The notes beneath the pieces were generated by a model that made no database searches, was not told the DNA's origin, and worked only from the letters and a program-made list of their open reading frames with translations. DNA of 64,000 nt from Apostichopus japonicus (Eukaryota > Echinodermata > Holothuroidea > Aspidochirotida > Stichopodidae): assembly GCF_037975245.1 (NCBI RefSeq), contig NC_092568.1, forward strand, positions 5,434,001 through 5,498,000, read 5' to 3'. The first letter of the stretch is position 1. Every line of letters begins with the position of its first letter. Both the position numbers and the translations under genes were made by a program. Positions 1 to 64,000 of the stretch are shown one piece after another.

Positions 1-17
1 GCAGTGTTTAATCTTAC

Positions 18-111
18 CTTTACGATAAGTTCCCTGTTCTTCATATCTGTCTTCCATTCTGGGACATATCTTCTTGGGAAAACTGGATGCAACTTTGAAA
101 ATTGTGGAATA
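18..111 (-). CDS. Second coding exon of an unrecognised minus-strand gene (partial gene)
   Basis: Read on the minus strand, a pyrimidine-rich acceptor ending ttcttctcag precedes base 111, and a consensus donor GTAAGA follows base 18. With one base completing a codon from the upstream exon, the exon is open for 31 codons, from IPQFSKLHPVFPRRY to NRELIVK, and ends in phase 0. The phase agrees exactly with the exon at 1241-1278, giving an N-terminus MSQKMSSGASSPS-IPQFSKLHP. The peptide is basic and proline/aromatic rich, with RRYVPEWK as its most distinctive stretch. I see no signal peptide or membrane segment in the visible 44 residues. I do not recognise the family. The rest of the gene lies beyond the left edge. 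Another frame of the exon is also open, so the phase match is the main argument for this reading. Confidence 0.5.
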
Positions 112-1240
112 CTGAGAAGAAAAATATCAGTACAGAACAATGGAGAAGTTGACTAGGCAATTATAAACAAATAAGGGAAGAGCCAATCATTTTTGGCTCC
201 AGCATTGGCAATCAAGCCTTACATTAAGCAGGCACCTGGCAATTCTCAGATTGTGCGCCCTGGTTTGCCTCTAAACTTAGCGACTTAGCGACGCTGATTT
301 TGGTAAATGACACCTGGTCATTCCCCCCAACGTTACTCCTGACGTTAAGCGACACACTTAAGTCAATGGAGATTTGGTTGCAGCTTATGATTCAAATTTA
401 CGGATTCCTATAAGATAATTTTCAATTGCCAACGGCAGCTCCTATTCTTATGAGGGGAATAACTCATAAACATTAGCTAATAGGCTGGTCGGTGGTAGAT
501 TATGAAATCATTTGCTACGGGTATACAGAAGAGATCGTGACAACAGTTGAGTGATCATTATTTGTTAAAAGTAACATTGTAAAGCCTTATATGAATGCAT
601 TCGTGTTTCAGAAATGGGTCTTGGAAAAATGGCTCCCGGTCACGCCAAAAACCAAAGGACTGCTGGAGCCAAAAGTGGATTCGACTAACACCTGGTCCTT
701 GGCCTAGTCTTAATGTAAGGCTTGTTTGCAGTGACCTCATGGAAATAATTGAACAAGTTTCAAAGACCAAAAAAATATATATTACTTTATGCCATATATA
801 TTTTCACAATAACAAACATAAACATAGGCCTAATGAGATAAAGTTACGACAAAACTAGGATTTTTTAAAAATTTCCATCTCTTTTTTTTCTCACTTTGAC
901 ACTTTCCATAGCAAGTAATTTATCAAAATCCAGAATATTGCTCAAGTTTGAATGTAATTTAGGACATACAATAAGTTCTTAGTCACTCACACACACCAGG
1001 TAAAATAGGATTGCATTTTTTTTTAAACTTTAATTTGTAGTTCATGGGTTCTATGTAGGCCTACTCAAACAGGGGTGAAAATGTAGTCTTCCTGCCATGC
1101 TTAGCATAAATTTAGGCATAAGGTACTGTTCCATAATTTTCTCTTGTCCTTAATGATGTTCACTGATAAGAACATGATCAATGTACGAAAAACCAGAAAA
1201 GGGTAACGTTATGTCTAGGGTAACAGCTTTTGATGCTTAC
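112..1240 (-). other. Intron of the left-edge minus-strand gene
   Basis: This stretch lies between two phase-compatible minus-strand exons and is bounded by GT (1240-1239) and AG (113-112). It holds no convincing open reading frame. The short open frames near 558-858 run on both strands without splice signals or composition suggesting coding. Confidence 0.4.
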
Positions 1241-1278
1241 CTTGGTGAACTTGCTCCTGACGACATCTTTTGTGACAT
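1241..1278 (-). CDS. First coding exon of an unrecognised minus-strand gene
   Basis: On the minus strand the exon opens with ATG at 1278-1276 and encodes MSQKMSSGASSP plus two bases (AG). It then meets a strong donor GTAAGC. A possible acceptor (cattgtacag) sits about 20 bases upstream of the ATG, so a further non-coding 5' exon is likely. The two leftover bases join the one-base phase of the exon at 18-111. The gene is divergent from MRPS12, and the two may share regulatory DNA between about 1300 and 1770. Small size and lack of a recognised family keep confidence moderate. Confidence 0.45.
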
Positions 1279-1960
1279 TTTGCTGATTTCTGTAATTTCT
1301 GTACAATGATATTAAGGTAAAATCTGAAGCCTAAGCTATACTACACTAGGCTAAACTATACAATAATAACGTTTCTTTACTAAATGAAGCGCGTGCACCA
1401 GATAAGTTGATACAGCATTTCCTATATTATCAGGTTGGTGTTATAACTGTGAAAGTTGTGCAATGGGCAAGAATGCGATGTTTTTCAACCTGCCAACAGT
1501 GATATAAGACCTATTTCGTGCTCGAACCAATATTCGCTTGACCGCGGCTAGTCTTTGGTACTAACATCGATATTATTAATTACCAACACTTGCGAGCTTG
1601 TTGTTGTCATGACAGTCACACAGCTGATTAGCTTGACCTATCGCCCCTTATGAATATTTATATCGGGCAAAGGCCGGACCGACAGTGTAGTATAGTTTAT
1701 TATTCCGATGCGATGTGCAATCACATTTTGTACTGAGTTTACTTTACCTGTATTTAGTCATTTTCTTTGAGGTAAGATACATTTAGAACCATGTAGGCCA
1801 TTTTTTTCTCGTGTACCTATGGTCTATTATCAGTAAATATTATAGGTCGATCGTAAGGTTACTGCCAACACATAAAGGCTAATTGTACCTGTTACACGAT
1901 AAACGTGATTGGTAGTTCTACATGAGTCCTACCCAGTATGTACATACGTTAAGTTATATA

Positions 1961-2003
1961 GTATGACCAGGGAGCTGCTACTCTAGCAGCTCCCTGGTAT
2001 GAC
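1961..2003. mobile_element. 29-bp hairpin 'micro' hAT-like element with 7-bp flanking repeats
   Basis: Arms CAGGGAGCTGCTA (1968-1980) and its exact complement (1984-1996) enclose a 3-base loop ctc. The hairpin is flanked on both sides by gtatgac (1961-1967 and 1997-2003). The CAGGG terminus fits the CAGNG ends typical of hAT transposons. A 7-bp flank could be an 8-bp target duplication that lost one base. Confidence 0.55.
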
Positions 2004-2019
2004 ATTGTTCGCGAACAAT
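2004..2019. repeat. 16-bp perfect palindrome
   Basis: attgttcgcgaacaat is a perfect inverted palindrome directly after the micro hairpin element. It could bind a dimeric factor or be chance; nothing else supports a function. Confidence 0.3.
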
Positions 2020-3220
2020 TGTCTTATAAAGAGTATGCATTGACGACAATTGTTTCTCACTGTTATGGATTTAATTCTACATTATATAGGCTATTCTGCC
2101 TTGTTTTGTTATCTAATAACTTAAACTCATACTTTGAAGCGCTCGTTTGTTGTTTATGTCCTCTAGTACTAGGCTAGTAGTAGGATTTTTGCCGACTTTT
2201 AACCCATTCAGATTCAGTACAAGAAAGGATTATAAAGATGCCTATGTAGACTAAAGTACAGAAGGTTGGTAAATTATTATGAGAATTCAAATTATTCTCA
2301 ATGAATGTGCATGTCACATTTATGTCTGCATGTTTCAATTTGGATGGTCCAAATATAATGCAGTTACTGCAAGGGATGTAACAATTGTAATGCCATCAAA
2401 CCGTAATGTCAATATCCATTCACTAGTCTACCCACTTCACAAAAACGTTTGGATGGGATGGTGGAAGGATGGCCAGAGGCCTTTCGATTCGGTTCACTGT
2501 CCTCCATCCAGCATGAGCTCCCATTCATGTTTGTCTGGAATTTCTAAAGGATTTACGTAATTCTACATTTACACTGACATTTTAATGTTTTACTTGTATG
2601 TAATGTACTGTATTTCCTTCAGCATTAACAGAGCTCCCAACTGACCCGCAATTCGCCGGTTAGACCCGCATTCTAACACCATAACCTGCTGACCCACGCA
2701 AGCGTCAGCAAAACCCGCATTGTAATTGTCAAGTATACATAAAAAAATTGGCATCAAATTTTGACTTAGCAACCATCATTTCTTTAGCATTTAGCATAAT
2801 ACAGTATAAAACCTCCTTTAAAGCATCATTTGAACCTCAAATTAGCCTATATTTCTTTTCATTGGGGCGAGCAGCAAACATAATCATAATCTGCTTTTGA
2901 AAACAACACTAAAGCAGTTTGTCAGCAAATATCGCAATAAGTATACAGGTTCTCACTAGGCCTAGTTCTCACAATGCTACACTAGCACTGTGCTGTGGTA
3001 AAAATTGGCAAGCATCTGCTCCAGTTAGATTCATGCAATCGCTTGTCACTAATACGCTTGTTCTGACGTGCAATGTTCAGTCCTAACAATGTTTAATCAC
3101 CCTAGGTAGGGGACTTTTATATTTATTGTTTGCATACATGTACAAGTTAATTCTTTAAGTGCAGTCTGTTTCGTTTACTTATGGAGCTAAGATATATATG
3201 TTTCTTTTGGCAGCTTCAAA

Positions 3221-3302
3221 ATGTGGCAGATCTTTGGACACCATGCTAAGGCTACCTTGCCTCTTGTGTACAGGACATATCAGAGCTATTTCAGCCAGAA
3301 GG
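3221..3302 (+). CDS. MRPS12: MRPS12 candidate first coding exon (presequence)
   Basis: An acceptor (cttttggcag) ends at 3213, ATG is at 3221, and a donor follows 3302. It encodes [17 protein letters not shown] through SYFSQK plus one base, and joins exon 2 in frame. The peptide is basic and free of acidic residues, like a mitochondrial targeting sequence. It may be untranslated if the exon 2 ATG is used. Confidence 0.6.
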
Positions 3303-4919
3303 GTAAATGAGTTTCTTTTCATTTTGTGCATTTCTATATTTCAAGTTCCATGTTTTTAATGATGACATAAAACCAAAAGAAGGTGATATGAAGACGATGA
3401 TTATCTTGCACATCTCATAATTTAGTAGTATCTTTAAAAGTAGATTATAAACATGTATATGATTATCAAAGCGACTCACTGCTTGACCTCCTATGAAATG
3501 AAAAAGCTACTCTGGCTGACATCAATCTTAGAAATAGAAACATTATAGCATCAAAAGTTGAAATCATGCCTCATTATAATTTAAACAATGATAACCTCTA
3601 TCCCTAGAGCTTTTATTTTCACCATTTTGTGTCTGCTGAGCACATTTTCTCCACCTTCCCCATAGACTTGTACATGATATAGACTTGTCTGAGACAATGT
3701 TACATCCATAGTTGTGCTTGGTCAAAGATTGAGCAAAAGCCATCATGTTAACAAAATGAAATAGTCGTCTGAATCATGAAACCAACCAAATCTGTCATCT
3801 TTTCCCCTCTTCTTCCACATTCAGGACTGTCCATGTGGAGTGGTCTTTCTCAAGTAAGTTTTCCAATGTTACCACAGAAATCAATTTCTCAGCAAGTACG
3901 TAGCATAACCATAAACCAGCTGCATAAGAGAGGACCGTTTAGGAAAGAAAGAAAATTCAATCCCAAGAAAACTCATCCAATGGATCACAGACCTCAGATG
4001 AAAGGAGTAAGTCAATTTTTTTTAAATTGAAATTAGTTCTTATTTCCAAAAAAAAGTTGCAAACTCAAGATCATTACCAAAAGACAAAGTTTTGTTGTGT
4101 TTATTTGATATCTTTAATTGGATCCTTCTATGAAAGATAATAGTATTTAACAAACATTATTTATCCAACCAGTACATGAAGCTATCGCATGCAATAGTGA
4201 TCCATGATCATATTAACGAGTCATTGCACCCTCATGCACTCTTGAGCTTTCTTTGACTATATTTGTCTATAAGCTTTTCTTCAAGAGACAGATTTTTTAT
4301 GGTCTACAATTGAAAAGTTGCCTTGTTTTTCTTTGCTGTACAATGCTGTCGAGGCGACTAATGGTTTTATGTAGGTATGTATGCACAGTGTGCAAGATGA
4401 TTGTAAAAGAAGATACTATATATCCAGAAGGAAAGCTTGGATAGTTATACTTAGCGCATGCAGATACCTCATACTAAGTACATTAAGGCTAAGTGTTTTC
4501 ATTTGCGTTTCTTTCAGCCAAAAATGTTATTGTCATGTTATTGAACATGTGCTGCTACACTCCTACAACATGTCAAAGTACCCTTTTGTGCTCATTAAAT
4601 GTTTAATTCCAATTTCCAACCACAATCTGCTGAAATCCATCTGAATCACTGAATTAATGGTCTTTTTATCTTTCAGGTTGTCATCCGGACCCTGATACGG
4701 AAACCAAAGAAACCAAACTCGGCCAATCGTAAATGCGCCAAAGTGAGGTTGAGCAATGGAAAAGAAGTGATAGCTTTTATCCCAGGGGAAGGACACAACT
4801 TACAGGAACACAACATTGTATTGGTAGAAGGGGGTAGAACTCAGGACCTCATCGGGGTCAAACACAAAATAATTAGAGGGAAATATGACTGTAGTCATGT
4901 TGTAAAGAAGAAGAAGTGA
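3221..4919 (+). CDS. MRPS12: Mitochondrial ribosomal protein S12 (uS12m), whole coding span with introns
   Basis: This encodes the mitochondrial small-subunit protein uS12m, which sits near the decoding centre and helps keep translation accurate in the matrix. Coding pieces are 3221-3302, 3825-4006 and 4677-4919, all with GT-AG borders, giving 168 residues from the first ATG. The conserved S12 core is in the last exon: [18 protein letters not shown], then [15 protein letters not shown] and [14 protein letters not shown], ending [12 protein letters not shown]. The N-terminus is basic and lacks acidic residues, as expected of a mitochondrial presequence. Starting instead at the ATG at 3833 in exon 2 would give 138 residues beginning MWSGLSQ, the length I recall for human MRPS12, whose start (MSWSGLL) looks similar. 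The upstream start would then be an extension, or the first exon non-coding. Identity is certain; the start is not. Confidence 0.93.
3825..4006 (+). CDS. MRPS12: MRPS12 middle coding exon
   Basis: The acceptor cacattcag precedes 3825 and the donor gtaagt follows 4006. The exon contributes the end of the presequence and the start of the mature domain ([12 protein letters not shown], then HRPQMKG). The human counterpart has a comparable NQMHRLGP segment followed by RPQLKG. An internal gtaagt at 3853 could be a cryptic donor, but reading straight through keeps the conserved frame. Confidence 0.88.
4677..4919 (+). CDS. MRPS12: MRPS12 last coding exon (S12 core)
   Basis: The acceptor tctttcag precedes 4677. 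The exon runs 80 codons to TGA at 4917-4919 and holds the PNSA and GEGHNLQEH motifs diagnostic of S12 proteins. It continues directly from the MKG end of the previous exon. Confidence 0.95.
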
Positions 4920-6724
4920 GTCTAAATGAAGGATATTGTCATTTAAGGATGAAAAAGTTTTCTGGACTCGACAGCATCATGGAAGTCTTGTTGCGGAGTG
5001 AGCGTGCTAATCATAGTTGCAAAACAGTGGCTGCGTATCCATTCATATAAGACCTTGTGTGTATGAAGTGTTGAAAGTGATCTCCTAAGCTGAGTTTGAA
5101 GCCTCTCCCCACCTTCCCCCCCCCCCCTCCACTTCACCTCTACTTACCACCCACACCTTCAGACTACCCTTGTATTTTTTCATCAGGAATTCTATTGGGA
5201 AAACCTTTTCGTAATATTGCTTAATTATAACCTTCATTTATGAGTACAAAATTCCTATTCTGGGGGAAATATCCCCACCCATTCCCCCCCCCTTCCCCTA
5301 ACCACCATCTCCCTTGGCCACAACTTTCATGGCATAAGATATTTTTCCACATTCAACCAACACATATCCCCACATTTTAGTTTGCTATTTTCCTGTATCA
5401 TCTTTCCTCAACTTCTTATTAAGTTAACAGTTAAAGAATTAAAGCTCCAGACTGAATGTTATAACACAGTTTTATAAGTACATGATGCAGTTATACATGT
5501 TGAAGCTGTAGCACTGACCTTTTGTCTTCCTAGTCATGTATGCCAAAACATGAATGAATTTTATTATTTAAGCTTTAATGTTTGAGATGATACATTTTTT
5601 GAATTTGAAAGAATACATTGTTTTTGAGGTAGAATTCACATGCAGAGTGTGGTAAGCTGTTATTTTTTAATTAATACTGGTAAATCTAAAATAATGCTTG
5701 ATTTCTGATTTTTGATCAGGAATTCTATCGGGAAAACCCAATAGAATTCTTGGGAAAACCCAATAGCTGCTTGATTTCTATTCTATTCAGTGTTTTTTTT
5801 TTTTTTTTTGGTGGGGGGTGGGCAATTTCAGCTTGTAATTAACGACTGTGATACTAATAGCACTGTGTTTTCTTATAAACAAATTGCTTAAAGGGTGTGA
5901 AGACTCGCGCAAATAGAAACGTCTTATGCCGGTAATTTGACCTAGTTTCGAATGAGGTGTAACAGAAGTGTTAAATACCACCATCGATCCCGGAAAATAC
6001 ACACACAGCTGCAGTCAGTACATACAGCTGCGGTCAATACCCACAGCACAGTATACAAACGATACATCGATGGACATCTCAGGTCCAGCTAAAGATAACA
6101 ATTAAGGTATCACGTTTCATTACTGTCTGCATTTTGAAGCGACACAAACAAAACGTCACTTGCGAGCAACAGAAAGTTAACTTTTTCCGATGGCCACACG
6201 CGGTTTGGGGCGAGTCTTCAATGCCTTTAAAGATATTGAAACAACAATTTTGTTTAATACATCCACAATAGATCACAAATATTTAGTTTTAGCCATTATA
6301 TTAAAATTTCAAGAAGTCAGGGATGAACCTTCACATTTTTGGTTGAGCAAAAAATAGTTTATAGTCAAATCTCTCTGGTTTGGTTTCGTATAATTTTGTT
6401 AAATGCCTTTCATGTCAGAACTGTAAATAGGACCGTTTGAAGAGATCAAATGTGATGTAGGTTAAAAATATAATGTATCATATAGGGTTTCACTAAGCAA
6501 AGTAAATGATGAGTCCTCAAGATAATTGAACAAGTTATCTCTCTGATGGAGATGTTTTTACACAACTTTGTGTGCTCTTTGTAGAGGCCACCGTGGCATC
6601 TACAAAAGTAAAATTCTTCTTAGATCCTAAACTTGCTACCGGTTTTCTGCACACCGCCCTACCCCCCACCCTTACGTTATATAGATGCCTATACGTCACT
6701 GTATCCAATTAACCCATCATAATA
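4920..6724. other. MRPS12 3' region and non-coding spacer
   Basis: No gene is supported here. A possible poly(A) signal attaaa lies near 5438. C-tracts occur near 5117 and 5286. The phrase ggaattctatYgggaaaacc occurs at about 5183-5205 and 5715-5738, with a related copy at 5743-5761. CpG is somewhat denser between about 5830 and 6230. Confidence 0.4.
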
Positions 6725-7030
6725 TTGCACACCAGTGATCACGTAGCCAGACATTTGAAAGGGGTGGGGAGCAGAATTTTAAAAGGGGAACTTCTCACAA
6801 AGTCGCATTATTACACTTAACGCAGCGCCATGATAAACAAAGGAAATGTTTGTCCAAAATGCCTACCACGTGGAAATAAACAATAATAAGTGTATTGTAT
6901 TACGTAGCAGAAACTGAAAAGAGGGACTTAATGATACTTCCCTGCTTTTATTTAAATTTATATTTTTCGCGGTACCCAAAGAGGAAGTTGAATCCCCCCC
7001 CCCCCCACTGGCTACGTCCCTGCTGCACAC
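6725..7030. mobile_element. Non-autonomous hAT-like element, 290 bp, with 8-bp target duplication
   Basis: The element runs 6733-7022. Its ends are CAGTGATCACGTAGCCAG on the left and the complement of CAGGGACGTAGCCAG on the right. Flanks are ttgcacac (6725-6732) and ctgcacac (7023-7030), an 8-bp duplication with one mismatch. It has no transposase and a long C-tract near its right end. The CAGNG ends and 8-bp duplications are hAT hallmarks. Confidence 0.65.
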
Positions 7031-7839
7031 CCACATGTTTCAAACGAAACAATTATCCACGTGTACCCCATTCAAATTGGTCTTCACTGGTATTGCCCTT
7101 GAATTTTGTAATTTGATACGGAGGCCTGTTGCTGAAACGAGCTGACAATTATGCTTCAATGGTAGTCTATTGTTTTGATTATTGATGCCAAAATAATGCA
7201 ACCAACTCATAACCAGTTTTCTTTTCTTTCCTTTGTGAGTTTCCTATAAATAACTTACAGTCGAATGGATTACTCAAACCCGGTATTATGCACCTGAGGA
7301 AACTACGTGACGACTTTAAGCCTATAATGCGGCTATACATATGTCGTTTGCACGGTTATAGTCAGCGCCGCTAAAAGAAAATTCCCCCAACAAGGCCAAT
7401 GGCATTGCGTCATCGATGGAGAACGTCTATCCGGAGGCGTCCAATGATATTTGATCTATTATCATCTTAGGTCGACCCACCTTTTATAACGAGCAGCGTG
7501 ATTGGTGTATGCCTCTTGTTATTATTCATACCTTGAAAACCGCGGTCGAGTTCACGTACAGGTTATTGTCCCGACAAGGCCAAGTACGGAGGTTGGCGTG
7601 CTTTGTTAGAGCGCTTTGTTTCCTGCTATGTGTAGCGTATACTCGTACCGTTATATTCATCTTGGTAACTTTGCTTGTGTGGATTCGGTAAAATTTGGAC
7701 GGCTTGATACGAATTGGATGTAGTTATCACAGGCATGACAAATTTTTAGGAGCTCTCGGGTTGGAAAAATACCGTGTTTTGATCGAATTTTTCGAAAGGC
7801 TAAGGCCAGGAGTTGCGTCAATCATTAGTTTACGGTGCT

Positions 7840-7849
7840 ATTACGTAAG
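7840..7849. promoter_or_regulatory. D-box core TTACGTAA (upstream site 1)
   Basis: ATTACGTAAG contains the palindromic core bound by PAR bZIP and NFIL3 factors. It lies about 2.9 kb upstream of the bZIP start codon in the CpG-richer block. One outer base departs from RTTACGTAAY. Confidence 0.4.
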
Positions 7850-8015
7850 GTTTGTATTCAGTTATTTTTAGGACAATTTCAACTAATAGTTGAACGTTTG
7901 AAAGGTTTAAGGTTTGAATTCGGTATTGTTAGGAAGCTAATAAAATTGCAGTTAGTGCTGTAGTTTTAACCCAGATCAATATGAGCTGTAAAAGAAGTAA
8001 TCTGGTGCGAAAGAT

Positions 8016-8025
8016 GTTACGTAAG
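8016..8025. promoter_or_regulatory. D-box core TTACGTAA (upstream site 2)
   Basis: GTTACGTAAG lies 176 bp downstream of site 1, with a near-match TTACGTAG about 35 bp further on. The spacing and position suggest a small regulatory cluster upstream of the bZIP gene. Confidence 0.4.
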
Positions 8026-9518
8026 ATCGCGTAATTTTGACTTGCCTTGGGTTACGTAGTATTACGCCATAGCACAAAGTGCAGCATTTGTACAGAGAGC
8101 AGGCGGGTGTGCGGGTGGAAGCCATTTTCAAATGCATGACGAAAGCCTGAGCTAGCAAGGAACCCGTATGTTTGGTTTGCATATTCATAGACCGGTCGGT
8201 CTGTCAACAGTACTACTAAGGCAGCTACATTGGTTTAAAGTTGTAATAATTTTCGTTGCTGATAATTTAACAAGATGAAATTTTCGCGAAAATCTGAAGA
8301 AATAATTCCATCAAATAAAGGGTGCCTTGAATACAATGGCTAGTTTAGACCTATGATGTATTGGTAGTTCAATTGTTCATATGTTAAGGAACGGCATTAT
8401 AGGCCTTTATTACAATGTTAGGCATGTATTGGATTTTGGCCTGTACTAGTACTAGTTTCTATATTATTCTAAATTTAATTGACCCATTTCCATTTTTTTT
8501 ATTGGTTATTGTTTATTACAGCTTAGTTTTCACCCCCCCTCCCCCGCTCTGGAACCCAGACAGATGTATTTGAAAAATGCCAGATGAGCATTCTGCCAGT
8601 AATAGCTAAATTGACATGGTTTTAAACCAATTTTGAGAATTTGTATTTTGATGGGATATTTTACACTGGCATGATAGACTACTTTTTGATGCAACACAAT
8701 TTTAAATAAGCTGCCAGTTGCCAAACAGACAGTTTTCTTCTCAAAACTGGTGAAAATATCCTTGGTTGCTGTATAGCAGATTGACAGCACTCACGGTAAA
8801 TTAATTCCTCTTACAAGGATTTTTTTTTGTTTCCTCATTTGAGAAACAAACATCTTCACAATGTTGTATGTTATAGAAAGACAAAAGACATTTTCCTATC
8901 ATATGCCATGATAATATCATTCACTATACAAGATACCAAACATTTATTTCATTATATTTCCCCAAACTATAAATTTCATATTTTTTGTCATAAAATATGT
9001 TATCTGTAAATTTTCATCAGTTCGAATATGACATACTGTAGAACAGATCAAAGATCTGGCACATTTACAACTGCTGCCACCACCAGAATATCTTACGTTA
9101 ATTATTCTTAAGTTTGAAATACATTTTATATTGTTGAGTTTGATAATATGTTTGAACCTGCATGTAATATTCATTCCTTTTTTCTTTTTCTTTTTCTTTT
9201 TTTAATCAATCATGCTTGTAATTCAGAAAGTAAAGCCTTTAGAGACACATAAGCAAATGAATAAAACCAGAATTAGGCCTATATATATACTACCCTGGAA
9301 AATTCAGAAGGGAGTCTATACCCTTAAAAAGAAAAGAAAAAATTATAAAGTGTAAATGTCTGATATAAGCTAAACCAGCCACGTTGTTAGGCTGTGGATT
9401 TTGGTAAAGTTAACAGTTGCTTGAAAATAAGAATGATGTGTCATGTTACTGAATTTGTTTTGTTATGAAATGTTTATAAAATCACACAAGAAAGCTGCTG
9501 AGAGTGTTCCTTTTTTAC

Positions 9519-9722
9519 AGTTATGTAAAACTGAAGATCCTTCAGGGGAATGAATGCCTTGCAATAGAAACCTTGAAAAAGTTAGACATCTCATATCCGA
9601 ATCAATTGTTCTACCTTGACATCCCACCCCATGCCATCCTACCTTCAAGTAAAACCCAAACAGATTTGAAAAGAATTCACAAGAATCAAATATTTAAAAG
9701 GCCCTTAGAATCTTTCCCATAG
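9519..9722 (+). CDS. Possible orphan terminal exon
   Basis: A good acceptor (ccttttttacag) is followed by an open frame to TAG at 9720-9722. It reads YVKLKILQGNECLAIETLKK and later LFYLDIPPHAILPSSKTQTD, ending FKRPLESFP. Residue composition looks protein-like and not low-complexity. I find no convincing upstream exon between MRPS12 and this point and do not recognise the sequence, so it may be chance or the remains of a gene. Confidence 0.22.
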   Translation, partial: SYVKLKILQGNECLAIETLKKLDISYPNQLFYLDIPPHAILPSSKTQTDLKRIHKNQIFKRPLESFP

Positions 9723-10549
9723 GTAGACAGACAGAGTGTTAAGCTTCATATATTTCCTCCCTCACTCATTTCCTTTTCTACCCAACCCCCCCCCCACTTC
9801 CATTTTCTTTTCTGCCCCTGCTTTACCTCCCCTCCATTTTGTATTCTTTGCAAGGGGAGGGTGGGGGGAGGTGCAGTCTATTATAGACGACATACAGCAT
9901 TTTGACCTGCAGAAATATTTTGAGTAAATGGATGTGATATTGGATTCTAGCTTAAGCCCCCTCCCTCCCCTCCCCTCCTAGGTTACCACTATCAGGGAGA
10001 AGGACCTGGTCATGGGAAGGATGGGGTTTCAATAGGTACAATAAGTACAATAATTCGACCGAAGTGAACAGAAATGTGCTGTGTGATATGAATCCTTGTT
10101 CCGTGATGACGATGGTGTGTTTTTACCTTGTTCATCTAAAATCCTAATTTATTACATGGAAGATTTGATAAGCTTTCAACCTCTACAGTTTTGAATCTGA
10201 GAATGAACAATAGCGAAAGCAGCGATGGATAGGTAAGATTAGATTTCCTTCCCATGGAGTTTCTACCCTTCCCCCCCCCCTTCCATGATGGGGCAAAGTG
10301 GTTGGATATTAGCATGCCCTGCAGGCTGTATCTAGGCTATAACATGATTTTAACCCTGCTCTTGTCTCATTCTCTCCCATCCATTCCCTCCCACCCACCA
10401 CCAGCCCATACCCCACCCCACCCCCCACTCATCCTCCCTCTTGAAAAATCGATGTGAGTGGATTTTAATGAACCACGAGTACCTCGGGTTGGTGAAAAAT
10501 GTGCAAGAACTGAGAAAATTGTTTCTATAAAATACACGTATACCTCCCA
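9723..10549. other. Upstream flank of the bZIP gene
   Basis: This is non-coding. It has several C-rich tracts (near 9787, 9960 and 10270) and a CCCACC-rich block at about 10378-10440. Open frames here are products of those simple tracts. Confidence 0.4.
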
Positions 10550-10558
10550 TATATAAAG
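10550..10558 (+). promoter_or_regulatory. TATA box upstream of the bZIP gene
   Basis: TATATAAAG lies 157 bp before the start codon, predicting initiation near 10580. A CRE-like tacgtca follows at about 10572. A possible mini-intron (GT at 10610, AG at 10681-10682, 73 bp) would sit in the 5' untranslated region. Confidence 0.45.
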
Positions 10559-10701
10559 CGCCGTTTGTTGCTACGTCAGGCCAATTGACATGTAAAGTTC
10601 AACAACAAAGTAAGATTTGAAAACTTTCTGATTAGCGTCTACCAGTGAACTTTTCACATTTGATTCTGCTTTATCATTTTAGAACAACTCGCGGTCAGTT
10701 C

Positions 10702-10833
10702 ATGCCTGATCATCATGTCAGTATCGGAGGAGATCGCCGACGTCATATCAGCAAAAGAAGAAGAAGTCTCCACTGGGGATCGAACAGAAGTCGTTATGGA
10801 TTTGTCGATGAAGAAAAAGAGAGTAAGGGATGA
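10702..10833 (+). other. Upstream open reading frame overlapping the bZIP start
   Basis: An ATG 13 bases before the main start opens a different frame of 43 codons ([10 protein letters not shown] to EKESKG) ending at TGA 10831-10833, inside the main coding region. Its start context is weak (T at -3, C at +4), while the main ATG has A at -3. Leaky scanning is therefore expected, with some dampening of translation. Confidence 0.4.
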
Positions 10834-12256
10834 TGATTCAGATGAGCAAAGAGAAGTGAAAGGAGATGCAGTGAAGGTAGAGATGATACAGTCGGCGTTT
10901 GAAGTCAAAATCAGCGAACTAATCATAAACGCCGATAAGAAAAACACGGAAGTTCACGAAGGCGGGGACGCCACCATTGAACGGAAAGTGCCAACGACGC
11001 AACGCCCTAAACGTGCCAAAAAGAGAAAACAATCGCCTGAAAAGATAATCCAAGGTTGTAAAGTTAGTGATTACGTAACCGAGCCAGCTCTGCAACGCGA
11101 CTTAGCGACGACCACAGAAGAGATAGTCATTGAAACTACAGACGCCGATAATGCCAGTCTTATTATTACAAAAGCCTCGAACGGAGGAGGAGACATTGTT
11201 CATGTTGACACTGAGTTAGAAGTGGAAACCAGCAAACCTATCGCGGTGCTAGCAGAGGAAGACCAAGAAGAAGGCGATTCGTTGCCGTTTAAAGTTCCTA
11301 CAGTGACAGTCGCTACAACTGAAATATCGAAACCCACCGGAGACGCCGCAGAACTTCCATTAGCGCAATTACAGTCTTCTTTATTCAGCACGACTATTTT
11401 GGGATCGAATTCCAAACCGATGAGGCCTTTTAAACTGTACACGCAAAATCGTGATTTATTAGCAGGGATTGGTCTTAACCAGACTAATATGAACACATTG
11501 GCAGCTGCTTTGTCAGGAAGGCCTCTCGTTTCTTCGACGATTGTCGGTTCTACCGCTTCTTTACCGATAACCGCCTTTGCACCACTCAACGTAAAGAACC
11601 CTCTTATACCGACTACCATACCGACCGGTGTTCCTGAGACTACCATTTCACAGGTCGGATCCACCGCGGGAAGTAACGGCAAACTGCTTTCCGCCGCTAC
11701 TTCCGTCATTACTTCTACGACGACATCGTCTGCTATGCGACTCATGACTTTAGCGACGGCCGCCGATAAAATTTTAAAGGGGAAGAAAGAGGAACAGGAC
11801 GTCGACGACGACGCCTCTGAGAAAGATACGAACGTACCTTTAATTATTGCCTCGTCAGATGGCAGTACCCCAGCCGTAGGTCACGTCAATGAGGACGGAA
11901 CCATTGAACTCACCCTCGACGCCACTTCTCCCGAAAGACTTGCCCTCATCCAACAACAAATCGCTATGACGCCCGAAACAGACTTGGACGAACCAAAGTC
12001 AAAGAAATCCAAGAAAAGACAACAGCTCCCGGAATCTCTGAAGACACCCAACTACTGGGAAAGAAGGAGAAAAAATAACGAGGCCGCCAAGAGATCGCGA
12101 GATGCTAGGCGTGCCAAGGAGGACCAAATCGCTATTCGGGCTGCCATTTTAGAACACGAGAACACGAGGCTGAAAATCGAACTGAAAGCTCTGAAGGAGG
12201 AAACAGCCAAACTCAGAGCTGAGATTTATGAACGGAAAAAATCGGATCCTAAGTAG
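10715..12256 (+). CDS. bZIP transcription factor, PAR/NFIL3 superfamily
   Basis: A 513-residue, uninterrupted coding region. Its C-terminus is a clear b[23 protein letters not shown] at 447-466 holds the NNxxAAxxSR DNA-contact signature (N455, A458, S461, R462), followed by leucines every seven residues (L479, L486, L493, L500). The linker before it ([19 protein letters not shown]) and the RDARRxKExQIAIRAAxLExEN run resemble HLF, TEF and DBP more than C/EBP. The single coding exon recalls vertebrate NFIL3. Such factors bind RTTAYGTAAY D-boxes as dimers and serve in circadian and developmental control. The long N-terminus is acidic and Ser/Thr-rich, without a known fold. DLSMKKK near residues 29-35 is close to a CtBP-binding PxDLSxK motif but lacks the proline. 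A D-box core lies inside the coding sequence at 11071. Family assignment is firm; exact orthology (PAR, NFIL3 or giant-like) is open. Confidence 0.9.
11070..11079. promoter_or_regulatory. D-box within the bZIP coding region
   Basis: ATTACGTAAC is an exact RTTACGTAAY match lying within codons of the bZIP gene. It may be a chance match forced by coding, or part of the local D-box group. Confidence 0.25.
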
Positions 12257-13087
12257 AACATTCCATTCTTCGACGGAATTTCAGAATCGCTCGCCAATAA
12301 TGTTGCACAACTTTCCATTTTTTTAAACTTATCAATATATGTTGATTTTTGTTTTAATGTTCCTTCTTCCTGATCTTAGCGGTACGTTTTCATGTTGCAT
12401 AAATAGAATGAACATTTTTCTATATGCTCTCTCATGCGACTTGGGAGTTTGGAGGGCGAAGTGGTGTCCCCGTAAAGGGTCCGACAAAGGTATAGTAACG
12501 TTTTCATTTTACACTTCAACCTCCCTCGATCAACATTCTGGATATATTCTGTCTTCAAACTGTCTTCAAATTGTAGCAGTTGGTGGTGGGGTGGGGGGGG
12601 GGGGTGGATGAGTGTAGGTGTGGTTAAGACTAATTGAGACACTATAGCCACTTTACACATGCTGCAGTAGGTATATTCAGTAGGTGTACTATTAGCTCGA
12701 GGCACGGGGGGGGGGGGGGGATTGGGCTGATCAAACAGAACTTTGGAAATGGCTTGTGTCCCTTTTTCACGTGATTGAACAGACTGGCTGTGTACTGATT
12801 GAATAATGCAGTGCAAACAGAGACTGTGAGGAAACTCGTCTGTGTCAAGGGTGAACAATTTATCTGGTATATATCGCTGACCATTCTAATGCTGTTTATA
12901 AAATTGTCATGCAATCGCACACAGTGACATAAAACGTTGAAACCATGCACATAATCGACACACACAGTACAAGTATGACTTGAAATTCACTTGAAAGTGC
13001 TATTCACTTTATCTTTTTTTATTTCAAATATAAGAATTATTTCTTGGCATTTGTTATTTCTACGAATCAGCACTGAGCAGTTTCAGT

Positions 13088-13098
13088 TATATATATAT

Positions 13099-13132
<34 letters not shown>

Positions 13133-13155
13133 AATATATATATATTATATATATA
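13088..13155. repeat. TA dinucleotide microsatellite
   Basis: An imperfect (TA)n run with a few TG and AA interruptions, located in the presumed 3' untranslated region of the bZIP gene. Confidence 0.9.
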
Positions 13156-14916
13156 AATTGATATGCAGCGTTTTACAATAATTTTAGATGTGAGTGTGCC
13201 AAACTGACACAACTATTTTTAAAACGTGGTATTTGTTTGTTTCTTAAATTATTTACTTTAAATATTTTTAATTATTCTTTCTTTGAGGGAAGGGGTGGGG
13301 TAAGACAATTAAATTGCAAAGTGTGAATAATCGAGTGAAATCAAACCATCAAGTTGTATCTTTTCACTTTTATTTTTCCTATTATATGCAAATTCGAGCA
13401 CCATTTTTATGAAGATTACAATAAGAACTGAATGAGATGACGTTCAATTAACTTTTCTAGCTGCGATTGACTAAAGTTTATATTTTTTATATCGGGGGAG
13501 GGGGGGTAGGGGGGTATCTAAAACGATGTTGTATGTAATATATGGTTTTATTCCACTGTAATTGTACCGGCGAGGAGAATAGCAGTCGCCGTGAGGGGGG
13601 TGGGGGAGGGGGGGTTCGCTGTGATAGCTATGTTGTACTTTACGAATATTTATATTCATTTTCATCAATGACTTTGCTAGTTCTTGCTCCCTATTTCCCT
13701 TCTTTCATGTTATCCCCTCCCTATTATTTGTCAATTCATTCCATTACCTCGCGATTTGTAAATGCATCGGAGCCATTTCCTGAAATTTAGAAGTATTTAG
13801 TGGCTTATTTACGGAGGTCGTAAACCTTGTACATCGATAAGTTTTATTTATAATAAAAAAAAGTGCACACTATTTGCTATGTTGTTTTTGATGTTCCGAA
13901 TGGTTCGAAACGATAGAAGTTATTAACAATTACCTCGAAATGCTAGCAATGTGTCCAAAAGTGTTATCTAAGTGTAATTCCGAGCACCGAGTTGGATTAA
14001 AGTAATTCAATGTCTCAAAGAGGGGGGGGGGGGCTGCTTTTAGGATATAGCGGTGAAAAGATATTTTAATCCAAAAAGGAGTGACCGTTTTTTTGACTGC
14101 CTAGCTAATTTGGGGGCAATATTGATGGTCTTTATTTAATTCAAAAGTCCAGAGAGATCTGCTTTCTGCCAATTTACCAAGAAAATATGTGTCTGCCCCC
14201 CCCCCCTTTTTCCTCTAAGTTATGTTAACTAAAGTGTGTTGTATATGGGAGAATCCTTATAATTCAAACCCCTTGAAGGGTTTCATTTTGCAGTTTAAGC
14301 TGATTATGTGATGCAACCAAGTTTCTGAATCAATGCAAATGAGATATCGTTGTTATCAGTCGTATTATTCCAAAAAATATACAAACTTTGATAGATTAAT
14401 GGTAAAGAGGATATCGGTAATAGTTTCCATAACATGCATTGACTGGTTCTAGTAAACCAACAACTATTCAATGCTGGAAGAACTAACTTAGTATAACTAT
14501 AGTTTCCTTGGGTTTTGTTTGTTGGTGTTTATTTTACATACATCAGCGTTTAAGGCAAATGTTTGGCCCTATAAGTTTCCCCGGCCCACCCTCGGCCCCA
14601 TTTCCATCCTACAAGGATCTGTGTCAGGTATTGTTATTGCTTGCACTTTGGTAAAATATGTGTTTTAAATAGAAACATTTTACAGATGGTATGTTCTGAA
14701 GAAGAACTCTAAAATTATGCTGCAAAATTACGATCATAGCTTGTTTTCATATTATGACGTTAGTTTATATTCCTCTTACTCTCCTCTCTCCATATCGCTC
14801 AATTATTTTCTGCTCATTGTATACATATGTAATATATTATTAACCATTAGGACGCCTTGATACTAAGATTGGTAGTATTGTAAATAAATTTCGAAGACGC
14901 CTAGATATACCGCTGC

Positions 14917-14922
14917 AATAAA
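14917..14922 (+). terminator. Candidate poly(A) signal of the bZIP gene
   Basis: AATAAA is followed within about 20 bases by tcttcgttgtcttc, a fitting downstream element. The 3' untranslated region would then be about 2.7 kb. Confidence 0.4.
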
Positions 14923-14945
14923 TGTCGAACAAGATCTTCGTTGTC

Positions 14946-15828
14946 TTCTTTCATTTCAATTACAAATATGTTCCCATATTATTGGTATTTATTTATTTTA
15001 TATATTTTTGATTATTTAACATTAAAGGGTAAACTCGGTTAGCGTAAAGCTAATCTCCCCTGAAATATAAAAGAACGGAAGTGGATTAAAACTAGTTAAA
15101 ACCGTGTAGGAAGTTTTCTGGAAGATAAATACGTAGTGTAAACACACGGATAGCAATTGTCATGACATGAGCTAGCTAGTAGCTACAATGTACAAGAGTC
15201 ATTAATTAATTATAACCATGTATAGTAGTAATAAACAACACACTAGCTGGTTGATTGTAATGTCAAATTAACACATGATTGGTTATTGTAAGCAAACTTC
15301 AAAAAGGCCGATACTGACGGGACTACTGTCATTTATCTAGAATTTTAAGGAATAGGCGATGTCTATCACGAGTTCGGTCCCCCTCACCCCCCCCCCCCCC
15401 TCCCTCGATGCATGCCCTTCGCGCCTCTTTCGTCTGTGCTAATACAATGAGAGGGTTGCGATCATTTCGAATTCTAAATGTATCAAGAAAAAGTGAATCA
15501 AATATGCTATACATTTTGTTTACTTTATACCAGGTCCAAAAGAAGTATCACGCCACCCGCAGGAACTTTCGTTTCAAAGTATTCCATGGAAATACTTGTC
15601 TTGCTTTTGTTTTGGTTTACTATTTGGGTTTGTTTTGCATTATTTGTTTGTTTCTGAATCTCCACACAGTCACCTTTGTTCTCCTTTTCTTTGTGCATGT
15701 AATGTGACTAATTTAACATGAAACACTGGTGCTTGAATTCCTTCACTGGAAATTCATTGGAAGAGAGAATAGAATCTCATTGGAATGCTTATTGTTTGAC
15801 CGTGGAGGGCTAATGAAAAACCACATAT
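14946..15828. other. Intergenic spacer
   Basis: No gene or repeat is recognised apart from a C-tract near 15387-15400. Open frames at about 15329-15707 run on both strands and lack support. Confidence 0.35.
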
Positions 15829-15872
15829 GTTACGTAATCACTTCGGTATACCTTTACGTCCTATTACGCAAT
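15829..15872. promoter_or_regulatory. D-box pair (GTTACGTAAT and ATTACGCAAT)
   Basis: GTTACGTAAT at 15829-15838 is an exact PAR/NFIL3 consensus. ATTACGCAAT at 15863-15872 is a C/EBP or HLF-type variant 34 bp away, start to start. This is the left end of the cluster that reaches 21165. Confidence 0.5.
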
Positions 15873-16030
15873 TACCCCTTCCTCATCCTCCGCACACAAT
15901 AAGATAATCTCTCCACTAAACAGGAAACAAGAAAACGCGCCATTTCAACTATGGCGAATCGGTGGTAAATAATCAACATTCGCAGATGAGACTTACAAAC
16001 TCCTTCGATTTTCATGGGTGATTACGCTTG

Positions 16031-16040
16031 ATTACGTAAC
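16031..16040. promoter_or_regulatory. D-box ATTACGTAAC
   Basis: An exact RTTACGTAAY match, about 200 bp from the previous site, with a related half site (attacgctt) just before it. Confidence 0.45.
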
Positions 16041-17690
16041 ATATCTAACTTATAGCCTTCGATTGCGTCACTTTTGAATTAGACTACACTGTCTCTAACT
16101 ATACACTATTTTTACTTGTGTGTGTTTGTGTGTGTTAATTTTTCTTTATAACCATTCCGAGGACAATGTCACAATTAAAAGAATTTGTACATTTACATTT
16201 ATTTCACCAATCAGGCAGGCAGTTGCTGAGGTCTGAAAGTAAATTAAAAAACTACAAGTTTCATTTTACATTAGCTTATATAAATATCTTCCAAAGTTTG
16301 CAATGGAACCTTCCTTCAATATTAATCGTGATCTTGGATTAAAAATATGTTCGTTTTACCAACATATACTATATTTTATTATACAATTAGATATATTTCC
16401 GAGACTCCATGGATGCCAAAACATTTATAATAGAACATTGTATTATTGTATAACAGTGCCATCATCACATATGCACTCGATGGATACTACTGTAAGCTGA
16501 AAGAACAAATCAAATTGTTAAAGCATTGTAAGCATTAGCTATAATAATTAGGCTGCTTATAGCTATTCCTAGCTATTACAGCGATTATTTTTCTAACAAA
16601 CTCAAGACCTAAATTAAATAAAAATTATTTTCTTTTTGGACTGCTGTGCTAGCCGAATCCGCACCGGCGATTTTGAGAGCTCCGAGATTTACCATTTGTC
16701 CGTTCTCCTGCTCGGTCGGACTGAATTTCTTGAACTTATACCTACGTATACTGACCATGATGAAATATGCAAACATATCCTGCAATAGTTAAGAACTTAA
16801 GATACCGGGTCATGAGTGTCATACTGCGGCATTTGTCCTGAAAGTAATTAATTTTAAACAAATAAAATAAAAATAGAACATCGGATATTACATTTTCACT
16901 GAGAGACCGAAAGTAATTAGTATTCATATGATTATATTTTTATTTTTGTTGTTGGTAAATGAAGAGTAAAACCGGTTTAGGCTATTCGATCTGTACAGCT
17001 CATTTGTACTTTTTTTAAAGGACCTCCCCCGGGGGACCCCCCCATTCCCCTCCAAAACCTGTTTGTTTTGCTTTACCTTTTTTTCTTTTCAAGATGCTAC
17101 TAAACACTCTGTGTGGAAGAAGGAGGATGGGGTGTAGCGGTTACTACGGAGTGTTTCCTTGATTTCGATATACAGTCCGCATACACTGTAGATATCAGTA
17201 AAGTGGTTCAACTATGTTGAATTTGTTTGGCTAATTCCGAATCTTTCAAGACATCTTTACGGTCACGAGCACGTGCCTTTACCAAGGGAGTCGTTCCCTC
17301 CCTCTGTAAGAACCCGTAACTGTGGCAGACAGTGGTGGAAGCTAGGTCGGACCCCGGGGACAGCTGCAATAAATCACCTGGCCCACTGTTTGGAAGTTTT
17401 CAATTATTTCTTAAGAATATATATTAAGAAATTTGAGGATACATTATTATTTACCTCATTTCAGGGCCCCTTATTGACTCGATACCCGCCGGATTGAATG
17501 CCCTGACCCCGCTCCCCTCCCACCTCCACCCACCCGTGCCCTCCTCTGGCCTGGAAGATGATGGTAAGGGACGGGACAGAAAGGGATGTAAGTAGTTAAT
17601 ATACTTTCAAGTTAGGCCCTACTCAACTTTGTAGAGTCTTGCAATGTATTTAGAATGATTTGAACAGTATATAGTTCTACCGGTAAGAGA

Positions 17691-17825
17691 GTTACGTAAT
17701 CCTTTCACAATTGTTTCGTCTTATCTGATCAAGGAGGGAGACGGTATGAACTCTTTCATCTTCCGCTGGTTGAATGGGCTCTGTGACGACGCACAGCGCC
17801 ACACATCTTCATATAGTTACGTAAT
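17691..17825. promoter_or_regulatory. Pair of identical D-boxes GTTACGTAAT
   Basis: Two exact 10-bp matches, at 17691-17700 and 17816-17825, 125 bp apart and with unrelated flanks. This is the closest perfect pair in the cluster and a good enhancer candidate. Confidence 0.5.
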
Positions 17826-18425
17826 TTACTGGAAGCTGAATACATTAGTATATTACAGTTCATTAAAATGCGCGTACTATTTGGTACAGTTAAGAGATGC
17901 TTGACGATTAATGGTGGCTCGCTAATTAATAGCTACCCCTCCCCCCGCCCCCCCCCCCCACACACACACCTCCGAGACCACCATGGGATCTCGAGACCGC
18001 GGAAATGGGGATGGGAAGAGAGAGAGAGGGCAGTGGGAGTGAGAGGATTAAATGTTACATATGTAGGCCTAGGCCTACTTGATTTCGCTATGTTTTATAT
18101 TGGCCATACTGTTACTGTTCGTATTGTTTAAGTTAGAAGGAAGACGCTGAGCAAACATACTTTAATCTGCGAGTTACAAAATGATTGAATTTGAAGAATG
18201 GGTGCGGGGACAAGCGACACTCTTAACAATTTTAATCGAATTAAATACGGACACGCAGACGAAAGAATAGCCCACTCTCAAATCGATAGAGATTCTTATC
18301 AGTTCAGTTAAACGAAGTCAGATTTGCATAAAAATTGATATGTGAATTACATATTTGACACACGTGACATGAACAGGCTCATTGGCTGATAATAGTTTAT
18401 ACTTGCAATGAAACGTTGTTGTAGG

Positions 18426-18528
18426 CAGGGCCGTAGCCTGCGGGGAGGGGGGGGGGTGGGGATACGAGGGTGGCGGGGGCAGCTGCCCCGTGAGATTTTC
18501 ATTTCCTAAATGAAAGGCAACGGCCCTG
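18426..18528. mobile_element. 103-bp terminal-inverted-repeat element (MITE-like)
   Basis: The left end CAGGGCCGTAGCC matches the complement of the right end (ggcaacggccctg) at 12 of 13 positions. A G-tract follows the left end. I cannot find a clean target duplication (tgtagg against tgtggg at best). The CAGGG start suggests a hAT relative. Confidence 0.5.
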
Positions 18529-18533
18529 TGTGG

Positions 18534-18543
18534 GTTACATAAT
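18534..18543. promoter_or_regulatory. D-box variant GTTACATAAT
   Basis: Read on the other strand this is ATTATGTAAC, an exact RTTATGTAAY match. It is less informative than the CG-containing form because it is AT-rich. Confidence 0.3.
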
Positions 18544-19172
18544 CATTTAGTACCATTGCTCTTGTAGTGTATATACTGGATACAGTATTAGCTCCAAATC
18601 TGCTAGTAAGTCTCACTATATGGTCACTCATGTTCCCGAACGTCAAGATAAAGATAAAGACATTGTTTATTGCATGCGGTATATACTTGACCAAACCATT
18701 CAGTCTGAAGTTGAATTCGTTACCAAAGTGTTTATTATCTATTTTTAGACTTATCTCAGTTAACAAATATCCCACCCCCCCCCCCCCAAGAAAAATATAT
18801 ATTTAATCCATTGCTTTTTACTGAAACGAATCCGAATCAGTTCAATGGCTATAGATTTAAATTAGTGTGACTTTAATCCGCCAACCTCTGTTCACAACCA
18901 AACCGTTACTGTTATAACAGAACGCAATTTTCCCTTCATAGATGTTGCAACAGATAAGATTGTGTTCAGCTTCAACGTTTAGTGGTTTGAAATTTAGAAT
19001 CATTGAATTACATTTCCACATCTTCAGTCCATCCCGTGACCTATACGGCGCGACCCCAGAGCGAACCAAGGATATATGCTCACCTCTTATGTCTAAGGGA
19101 TCGGCGTCCTCGTTCCGAGGTTAATTGGCCAGATATTTAAGGAGTAATCATGTATTGCTGCGGGTGGTTTGT

Positions 19173-19182
19173 ATTACGTAAT
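19173..19182. promoter_or_regulatory. D-box ATTACGTAAT
   Basis: An exact, fully palindromic 10-bp match within the cluster. Confidence 0.45.
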
Positions 19183-19856
19183 CGTTCATCGTTAATCAAG
19201 TAAGATGGAATTTTACTTCGAATAGAGTTTCTTTCTCAATAGTGAAAAAAGAGGAAGCTCTTGTTAACATGAATAATAAAGGGAGAATATAAAAACAATG
19301 CTAACATGATGTTGATTTCTGCTATGTCAAGGTCCAACTGTCACTGTCAGAAATTCATTAGTCAATGGTAAGATGTGGGCAGAGGAAACCCCCCCCCCTC
19401 TCCTCCCCTCCCTCCCTCCCCTCCCATCTCTAACTGGAATATGTAGGTTTCTATATCCAAATGTGTAGAATTCTGTTTTAGGCAATGTGTGAGTGTAGCA
19501 ATAAACATATTTTCTGTATTTTAGATGACAGACACAGCTATAGTGTAGAGGAAAAAATCCCATGGCCAGGCTGATAAATCACTTTGCACTTGTGCGAGGT
19601 CCATAAACCAGTATAGTCATGTTGCACAAAAGACACGCTTTATCACTACCAGACACCACCGCCCCCCCCCCACTTCTCTTCCTACCCGACTTCCCATGTA
19701 CATTCTTCTAACAAATCACATTATTAAATTATTAATCAAACATGAATATAGAACTGCTATATAGATATGCATGAATACCAGTGACAATGCCTCGGAAGTC
19801 TGTCCATGGGTTGGGCTTCACAAACTTAAAAAGAAAAGGAAAAAGGCCTTCATCTA

Positions 19857-19866
19857 GTTATGTAAT
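19857..19866. promoter_or_regulatory. D-box variant GTTATGTAAT
   Basis: An exact RTTATGTAAY match, the T-containing form of the PAR/NFIL3 site. Confidence 0.3.
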
Positions 19867-20323
19867 ATTTCAGTAGTTATCAACCCGGAGCAGGAAGGGG
19901 GACGGAGGGGGTGAGGAAGGTATTATACCAACTTTAAAAGTTTGCCTTGTTTTCAGTGGTCAAGGAAAGATAAGTTACTTCGATATTCACAGATCTTATA
20001 AATCCATAACTTTTTGTTTTTCGTTAGTTACTGTTCATTTCTCTTTCCATCACTAATATAGAAAAATAATTTATGGTTTTAACAAGGCGTATACATATCT
20101 TGATTTTAATAGGTGCCCGTGATTGATGCGCGGGTATATAAGTAGATTTATCAGTAATCTTACTGGAAGATATACCACCTTCTCGACAGTTAAGGGCTTT
20201 TATACAACCTTCACTTTTGAATGCACTCCTGACCCCGTGACCCTGGACTTTTGACCACTCTCAAGATCTCACAACAATAGCGAGCTGATTATTTAGCGGC
20301 GAGCTATTCGGTTGCATGTGTTT

Positions 20324-20333
20324 GTTACGTAAT
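20324..20333. promoter_or_regulatory. D-box GTTACGTAAT
   Basis: An exact match, the same 10-mer as at 15829, 17691 and 17816, with different flanks. Confidence 0.45.
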
Positions 20334-20921
20334 AACGCGGGCGTACAGTGAACCCAATCAATTGAGTGGATTACTGATAAACCTATAGTAGAGGGACTTA
20401 TACTTGTTGTTGTATAGCTAATACTATGGATAGTAAACTCCCTGTTTAATTTTGACAACAAATCCGCTAATGTATAGTTTTTCTTTATCTTTACTAATAG
20501 CATGTTAGACATATAGTTATTCTGTTCAACGATAAAAGTTAACTATTCTATTTCAGATGAAATTTATGACGGTAAATTATTATCCATGCGCAGAGGATTG
20601 TAAAACAAAAGAACGAAAATAACCAATTTATACCTGAAACAACAAAGAGAACATGATTACATCATAACGTCTTGGTGGTCAACATAAAGCCCCTGAAGAC
20701 AAACAACTACCTACGTCATTTTAGTATTCACGACTGACGTTTGCCTTTACTTTTTCATTTGAAAATGAAATCAATATCTCGTAAACAAAAAGCACACACA
20801 AAAAAATACGCTGATTTATGTGAGGAAAAAGATAAAGTTGGGATAGATTAGCGTATAGAAACTATAAGTTGTTAAAGCCATTCCTGTGGCTGAAGTTGAT
20901 CACATATCTTTTCTCCTAACC

Positions 20922-21430
20922 CATCTGGCAACACGGTAATTTAGCTGAAATGTTTTGGGGTTTTATTTTCATATTGAAATAATTTATTCACACAGAAATT
21001 TCCCCATCATTATAGCATCTGGCACACGGTAACTTAGCTGAAATGTGTTTGTTTGTTGTTTTATTTTCATATTGAAATCATTTATCCTACAGAGGGTTTC
21101 TTAACAAATTTCCCGCATCATCATAGTGTAGCATGATTTCACAATATAAACATATATTACGTAATTACTTAAGGCGCTCTTCTTGCTACAATGGCATCTG
21201 GCAACACGGTAATTTAGCTGCAATCTGTTTGATTTTTATATTCATTTTGAAATACTTTCTCCACACAGAGGAAAATTATCTTTTGCTTTGTTTTGTTTTT
21301 TGTTTCGTTTTGCACCCCCCCCCCCCTCCCACGACATCATCACAACATCTGGCAACAGGGCCATTTACCTGAAATATTAAATATTATTGTTTTTTATTTT
21401 CATATTAAAATCGTTTCTCTACAAAGAGGA
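20922..21430. repeat. Diverged tandem repeat, about four units
   Basis: The phrase catctggcaacacggtaat, followed by tagctgaaatg and then ttattttcatattgaaat, begins at 20922, 21016, 21195 and 21346. Unit spacing varies (94-179 bp). The third unit is separated from the second by an insert that contains a D-box. It is an old local duplication, non-coding. Confidence 0.65.
21156..21165. promoter_or_regulatory. D-box ATTACGTAAT (right end of the cluster)
   Basis: The last exact TTACGTAA site in the window. I find none in the remaining 43 kb. It sits within the diverged tandem repeat, but in sequence not shared by the other units. Confidence 0.45.
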
Positions 21431-24377
21431 ACATAATGGGATTTTATGACAATCTTAGTGCGGAAAAGAGCTAAGCAATATCCCAAATTTACCGCATTTT
21501 AATGATAAATCACCTCGACTATAGGTCAGGAAAGTAAAGCTTTTATAGATCTGATATGACGACATCACAAAATAATTACTGTACTCCACTTCCTTGAGTA
21601 ACGGAGGGCTTACTCAGTCAAAATGGTTACATCAAATCAACCAAATCTGGATGTAAGGGATACTAAGATGGGATTTTCGACTATCATTATATTTTTAAAC
21701 ATTCAAGTGTTGGTTATGTCTGCTACGGGTGTATCCAAGTTTATTATGTATTGGCTTATTCGTTTGTTTCGTCCAAAAGGTGGTAACTATAACGAAGCCT
21801 CGATACCCCTGTTAAGAAAGTAAAGTACGTTTATAATATATTTGTTGTACATAGGTAACAGCTTGCGATGCCTTTTGAGGGTGTCGTAAGGGCTGAGAAA
21901 CGTTGAACCGGAGAAGTCCTGACATTTGGGGTCAAAGGTATACTGGTGACATTACCGTCGACTACCAAGGAAAACATCACGAATGTGATGGCGGTAGACC
22001 AATATTAATAATTGAGTCCCTTCACGTTGTGTAGTTCGTGGGGTAGTGACAACCGGCGATTTCCAGAGCCGTATATAGAGATCTGGCCAATTCTAATTAA
22101 CACGGGCGGCGGAGAGGGGAGGACACAGGGGAGATGGTGCCCTCCTGGGATAGAAAACTGCAAAATACCGCTTTTCAAATATAAGAGGTGAGTATTATTG
22201 TTGATGAAAAGAATTGACAAATGCCCCTTTTTGTGTTTAACTTCCTAAAGACGTGACCTCTGCTAGATAAAAAATGCCCTTTTGTTGAAAAAACATTGAA
22301 ATACTGGAATACACAGAAGATTTCTCTGTGTCGGAAAATTTGGAAGAAATTTTGTGAAAGTCTGCCACAACAGATCCAAGTCACATGTCTCACTGTCCCT
22401 TAAAGTTGGTGCCCTTCTCCCCATTGCTTCCGTGCTTCCCCTACCCCCCCCCCCCCCCTTACACCGAATCAATCCTCTTCAGTCGCTTCTGTTCTTTAAT
22501 ATTTTGGCAATAAATAGAGTGATACTTGGTTACCCGACCCACAAAAAGTTTTAAAGATTAACTTTAAACTGCGTTACTCTCGCGTCGGTGAACTCGTAGT
22601 TTCGAATTTTAGTGTAAATCAACAGTGCGCCCTCTATTGGAACTTAGGCACGCAATGTTTCTCTGATGTGGAAAACTTTTGTAAATTTTATAGCTGTCTT
22701 TCTTTGCTTTCTTTCAGTTGCTATAAGATTCATCTGGTCCTGGAGCTAAAATGGAATAACTCCATCATATAGTTTATCATCGCATAAAGAATAATATTGA
22801 AACCTCATTGTGCATTCAATCTCGACGGTCTAAATAACTTGTTTTTGTTTTTTTCTTTTAGATACTTTCCTGTGGTATAATATATCGAATTCAGTATAGG
22901 CTATCTCGATATATTACTGTTTAGTGCATTAATAGGTCAACGCAGTTGCAAAATCAATAAAGAGTAGGTCTCGCGCCACAATTAATTGTTCCATTGACTT
23001 ACACACTAAACTCGTCACTTTCAAGACCTGCCAAAGCATAGATAGAAGTTTTCAACTGGTATATCCTACCCATCACATGATAGCTGAGATCTTGGCCTAT
23101 CATGGCACTTGCAAACTTCCACATCATGACCGTTTAGATTTTGAGCAAGAAGAGGAGCAAGTTTAGCATACTGAACCCCAACCATTCCATCTGCTCGCTA
23201 GGAGTAACATCAGCATTTAACCAAAGATTTTCTGAAATGGTTTATATCACATTCGATCCTCCCTATTTTCACATCATCTGTAATTTAAATTATGCTCTTC
23301 TTATAAAGGCAGAACAAACAATGACAGTAACCGATAACATGCTTAAAGAAGCATTACCTTAGGTACTTTTACCCCTTTTCTCTGACGATGGTTAAACTTT
23401 CGAGCGGATGTACACTATACTCTAATTGTGGTGCGGTACCAGTAATAGCCAAGACGACTAGAGCGAGGGAATCTTGAGTAGGTGGTTGTAGTGTTCCATC
23501 AGTTCATACATCTTGATAAACTTGAAATGAATAGTTGGTTCTTTAATCACCTCCCTTCCCGCATTTCCCGCCCCGATTCTAAGTCTTGGTTCCCTCGCTG
23601 GATCGGCCCCAGATTCATTTTATCTTCAAGTGACTATATTTCTACGGAAATACTTAATACTTTGAGTCCATAAAATATGACCGAGTGTTGTATTAATACA
23701 TAACAGTTTTTTTTTAAAGCAGCCGATAATATGTTCATCATTATCAAAAAGGGACTTACGATAGTCCCCTCCCCTCCCTTCCCCGGAATATTAATGACAC
23801 AAACTATTTATAACTATTTATTAACATAATTCATAGATGGGTTTTCTCCGTCTTTATAAGTCTGAGGCAAGGAGAGTCAGCGCCGTTTACGACTCTGAAG
23901 AAAGTTAGAGTTCCTGTTTATCAATGAACTTTAAAGCAAGTATAACTCGGGAGCCCTCATTCACCCTGCAGCCGTATAGTCTGTCTTCAGAACCAGAAGG
24001 CTGTACTTAAACGATATGGTTTATATTTAGCCTGATCTTACGGAAGATTAAATGTAATTCTGTTAGAATAGCTCTTCTCTCATCCCAACAGCTGAATCGC
24101 TCTTTCCCAGTGGGGTGGACTTGGTATTGTTTCATTAAGCGGGCTTTGACCGCGTAACCTTTTCATTCGAAGCTCCCGTGTCCTTTCATTGACTGATACG
24201 TCGCTCTGCAATTGGGAATTAAACTCATCATCAATTTACTCGTCGAGAAATGTGATTCAAAATGTCAACATGTATGTTACGTCAACAGGGGGCCACCGAA
24301 GTGTCAGTCGGGGTCTCAGTCTAACACATGAAATAGCTTGTTAGACTGTCAAGAGCACGGGCATCTCGTTCCAGCTG
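21431..24377. other. Upstream flank and probable 5' untranslated region of the FAM181 gene
   Basis: There is no supported gene. The stretch contains a CAGAGCCGTATATA motif at 22064-22077 shared with a hairpin element elsewhere, a C-tract near 22445-22457, and a TATA-like tttataag near 23852 that could mark a promoter about 500 bp before the start codon. Confidence 0.35.
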
Positions 24378-25994
24378 ATGAAGCGAGAAGATACAATGTT
24401 GACCAACGACATCTTGGCGGAGGAGGAAGAGGAGGAGGAGAAGAAGAAGAAAGAAGAAGAAGACAAATTGCTTTCTTGGTTTTCTAACATAAATGAACAA
24501 GATCAGATCGTTTGTGGTGAATCTTTCAAGAGGGATCAATATGTGAAACGAAAGGAGAGAAGCATCCTTCCCGGGTCGTGTGACAGCCATACGACACCGA
24601 GGGTCGCTGATACCTTAGCAAGACAGTTTGAAACAGATGATGGCGATGATAGTATGAATATGTCTTGTACCGTTAGTGTGGATACAACCAACGGAATAAT
24701 GTCCCGCACGGATGATCCTACAGAGTTATATAAGGACACGAAATGGAGTTCTTTTTCACCGTCATCCGAAAACGGTCGAGATGTCCGTAATTTGGTTCAA
24801 TTCGTTAATTCGGCGTCAAACGATATTAAGCAAGCGATCGATAAATCGTCAGTTCGGAGTTCATCTTTGATAGCTGTTTGCTCTGCTGATTCGAGTTCAC
24901 TATTCAATCAGACCACAGATTGTGTACGGGAGGAAAGAAAGAAAACTTACTTTAATAATCGCGATTCTTTGGCAACGAATCCTTTAAAAGTTCTTAAAGT
25001 TGAACCGTTGAATGTCGTTAAGGTCAAACCCATGGGAAATCGTCACGGTCGATCCGTGTCGTCTGAGCAAAGCGATTATCAAAAAGAAAAATCAACACAA
25101 GGAAAAGGTTACGAAATAACTCCACCTTGCAAAAGAAGAAAAATATCCGGTAACTTCGAAGTGGATAAAACTTTTCATGTTTCGAAGGACGACATGGTTT
25201 CTAGGGCAACATGTAGCCCTAAAGCAGAAAGAGCTCCCTGCACTAAAGATAAGGATGCTAATTTCTCGACGACAAACGACAAAACAGATTCAGCGACAAA
25301 CCCACTACCGCTCAGGAAACGGCGTCTTCCTGCATCTTTTTGGCAAGAGCCGGGGAAAAGCGAAATCAAGCCACCGATAAAGACGGTTGAAAGTTCGCCT
25401 CGTCAAACGGCGTTCCTGCCAATAACTCCACGACAATCATCGTCTTTTGGAAGGTATGTGAAGGACTTTCTTGGTTCTAATTTATCAGCTTCAGAGAAAC
25501 TGGAACTACTTCGACTAAATTCACTCGAGAGAGACAGTTATAATCATCTTTGCTCCACTCGAGAGATCAGCGGCAGACGCTGTCCTAGTTATCCTTGCGT
25601 CCTGATGCACTGCAAAAACCAACACGAGGAGATACATTTCAGGGATTTCCCGCCATTTTATCCCAGAAATGATTACCCTTTCCTGCATCCAACACAAGGT
25701 GCGTCTCTACCTTTTCCTGCACGTAATGCCTTCTCAAGTAATCATGAACGCCATGCGAATGTCTTAGGAATGCCATATCCGCCGAGTTTTCCACCATATT
25801 ATCCCGATTTGTTACGTCATGATGAGGTCATCGATTCGAATTACGGATCTCGATTTATCTTTCCAATGGAAACCAATGTATCCCCATTGTTTCCGTTATC
25901 TTCACATTTTAATCCAAGTGTCGTGAGACCTGTTCCAAAGAAGCATTTATCGAATATTTCCAGATCGTTTCATCCATCTTTTGACGTGAGATAG
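24378..25994 (+). CDS. FAM181 family protein, probable TEAD-binding transcriptional cofactor
   Basis: A 538-residue intronless coding region. Two blocks identify the family. Residues 142-157 (FVNSASNDIKQAIDKS) match the conserved N-terminal FVNxASxDIKxAxDKS block of vertebrate FAM181A/B. Residues 313-325 (RKRRLPASFWQEP) match the family's RKRxLPASFWxEP block, which resembles the YAP omega-loop (LRKLPDSFF). Vertebrate FAM181 proteins are reported to bind TEAD factors through it. The C-terminus (VVRPVPKKHLSNI) recalls the family's VVLKPIP ending. Before the first block lie 137 extra residues, including a Glu/Lys run at about 15-28. The rest is Ser- and basic-rich, then Pro/Tyr/Phe-rich near the C-terminus, largely disordered in appearance. 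The first ATG has a weak context; the ATG at residue 7 is a possible alternative. No membrane segment is visible; a nuclear location is inferred (KRRK near 253). Confidence 0.85.
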   Translation: MKREDTMLTNDILAEEEEEEEKKKKEEEDKLLSWFSNINEQDQIVCGESFKRDQYVKRKERSILPGSCDSHTTPRVADTLARQFETDDGDDSMNMSCTVSVDTTNGIMSRTDDPTELYKDTKWSSFSPSSENGRDVRNLVQFVNSASNDIKQAIDKSSVRSSSLIAVCSADSSSLFNQTTDCVREERKKTYFNNRDSLATNPLKVLKVEPLNVVKVKPMGNRHGRSVSSEQSDYQKEKSTQGKGYEITPPCKRRKISGNFEVDKTFHVSKDDMVSRATCSPKAERAPCTKDKDANFSTTNDKTDSATNPLPLRKRRLPASFWQEPGKSEIKPPIKTVESSPRQTAFLPITPRQSSSFGRYVKDFLGSNLSASEKLELLRLNSLERDSYNHLCSTREISGRRCPSYPCVLMHCKNQHEEIHFRDFPPFYPRNDYPFLHPTQGASLPFPARNAFSSNHERHANVLGMPYPPSFPPYYPDLLRHDEVIDSNYGSRFIFPMETNVSPLFPLSSHFNPSVVRPVPKKHLSNISRSFHPSFDVR

Positions 25995-26721
25995 CTATGA
26001 GTAACCATTTCCATCTATATATAATTTCATATCTAATATCCAATGGAATGGTGAGTCAACTTTGCATGAAAACGCACCAAGGATAAAACGTGTTCGTAAG
26101 AAATTTCTATGGATGATATTTTGTTACTATGATTTTTTTTGCAACGACCATGATAACAAACGTATAATTGTTTTGCACCTTATTTTTCTCATAGCAGTGT
26201 ATTAGGGAGTGAAATCACTTTCATATAGAAAAAAAAATGCTGTGGTGAGGATATTTGAAAATGTATCCCTTGTATCATATGGGGGCCTAATAAATTTACT
26301 AGGTGCAGAGGCGTCAGTTGTTTAGTGGATGGGGTCAAAAGACTGGAATTCGGTTGACCACTCTTCTCCACCCTGACCCCCACACCAAACCCACTCCACC
26401 CCACCCTCTAGACCGTTGCATTACGTACACATTTATATTAGCAAGTACATAATGAGATACGACTCTGATTGAATATGAAGATGCTGTGTTTAGTATAGAA
26501 ATGTTTACCAAATTCAGTAAAAGATAAATAATGTTTCCAATTGTTGAGTTTAATATTACATATCCCTATAATAGTAATGTACGAAAGAAGCATGTTTTAC
26601 ACACTAGGTGTAATTAACGCCTTTGGTTGAATTGCCTATGTGTATGGAGTTACTCTGAGTAATGCAGTTATATGGATTTATTTACTATATCTGTATTGGG
26701 AAACTGATATTGTATCCTATA
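25995..26721 (+). other. FAM181 3' untranslated region and flank
   Basis: This is AT-rich non-coding sequence after the stop codon. AATAAA at 26289-26294 is a plausible poly(A) signal. A hAT-like terminus (gcagaggcgtcag, near 26315) has no partner. Confidence 0.4.
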
Positions 26722-27115
26722 CTCATCCCCAGGGGGATAGGAAGCTTCCAAAAAGTGGGGGGCACAACATCAGAGGGGCACTTTCTCATTCCACAACCAC
26801 CACTCGTTATGATATAGACCGATACAAACCGGCCATCGCACTTTAATATATATGATGTGTTAGTATGCTATCAATACTATTTATTGAGATTGTTTATTGT
26901 TAACCGTGCTACAAAAAGATATGGGATGCCATTTTTAAAATAGCATGTAAAGACTAAATATAAACAATCAAAAAAATATATTATATAAACAAAGGCTTAA
27001 GATATTCAAAAGACAGTTCTTCATCAAAGGGGCACATTTGCTATTTTGGGAAAAGGGAGGAACGTGCCCCCAGTGCCCACCCCCTCCCCCCGGCTCCTAT
27101 CCCCTTGCTCATCCC
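26722..27115. mobile_element. Non-autonomous hAT-like element, 378 bp, with perfect 8-bp target duplication
   Basis: The element is 26730-27107, flanked by ctcatccc on both sides (26722-26729 and 27108-27115). Ends are CAGGGGGATAGGAAGC and the complement of CAAGGGGATAGGAGCC. It has no coding capacity. The exact 8-bp duplication and CA-G-G ends fit hAT. Confidence 0.75.
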
Positions 27116-27790
27116 GTCAGATCTTTAAGTCTTTGCAGTAAACGGGAATAGTGTCAGAGCTAACGTATAAGATTTTTCTAAACCTCAACACTCATTTTTA
27201 TAGCCGTGTACCATCTAAGCATTTATTTCGAGATAAACTTGGAAGGTGAAACCTCAGAACAGAAAACTTCCAGCCATATTTTAGCATACTAAACTGGCCA
27301 ACACTGATTACCTTCAGGCTACTTCACTTTAAAACTTTTTTTTTTTAAAGTTTGTTTGTATTAATTTTTGCAGCCTATCATCTACTGTGGCTGTTCATAT
27401 AGGCCTATACGTGAACAAATTTGTAATATTTGTACAAAAATTAACAATATTTCTCAAACTGTGAATGCGAATATATTTTGTAAAGTTAAGCGGTGGCTAA
27501 CAATTGAATAATGGTGTGAAATGGACTATAATAATTTAAGCACATTGCAGCTATACCATAACAAATGTACACATACATCTTGTACGATGTGGTTTTCAAG
27601 ACAATGCTAATTAAGGTTTAGTGACAGTTTATTATAATGTATCTCTTCTTATCGACAATTATTAAGAAACACCAAAGCTGCCTTCAAGTTATAACTATCA
27701 ATAAGAAATGATGTATTATATTCTATATTCTACTTTAATTCAACCAGGAAACGATACTTCGGTGAGGGTGGAACATCGAAAAATGGAAGC

Positions 27791-27807
27791 GGGGGGGGGG
27801 GGGGGGG
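27791..27807. repeat. Homopolymer of 17 G
   Basis: The longest of many G or C runs in the window, each usually 8-17 bases. Confidence 0.9.
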
Positions 27808-27916
27808 ATGAGGGTCGACGTACGTAGCCGAAAAATGTATCAACTTTTCCATTATCAAGGTAACCATATTTGCTAATATGTAATAAATCGAAATATATTA
27901 AAAGCAGAAAACTGCA

Positions 27917-27957
27917 TACATATATATATATGTGTGTGTGAGTGAGTGAGTGAGTGT
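27917..27957. repeat. Compound microsatellite (TA, TG, GAGT)
   Basis: The run is tatatata, then tgtgtgtg, then four gagt units. Confidence 0.85.
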
Positions 27958-30900
27958 ATGTAAAACATGTGTGTAGTTAGGTATATAAGTAGAACATATT
28001 ATGACAATTGAAGATTATGTAAGGTATTGTTCATGAAGTGTATTGTATTCGCATTAATTAATATGAATGCACTAGAGATATACTGCAGTGACTCAAAATA
28101 TAGTTGAATATATTTTTAAGTTGCTCGATGTTAGGTATCTTTTCAATTCCTGAAGAATGGTTTATGGAATCAGGGACGTGGAGACCAATAGGGTAGGGTG
28201 GGGGGTTGGGCGGTATATTGTCACTACTTTACCCATCGGAATTCGTGGACTGTCATTCCACACCTCCTTCACATCCTGAATCCACTGCTTACCCTTCTCC
28301 CTACCCCTCCCACCCTCCCACCCCATCGAGGTAGCCTCCCACTTTCTTCACCATACAATACGCGTTTGGGGCAGGGGATTTGGGAGAAGTATGCTTTAAA
28401 GAAGTAATGCAAGATCTCAGTTAGAGATATAACAAAAATGTTATGTCAGCGATTAGTTGGTCTATCCTGTGAGCCATAGAAGCAAAAAGGACACTTTCTC
28501 AAGTCTCTATACGTCGTGTTTCTTATTTCCTCCGACGACATCGTTACCTTACAGTCTGTTTATTTAGTCAGACATCTTTAATCTCGCAATGTTTCATTCG
28601 AGGTATTGGAACATAATAAACGTAACACATTGTCTCTCAGGTTGTACAATCAGTTTGTTTACATGAATGACGATGATGCATTTCATTAAAAAAAAAACCA
28701 GTGCAGGGTTGAAACAGTGACTACTGTACGTCGAACGCCAAAAGTGTCAAAATGTTTATGATTGTTTTGGCTAGTGACTATTCCAGACAAGGATGACATT
28801 GCCGAGTATATATGTGACGCAGTTACAGATGGAATCGCTCCTACATGCATATACATCAAGTACAACATACACAACACAGGAGAAAGAAAATCAAACTGAA
28901 TCCAAACAATAATCCAGCGAAATGCCAAGAGGCCTCGGTTAGGAAGTTATAATTCCATCATCATTCCACGAAGGGGCTTACACTGGTATCATTGAAACGA
29001 GGAATTCGTGCCAGTAATGTTTAGACTGTAAATATCCTAATACAATGCATCATTTAATGATTAATTATGTCCGGGATGGTAACGAATAATATGCCATATA
29101 TAACCGTTAACATGAACCAAATACAACTACGTATATGGCAGTGTATGGCGAGACAGTGAAGTAAAAACAAAATGGATTAGTGAGGGTACCTCCAAACGTC
29201 TGTCAGGTTCCCCGTATATTCAATTAGTCACGTAGCCCGATATTCATAGCCTTTGTTAACTGAAATCAAGGAGAAACACTTTGAAGGTACACTAACTGAG
29301 AGGCAATTGTGTTAGCTTGTTCCTCAGAAAGATATGTGACAAAACTGTGATGTCCTGAAGACAGGACGAATAAAGCACCTATAAATAAACAAAACCTTGG
29401 TTGGAGAGAGTTACTGTACCAGAATACTTGATCATGATAGCTATGCAGTTGCAAGAGTAAATTCTCTTATCTTCAATAAACTTCTTGTAGATTTCACACT
29501 TTAACTCATTAACTTTCTAATGCATATGCAAACTTGACCAATTATTATTGACATACTGTTATCGATCATCGTTTCATTGCATAATTATATAGAGGATCGA
29601 TGTCGTAACACTATTTAAACCAATTTCGCGCGTGGAGTTATTCATTTGCACCTGTTCAAAGCTTAATGACTGACTTGTCGAGCTTCCCGTCTACTGGCTA
29701 TCCTCTTTCGTTTTGATACCATTTTATGTAATTCACTAGGATGTATCTTCATTACTTTGATATCCCTAGCCGTCTCTTTTTACCTCTCTTCTTGCCCCCG
29801 CACTTCCCCCCAATCTATCACTCTTCCTATTTCTCATCCTACGCGCCTCGCTTGTCCTCCGGTGCGCATTCAACTATTTACACGCGTCATTCCTAGCGCG
29901 CCATAGATACCTGGTCGTTACGGCAACGGGGCACCCACATGGCGAAAACAGAGAGCTTTGGTTAAAAGTTAAGACAAACGAATGGCTCAGGTAACCTTTC
30001 GACACTCCACTTATGTTCGGGTGCACTAAACTAATGCGACAATTGTCATTCAATGGCTAATGGAGTCAAAGAATGCCTTTCTCTTGAGAGACGAGTAAAC
30101 TGGAGCAGTTAAAGAGAAGCCTACATGCATCATCGCTAAATACATATGTCATTTAAGCCTGCGCAAGCTCGATAAATTTCGAATTTATCTTGGGTTTACA
30201 GCGCGCCATTTTAACGCTGCTGCCGCTGTCATGGGGGTTTTAAGATCACTACAAAGTCTCTACCTGCCGCTCGTAATGTTCCTTCCGAATGCGGGTATTT
30301 ATATATTGGTCACCCAGAATCAATTACATTTTTGTTCCTCGCTAATAAATTGCTCTTTAGTCTTTCGCTATCATCACTAATTAAAATTCTTTCAAGTGAC
30401 CAAATAAATTACAGCTGTCACCGAGGAATCTTCTTTTCATTTCGCAAATTTTATAGCCGTGTTTTAGAGCATGACTCAGCTTTTTGAGATGTTTCATTTT
30501 CTCTTGTGTTTGTTTTTAGATCGGGACGACAAAGAATTTTTGTTTGAAGTTTACGTTGATTGAACAAATAGGTAATTAGTGTATCCAACCTTTAACTACT
30601 GTGAAGCTATGGTATTTTTTTTATTTACATTTCATTGCTACACATTTCTGTGAAAATGAGGAGACCTGACAATTTTATCCTCATCTCATAGTTTATTGTT
30701 GCCACGTGAACAAATTCTCTTCTGTAATTTGACATGTAAAATTATTATGATCAAACGAGAGACAATTGAAATCGACTAATTAGCCTATTGATTGAAAAAG
30801 AAAATGATGATTTATGAATAATAATTTTAAATACAGTATTTACTTGAAGGAAGTACTTGGGTTCCATTAACGAAACTATTTATTATTTTAATAAAGAAAT

Positions 30901-32288
30901 GCATCAATTTGTGTATCCATTATTCACTCAATGTCCGTGCATATAATATAGGTATAGTTGATATTAGTGCCATATTAATAAGAATAAACATATTTCGTAT
31001 GGCTCTTAATGCATAATCCAGCGATATTTCAGAAATATGCAGAAATACAAAGACATGTATAATATTATATAATCACCTTATTATAGAGACTTCAAAGGAG
31101 AGTAAAATGTCCAAAACTTAACCACTTTATCTAAGAATGTCTTATTATTAAAACAAGGATTTTTTTCTCCTTTCTTTCCTTTGAGTTTCAACTGTCTGTG
31201 ATCAGCATAAATAAAGTAGGGTTTCTGACGGTTTCATTGATATGTTTTTCTCGTAAAGATGAAGTCGATTTTTGAGCCTGGTTGCCATGCTTGTATTTTC
31301 AAGCGATTTTACTTACTAAACTTGTCGATCATGATTCAAAACAAGCAGCCATTGTTAAACTCAAGACACCATCCGCCATCTTGGTATAATTTTCATTCGA
31401 TTCCTACATGCCGTTTTCGAGATCTTGGTACATTTAATTAAAACGTCTGGTACCAAGATGGTAACAAAATAAAAAAAAATAGAATGTGCGTTTGTCATAG
31501 AAAATGACAAGAAATGGTTAAAATATGACGGATGCAAGTTGTTGGTCAAAAAAAAAGTAAATCTCATCTGAAAATCTGTTTCCAAATCATCACACGGCAG
31601 TATTTCTAAAGCAGAATATTTTTCATTTACGAAATATTTGAGAAAACAAATTATTGACCTTTAAATAATATTTTGTTATTTCTTTTTATTTTGAAGTGTA
31701 GAGGCATTACTTAAATAGCCAACATTAGCCTGGTATGCGAAGATATCTCCATACTTCATTTTTATAAATTTATATAAAGGCGCGGAGTATAGGCTGAGTG
31801 GGCCACGATGTGCAATCATAACAAGCGTTCCCTCCTGCCACTTTTCGATGACAAAAGTCACCCTGTTCAAGTTGCTCCTTATTGCGTTTTAAAGGACACA
31901 TGGTCTCATCAGTCTGTCATTATGACCGCGATAAACCACAAAGTCTAAATTACAAGTAGCGTTTATTCCTATTTGTAACTGTAAGTGAGATCAATGGAAG
32001 GCGTTAGAACTATCTTTTGCTTCTTTCTTTTTGAATTTCTCTGGCCCCCTGCTCCAGATGGCGCGTCAAATATGCATGGCACGCGCCGAAGCAAATTGAC
32101 GGTTGAGTTATCCCAGCAGGATTGTTGGATCCTCCCTCGGGACTCGTCGTCCTGCCAGTTGAGAAATAAATACCTTGGTAACCTCGGTGCGAAATAGCCT
32201 ACTCGTTTACCCTTCGATTCGATCGTAATTAGCGAGAATTATTTCTGGTCATTGACACTGATCCGTGAAATTATGATTTTTCATTTTG

Positions 32289-32325
32289 TATGTGTGTGTG
32301 TGTGTGTATGTGTGTTTGTGTGTGT
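32289..32325. repeat. GT dinucleotide microsatellite
   Basis: An imperfect (TG)n run with one TATG and one TTTG interruption. A short (TTA)n run follows at about 32386-32410 and a (TA)n run at 32566-32591. Confidence 0.85.
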
Positions 32326-33405
32326 CCTTCCCTCGTCATTATGTGTCGTAAATCAAGTTATAGTTGTCCGAGAATAAATTATGTTATTATTGTTATTATT
32401 ATTATTATTAATGGTATTTTGTTAATTGGAAGAGATGCGACTGGACCCGGAAAATGGTGAGGAGACGGTCTGAGATATTTAAAACGATGGTTTATCGAAG
32501 ACAGTCACGGAAGACCGACTGATAGGATCCAGCTGATCTGGAATATATAACCAGGGATGGTATAAATATATAGATATATATATATATATATGATATATCG
32601 AAAAATCACGTACTCTCTTTATGTCATCTTCCTCCTTTGCCGGAAGTCTTGATATTTATGTATAGTCGCATATCAGCATAAGTCACGAAACACTCAGCGT
32701 AGTCGGTAATTTACTGCGAGGAAGGATGTCTTTTCAGTAGAATGTAGTTATAGCATATACAGCACTTCTTTATAAACACTGTCATATACTTACTGACGTG
32801 ATAGACCATGCAGAGGAGGGAGAGGGTGGGGCAGATAGATAAGGGCGCTATTGCTTGACTTAGCTTTCCTTCCCCGAACCCATTGCTAAAAGGAGAGGAA
32901 AATATATTAAAATAGTCTGACTGTTAGGTCAATGAAACAAATTATCAAAATGTATATTTTGTCTTTATTTAAATCTATGTTTTTGTTACACTGAAACGCA
33001 TCGTCGAAAGTTCAGTGTAGAGTCTTTGCAAAGTTTTCTTCCGTGGTCCCAAACTATTGGATTTTAACCCTATCCTACACAAACTTTCTGTCACTCTCTC
33101 TTTCTCTGTTAAAAGTCTAAATTTTAGTGACAGCGGGTCGATGCAACACTACTATACAGATATAATTCCATTTCATGCAGACATAAGAGCAAGGACCACA
33201 CTATAGACACGATCTATACATACCTTTGGAACTGAGATTAAATTCCGAGGATCTCTCCATAACTCATCAGCTCATTCAGATAATTATTATTTGCAGCTCT
33301 AAATCCATCTTCTATCTATTTTGAGGGAACTTTAGATCCTTGACATTTGGTTTCTAAAGTTGACGAATTCTACGACATAGATCTTTGTGAGGGCGCACTT
33401 CTTGA

Positions 33406-33452
33406 CCTTCTAACAGAGCCGTATATTTAGAATATACGGCTCTGCCTTCTAA
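33406..33452. mobile_element. 31-bp hairpin 'micro' hAT-like element with perfect 8-bp target duplication
   Basis: CAGAGCCGTATATT (33414-33427) and its exact complement (33431-33444) flank a 3-base loop tag. The 8 bases ccttctaa occur immediately on both sides (33406-33413, 33445-33452). The CAGAG end and the 8-bp duplication match hAT rules. The structure is little more than two terminal repeats. Confidence 0.7.
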
Positions 33453-33489
33453 AGCAAGCTAAAGTTCCATTCTGGAAGAGATACCTCAT

Positions 33490-34287
33490 CCTTCGACCTG
33501 TGGCGTAGCCAGAGGGGGGCCAGGGGGGGGGAATGCCCCCAAATTTGCTTTGTGCTACACTCTTGCCCCCCCCCCCAATGAAATCCAGTGATGTATTCAA
33601 AATACTTCTCTTTTTACATTTTGTCGAGTTCTAATCACAAGTATTCATACCTCAGGGCTAATGTTCATACTTCATATAATAACTTGGTAATCAGACCGAG
33701 ATATTACACATTTTGGGCCTTCATCATACCCACATACGGAGACCGTTGATCAATATCGTCCTACAGAATAAGCACCAATAATTTGGCCGGTTGTATATCC
33801 ATTACAAACTAGCGCTAGCAACCCATGTGCATTTTCAGCGACCAATGATGCCACTCGTTGAGAATTTTCACTGCACGTATAGGCCCTATAGGCCTAGTGA
33901 AACTTGTTTGTGTGGAAATCTGGGCATGTAGTGAATTAGAGTAGCTAATTTATTCATTGTATCCTTTTCATAATGTGCGGAATTATTTATTCATTTACAC
34001 ACGCTGCATTACTGTTATTTGTTAAACCATAGGCCCCTATAGCGTATTTCGAAACGATGGAATTGAAAGATCATTATATTCAATTTCATATCTGCAACAG
34101 AGGTAAATTAAGTGAAAGTGTGTCATGTTCCACTGAACCATTGGATGTGTATTTGTGCAAACGAGGTGCCCATTAATACATTTATTTCTTGGTAATTCCT
34201 ACCATCAACCATCACGGGCTTACCCCCTTAAGAAAAATCTTGCCCCCCCCCTAACAATAGAATGCTGGCTACGCCACTGCCTTCGAC
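33490..34287. mobile_element. Non-autonomous hAT-like element, 782 bp, with perfect 8-bp target duplication
   Basis: The element is 33498-34279 between copies of ccttcgac (33490-33497 and 34280-34287). Terminal repeats are CTGTGGCGTAGCCAG on the left and, from the right end, CAGTGGCGTAGCCAG. G/C tracts sit just inside both ends. The interior is AT-rich without a transposase. CAGTGGCGTAGCCAG termini are typical of animal hAT elements. Confidence 0.8.
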
Positions 34288-34517
34288 CCATGCCCCTTCC
34301 CTTTTCTCTCTCTCAATCTACCACATAGGTGTAGACAAAAGACGTGACAAAATCGCTAAACTGAAAAGATTAATTGATAAGTAATAGTATGCAGTAATTA
34401 AGAGGAAACTCATTATATACGGAATCCTCAAAAACGTGAGAATTATTTCCTGTCGTCCGTATATATATACAATATAAATGCCATTCATATGGCGCTACAT
34501 TGCGCTTGTGATCCCAT

Positions 34518-34772
34518 CAGGCGCGTAGCTGGGGGGGGGAGGAGCATATTTAAAAAAAAATTGTTTTAATGTTTTTATGATAACGCTAGTATTTTCAAAA
34601 GAGAAAATGCTAAGATGCAACTTACAAGGCCTGGGAAGTGCCATTTCCAGCGATCTGGGAGGCATTTTCAGCCAAAATTTTCTTGTACGCTTCGCGCCAA
34701 TCATGGTGGCGCTACGCTTTGCCGAATCTACAGTTTCGCTCCTCCCTTGGCAAATTCCTGGCTACGCGCCTG
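34518..34772. mobile_element. 255-bp terminal-inverted-repeat element
   Basis: CAGGCGCGTAGC at the left matches the complement of gctacgcgcctg at the right, with two further matched bases after a 2-base mismatch. A G-tract follows the left end. The word tgtgatc lies near both ends, but not in register for a clean duplication. It is probably related to the CGTAGCCAG group of elements nearby. Confidence 0.6.
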
Positions 34773-35350
34773 TGTGATCTCACCAATATATATGTCGGTA
34801 GCGAAACTGAGGATCGGAGAAGGTATAACTATAAGGATCTTAGCATAGACTACTTCACACTTATATGATCATATGAACAATGGATAATGGCTTGCAACCA
34901 CCATTTGTACTAGTGCTAAGACTGAGTATGTCGTCCAGGATGGGGGTCTACAGTGAGGTGTTGCCGTCCGGTCCTTTGAATTTTTTTTTTAAATGGGTGT
35001 TCTTAGATGCAAAATTGCACTATAGGCTTTCAAAACAATGTTGAAGAATTCTTATGTTTAGGTTGTACCGCGCATCCAATTGATGATCTTTACACAATAG
35101 GATTTCTTGTTGTTGTATATAATATTCTGTCTGCTCCGGGGGGGGGGGTGGGGTGGGCTATGAGCCTCCCCTAATTTTATGGGGAGACTGCGGTAAAGCC
35201 TACCCCAGATATATGCGTGGTTGCTCCCCTGAACAGAAGTATACACAAAATTACTGTTTGATTGCCTCCCTCCTTCTCTCACACACCCTCCCACCCTTCC
35301 CTCCTCAGTTATCCAGTAACCTAACGTAAGTTACCTTTCACATGGAAGCT
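34773..35350. other. Non-coding spacer
   Basis: No gene. G- and C-tracts lie near 35138 and 35270-35300. Open frames overlapping 34577-34868 come from the adjacent transposon-like element. Confidence 0.35.
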
Positions 35351-35520
35351 ATTCCAATAATTTCGTGAATATAATCAAGCACTCACTTGTAAACAATAAA
35401 TTAAGGGTTATCATTGTACAGGACAAATTAATTCTCAGGGTGCGAACTAATCATATCAATTAGAATAATAAATCATTTCAGGGTACGCCGGGTTCCAGCT
35501 CCAGATGATTGTTGGCCTAC
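35351..35520. repeat. Dispersed repeat copy 1
   Basis: Shares an interrupted match with 55160-55370: attccaataatttcgtgaat, then ataatca, then the exact run gtacaggacaaattaattct and later catcaatta. Non-coding, family unknown. Confidence 0.5.
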
Positions 35521-35620
35521 TCTCATGTTTACCCCCCCCCACTCGCCCCCCCCATCACCCTAGACCCTTAGGATCGACACCGCTGGTTAATTGAAGCTAA
35601 ACTTTGATGCTCCCAACGAA

Positions 35621-36285
35621 TCATAATAATAATAATTTATTCTTATATAGCGCTTTACATCAAAAGAATGATCTCAAAGCAGCTTCACAGAAACGCATAA
35701 AATAATACAACTTAAAAAATATTAAAGCTTAAAAATATTACAGTCTAAAAATATTGCATCTTAAGAATTACAGAAATAAATAACTTAACAATAATTTTGA
35801 AAACACAAGAAAATTCAGAAATTAAAGACAAAAGCAATAAAATATGACAGCATACAATAAAACTAAAATACTAAACCATTACAGCCGAAAATTAGCAACA
35901 ATAAGACTATCAAAACATAAATAGAAAATAAATTTCAATATAAAACAATCAAAAGATGGCAAGATGGTAACACAAACAATATGACTGGAGATTTAAAAAG
36001 AATAATACTTTCGAAAAAGGAGAGTTTTAAGGAGTGTCTTAAAAACATTTAATGATGGAGCTGCCCTGATGTCATTGGGGAGTGCATTCCATACATCAGG
36101 TGCAAAAAAAGGCAAAGGATCGTGCGCCAAAGCTTTTTTGGGCGAATGTGCCCGGCTCTAGTCGTATCTCCATAGAATGTCTGCTCCTCTGTCGTGTGCG
36201 ATTGGCAATCTGCAGGGGTTCTGGAAGAGCCTGGCGACTGATCAGAGAGCCAAGATAGTGAGGGGCAGTGCCATTTATAATATAA
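35621..36285. repeat. Probable interspersed repeat starting with (AAT)n and tatatagcgctttacat
   Basis: The opening resembles a class of repeats common in marine invertebrate genomes, in which a trinucleotide run adjoins a tatatagcgcttta phrase. The block continues through a diverged region to about 36285 (gggagtgcattccatacatc near 36079). A 155-codon minus-strand frame here has no protein-like features. The assignment is from memory of the type, not from a match. Confidence 0.4.
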
Positions 36286-36448
36286 TATTTTATTAATATT
36301 ATTATTAATTATTAATATAGAGACTTGAATTCGATCCTTGCGGATTATAATACAATATGTAGCCGTTATATATTGGTCGTATACATTGCAGGACACTACG
36401 AAAACCGAGTCACTAAATATGCAGCACGCCATCACCATAGTGAACAAA

Positions 36449-36573
36449 ATGGCGACGTCCATGAACCTCGTAAGATTCGATTGTACGGGTGTCTTTCGAG
36501 CTTGTTTTAGCTGCATTTTACTCGCTGCGGCTTACGTTGGGAGTCTTTACCTATGGCGAAGTGGGCTACCAAG
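36449..36573 (+). CDS. RCE1: RCE1 first coding exon, version 1a
   Basis: Encodes [16 protein letters not shown], then a hydrophobic helix, ending [13 protein letters not shown] plus two bases. The end is very close to human RCE1 (YVGSLYVWKSELPR), so this is probably the ancestral version. The donor gtatta follows 36573, and exon 2 completes Arg. Confidence 0.9.
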
Positions 36574-39500
36574 GTATTATTAAAATATAGCGTCAAATTT
36601 TCTTTAAACTTGGAAAACCTTGGACTGTATATTTTACCACCAGCGCTAGTAACTTGTTACTTCTAAGTTATAGTGTTACTGTTACTAGGCCTAAACTGTT
36701 GTTATTTTGTTAACGATAATGTTATGAATATGATAGCCTAGAGTAGACCTTGCATATGCCCCATGAAGTAAGGTAACGCTTGACATGCCAAACGAGTAAC
36801 GTTATTGAAGTCAGTGCGTTGATTTTGAATCAGGTTTCGTTAGCTGCTACACAGTCAAACACATTCTTTTATCCACAATTGCTTATCCTACAGAATCCAG
36901 GGTGTTCACAATCCCATCTTACAGTAAGGCTTACTACTACTACTACTACTAGTACTAGTAGTAGGATGGTGACTTCGAAGTTCGCCCACTTAAGACTTAA
37001 AACACCCCAAAACTAAATCTTCTGGTATAAATCATTTGAAAATATACTTCATATGGTGGGAGAATTTTGTTATAGTACGATACACGGCCAAACTTTCTTT
37101 CCTGCAAACTGTTTTCACGTTGTTTTCCAAGAAGATTCTTCGTGATTGTGGAACTGGTATTTCTTGCTAGAGTATTGCGAATTTCGGCCATGCAACCTAC
37201 AGTGTGGCGCTGGTAAAAATTGGTGGCGCTGTTGCTCTTTCAGTAATTATAACAGACTTCATAGATCTTCGTCATTTTATTGACAAATATGTAAGTAATT
37301 TCTTGCACACGGGTCATTTTGGAGAGAAAATAACTGTAGCTTCGTACTTTTTGGTGAAATTTGGCTCTTCCTGTAGGTTTTCATGGTGAAAATCGTGTAT
37401 TTCTTAGGGTGCCCGAACTTCGCAGTATGGCGAACCTCGCAATACTGACTATACTACTGGTACTACGCTAGCTCACATGTAGCCTCAATTTTACCTTGGT
37501 CAATTGCACATTGTCCTCTCATCTGTTGTATCTTTTAACAGGAAAGGTGCCAAAATTTAGCAAACTGGCTACCATAGTATTGTAATTAATGTTTTAAGTT
37601 CTCTCTGCTGAAATAGTAATTATTGTTATGTTTTCTAATATTGTGAGCCTTCCTCTTCCACACTGGAATATATGCATGAATGAACTGTGCTTACAACCAA
37701 AATGTCCAAATCAGTATTAAAACACTGATGCTAATATCCTTGATGAAAAGGTGAATTTAGGTATAGCCTCTGCCATGGATAAATTAATATTTTACACTCT
37801 TTCTGGCCTATATCTTGTAAGTTCCGTCCTGATGCAGTCACATGTGAAAGAAGCCTAACAGCTTATTACTTAATATTTAACCTTCATGTCAGGTGGCTAT
37901 CCAGTTTACATATTTAGCTTAGTTTGCATACTTTGCAATTTGGAAGACCATTCCATATGGAAAAACTGTGGATTTCTCGTTGGATGATACAACCCACTCG
38001 ACTTTGGCAGGCCGGAGATCGAAACCACAACCTCCCATATGTAAGGTTTCATGATTGAGCTCTAATGCCACGGCCTTTGTCCACTCCGGCATAGCATATG
38101 TGCATCGTCCAACCCTCAATTCAACCATTCAATTCCATATCAGACAAATCTTTCACCAAGAATAGCTTTTTTAATATCGAAACCAGAGCTTCATCCTGAT
38201 TTTTACATTTCATTTTCAAAAAAACAAGTTATTAAGGGAATTTAAAAATTTAAAAATTTTTGTGTGTGAATTTCACTCTCTGATATATATGGCAACTTCG
38301 TCTCGTCAAGTATTTTTTTTGTGCCTATTTCCTGTTGCAAACCTTTACCTTTTCAGTAGATTTTCTGACTTATCTATAATTAGCCACAGCCCCCTGGAAT
38401 GCTAGCCTGACAGCTATACAGCAATGAGAGCACAGGTTCATGGAAAGGATGCATGCAAGTTATACAATAATATTACAGTACCATAGAAATGCTGTAACTT
38501 TCCTTTAAAACATGTTTGGTTTGCAGAGTATACTGTAAGCTATCTCTCATTGCTGAATTATTTGAATTTCATGCAGATGTACTCCAACATTTAATTTAAA
38601 GAAATCTTCAGTCATGTAAAGCAGCTTTTAAAAAGAAGTTCAGTCAAAAGTAATACCTCTGAGATATACACTCTTGCAGGTTTCAAACTTTTACATAGAT
38701 GACTAAAGTTCAAACATGAAGGTTAAGCATCACTTGTGTTGGTTTTTAAATAGCTGTTGTAGGATACTGGTAGTCATTATAGATGTGTGCCTTGTAGTAT
38801 ACATCAGCTAATTGATGAAACAAATAGTTGTTCACAGTCTTTCAGCACGCTGCACACAACACGACCGATCGGGACCTGACGCAACTCGACTGCCGTGGTG
38901 TCGTGGAAAATCATTTTTAGTCGGGCAGTGTGGGTTCCAGATTACGACTGATCACAGTATTGCCAGTTCTAAGTTGTAAAAGCTTCAGTCAGGAAACTGA
39001 AAATGTTCTCACGACTGACAGTCATCCAGTGTGCATTGGGTCACGATTAAAGCTGCCCATCCCTAACAAATATAACCAATCACAGGAAAGAAATTTTGCA
39101 TTTGACCTGAACGACCACCGATCCTTATAAATAGAAAGCAGTCATGTGGGCTTGTCAGTTGTTTGGTGTGTAGGGGTCAGTCATTGGAAAATTAGTCTTC
39201 ACGACTTAAGGTTTTTCCACGAAACGACAGTCGAGTTGCATCACTTCATGGACAGTCAAGGAACTTGACTATTCACATAACTGTGTATATACTGTAACAT
39301 TAGGCTTATATATGCAGTGCAATGCCTTCAGTAGTGTCTGGTTTTATATGTTGAAGGAGTACGGGAGCAGATTTTTGGGGTTCTTGTATCACTATTAAAG
39401 ATGCTAATGGCATTTGCAGTGCAACATAATAACAAGCAGAAAATATGTTATGTTATGTATATATGCATACATGTCACAACAAAGTGGCTGAAATGTTGAC

Positions 39501-42500
39501 TAGGTTTGTTTACTTAATAGCAAACAAACATAAACAATCAGCTTAGGCCTACCACATGTTTGAGTAGCAGATAGGTGCAGACTAACTTACTTTGCATACA
39601 TACAAACATCAAAGTTAAAGAGCTCCTATTATGATGGACTCATAGCTTCTGAAATGTGGGTGAATTCTATATAAAGTGCAATGTTAATATGAAACTTACC
39701 TAGCCACTTTCAGAACTTTAATGTGTGTTGTGATTCGAACATCAAAGTGCAAAAGCAGTTGAATATTAATAAATGTTAATATCAGTAATTTTAGATATGC
39801 AACTTAGCAATTCAGGTATTCATTTCTCTTTCGACCACTCAAACCGGTGACTTGAGAAAGTTTACCACACTTTATGAGAGGACAACCCAAGGAGATGGAA
39901 TATATTAAATAAGTATTGTAATGAAAGAAGTATATGCTCTGTCATCAGCAAGGAAGAACTTACTCCAACCCTGGCATTAAAGAAAAATGTTTTCCATTTT
40001 AATTGTATCAGTATTTCATGTTTGGAATTTCCTGCAAAGTCTGCGCGACATGATATGTTAAAATAACAGTAATTTGCACAATACTTGCCACAGGACTGAA
40101 GTATGATATATTTATTATACTACCATGTACAGGTACAGTAAGCCAGACTGTAGTGTATCTTTAATTGGGATCTGTTATGTCTGAAACCTACATGTTGTGA
40201 CTGACACATGGATTTGCTGATTCAATTGAGCAGAAAGGTGTAATATTTGTGGCTAATTAAGAAATATATGCTTTGTAACATTCCAATTTTTTAAGCTGGA
40301 TTTTACATCCTGTTGTGGCATTGACAAAGCTTTGTAGTACTTTGACCTGGTTGTATGACTTGAGGAAGTCTTAAAACATTTGTAATTATTTGAATACCCT
40401 TCAGGTTTTGGTTTCGATGATAATCGTAACGTATGCATTCATGATGGCGTATAATGTGTGTGTGAGTGCGTTTGTGACGCCCAGCTTGTAAACATGATAT
40501 CTCAAGAAGAGAAGGTCAGACCAATTTCATATTTAGTGTGTAGAAGAACCACACTATGTACAAGAAGCATATTGTTTTTGGTAGAGGTCAAAGGTCATCA
40601 GAGGTCAAATCTTGAATCCCTTGTAAACATGTACACCCTGACTATACATTACGTCAGATTCATGAAGAAAACTGCTCATGTTACATCATCGAAACCACAA
40701 TGCATTTTTGCATTCTGGTTAAAACTATGAGATCTGTGAACCATTTAGCTGTGCCAGATTACTGAGTCAAAAACTGTTTAGTTTTAAAAGGCAAGCAATT
40801 TTTCCTCTCACAAACTTAACATATTGTAAATAGTTTATGCCTCATAACATTAATAAATTTGTTTATTTGATCTTTCCTGGTATGATTTTGGTAAATTAAA
40901 TTAACAGATTATGTTTTCTTGACCTCATCTTTCCTTTAATGAATTATGATCACAGTTTATTGTATAACCAGACTGTGATTAACTCCGAGTTGGTTTGAGT
41001 GCTACATTGCGACATAAATACATATATGCCAATTTAATCAGTGTAAAATGTTAACAAATTCAGGTTTTGCCATTGAAAGGAAAATAACTGTGATTTTTTC
41101 CCAGAAAGTTTGTCAGTTGCCCTAGCCTCTGGATGCATTTATGTATGGTGCATGTTAATATTATTACCAAAATAAAAATTTTTCCTCAAACACCAAGACT
41201 GCCCTTGAAAAAAAATATATTGTCGTAAACCACTGACAAGCATATCATGTAGAGGAATAGTCAAACTTTTGAATGGCTCTTGTCTTCATGTCAACCACAT
41301 GTCTCTATTTCATTTTTACATGACAAATATAAGGTACTTCCAAAATCAAACACGTAGTCTTTATAAAAATTGTCCAATATAATGAAATAAAAGGTTTGAA
41401 AATATATTAATTAATCATTAAAATATTGTGTTGTATTTATATCTTCTCTCTCTTTCTCCCTCTCTCTCTGTCATATTTTCTGACATTCAGTTAATATAAT
41501 ATATTAATATAATAATAATCATAACCTATTAAATAGGCCTGCATATATATGTAGGCTTATTACATATTGATGAAACAAGTTGAATTCTGGGGTTTTCCCC
41601 TTGTGGATATTTGTATCAACTACTCCAAACATTTTGCTATTAAAGTAAGGTTGAACATCTCAAAATTCCCAGCTTTTTCAAATCAGGGCTTTGTTATGGC
41701 CAGATATTGTCATCGAGTCACTCAAATTAAAGCTGAAATTTGTCTTTCACTTGATATTTGTATATTTTGGTTTCATATTTCTCTTTCAATATTAACTTTT
41801 GATTGCAACATTTGCAACCATATTATGAATGCACTGAGGTCAAAATGCATTATAAGTACAAGGTACAAATCAGAACAAACCAAACACTATCAATTATTTA
41901 GTAAGATGTTCCTTTTAATGAGTCCAAAAGGATAGATTATGTTGATAAATATTTTGGTATAACTATTAAAACGAACAATAAAATTACTGTTTAACAAAGA
42001 TTATAACATACAGAGATACTGTACCGCAACATGTTTAGTGGTTGCTGTACTCAAATTGAAATCAATAAAGTTCTGTTAAATGTTAATTTTTTTTATTAGT
42101 ATGGATCTCAATTTCTGCCCGAAACTAAACATGTTTTCTTGCGCATAACAGCCTCATAGCCAGTGTGAATAATTAGCAAGTAACAATAAAATATGTTTTG
42201 GCTTTATCAGCAAAGTTGTTTACTAAAGATTCTATAGATCAGTACACCAAGTTGTTTGTTTATCTTCAGTAGACAGCATTCCTCTTCCTCTCTGTGTTGT
42301 AATTAATCGATAGAATTGTTTTTCTTGTACAGTGCTACACGAACACCTTTCATGCCACCAACTAAGGACTACACTGCTTTCATATTTAGTACTTGGTTGG
42401 TGGAACACAGCGTTTTGTATTTAATCCTGAGCTCACTCAGTCGAAGCCTGGTGTAGCAAAAAGGGGTCTTGATCTTTCAAATTTTGCAACACTTGCAGAA

Positions 42501-45500
42501 GGGATGAAATGAAAATTCTGGGACCACTTTCTATTGTAAGTGACCTTTTTGAACGTTTTTCACAGTCGTCCACATACCTTGTAAACATGATAAATGCTTA
42601 AGTATTAAAGCTTAGATGAATGTCATACTTGCAAAGTGGATCCAAATAGTGACTGAATTATCAATGAATTAACTTGATGCTAGATATATTACGGTCCACC
42701 CTTTAGCGCCAGACCCTTGTTGATCACTGAAAGTCAAGAATGGTCAAACACTTGAAATATTGGTTACTACTGTACTGTACTCAAAATGGAATATTAATAT
42801 AAAATGTAGCAAGCAGTCATCATGTCCAGTGATTTCCTGTTTAATTTATAGCCAATAAATCTTATCTGAAATTATGGTTTCTATTTACATCTATAAATGG
42901 ATTCATTACAAGATCATGTTACATTTATATATTGTGTAGACAGCTAGGATCTCGTTCCATAAGTTTCCTGGTTTCCACTTCTCTATAGATAGTAACCATA
43001 GCAGAAATGAAAAATAATGCCTTCTCCACTTCAAAAGGATAAGTATTTATAAAGCTGACATATATCAATTTCACATTTAAAACGATCATGGCAAGTTTAA
43101 CGGGAAATATACTGACAATATATTAATAAGGCCTAAACACGCATGTATGAGTGTGTGTTTGTGAATCCTTTCAGGAGTTTGTTTAATGTGTTAATCCTGA
43201 GCTGTTTAATTGGTCTGTTTAAATGGCAGCCTCTGTGTGCTGTGTAAAGTTCTCATGTCAAGGAGTATTCCAAGCCTGCTTTTTCTGTTCACTGCTAACT
43301 GCTGTGTTCGTGGGAAGCCTTTACATATGGACTCCCTTACAAAGGTACATTGCCACTTTTTTATAGCTTATCTAAGCATAGCCTTTGTTAAGGCGTATTG
43401 GCCAAGTTTTCTTAGCCTAGTGGGCTGGGTCGATCCATACAATTCATCAAACTATGAGCGATTCGTTCCTGTGGTTGCGCTGGCCTCTACGCCTTTGGAC
43501 AGGCGCTGTAATTTATTCACAAATGAAGAAACAAACCCAGCATGGTGAATGACGTAACACATATTGAAAACCGATGATAGTGTTCACACAATCACTTCTT
43601 CGTAAATGGTACTGTCAATTTTTAGGGTTATCTGCTTTAAAACTACAAGTTTACTATTTGAACATTCACATGTTGTGACAATTAGTACTTAATACAATTA
43701 TGTTGTTACAAAGTTTAAAATTGTGCTTATCAAACATTAAGGTGTCAGTTACTGTGTTTAGATCAAACTAGTTCACATAGATATCTTGTGCTCACCTACG
43801 AATGGTAAGTTCCATTGCAGAAACGTACACAAAGTCGTAGTTCAACAAGTTTAATTCATTTGTGCTGTATGTTCTGTACGAATAATGTACACAATGTTCA
43901 TGTATAATTATGCATTATGTATACCAGGGCAGAGATACGGCTCTGCAAAAGGGATCTGTATGTAATGTTCAACTCCCTAACAGTACACTAAGAGGACTAG
44001 GTGAGAAGCCTGATTAAAAACTTTTCGTCTTGAAGATGATGGTTGTAGCTGAGACGACTATTCCAACCGAACAGAAGTCTCAGTAATATCGATGTGGCTG
44101 GGAATTGAATAAAGTTTGTTTCAAACAAATAGTCCATCTGAATATTCATGTTGTATCTATTTTAGGAGAGCTCTGATTGGTTTTCAAAATTACTACCAAA
44201 TTCGGTAGTAGAAATATATAGTGTGTGACTAATGAGATCTTCTGTCCAGAGTCTGTGAAGCGTATGTAGAAAGTAGCGGAAAATATAACAGCCGTAACAT
44301 TTTCCTATTTTAATGTGAGGAGACTCATTCGCGTGGCTGAACAGATTCAGTCGAGTTTAATCTGAGCAGAGGGTAACATTACATCATGACAGCAGCCCTA
44401 CTGAGTGTGTGGACCTCCTGCCCCCTCCCTCCCCCTCCCCCTCCCCTCCTTCCCCCTCCCATTACCTGTCTCCTCTCAACTGTTGCAATCTAGACGAACA
44501 AGTTGGTAACATTTTTAGTGATGTTCATCCTTTTGGTGAATGTTTGTTATAGTAGGGAGAGATCCTTTAATTAAGTTTTTACTTGTTGGAAAGAAATTTT
44601 TCCTTTGTAAGTTCATGTTTTTTAGGTGTATGTTTGTAGGTCAGAGGTCAGAAATGTGCATTACATGTAGCTTATTTTGTGTCCTTTTTTATTTTTATTA
44701 TTATTTTATATATATTAATTACTTAATTAATTAAGTTATTTATTTATGTTCTATATGCACAGCAGATTCCAGCTATTCAGTAGGTTTATTTTTTTTACTT
44801 CCATTTATTTATTTATTTATTTTTTTACTCATTATTATATTTAATTTATTATATTTTGGTGGAAGGGGACTCATTAAACAATTTAAAATTTGTTGGATAA
44901 TATTTTATTAGGGGAAGAGGATTCTAACCAAATAAAAAACTTCAATGCCTTCTTCTCTAATTCCTAGTGGCTAGTGCTTAGTTCATCTTTTAGGGGTAGG
45001 GGAGAGCATTTTAGTCTAGTGATTAGGGCATTATGGACTTGTGATCCAAGTATTACAGGTCTGAGTCCTGGCCAGATCTTTACTTTGTGTTCTGTAAGGT
45101 TACATGCATAGTAGATATGTTACTTTGTGTTCTATAAGGTTACTTGTACAGTAGATGTATTAAACTGAGTGTGCCAGATTATGGCAGCATCCTATGGACT
45201 GTCTTCATGGGGATGCTTACATGTGGCAGACTGTAGTGCCCGGGGAGGGGGGGGGGAGAAGGGGAACTGTTTAAATTGTGCACCATTTTGTATCACTGTG
45301 TGACAATTCACCAGTGACCTAGGGTCAATCATGTGAGAAGGTCCTGGCCTTATCTATCGGATTCTAAACTATAACAAGGTACAGCTGTGTAGTGCCAAGC
45401 CAATTTCCAGTACAGAGCATAAACTGTGCTAAAGTTGTTTTGTGTGTGGAATTACAGTAGTATAATTAGCTCAGTACTTTGGCAATTTGTGTTAGTAATA

Positions 45501-48500
45501 CAATACCAAATCGAAGGACTCTCCCAGGCGCCAGCCAGTAAATAAACTCCAATTCAAAATGGAAGCCTATTGTTGTGAATTAAATAGAATAAATACTTGG
45601 CTTTGTAGTAATTTGAGAACTCTCCTGCGATGTACCTGTGAAGAACTCAACACACCTACCAAAATACATGATTTTTTTGTCTGTAGTCTGCTTTGTCATT
45701 CATATTAATATTCAATTTTTGTACCAGAAATAGCCATGACAAGGTTGAGTAAACTTAATTCTTTTTTGGTTGTTTTTATTGGTGCAAACAAATGTAAAAC
45801 AGACCTTCGTGGTATAATTGTATCTCAACCAATTTTGAAACTGAATATATCATACTGCTTTTTATTTGATAGAAACTAGTGAGTGTTTAGTGGTTGTGAC
45901 ATGTCATCCTCAGTCATAAAGCATGTATTGCACTGTGACGATTTGTTGGGGGCTACATTAGGGTCAAACACATGTGTAACACTTGCTAAAATATTTAAAG
46001 TTTTATTAAAAATGGCCCTTATTCTATTGAAAATCCCTTATCCCTCCCTGCCACTCTTTTAGGTTGTACATATATAAATGGGCTGTGATGAATGATTTCA
46101 TGGCAGGATATGCAAGGTACAGTGATTTCTTATTGGCATTCCCTCCCCTATCACCCCCTCCCCTCCCCCAAAAACATGAATGGTTAATATAGATGGCCAT
46201 CAATTAGATAGATATAAGCTCATTTAATGAAGCTGAGAAATTGACATTCTAGAGTACTCTGGATCTTCTCGCATTCTGGCGAAAAGTTATTCTTGTAGCA
46301 GAGAAGCAAATCTCTCAAAACATATTTGTACTTCAAATTTTTGTATTTATGCACCAGTTATCACAGTAGAGAAGTTGTAGTGTATGCAGCGCTGTAGGTT
46401 TTTTTTTGTTTTGTACTGTACAGTACATATGTATGTAATTTGATATTTGCAGTGTGCAGTAATATTGTAGTGTGTAATTAAATTGAGGACAGTGAATAAT
46501 ACAGTAATGAATAGTACAATAATACAATGAATAATTTAATTGAGGACAATGAATATTCATACAGTAAGTCATCATATGGATCTTATTAAATATGTCAGAT
46601 GTTATGATTATTCTCATTTTCTTAATTTTGTGCCTATTTTTCCAGAGACCATCCAGTGACCATCAAACAGAGAATTGTTAGTGTTCTAGCTGTGTCGATG
46701 ATGTGCCCGTTTGCTTTGTTTTTTATAGCTGAGGATGCTACAGAATCTCAGGTAAACAAAAACAACATTAAAGATTAGTGAAGTTAGCAGATTAACTAAG
46801 TTAACAGATTAATAGCTAAAATATGAGATTATTTAAGTTAACAGATCAGCTAAATTAATTAACAGATTATTTAAAGTAAAGTTCTGATTATATATGTTTT
46901 TCAGTTACGTTGTCGTTCCCCTAAATTTTAACTGTATGCTACCAAGTCGCAAATTCTGTGCAATATTCTGTTGCGTCCTTTCTTTTGTTTTTCGTATAAA
47001 CAAAGAGTCTAGCTTTGGAATTGAGTAGGCTCATTGTAAATGCAAGTCAAGCAGTCTTCTAGTAGGTTACAAATGGAATGTGTTCAACTCATTGACACAT
47101 TCCAAGACCATGGGACTGTGTCTCTTCTTTTCTAGTTCATTCAATCACACACTCTGCAGACGTATCTGAATGTTTGAGTGCAATATTGACGTAGCCGACA
47201 ATTTCTACCGTGCTTATTTTATAAATTGCTCGTAAGAGCAGAAAATTGTCATCCAGGGATGTCTATTGATGTCCTCATCCCAGGAGTACAAGATTTCTGC
47301 TGTCATACTACCGTGCTGGTACGTAATTAAATACGCAACCGAGCAGAAAATTGTAGCGACAAAAAGAAACAGGAACACGTCATCTTTGCACGGTAATGTT
47401 TAGTAACGTGCAGACTCGACAAGCCTGCGCGAACCAATAAACTGTCTCTTAAGGCTGTATTGGAATTTAGGAAGTGTAAAAGTATTTGTAATTTGATTTT
47501 TCTTTTCCCAGTCTTGTCACTTGTTGGTTATTTTTTTTTATTCCCAGGGTTATTCCATGTGGCAATATCTGGGCTTGAGAAGAGAAGCAATCATACCAGC
47601 TGCAGTACTACCACTTTTAGTTACAATGGTAAGTGAGACAGTTGGGGGGGGGGGGGGGAAACAGCACCATTTTTCTTTAATTTGCTCCAAATGTGTTCAA
47701 TTATGCTGAATACTGTGAAAAATTCTCTATGTACAGTAAGTATGTAGGTTAAATCACGGCATCTTCACTCCGGTTCTCATTTGGTGATACATACATGTAC
47801 AGCCTCCTGTGGAAGTGTTTACAGATCTTTCGGTGGTCTTAGTTCTGGTCCCTCTAATGCCTGTATGTAAATCACCGATCTTACAGATTAGTTCAGATTC
47901 ACCTTTCAGAAAACTCTATTTGCAGGCCTGGTCTGTCAGTCTGCTTTTCAAATGTGTAAGTGCTGCTGATGAGTGCTGAATGATTGCCAAGTCAATATAA
48001 ATACTTAGAAATATCAATTAAAGTCAAGATGGGTCAAAGGTGATACTACTGTAGCTCAAAACCTGAAGTATGTGTGGAAGAAACACCCCCCAAATCTTTC
48101 AAGAATACAACCATTAGCATACCCAGCACTAACCCTACAGACCACTCTATATACTATCAAAAATCCCATGCTCCTCCCCTAAATGACATTTCAAAAAATG
48201 ACTTCTTAAAGCCTTCATCTCATGACAAAATTTTGCATTTGCAAGCACAAATATCCTCATATTTCTCATTAGCTGTGACTTGTGATGGGAATATTTACCC
48301 CCCCCCCTGGCCCTTCCCTCCCCTCTCTCCTTCACCTTTGTTGACTGGTGACCATATAGTGTGACTAGCCGGCATTCACTTCCTTTCCTTGTCGTGAGGC
48401 AATCTGTGATAGCAACAAAACCTTAAAAGACTAAAAATTGTAAAGCATGACTTTAAAGCCTATCTGTTGCCTATTACAATACAGTGCATTGATTGCCTAC

Positions 48501-51500
48501 ATTAAGAGGAGGCCTAAGCTGACAACCGAGTTTTGCACAAACAATTTAAATTACTAAGTTTCAATTGTCTTAGTCCTCACCTTTTCTTTCATTCAGTCAG
48601 ATTCTCTCCTCAGCAGTAAAAAATCCACAAAAAGAATCATCAGTGTTGACCCCAGACTAGATTATTTATTTAAAGTTGCTTACACTTTACAAATATGCTT
48701 TATTCTGACAAAACTGGAGAGTCTTGAATTATAAAACAACTTTTACATCTAAGAAAAGGGAAAATGCTTTGTTGAAGACAGCAAAATGCTTTTGAAGGTG
48801 GAACATTAGTAAAATACCTTTTGACTTTCTAGCATAAATTTGGGGTCAATCCTTGTGACTTTTAAATGACATTCTTGTCAGATAAGGGTTGGGGAATTGT
48901 CAGAGTCATAAAGTTTTTTTTTTTTTGCTCTGTGTAAATATTTTAGCCCGTCTCCTTGGAAAGAGACTGAGTTCTCAGTAAACAATTATGTTAAAAGCTT
49001 CAAAATAGGTTATGAAGAATGAAAGGGGGAAAAAAAATTAAGTGGTTTAACCTTCTCAATGTTAATGATCTTTATGAAATAATCAGAGATCTTTATGAAA
49101 TAATTTAGTACCTCGTAATCATCTTAGAGCAGATAGCAACTTAAGCCAATTATCAGCTTGAAGAGCCTGAGAAGATTACCAGTTCAAAGGAAACTTGAAC
49201 TCCCTGCAGAAGTCGCTCTTAAACTGGTCACACGGGGAAACTAATGATTCTTTTATTGCACGTGTAGTTTATATCCCTGAAAGCTGAGCGTAAATCATCT
49301 CTGGCGCATTTATACGACAGGAATTAACATAGCTGTGGACTTTTTACAACATCCGCTTGGTGCCGGCCGATAAAGCAGTATCTTACATTTGATCCATGTT
49401 AGCTGTCAGTCTCGTCTGAGAAGTAAAGATCGGATTAACAGTTTACAATAACGTGAACAGACTTTGTAAACTTCACTACGCCAAGGCTCATCCTCCCCAA
49501 TCGTCGTCATTCTTCCCAGCCGAAAATACCCAGACTTTTTGTCTTGCAATGTGTCTGCAAGTAGCAACATGGCAGACAAGAGACTTCCTCCTCAAGAGAA
49601 ATGGAGTAGTTTGAAATATTGGAGGGACCTTCCAAGGTGGCAAGCTTCATACCCAGTGGGGTGATAGATATCTTTTCTAGCTTGGGAATGTCGTGAACAA
49701 TTTATCATCTTTTTACACTCGGAGTAACATTAACACTAGACTATGTCAGTATGATGTGACAACCAATAAACTTAGAAAAACACTTACTGATAGCTTCTAT
49801 TGCCCTCAGTATCAGACACTCATAAATTATTTGTATTCTCCAAGAAAATTTCCCTCCTCGCCCCCCAACCCCCTTTCACAAAAAAAACTGATATAACTGA
49901 GCATAACATTACACACAAATTGTACAAAGATGTATTTTCTCCTCCCTCTGCCCCTTTCACTTGTTCCCAGAATTTAAGTAGGTACCTCCAACTTTGTTGA
50001 GCCCTTCAGATGTTAAGGCGTTATCTTCTTGAAATGCCTTTGGGAGCGTCAGTCTGAGGTACAGTAGGCATATATGTTAAGAAGTCTAATGTTTGAAGCA
50101 AAAAGAATCTTCACTTGTGTCTGCCACTACAAGGTAACACTGTGTCTGCCACTACAGGATAACACTGTCAGCCACTTTGATAACTGTGTCTGCCACAACA
50201 AGATAACACTGTCTGCCATTATGATAACACAGTGTCTGCCAATACATGATGACCCTGTCTGCCACCACATGGTTACACTGCCTGCCACTGTGACAAAAAT
50301 GTGTCTGCCACCACATGATAACACTGCCACTGCCATAGGGTGTCTGCCACTACATGACAACACTGTCTGCCACTAAATGATAACACTGCCTGCCACAATG
50401 ATAGCAATGTGCCTGCCATTATGATAACATTATGTCTGCCAATACATGATAGCACTGCCTGCCAATACATGATAACACTGTCTGCCACTATGATAACACT
50501 CTTCCACTACATGATAAACACTGTATCTGCCACTACATGATAAACACTGTATCTACCACTACGTGATAATGTGTCTGCCACTACATGATAACAATGTGTC
50601 TGCCACTACATGATAAACACTGTATCTGCCACTACATGATAAACACTGTATCTACCACTACGTGATAACAATGTGTCTGCCACTACATGATAACAATGTG
50701 TCTGCCACTACATGATAACAACGTGTCTGCCACTACATGATAACAATGTGTCTGCCACTACATGATAACAATGTGTCTGCCACTGATCATGATAACAATG
50801 TCTGCTACTATGATAACAATGTGTCTTTCAATAGATGGTAACACTATCTGCCATGACATGATAACAATGTGTCTGTCGATACATGATAACAATGTCTGCC
50901 ACTATGATAACACTGGATATATTTTTCATTAGGTTATGAAATAGGTTACAAAGGTTGTTTCTTGCTGTTTATATTTCTTCACCCTTTGTGATCGTTTTAA
51001 GGTACAAAGAATTAGCAACCCACTTGTTATATGCTGCTGAAAATGTCAATGAGGGATTCTGTACGTGTTCACGGTGTTCATTTTTCTAATAAAGGTATGA
51101 CTATAATGATACCTACAGTATAGGTCACCTTTACTAATAAATTAAAAAAGAATTCTATCAGTCTTATCCTATGAATTCACCCAATTGGAAAATTATGATT
51201 CTATCCCCCCCCCCCCTACTTGTACTTTACATTTCACTTAACACACTTACAGTCACTTAACTGACTACAGTTTCAATCCAGCTATTTCAATGCACTAGGG
51301 AATTTTGTTTCTACAAACTCGTTAGCCAATGATGAATTTCAAATTGGTGTTCACTCCTTTGCAAGTGTTGTATTCTTTGCACTCTACGATAATATCAATT
51401 AGATTCATTCACTCTCTGCTGACCCACACTTAATTAACTGGTTCGAACGTCTCTGTTGACCTAATATTTTTAAAGCGAAGTACAATCTAGTTTCAAAGGA

Positions 51501-54500
51501 ATCAAAGTGGTACATATATATTCTTCTATGATTATTGAGTGAATGTTGCCATGGATGTAAGAAACACAATCCTGAGGTGACCATGCAAATAAACAATCTC
51601 CTTCAATATAAATGTAATGAAAGTCAGGTTTGTAACTGTATAAACTCTTGTTTGTTATTACTATAAATTTAAGAATGCTGTTAAACCTCTTCTAAACATC
51701 GCTTGAGGCAGGGAAAACGTTGCTTTGAGTACAGAAAGATGTTGTTGTGAGTATGAAAGGGAATCATTAGATTTAAAAAAATGCAAAAATATACAAAAAC
51801 AACAACAACATTGTGTTGGAGTAAGATTTAAAAATGTGTTGCTTTTAGGGTTGAGGGAGTTAGGGGATGGGGGGTTGGGGGGAGGTGGGATGATACACAG
51901 ACTTGTCAAACTATACACTACTTATTGTCATTCTGTATATTAAACATGGGACTTACAAACCTCTTTCCTTCCATTTTTATTCACTCTGTTTTGTTCAGAT
52001 TTTTGTCCTTATTTATTGTTTTCTATAGTTGAATACAATTCTCACCTGCATCTGGAGAGTAAATCTGATATATCTGTTTTGGTACATCTGGGAAAATATT
52101 ACCATAACGTTGTCTTATCTTACCATAACTATTAATAGAAGCCTAGTAATGGCATTGTAACCCGAGTTCATTTCTCGAGGCTTTCACTTTTAGGAAACGT
52201 GGAAGTTGCAATATTCATTCGGTACAGAGTTATATATGTATGATATGTCATCATATATCATATCCGTTTGACAGTTTAACTAGAAATTAAAATGGAGAGA
52301 AAGCCAAGCTTTTGAAAACCATTAGCTACAAAGGATAGCATACAGCACATACTAAGTCTGTACATACATTTCATGGAGAAACGTATGGTTTATCAAATTT
52401 AAGTGACAGGTAAACAAGCAAAGAAACATATCTAGAGGTTTGGAACAAAATTTTGAGACGGAGTCAATTTTTCATGTAGCGGAGTGGAATATATTCTTGC
52501 CCTTTCTTTTCTCGTTATGATATGCCATCAGTTTATCACTGAAAAGAAACTATATTTACGAAGCAGAAATATATGCGCAATGTTTAATACATAATGGACA
52601 TGCTCGCGATGTGTCTCAGGCTACTGTAGATCTACTCTCACGACTTTGTCAACCTTGTCATTCAGTGACAATCACTTCACTCAATAGATGTTTGCATTGA
52701 CATTGATGAGTGTAATTTCCATTATTTTCCATCTCTAATTATCTTCGTCTTGACGCTGTAATGATTACAGCCAGGGAGCAGAGCAAAGAAAAGTACTCAC
52801 AGTTTTTATTGAACTTAAACAAAAGATGCTTCCTTTCTATAGACTGAAAGGCCTATTGTTCCCCATTCATGACTCTCTCCCATTATTGAAAGATTATTAC
52901 CAAGTTGCTTCTCTCAATAATCTTGGAAAAAAATTTGTGATGGTAATATCAGTTTCCATGGAAACTAAAGATTTCATTCATTGTGTGTGTGTACAGTATG
53001 TATATGAGAAGTGACTTAATGATGTTATGTAAAGCTATCGTATGCAAGTTCACAACAGTGTGGATGTTGCATCACAGTTAGAAAGATGTAAATATATTGT
53101 GCGACAGTTAGAAAAATGTAAATGTATTGTGCGACAGTTAGAATATTTAGTTATTATCCTTAGTGTTTTGTGTCATCTAATTCACTTATTTCCTTGTGTA
53201 TGTGATGGTTTGTCCGGGAATAATTATTAGTGTTCAAAGTTTTTGTAGTCAGTTTTAACCTTGGCTCTGAATTTTTTTTTGGCTATAAAATACATTTTCC
53301 TGTGTAAAAAACATACATCTTTGGACTTGTGTAGCAATATGACCATTTTGCATCGCATTTTGCAATGCGATACCGGACTTATTATTCCCAGAGGGAGAGG
53401 GGGGGGTTTGTTTTCCAGTATTTAATATATATACCTGATGTTATCTATTCTTTTAGCTAACAAAATTGCCTGACAAAATTGCTTGGTCCATTCCAGCAGA
53501 GGATGAAGTAAGATTATGCAACTCTATAGAAACTGGTATGACAATATATAGTGTTTATCAGTCTACAACTTGTATAGCTGCAACACAATGAAACTGTTAA
53601 AGTGTTTATATTAAAAGATAGGGAGTCTCCAGGGTTACGAACAAATGAATGAAGTCCTCAGCGTTAGAAGCAATTGAGTCTGCAGTCTTAGAAATGTCAC
53701 AGGTTCATCAGTTTTAACTGAAACAAACTATTTGGGCTTGAATACATCAAACATTTAATCAACTGTTTTCATATAAATATGAAACTCTGAAACGGGTGTC
53801 AGAATTTTCAACTCTGAAAAATGACTAACTATTAAAACTAAGCTGAAGTTAAATCTAAGAACCAAACTAAGCAATTCTGCTTTCTTGACATGTGTGTGTC
53901 TGCTTCCAGGCATATGTGTGTCTGCTTTCCAGGCATGTGTCTGACTGCTTTATTGACATGTTTGTGTCTGCTTTCCTGATGTAGGTGTGTCTGCTTTCCA
54001 GGCATGTGTCTGACTGCTTTATTGACATGTGTGTGTCTGCTTCCCTGATGTATGTGTGTCTGATTTCCAGGCATGTGTGTCTGCTTTTGTGATGTGTGTG
54101 TCTGCTTTCCTGACATGTGTCTGACTGCTTTATTGACATGTGTTTGTCTGCTTTCCTGATGTATGTGTGTCTGATTTCCTGACATGTGTGTGTCTGCTTC
54201 CAGGCATGTGTGTGTCTGATTTGGTGATATATGTGTGTCTGCTTTCCTGACGTATGTGTGTCTGCTTTTAAGGCATATGTGTCTGCTTTCCTGACATGTG
54301 TGTCAGCTTCCCGACATATGTGTGTCTGCTTTCCAGGCATACTGTATGTGTGTCTTCTTTCCAGGCATATGTGTGTCTGCTTTCTTAACATATGTGTGTC
54401 TGGGGCACTTTACTTGATACCTTGAAAACAACACATGAACTTTCCATTCATAGTTTGAACAATGGAATTTGTTAATGAGACTGTACTGTTTTACTGATTG

Positions 54501-57500
54501 CTATAACTGCACTTTACCTTTACAGTGAGTGTGGTTGGGTACGATTGATCAACGTTGAGTACTGTACCTTACTGTATCTTGTGGTCACTTCCACTGACTA
54601 ATCTAAAAGTTTAAGAAAACAATAATGATTCCTATCAGTTTTGCCAATCCTTTTATGAGTATGTTATAGTACAAAGGATGTGAGTGAATTTAATCATAAA
54701 TCATATTCAGGAAGCTTTGGGGAAAAACGGATATAATCAGCTTCTGCTTTACACACAAAGGTCTACTATCGTTATATGTGAGCAAACATTAGACCGTGTA
54801 AATTAAATTCACAATTTGACATAATTTTGTTAACATCCTCTTTCTTTCTGTCCATCTGCTCTGCTAGATTCTATTTCTTGGGCCTCTGTACATGACTTAC
54901 TTGGATTACTGGAACGAATCAGACACAGGTAAGGGTAATTTAATAACGTAAGGCAGTTAGCTATGTTTACATTCCAACATTCTCAGCCACTCAAACTTGC
55001 TGATCAATATGAGCCCTCTATGAATGCAAATCTACACTTGATATCAGAAGCAATAAATTGGTTGTTAGATGTACCTCCTCCTTCCACCCTACACCCCCCC
55101 CCCTCCCCATCCCCTCATCATACCTATTATGTTTCCAGGGAGCAAATTAGATTTTCTTTATTCCAATCATTTCACGAATATAATCAGGTACTTATTTGTA
55201 TATACAATAATGTAACTTTGGTTACAATAATGTACAGGACAAATTAATTCTCAATCTGCAACTTAGTATTATAATTTGAATCGACTAATCACATCAATTA
55301 AAAGCAAGATATCATTTTCATGGGACGTATTGCTTTGTTTTTACATCCACTAGCAGTTGTTGGCTCATTATTATCAGGTCGTAGTCGTCATTATTTCGTC
55401 ATTATCCTACCTCAACTTTTCAATCCCTCTGACATTTAATATCAGCCGTGAAGGGCCTTTTGCTGACTCTCGTCCATAATTTGTAACTTTCTTGTCAAAA
55501 TTTTGATATCGTAAATGTCAAATCTTTTTGTAGCAAGCAAATATGTTAGGAGAAAAACATAAAGATGAAAATAATGCCAAGTGGAAAAGTGCTGATTTAC
55601 CATTCATGAACCAAAGATTTAATATATGTCACTTTGGCAATTAAGGGTTGTAAAAGTAGTTTGTCTGTCTGGCCTTACTGGAGATGGATATTAAACATCG
55701 CTCTTTCTGCCTTTGAGGGATTCTTGTTTGTTTTCTGCCTCTGAGGGAGTCTTTTTTCTTTCCTTTTCTGTTCCTCACAGAGGCTCTCCCACCAGTAAAT
55801 TCAAATATTGATTTATTAGTAAGTGGAACTACTGTATTGTCTGAATTACTGGGAAGCTTCATATATATAAATAACCTACTGCTTTTCTTCTGGTGTCTTT
55901 TTATGATTTAACCTTGCTCGAGAATTTCTTCAGATCATCAGTGGCAAGGAAGAAGAGCAGAGTTTTCCATACAATGTTAAGCAGTGTTCTTCACTGGAGT
56001 CAATTGCTTGCAATCGAGTCAGACTCAAGTCACATATTTCTTGATTTGTGACTTGACTTGACTTGTGATGAAATAACTTTTGACTCGCCTTTTGTCTTTG
56101 ACTTGACAAAAACTGACTTGTTTACAACACTGCCATTTTGACCATCATAAATAGACCATAAGTAGTAATCCACAAATTGCCACATTTTGCTGAAAGTGAT
56201 TACAAATGTCCGATTAGGTTTCGTCAATTTTTTTTAAGGGAAACCCCCCTTTGATTGTTTTCACTATAATATTAACCACATGCAGCTGTTAGCAAAGAAG
56301 GAAACTTGTTCAACAACAAGACAGCCTTTAAGACAATGAAACCTCTATCATCCAGTGATAGATTTCATTTTGCAAGTTTCTTATCATCTCGTTATAAAAA
56401 ATGTTTTAATGGACCACTTGCAGGATTTCTCTTGTTTGTTTAGTGGAGATTGGACAATGTTTTGAGTTTAAATGCAGTAAAGATGTCTTTTAAATCTCTT
56501 TGATCCTGCCAGCTATAGGCAATTGACTCATTGTTGAGAGCATTGTGGTCAAGGCAGTGGACTTGTGATCTAAGGCTTGCAGGTTCGAGTCCTGGCCAGA
56601 TCATTACATTGTGTCCTTGGTATTATCGTATTATCAAGGTAGAAAACTTGTTATAACTTCTACTTTTTAAAACACTGGTAAACTGCCAAACTGAAAGCTA
56701 TCACAGTGCAGAAGAGAAGATCTCAATATAGCATTTGCTGACGACTTCACTTTTGTGAGAAATATATGTTTGCCTTTAGACGTTTTCGATCCAGTTTTGT
56801 TTATATTAAAAGGAAAACATTGGTTTGTTTGTTCCAAATCATTAACATCTGAATTAACACTGCATGTGTTATCCTTCACTTTATCTATAAAGGGACCTTT
56901 GTTCTTCTCCCTCTCTCACCTTCTGATCCCTCCATCTCCCTACCTCCCCCCCCCTCACCCCTCCTTCTGCCCATACACTGTTAGGATTCACTTTGTCTGG
57001 TCCTACAGTGTAAAGTGTTGCGTTTCTAGTGACAATCCCCTTTGCTTTGTTTGTTTCCTGTAACCGAATTCAACACAATACTACAGTATATCAATGCAAT
57101 ATAATATTTATACATTCCTATGCATATTGTACATTACTGCCTCATATCTTCCTATATGGATTTTTGACATTGAGATTGTTGCCTAGCAACAGAAAACTAG
57201 TTTTTCTAGTATAAGCAGCTTGCATTCATTTTGGACATCTTCTGATGAAGATTGCTGCTGTTTAGTTCATGGTGTTAGTTGCTATGAAGAAGATGCTATG
57301 TTTAATAGTTGGATGAGTTGGTTGCCGTACTTACTGATGAAGATGACGTGGGTTATGAAATCTTTATATCCATCACGTCACAAATTACCTTGTTATGCAA
57401 ATTAGCCTAGGGAATAATTGGTGCAAATTCTTCAATATTGTTGACTGATAGCCTTTTATGAATGACAGGATGAGCATAGGCTCTAGTTTTTTTCATAATT

Positions 57501-60500
57501 TATTAACAAGTAACTATTAAAGTTGTAGCCTATTTTTTTGCTACAGTGGGAACAAAGTTAATAAAGCCCAATACACTTGAAAATGTCCTCTTTGAACCTC
57601 TTTGAATCTTTCAGTATTGTTTCATATACAGTATCCTTTCAGTGGTAAAAGATGCAGCAACCAATCCTACATCTCCTTATGGCTTATTATTAGCCTACAG
57701 TAATCCATATTAAACCACTGGTCATATGCTTCATTGGTGAAGATATCCCTTTACCCCCACTTGCAAGTAGTATACCCACCCCCCCCCCACCTCTGCCCCC
57801 ACCATTGTATGAGAAACAAATTCATAAAACCCAGTGGGAAATAATTCATCAGGTGTCTCTAGCTACACAAAAATGACAAAATGTTAACACAAGGTTATTC
57901 CCTGTTATGTACAGAACTATATATAAATTATGTAATGGCATACATAATGTAGTATAATCGTTTGGGCATTTCATAACGGAAATGTAATACGGCGTGCTGA
58001 GCTATCTTTCCACATGTGAACCTTATTTGTATTACTACTGTACCATCTTAATGTATCTGTTGGAAGTATTTTCTTTACTTTAAATTATTCTTCCATCTGT
58101 GCAGTGGACTTATGGTAAATTGCCATTAAAATCATTATAAGTTGAATACAACAGTGGCATTATCTTTGATACTGCCTCCTCATCCTCCTCCTCATCTTTT
58201 GACGATAGCTTAATAGCAGTTGTAGTTAAATAAAGGGTACTTATATCCATTCATTAAAATGATGTGAGTCACCAGGAAATTGAGAGAAACTTCGTCAAGA
58301 CAACCATTTCACGGTAGTGACTAGCAGTTTAACTGTACTAAGTTCATGGAGTCTCAGGTTTCAGCTAGTGGTGTTTCATCACGTTTATTAAAATCACTTG
58401 TTAACCTTTTTTGTTTTCAATTTTAAGATAAATTAAAACTGTTGAAAAATCTAGACAATATGTGGCTATCACTGTTTGCATTTCTGGTCCTCAAATGTTG
58501 TTGTTGTTATGATATTTGAGTTTGAGTGGAAAAACTTTATCAGAGGCAATTGGAATCAATGATTACTACTGTACTGTCAATTCAAAGGTTTTGCAGGCCT
58601 AAAACAAACCTGGAAAGTTGCATCATTTTGTCGTCAAACAAACTTGTAATCAGTGATTGATACAAAGATTGATTTGAGGTGGGAGGCCTTGCCTCCTTCC
58701 CCCCCCCCCCCACCAGCCTCAGCCATTTTGGGCCCGCCACTGGTATGTCCTGGGATTAAATATGTGTAATGTTGTGACTTTACTCAAATGTTCTTGTTTT
58801 TTGTCCTTTCCTCTTTTCAAAGTTTGTCAGGGTAAAAAGTTCCGTGTGACTCCCAGTACAGTTCATATACTATGGCTAAGAAACTACATAGTGGTAAGTT
58901 AAAAAAAATGCTATGAATGCTATTTAATGCAATAACATGTTTATTACAGTGTATCAAATCTACTGTGAAAATTTGTAATATTCATAATTAATAGATGCTC
59001 AAGATAGACACAGAATCTTGGTAATTGTTGGTTCTCATTGTAACTATGTGAAGGCAGATGGGAGGGGTGGAGAAAGGCAGAAGGAGGGGGAAGGGAAGAT
59101 GGGTATGGGGAAGGACAGATGGGAGGAGAAGGACAGGTGGGAGGGGTAGAGAAGGGCAGATGGGAGGGGTAGAGAAGGGCAGATGCGAGGGATGCAGAAG
59201 AGCAGATGTGAGGAGAAGGGCTGATGAGGGGTGGAGAATGGCAGATGGTGGAGATGGAGAAGGGTAGGAGGGAGAAGGGCAGATGGGAGGAAAAGGGCTG
59301 ATGGGAGGGGTGGAGAAGGGTAGATGGGAGGAGGGAGAAGGACAGATGGGTATGGGGAAGGACAAATGGGAGGAGATGGGAAGATAGGTGGGGGGGAAGG
59401 GTAGATGGGAGGGGAAAAGACCAATGGGAGGGGGAATGGCAGATGGTAGTGAGAGGGGGAGGGGATGATTACCTTACTGTTTGTTCATAAGTTGATACAT
59501 CTTCACTGAAATCTCATTTCAGGCACCATTCACTGAAGAATTTGTATTTAGAGCTTGTATGTTGCCTTTGTTGACTCCGTGCCTTGGAACCACCTCCAGT
59601 ATATTTATTTGTCCTCTCTTCTTTGGTGTAGGTAAGTCTCATCCACTACTGGCTTCCTGTCTGTCCATGTTTATGGGAGAGGATGAAGGGTGGAGGTGGA
59701 TTTTTTGGAGGGGGAGAAGTAAAAGACATTTTCTATCAAAATAATACATGGCTCGAAATGAGTTTATGTGTTGAAAACTAGATTCACCTTCACCTGTATG
59801 TAGTTGATGAACCTGTTTGGGACCAAGTTCGTTCCATTATGAAGGCTGGTCAAATGTACCAAATGAGTCATTCCTCTGTCAAATGTAAATGCGAATAGGA
59901 TTACTCACCTTTCTCTGCAAAACCGTAGCAGACTTGTTCTATATGATTATTGCTTGTTAAAACTAATGTATTTTCACTTTGTATCTGTTTAACTTGTGTT
60001 AATTCTGTAAACTGCACAACAAAATATACTTGATGCATTGTTGGTTTAGTATGCATGCGGTCTTGATTGTGAAATATCCAGGAGGGAAGGGGAGGTGGGA
60101 TGGGGGAATTTACTTTCATAATTGAGGATGTATCTTATGGTTTTTGTGATTTTTTTTTTCCTCAGCTCATATTCACCATGTTTCAGAAAAACTCAGATTT
60201 AGAAAGAGAGGAGATGAATCCATTTGGTTACCTGCAAGTAAGTTCATGAACTGCCTGGTTCTGATTGCTTATCTGCCCAAGTGACATGGGTATATTAGGT
60301 TATCTGGCCAAGTCACATGGGTATATTAGGTTATCTGGCCAAGTCACATGGGTATATTAGGTTATCTGGCCAAGTGACATGGGTATATTAGGTTATCTGG
60401 CCAAGTCACATGGGCTTATTAGGTTATCTGGCCAAGTGACATGGGTACATTAGGTTATCTGGCCAAGTCACATGGGTATATTAGGTTATCTGGCCAAGTC

Positions 60501-62223
60501 ACATGGGTTTATTAGGTTATCTGTCCAAGTCACATGGGTTTATTAGGTTATCTGTCTGTCCAAGTCACATGGGTTTATTAGGTTATCTGTCCAAGTCACA
60601 TGGGTTTATTAGGTTATCTGTCCAACTCTGATATTTGATGCTTATTGTTGTTTCTCCTATGGTAACATCCTGTCTTGAATGCTACAAAGTGACAGCTTTA
60701 TATGTAACTAAAGTAGTTTTAAAAACCTGTGGCTTCTTTGAGTTTCCTTGTTATGTGTTTTCCAGGAAAATAATCGTTTTCGTGACGAATTTCCTGTGTC
60801 AAGTGACGTTAGTCCATAGGTAGAAAATCTCTAAAACATAGCTTTGAGTCTGTAAACTCCTTTGTGACTCATGAAGCAAGGTTGGGAATATCAGCAGTGT
60901 GCCACCCTTTAATTATAGAACCATGAAACCATAAAGCCTGACAGAGAAGTAATTAAAAGACTGAAGTTTCAGTTAAGTCAGCCGGGTCTTTGTGAAGGGT
61001 CTTTCGATCTCGCTGAAGTATGGACCTGTGATCTGGGTCTTTGTGAAGAGTCTTTGGATCTCGCTGAAGTATGGACCTGTGATCTGGGTCTTTGTGAAGG
61101 GTCTTTGGATCTAGCTTAAGTATGGACCTGTGATCCGTGTATTTTTGAAGGGTCTGTGGATATTGCTAAAGTATGAACCTGTGATCCAGGCCTGTGTGAA
61201 GGGCCTTTGGATCTCGCTGAAGTATGGACCTGTGATCTGGGTCTTTGTGAAGGGTCTTTGGATCTCTTTAAGTATGGACCTGTGATCCGAGTCTTTGTGG
61301 AGGGTCTTTGGATCTTGCTAAACTATGGACTTGTTATCAGGGTCTTTGTGAAGGGTCTTTGGATCTCACTTAGTATGGACCTGTGATCCTGGTATTTGCG
61401 AAGGGTCTGTGGATATTGCTAAAGTATGGACCTGTGATCTGGGTCTCTCTGAAGGGTCTTTGAATATTGCTAAAGTATGGACCTGTGATCCAGGTCTTTG
61501 TGAAGGGTCTCTGGATCTTGCTATGGTATGGACCTGTGATCCTACTGTAGTATGACTCTCCCACTTTGTTTGGCCTTATGGTGACTGGCACCAATGCGAC
61601 TGGTTGTTTGAAGGTTGCATTGATATAAAGTTACTTCTGTTTGTCTGATTACATCATTTGATTTTTTAACTTGACATTATTATCCTACTTAATTTCCTTC
61701 CAGTATTTCAGTTTTTCTACACGTCCATCTTTGGTGCCTATTCAGCGTTTCTCTTCATACGTACTGGTGAGTATTCAGACTCCAGGTAACCTCCACTTTC
61801 CTCTAATCTTGCTTTAATAAAGTAACTGGCAGTTCTTCCAAGACTCTTCACACATACCAGTGAGTATTGTTGATTTAGGTAAACCCGCCTGGTCACCAAA
61901 TTTTGACTAATAAGTTGTCCTCTATTTGGTTCCAAGTATAACAGTAACTGAAATGCCTTTATGTTACGATTTTGACGATTAGATTTGATCCGTACTTTTC
62001 CTCAGGTCACCTTATTGGGCCGTTTCTCTCTCACGCATTCTGCAACATAATGGGCTTTCCTGAATTGGAGATGATACCACAGTACCCTCCAAACCAGCGT
62101 GCAATAATATGGACCCTCTTGGTATTAGGGCTGGTCATGTGCGTGGCCCTGCTCGCCCCCGTCACCAACCCAGATTACTACGAGAGTCTCTTTTACGTAG
62201 ATCAACAGCTTGTCAAAGTCTGA
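36449..62223 (+). CDS. RCE1: CAAX prenyl endopeptidase 2 (RCE1), whole coding span with introns
   Basis: RCE1 is an ER-membrane protease that removes the last three residues from prenylated CAAX proteins such as Ras, Rho and lamins. Coding exons, all with GT-AG borders and compatible phases: 36449-36573 (1a) or 43223-43344 (1b), then 46646-46751, 47548-47628, 54868-54928, 58823-58893, 59523-59631, 60166-60237, 61704-61766, 62006-62223. The 1a form is 301 residues, against about 329 in human. Catalytic motifs of the Abi/CAAX-protease fold are complete: E153-E154 with R158 in EEFVFR, H186 in FGVAHIHH, and H239 with N243 in HAFCNIMGF. The protein is strongly hydrophobic throughout, with several membrane helices. 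Two alternative first coding exons exist. An in-frame ATG at 36419 would add 10 residues to form 1a, but the ATG at 36449 has the stronger context (A at -3, G at +4). Confidence 0.95.
37925..38130 (-). repeat. tRNA-derived SINE (Leu/Ser type head)
   Basis: On the minus strand GCCGGAGTGGACAAAGGC (38090-38073) matches the tRNA-Leu/Ser A-box pattern GCCGAGTGGTTAAGGC. GGTTTCGATCTCC (38025-38013) resembles a B box. The spacing between the two boxes allows a long variable arm. It is not a good functional tRNA because the stems are poor. The outer limits are approximate. Confidence 0.5.
38877..39243. mobile_element. About 370-bp element with long imperfect inverted ends
   Basis: The left end tgacgcaactcgactgccgt, then tcgtggaaaa and ttttagtcg, matches the complement of the right end (cgactt near 39202 to gttgcatca at 39243) with a 4-base insertion and a few mismatches over about 45 bp. 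No coding sequence. No clear target duplication, so the superfamily is undecided. Confidence 0.6.
43223..43344 (+). CDS. RCE1: RCE1 alternative first coding exon, version 1b
   Basis: Encodes [20 protein letters not shown], then a hydrophobic helix, ending [12 protein letters not shown] plus two bases. The donor gtacat follows, and exon 2 completes Arg in the same phase as 1a. About 23 of 41 aligned residues equal those of 1a, and 15 of the 21 identical residues with alternative codons use different codons. Both copies have therefore been kept by selection at protein level. An in-frame TAA directly precedes the ATG (43220-43222), so this can only be a first coding exon. It lacks one residue just before the splice junction. 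A separate promoter about 6.8 kb downstream of 1a is inferred. Confidence 0.8.
43930..43945. repeat. Deleted copy of the CAGAGCCGTATAT hairpin family
   Basis: CAGAG joined directly to ATACGGCTCTG. This equals the 33414-33444 hairpin with most of its left arm and loop missing. No flanking duplication is clear. Confidence 0.35.
44416..44461. repeat. C-rich CCCTCC simple repeat
   Basis: An imperfect run of ccctcc and ccccct units in RCE1 intron 1. Confidence 0.8.
45006..45170 (+). repeat. tRNA-derived SINE, copy 1
   Basis: The head tagtctagtgattaggg resembles a tRNA A box. Then come tggacttgtgatcc and a decayed B box ggtctgagtcc, followed by tggccagatc. A 40-bp tail unit (tactttgtgttctgtaaggt) is doubled at 45080 and 45121. 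The head closely matches the copy at 56530-56640. Confidence 0.6.
46646..46751 (+). CDS. RCE1: RCE1 exon 2
   Basis: Follows the acceptor tttttccag and encodes [17 protein letters not shown], then a membrane segment ending EDATESQ. The R-DHP junction matches the human protein (LPRDHP). Donor gtaaac, phase 0. Confidence 0.93.
47548..47628 (+). CDS. RCE1: RCE1 exon 3
   Basis: Encodes [20 protein letters not shown] and LPLLVTM. It matches the human segment containing [20 protein letters not shown]. Donor gtaagt, phase 0. Confidence 0.92.
50116..50915. repeat. Minisatellite, about 25-bp unit
   Basis: About 30 units of gtgtctgccactacatgata plus acaat, with unit lengths varying from about 19 to 26 bp. 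The right half is more uniform than the left, which suggests later expansion there. There is no non-repeat spacer between units, so it is not CRISPR-like. Confidence 0.92.
53880..54402. repeat. Minisatellite, about 22-bp unit with higher-order pattern
   Basis: Units of the type tgtgtgtctgctttccaggc alternate with versions containing ctgactgctttattgacatg. Open frames here on both strands arise from the repeat itself. Confidence 0.9.
54868..54928 (+). CDS. RCE1: RCE1 exon 4
   Basis: Encodes [20 protein letters not shown] plus one base. The ILFLGPL start is identical to the human protein. Donor gtaagg. Confidence 0.92.
55160..55370. repeat. Dispersed repeat copy 2
   Basis: Related to 35351-35520 (see that entry). 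Here the run gtacaggacaaattaattct is preceded by a short duplicated phrase around acaataatgt. Confidence 0.5.
56530..56640 (+). repeat. tRNA-derived SINE, copy 2
   Basis: gagagcattgtggtcaaggc serves as the A-box region, then tggacttgtgatc and an intact B box ggttcgagtcc, followed by tggccagatcattac. Same family as the copy at 45006-45170, better preserved in the B box. Confidence 0.65.
58823..58893 (+). CDS. RCE1: RCE1 exon 5
   Basis: The acceptor cttttcaaag precedes 58823. The exon completes Val and encodes [20 protein letters not shown] then YIV. It leads straight into the catalytic exon, like the human LRNQVIAP junction. Donor gtaagt. Confidence 0.9.
59053..59462. repeat. G-rich minisatellite
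   Basis: About 20 units of the type gatgggaggggtagagaagg, imperfect, in intron 5. The transcribed strand pattern places many GGG or GGGG runs in the RNA, which could form quadruplexes between exons 5 and 6. Confidence 0.85.
59523..59631 (+). CDS. RCE1: RCE1 exon 6 (catalytic glutamates)
   Basis: Encodes [20 protein letters not shown] through PLFFGV plus one base. EExxxR is the defining motif of the CAAX-protease family, with the first Glu activating water. Donor gtaagt. Confidence 0.96.
60166..60237 (+). CDS. RCE1: RCE1 exon 7 (catalytic histidine)
   Basis: Completes Ala and encodes [20 protein letters not shown] then LPA, plus one base. With exon 6 it forms FGVAHIHH, the second catalytic motif. 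Donor gtaagt. Confidence 0.95.
60269..60625. repeat. Minisatellite, 31-bp unit
   Basis: About 11 units of ttatctggccaagtcacatg plus ggtatattagg, starting 31 bp after exon 7. Units are nearly identical, with one 4-base ctgt insertion near 60553, so the array is young. Confidence 0.95.
60984..61545. repeat. Minisatellite, 51-bp unit
   Basis: About 11 units containing gggtctttgtgaagggtctt, tggatct and aagtatggacctgtgatc, in the same intron as the 31-bp array. Divergence between units is moderate. Confidence 0.95.
61704..61766 (+). CDS. RCE1: RCE1 exon 8
   Basis: Completes Ile and encodes [20 protein letters not shown] plus one base. It is almost identical in pattern to the human [13 protein letters not shown] segment. 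Donor gtgagt. Confidence 0.95.
62006..62223 (+). CDS. RCE1: RCE1 exon 9 and stop codon
   Basis: Completes Gly and encodes [20 protein letters not shown] onward, ending DQQLVKV with TGA at 62221-62223. HAFCN carries the last catalytic His and Asn. A hydrophobic helix ([15 protein letters not shown]) precedes the C-terminus. Confidence 0.95.
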
Positions 62224-62625
62224 CGGGCTCACCGTTTCTCTCTGAGGGATAAATTCATTGATGCAATAGATGTGTTTTCATTGGCAGATGTGGGAGTTGG
62301 GAATGTGTTGTATCTCTAATACCGCATCGCCATTCTATTTTATTACTAAATGCAAGCAGCAGTTGGCAATGGCCACATTAGTCTCTACTCCTCTGCCAGT
62401 ATGATCAAATCCAATTGGAAATTTGTTGCTTCGTTAAATAATCAACTCAAGAGTTAGGAAGCCAACCAGTGATTCATTTGTCGGTGGCCATTCTGCGACA
62501 TGCAGAAAAAACATAGCTTATCTCAGACCACCTCCATTTGCCAAGTGTGTGGAGTGTTACAAGATAGGCATGAGATGCTTTTTTGCTTGTATCCAATCCC
62601 CAAAATATTTTATTACGTACCCTGA

Positions 62626-62631
62626 AATAAA
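62626..62631 (+). terminator. Candidate poly(A) signal of RCE1
   Basis: AATAAA about 400 bases after the stop codon. The downstream element is not distinctive. Confidence 0.35.
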
Positions 62632-62792
62632 CCCTTTACCCTGAAATGTATTTCTTTATAAATTAATATTCGTGCGTACCTGAAAGAGAACTTCAGATTT
62701 AATATAGTACATTGAACTTCCGACCATGATATTCGCAGATTTTTTCTGCAACATAAAAAATTACTCTTTAGCATTGTGTTTGTTTTTAGGAC

Positions 62793-62965
62793 AAAATATA
62801 ACAGTATTTAGGAATGACAGACAAAACAATTGTACTTTAGAATAATCAAAGATGATATTTGTGAAATGTGAAATTATAGCAACAAAATAACAGTATTTAG
62901 GAATGACAGACAAAAAATTGTACTCGAGAATGTTCAAAGATGATATTTTGTGAAATGTGAAATTA
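62793..62965. repeat. Tandem duplication, about 91-bp period, two copies
   Basis: acagtatttaggaatgacag and gatgatattttgtgaaatgt recur once with small differences. Located in the presumed 3' untranslated region or flank of RCE1. Confidence 0.8.
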
Positions 62966-64000
62966 AAAAAAAAAAATCAAAGATGGCTGGATGTTGGAAG
63001 ATAATTTAGGCTACAAAAAAAGGTTTTGAGCTGTGGAAAGTAAAGGAATTAAGCTGCTCAATGAAGAGGGAATTGATATTTTTTTGCAAATGGGGTTATG
63101 CAGAAGGAAATTGTACTGTTTAATGAATGTATGGTGAATTGAGCATAAAAATAGTAAGGTTTTGTTTGTCACTGAATCACTAAACAAACTTTACTCATAT
63201 AAAGAGTGAAATGCTTTGGTGATCTTGTAAATATAAATAAATGTGAATTTATAAGACAGATAGAAGGAAAGCTGCATAATTAGTACTTATTAAATATCAA
63301 ACATAGGTAATAATTAAGAGGACAATTCATGTTTATTGTATGCATATTCATGAGTATTCCTGCCTGTTCTTTATAACTGTTTTTGTTTTGCAAACTTTTT
63401 GCGTTCAGTGGAACTCAAGTCTCTTTGGTTTATGTTTTTTGCTTATGATTTATTTTTTTCAGGGTGTATTTTTCTTTTGCAAACCAGTTGTCTGTTTTGT
63501 AATTATGTTTCATTAAGGACAAGTTTCTTCAGGTTGTCTGTTGCAAAGTTTTTTGAAAATCAGTTTTGCATCTTATAATATCACAGCTACCTGGATGGTA
63601 TGAGATATAAAATGACAACCTTAAACTTTATTCATCCAATTTCATATGATCTGGAACTCTCACTCCACAGTAGTAAAATGTACCCACCATGGAGGGTCAT
63701 GTGATTCATTTAATCCTTTGTCAGTTCAAAAAGATTTGCCTTCCGTAGACACAGAACATTACAATAACAGGTCTTTAAGGCAAAACTGAGAATAATTTCT
63801 TAAGTTTGGATGATATTAATATTTGTAAAGTCTCATGAAAAGCTTGATCTGCAATGTACCCTGGCTACTATTGGAACATCCACTTTCAGAGTCCTATAGA
63901 TTGTATACCAGTGGTCACTGGTATGATGGTACATGCTTTGTTTCATGCAAAAACTTGTAGGCTGTTTCTCATATCTATGTACATTTGTGTACAGTCCTGA

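Follow-up and report, generated by a model that had tools for sequence, protein, structure and literature searches.

Perfect D-boxes around a PAR/NFIL3-type bZIP gene of Apostichopus japonicus: a candidate self-regulating locus

Does a gene for a D-box-binding bZIP factor lie among binding sites for its own product, and if so, which gene would those sites serve? The question is raised by a stretch of 64,000 nucleotides from the echinoderm Apostichopus japonicus (NC_092568.1, positions 5,434,001 to 5,498,000 of the forward strand), referred to here as the window. An exact motif count placed the palindrome TTACGTAA at all 11 coordinates listed in the original prediction, every one of them within the first 21.2 kb. 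The sites, to which no strand is assigned, span 18.6 kb and bracket the bZIP gene: the outermost ones lie 8.2 kb 5' and 8.9 kb 3' of its coding region, and most are on the 3' side. Three precede the start codon, at 2553..2560 (8.2 kb upstream), 7841..7848 (2.9 kb) and 8017..8024 (2.7 kb). The extended pattern RTTACGTAAY is matched eight times in the window: once inside the bZIP coding sequence, at 11070..11079, and seven times in a cluster at 15829-21165, where all seven TTACGTAA sites within 5.3 kb carry it, as had been claimed. By pattern count, cluster D-boxes 1, 3, 4 and 6 read GTTACGTAAT (15829..15838, 17691..17700, 17816..17825 and 20324..20333), D-box 2 reads ATTACGTAAC (16031..16040), and D-boxes 5 and 7 read ATTACGTAAT (19173..19182 and 21156..21165). 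Beyond this region, no TTACGTAA was found in the 20 kb flanking the window on the left, nor in the 42.8 kb that follow the last site, window positions 24-64 kb included.

The bracketed gene has a coding sequence of 513 aa, open in one exon, at 10715..12256 on the plus strand, with matches to Pfam bZIP_2 (E 1e-13) and to the NFIL3 chain 8k86 (E 1.4e-9). Its DNA-binding domain had been proposed to fit the D-box, and the alignment bears this out: the seven NFIL3 base-contact residues of the basic region (R80, N83, N84, A86, A87, S90 and R91) are all identical, which assigns the protein to the PAR/NFIL3 bZIP superfamily. It lacks the basic region and zipper that mark the NFIL3 subfamily (SREKRRLND...). 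It is closer to two paralogs taken to be PAR-like (58-59% identity) than to the NFIL3-like gene at C2:1505191 (45%). An acceptor-like ttttag, noted by eye directly upstream of the coding sequence, suggests a non-coding 5' exon, so that the predicted promoter would not be placed by the coding start. An Rfam scan of the window returned nothing at gathering scores.

Could so many sites have come together by chance? The excess of D-boxes is non-random, as first proposed: dinucleotide shuffles gave a mean of 0.74 TTACGTAA, with a maximum of 4 in 100 shuffles, against the 11 seen. Under an order-2 Markov model, the first 24 kb would hold 0.40 (p 8e-13), and TTACGTAA ranks first there among the scored 8-mers (14,290 distinct 8-mers are present; those seen at least five times and with at least three different bases were scored, a filter that leaves out TA repeats). 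No palindromic 8-mer outranks it within the 5.6-kb cluster, where its 7 copies compare with an expected 0.12 (p 6e-11), and among all 8-mers it stands third, behind poly-C and the overlapping ATTACGTA. At a genome-wide frequency of one TTACGTAA per 46 kb (14,591 in 671.6 Mb, where RTTACGTAAY has 6,618 matches), chance is a very unlikely source of the cluster, even if the local rate is doubled: the genome-wide Poisson expectation for seven sites in 5.3 kb is 4.5e-5, rising to 0.005 at double and 0.08 at triple the rate. With sites 21157 and 15830 set aside, five sites in 4.3 kb remain, for which the genome-wide expectation is 0.04, or 1.3 at double the background, where this core is not exceptional. 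A general CpG or composition effect was rejected on the local Markov expectation of 0.12 and on the lack of enrichment at CpG-rich homeobox loci and in window 24-40 kb. The CpGs of the cluster are retained (o/e 0.78); CpG methylation lowers NFIL3 binding ~14-fold (PMC10941009).

The sites had also been held not to be repeat copies. This stands for six of the seven cluster sites, which have no strong match in the genome (in a search that skips very common words), and fails for 21157, which is part of a dispersed repeat of 52 bp (21146-21197) with 94% identity at two places on C3 and, over 45 bp, 91% at one on C13. Around site 15830, 19 of 21 bases agree with this repeat, a resemblance that may be due to chance (E 0.047). 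Repeat origin of the whole cluster was rejected: of the matches obtained, the 52-bp repeat is the only one to overlap a D-box, the others being low-complexity stretches and weak short matches, and the cluster consists of perfect TTACGTAA above chance that are not copies of one repeat. For 2553, 7841, 8017 and 11071, repeat origin was checked against the fetched loci only. Elsewhere in the genome, among the matches listed, TTACGTAA attains an equal or higher density in tandem arrays (27-bp arrays on C7, for example), duplications or repeated elements, and it has been spread by a MITE-like element with 435 exact ends. Such TTACGTAA-carrying repeats, together with an uneven background, could have produced a cluster with no regulatory role, which we consider improbable. 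Non-repeat pairs of TTACGTAA do look somewhat commoner than Poisson (by eye, among the first 100 matches listed, which reach C7; the backward-pattern control of these searches is a different, commoner word, not matched for composition), and a tripled rate brings the expected number of such clusters to the value given above. Against this stand the six sites with no strong repeat match, the CpG-rich controls (one site in the 40 kb of homeobox loci, none in the 16 kb of window 24-40 kb), and the first 2.92 Mb of C1, in which 61 sites are spaced at most 2 to any 5.3 kb.

Three close variants (TTACGCAA, TTACATAA and TTATGTAA) had been counted towards the cluster; they are present, but such weaker variants are not significantly over-represented and were rejected as part of the signal. 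Among one-mismatch neighbours the perfect palindrome TTACGTAA alone stands out, and TTATGCAA is not enriched in the first 24 kb (2 seen, 1.7 expected). In Table 1 of PMC10941009, TTACGTAA is also the site that NFIL3 binds most tightly. All seven cluster sites have the R..Y flanks of RTTACGTAAY, as against 45% of genome sites (p 0.004); outside the cluster, these flanks occur at 1 of 4 window sites and at 4 of the 10 paralog sites that are not MITE copies, a frequency no higher than the genome's. Beyond position -1, nothing clear was seen by eye in the way of a flank preference.

The same palindrome is in excess at other genes of the family. Neighbourhoods of the five other PAR/NFIL3-like genes (taken as 10 kb to either side of each bZIP match, with a single 30-kb stretch for the two C2 genes) hold 11 TTACGTAA against 1.59 expected in 90 kb, with 2, 2, 5 and 2 in the four stretches; one of the 11, L008:3280, is a MITE (transposon) copy. 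With 5 kb taken on each side, 12 other bZIP loci, a C/EBP-like gene (L019) among them, gave 0 against 1.31 expected in 120 kb, and the single site at four homeobox loci compares with 0.83 expected. The ten paralog sites that remain once the MITE copy is dropped, set against the one control site, give p 0.0013 by Markov exposure and 0.0003 by length. The bZIP controls were all 12 non-PAR/NFIL3 matches of 18 (the later bZIP_2 matches C3:29359724 and C3:2486407 were left out, and the bZIP_1 list contains one frame with an internal stop, C13:25397846); the homeobox controls, 4 of 60 matches, were the best-scoring on each of C4, C14, C5 and C12. Another word, TGACGTCA, was rejected as family-specific: it is enriched at the paralogs (14 seen, 0.95 expected) and also at other bZIP (5 against 0.9) and homeobox loci (4 against 0.54), and it is absent from the window.

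These loci also bear on whether the sites serve another TTACGTAA-binding factor, for example C/EBP or a SAND protein of the GMEB type, a class with a preference for this palindrome; we regard such a role as improbable. TTACGTAA is bound by C/EBP-alpha and -beta, C/EBP-beta ~2-fold tighter than NFIL3 (PMC10941009), the genome has the C/EBP-like gene L019 (basic region RNNIAVRKSR), and the lack of enrichment of weaker PAR-type variants would suit a different factor. However, the first 24 kb contain no TTGCGCAA (0.3 expected), there is no TTACGTAA within 5 kb of L019 itself, and the excess tracks PAR/NFIL3-like genes.

We therefore favour, with moderate confidence, a homotypic D-box regulatory region through which PAR/NFIL3 factors would exert auto- or cross-regulation, because the sites are non-random, the seven residues are kept, the gene is bracketed and the paralog loci, unlike the 12 other bZIP loci, are enriched. 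PAR/NFIL3-type bZIP dimers, among them those of the protein encoded at 10715, would bind TTACGTAA around the gene, and paralogs of this protein would probably bind the same sites. The bound sites would then regulate the bZIP gene as their putative main target; several high-affinity sites could give a steep or lasting response, and the net effect might be repressive, like that reported for NFIL3, or activating, like that of DBP/TEF/HLF. Unusually dense, non-random D-boxes surround a bZIP gene whose DNA-reading residues match them, which makes this locus a good candidate for a self-regulating switch. The original prediction had suggested an autoregulatory enhancer or shared control of FAM181; the non-random sites, the matching residues and the enriched paralog loci speak for auto- or cross-regulation within the family, whose main target we infer to be the bZIP gene.

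The cluster could instead be a PAR/NFIL3-bound D-box enhancer or silencer acting on the downstream FAM181-like gene or another neighbour, and not on the bZIP gene, which we think unlikely. The FAM181-like open frame (TEADIR3, PF15238, E 1.1e-6), a possible alternative target, lies at 24378..25994 on the same plus strand; the seven-site cluster is 3.2-8.5 kb 5' of its ATG, as compared with 3.6-8.9 kb 3' of the bZIP stop, and the D-boxes, being mostly 3' of the bZIP gene, are nearer to it. However, of the other four sites three precede the bZIP gene and one lies inside it, none is found past 21.2 kb, and the paralog loci, counted without regard to FAM181-like neighbours, are enriched too. Auto- or cross-regulation within the family also has a broader form, which we offer tentatively and with some doubt: the whole PAR/NFIL3 family may be self-wired via perfect TTACGTAA D-boxes in this echinoderm, with the window gene as the densest node (11 sites), some sites in each of the four paralog neighbourhoods, and mobile elements supplying part (21157 and L008:3280). 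If true, PAR/NFIL3 D-box feedback logic would be at work in an echinoderm, in an unusually legible high-affinity cluster, and the locus would provide a compact, testable case of a transcription factor family keeping auto- and cross-regulation, with repeats possibly adding sites.

D-box feedback by PAR/NFIL3 proteins is best known from vertebrate clocks, and the primary paper on NFIL3 autorepression is reportedly that of MacGillavry in 2009. According to a study of mouse liver, clock genes are under D-box control by DBP/TEF/HLF and E4BP4, and TTACGTAA is D-box#18 of the 18 D-boxes used (PMC6687812); D-box#1 of the DBP/E4BP4 sites there is TTATGCAA, whereas the window is enriched in the perfect palindrome only. 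A study of regulatory regions in deuterostome gastrulae, among them those of sea urchin, describes the NFIL3-type motif VTTACGTAAY, which places it at putative regulatory DNA of another echinoderm; the part of that paper covered here is a shared-motif list in which PAR/NFIL3 self-wiring was not found (PMC11240583). NFIL3/E4BP4 represses its own promoter, as stated in a review (PMC4629104); self-repression has thus already been reported, and the window locus would be a candidate further example of this type of circuit. The likeness lies in a D-box-binding bZIP at its own gene, with identical recognition residues. Whereas NFIL3/E4BP4 acts at its promoter, the window, as read from sequence alone, has many perfect palindromes, spread across 18.6 kb and for the most part 3' of the gene.

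The D-box cluster is a real feature of the sequence. All 11 copies of the palindromic core TTACGTAA that the original prediction placed in the window were recovered at exactly those coordinates by motif search, and all seven sites of the cluster at 15829-21165 conform, as had been claimed, to the full PAR/NFIL3 consensus RTTACGTAAY; an eighth full match, at 11070, lies within a bZIP coding sequence. In 100 dinucleotide shuffles of the window, the shuffled control that had been proposed, TTACGTAA occurred on average 0.74 times and at most 4 times, versus 11 in the real sequence. The first 24 kb, in which 14,290 distinct 8-mers are present, contains 11 versus 0.40 expected (p 8e-13), the top rank among the 8-mers scored (those seen at least 5 times and made of three or more bases). 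Within the 5.6-kb cluster (7 observed versus 0.12 expected), TTACGTAA is the highest-ranked palindromic 8-mer and stands third among all 8-mers, behind poly-C and the overlapping ATTACGTA.

Exact counting was likewise carried out across the genome (671.58 Mb in 35 contigs, the window being C8:5434001-5498000), giving 14,591 TTACGTAA, or one per 46 kb, and 6,618 RTTACGTAAY, or one per 101 kb. For seven TTACGTAA in 5.3 kb, the Poisson expectation is 4.5e-5 occurrences genome-wide (0.005 at double and 0.08 at triple the rate), and for 11 in 18.6 kb it is 3.3e-7 (5e-4 at double the rate). No 5.3-kb stretch with more than two was present in the first 2.92 Mb of contig C1, which holds 61 sites. The densest spot there, with four in 7.7 kb (C1:255051-262709), has two of its four sites within identical 68-base stretches, a local duplication.

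It had also been claimed that the cluster sites are not repeat copies. When 15700-21300 was compared with the genome, skipping very common words, the matches were the region itself, a G-rich stretch of low complexity, some weak short hits and a single repeat overlapping a D-box. The claim fails for site 21157, which lies in that repeat (21146-21197; matched at 94% identity by two places on C3 and, across 45 bp, at 91% by one on C13), is ambiguous for site 15830, which has 19 of 21 bases in common with the repeat, possibly by chance, and holds for the other five, which had no comparable match in this search. Dropping 21157 and 15830 leaves five sites in 4.3 kb, for which the genome expectation at double rate is 1.3; at that rate such a core would arise about once by chance, and the case for a non-random cluster then depends on the whole set of nine sites in 17.8 kb around the bZIP gene, for which the genome rate predicts 1.3e-4 occurrences. 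Around the last D-box (20922-21427) lie four degenerate copies of a unit some 75-85 bp long, starting CATCTGGCAACACGGTAATTTAGCTG, with no copy elsewhere among the matches of the genome repeat search.

Elsewhere in the genome, two inverted D-boxes spaced about 235 bp from each other are present in a MITE-like element, of which three copies were read (L027, L028 and L029; G000 C1). The element has 435 exact ends genome-wide, one copy adjoins a PAR/NFIL3-like paralog (L008:3280), and it may spread D-boxes through the genome. Arrays of a 27-bp tandem unit on C7, at about 2.594, 2.636 and 4.365 Mb, have a perfect TTACGTAA in most units among the matches listed. High D-box density alone is therefore not unique; among the matches listed, dense D-box places are mostly repeats, whereas the window cluster is mostly non-repeat.

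The bZIP gene (10715-12256) encodes 513 aa in one exon, with a Pfam bZIP_2 domain (E 1e-13), and its product matches the solved NFIL3 structure (E 1.4e-9). Two PAR-like paralogs share 58-59% identity with its bZIP, and an NFIL3-like paralog 45%; the PAR label is tentative and draws in part on a weak match to a VBP zipper. As described for the NFIL3 complex, seven residues contact the bases of TTACGTAA: R80, N83, N84, A86, A87, S90 and R91 (PMC10941009). The alignment bears out the predicted matching DNA-binding domain, all seven being identical in the window protein; they are also identical, by eye, in five paralogs.

These five paralogs map to C8:10651474, C14:25824502, C4:24156793, C2:1505191 and C2:1516521. 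Their neighbourhoods (four stretches, 90 kb) contain 2, 2, 5 and 2 TTACGTAA, 11 in all, where local order-2 composition predicts 1.59 and the genome rate 1.96; for RTTACGTAAY the count is 5 versus 0.89 expected. Twelve other bZIP loci (120 kb) have none versus 1.31 expected, their lower CpG o/e (0.52 versus 0.70) being accounted for in the Markov expectation, and four homeobox loci (40 kb, CpG o/e 0.71-0.92) have 1 versus 0.83. Of the paralog sites, L008:3280 belongs to a MITE copy; with it set aside, comparing ten paralog sites with one control site yields p 0.0013 (Markov exposure) or 0.0003 (length). When TTACGTAA is compared with the 8-mers one mismatch away, strong enrichment is confined to the perfect palindrome, a result that fits a factor preferring TTACGTAA. 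In Table 1 of the NFIL3 study this is the tightest site (Kd 0.042 uM), followed by weaker ones with one TTGC half (0.18 uM) and TTATGTAA (0.52 uM) (PMC10941009). The CRE TGACGTCA occurs 14 times versus 0.95 expected at the paralog loci L003-L011 and never in the window; it is also raised at the other bZIP and homeobox loci.

Three sites lie 8.2, 2.9 and 2.7 kb ahead of the bZIP start, one more inside the gene, and the seven cluster sites 3.6-8.9 kb past its end; TTACGTAA is absent from the 20-kb left flank of the window and from the remaining 42.8 kb rightward. The sites thus bracket the bZIP gene, which points to it as the target. The FAM181-like gene (PF15238; open frame at 24378, + strand), starting 3.2 kb past the last D-box, is a possible target.

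Some results go against a D-box reading. In the mouse liver study, TTATGCAA is listed as D-box#1 and TTACGTAA as D-box#18 (PMC6687812), and TTATGCAA is not enriched in the first 24 kb (2 observed versus 1.7 expected). The purine flank is present at 14 of 14 half-sites in the cluster, 5 of 8 at the other window sites and 13 of 20 at the paralogs, with no excess above the genome over all 42 (p 0.14). C/EBP-beta is also described as binding the same palindrome TTACGTAA (PMC10941009). The D-box reading is the best available. An auto- or cross-regulatory D-box region would be the likeliest mechanism, one that the sequence modestly favours and a known kind of circuit: NFIL3 represses its own promoter, according to a review (PMC4629104). 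VTTACGTAAY, assigned to NFIL3, is reported among the motifs common to gastrula regulatory regions of four deuterostomes, including sea urchin (PMC11240583). A search of the openly licensed literature for sea cucumber or sea urchin with PAR/NFIL3 bZIP showed, among the papers listed, none on this locus, which is weak evidence of absence.

CpGs are kept in the cluster (o/e 0.78) and lost at 40-64 kb (0.32); NFIL3 binding is reported to be about 14-fold lower with CpG methylation (PMC10941009). The CpG o/e drops at about 36000-44000: it is 0.6-0.9 to the left and 0.2-0.4 to the right, a change like that seen where unmethylated DNA gives way to methylated DNA. By eye, the ORF at 61948 is presumably RCE1-like, and several minisatellite arrays occupy the CpG-poor right part at 50118-50915, 53876-54402, 59053-59446, 60269-60625 and 60982-61542.
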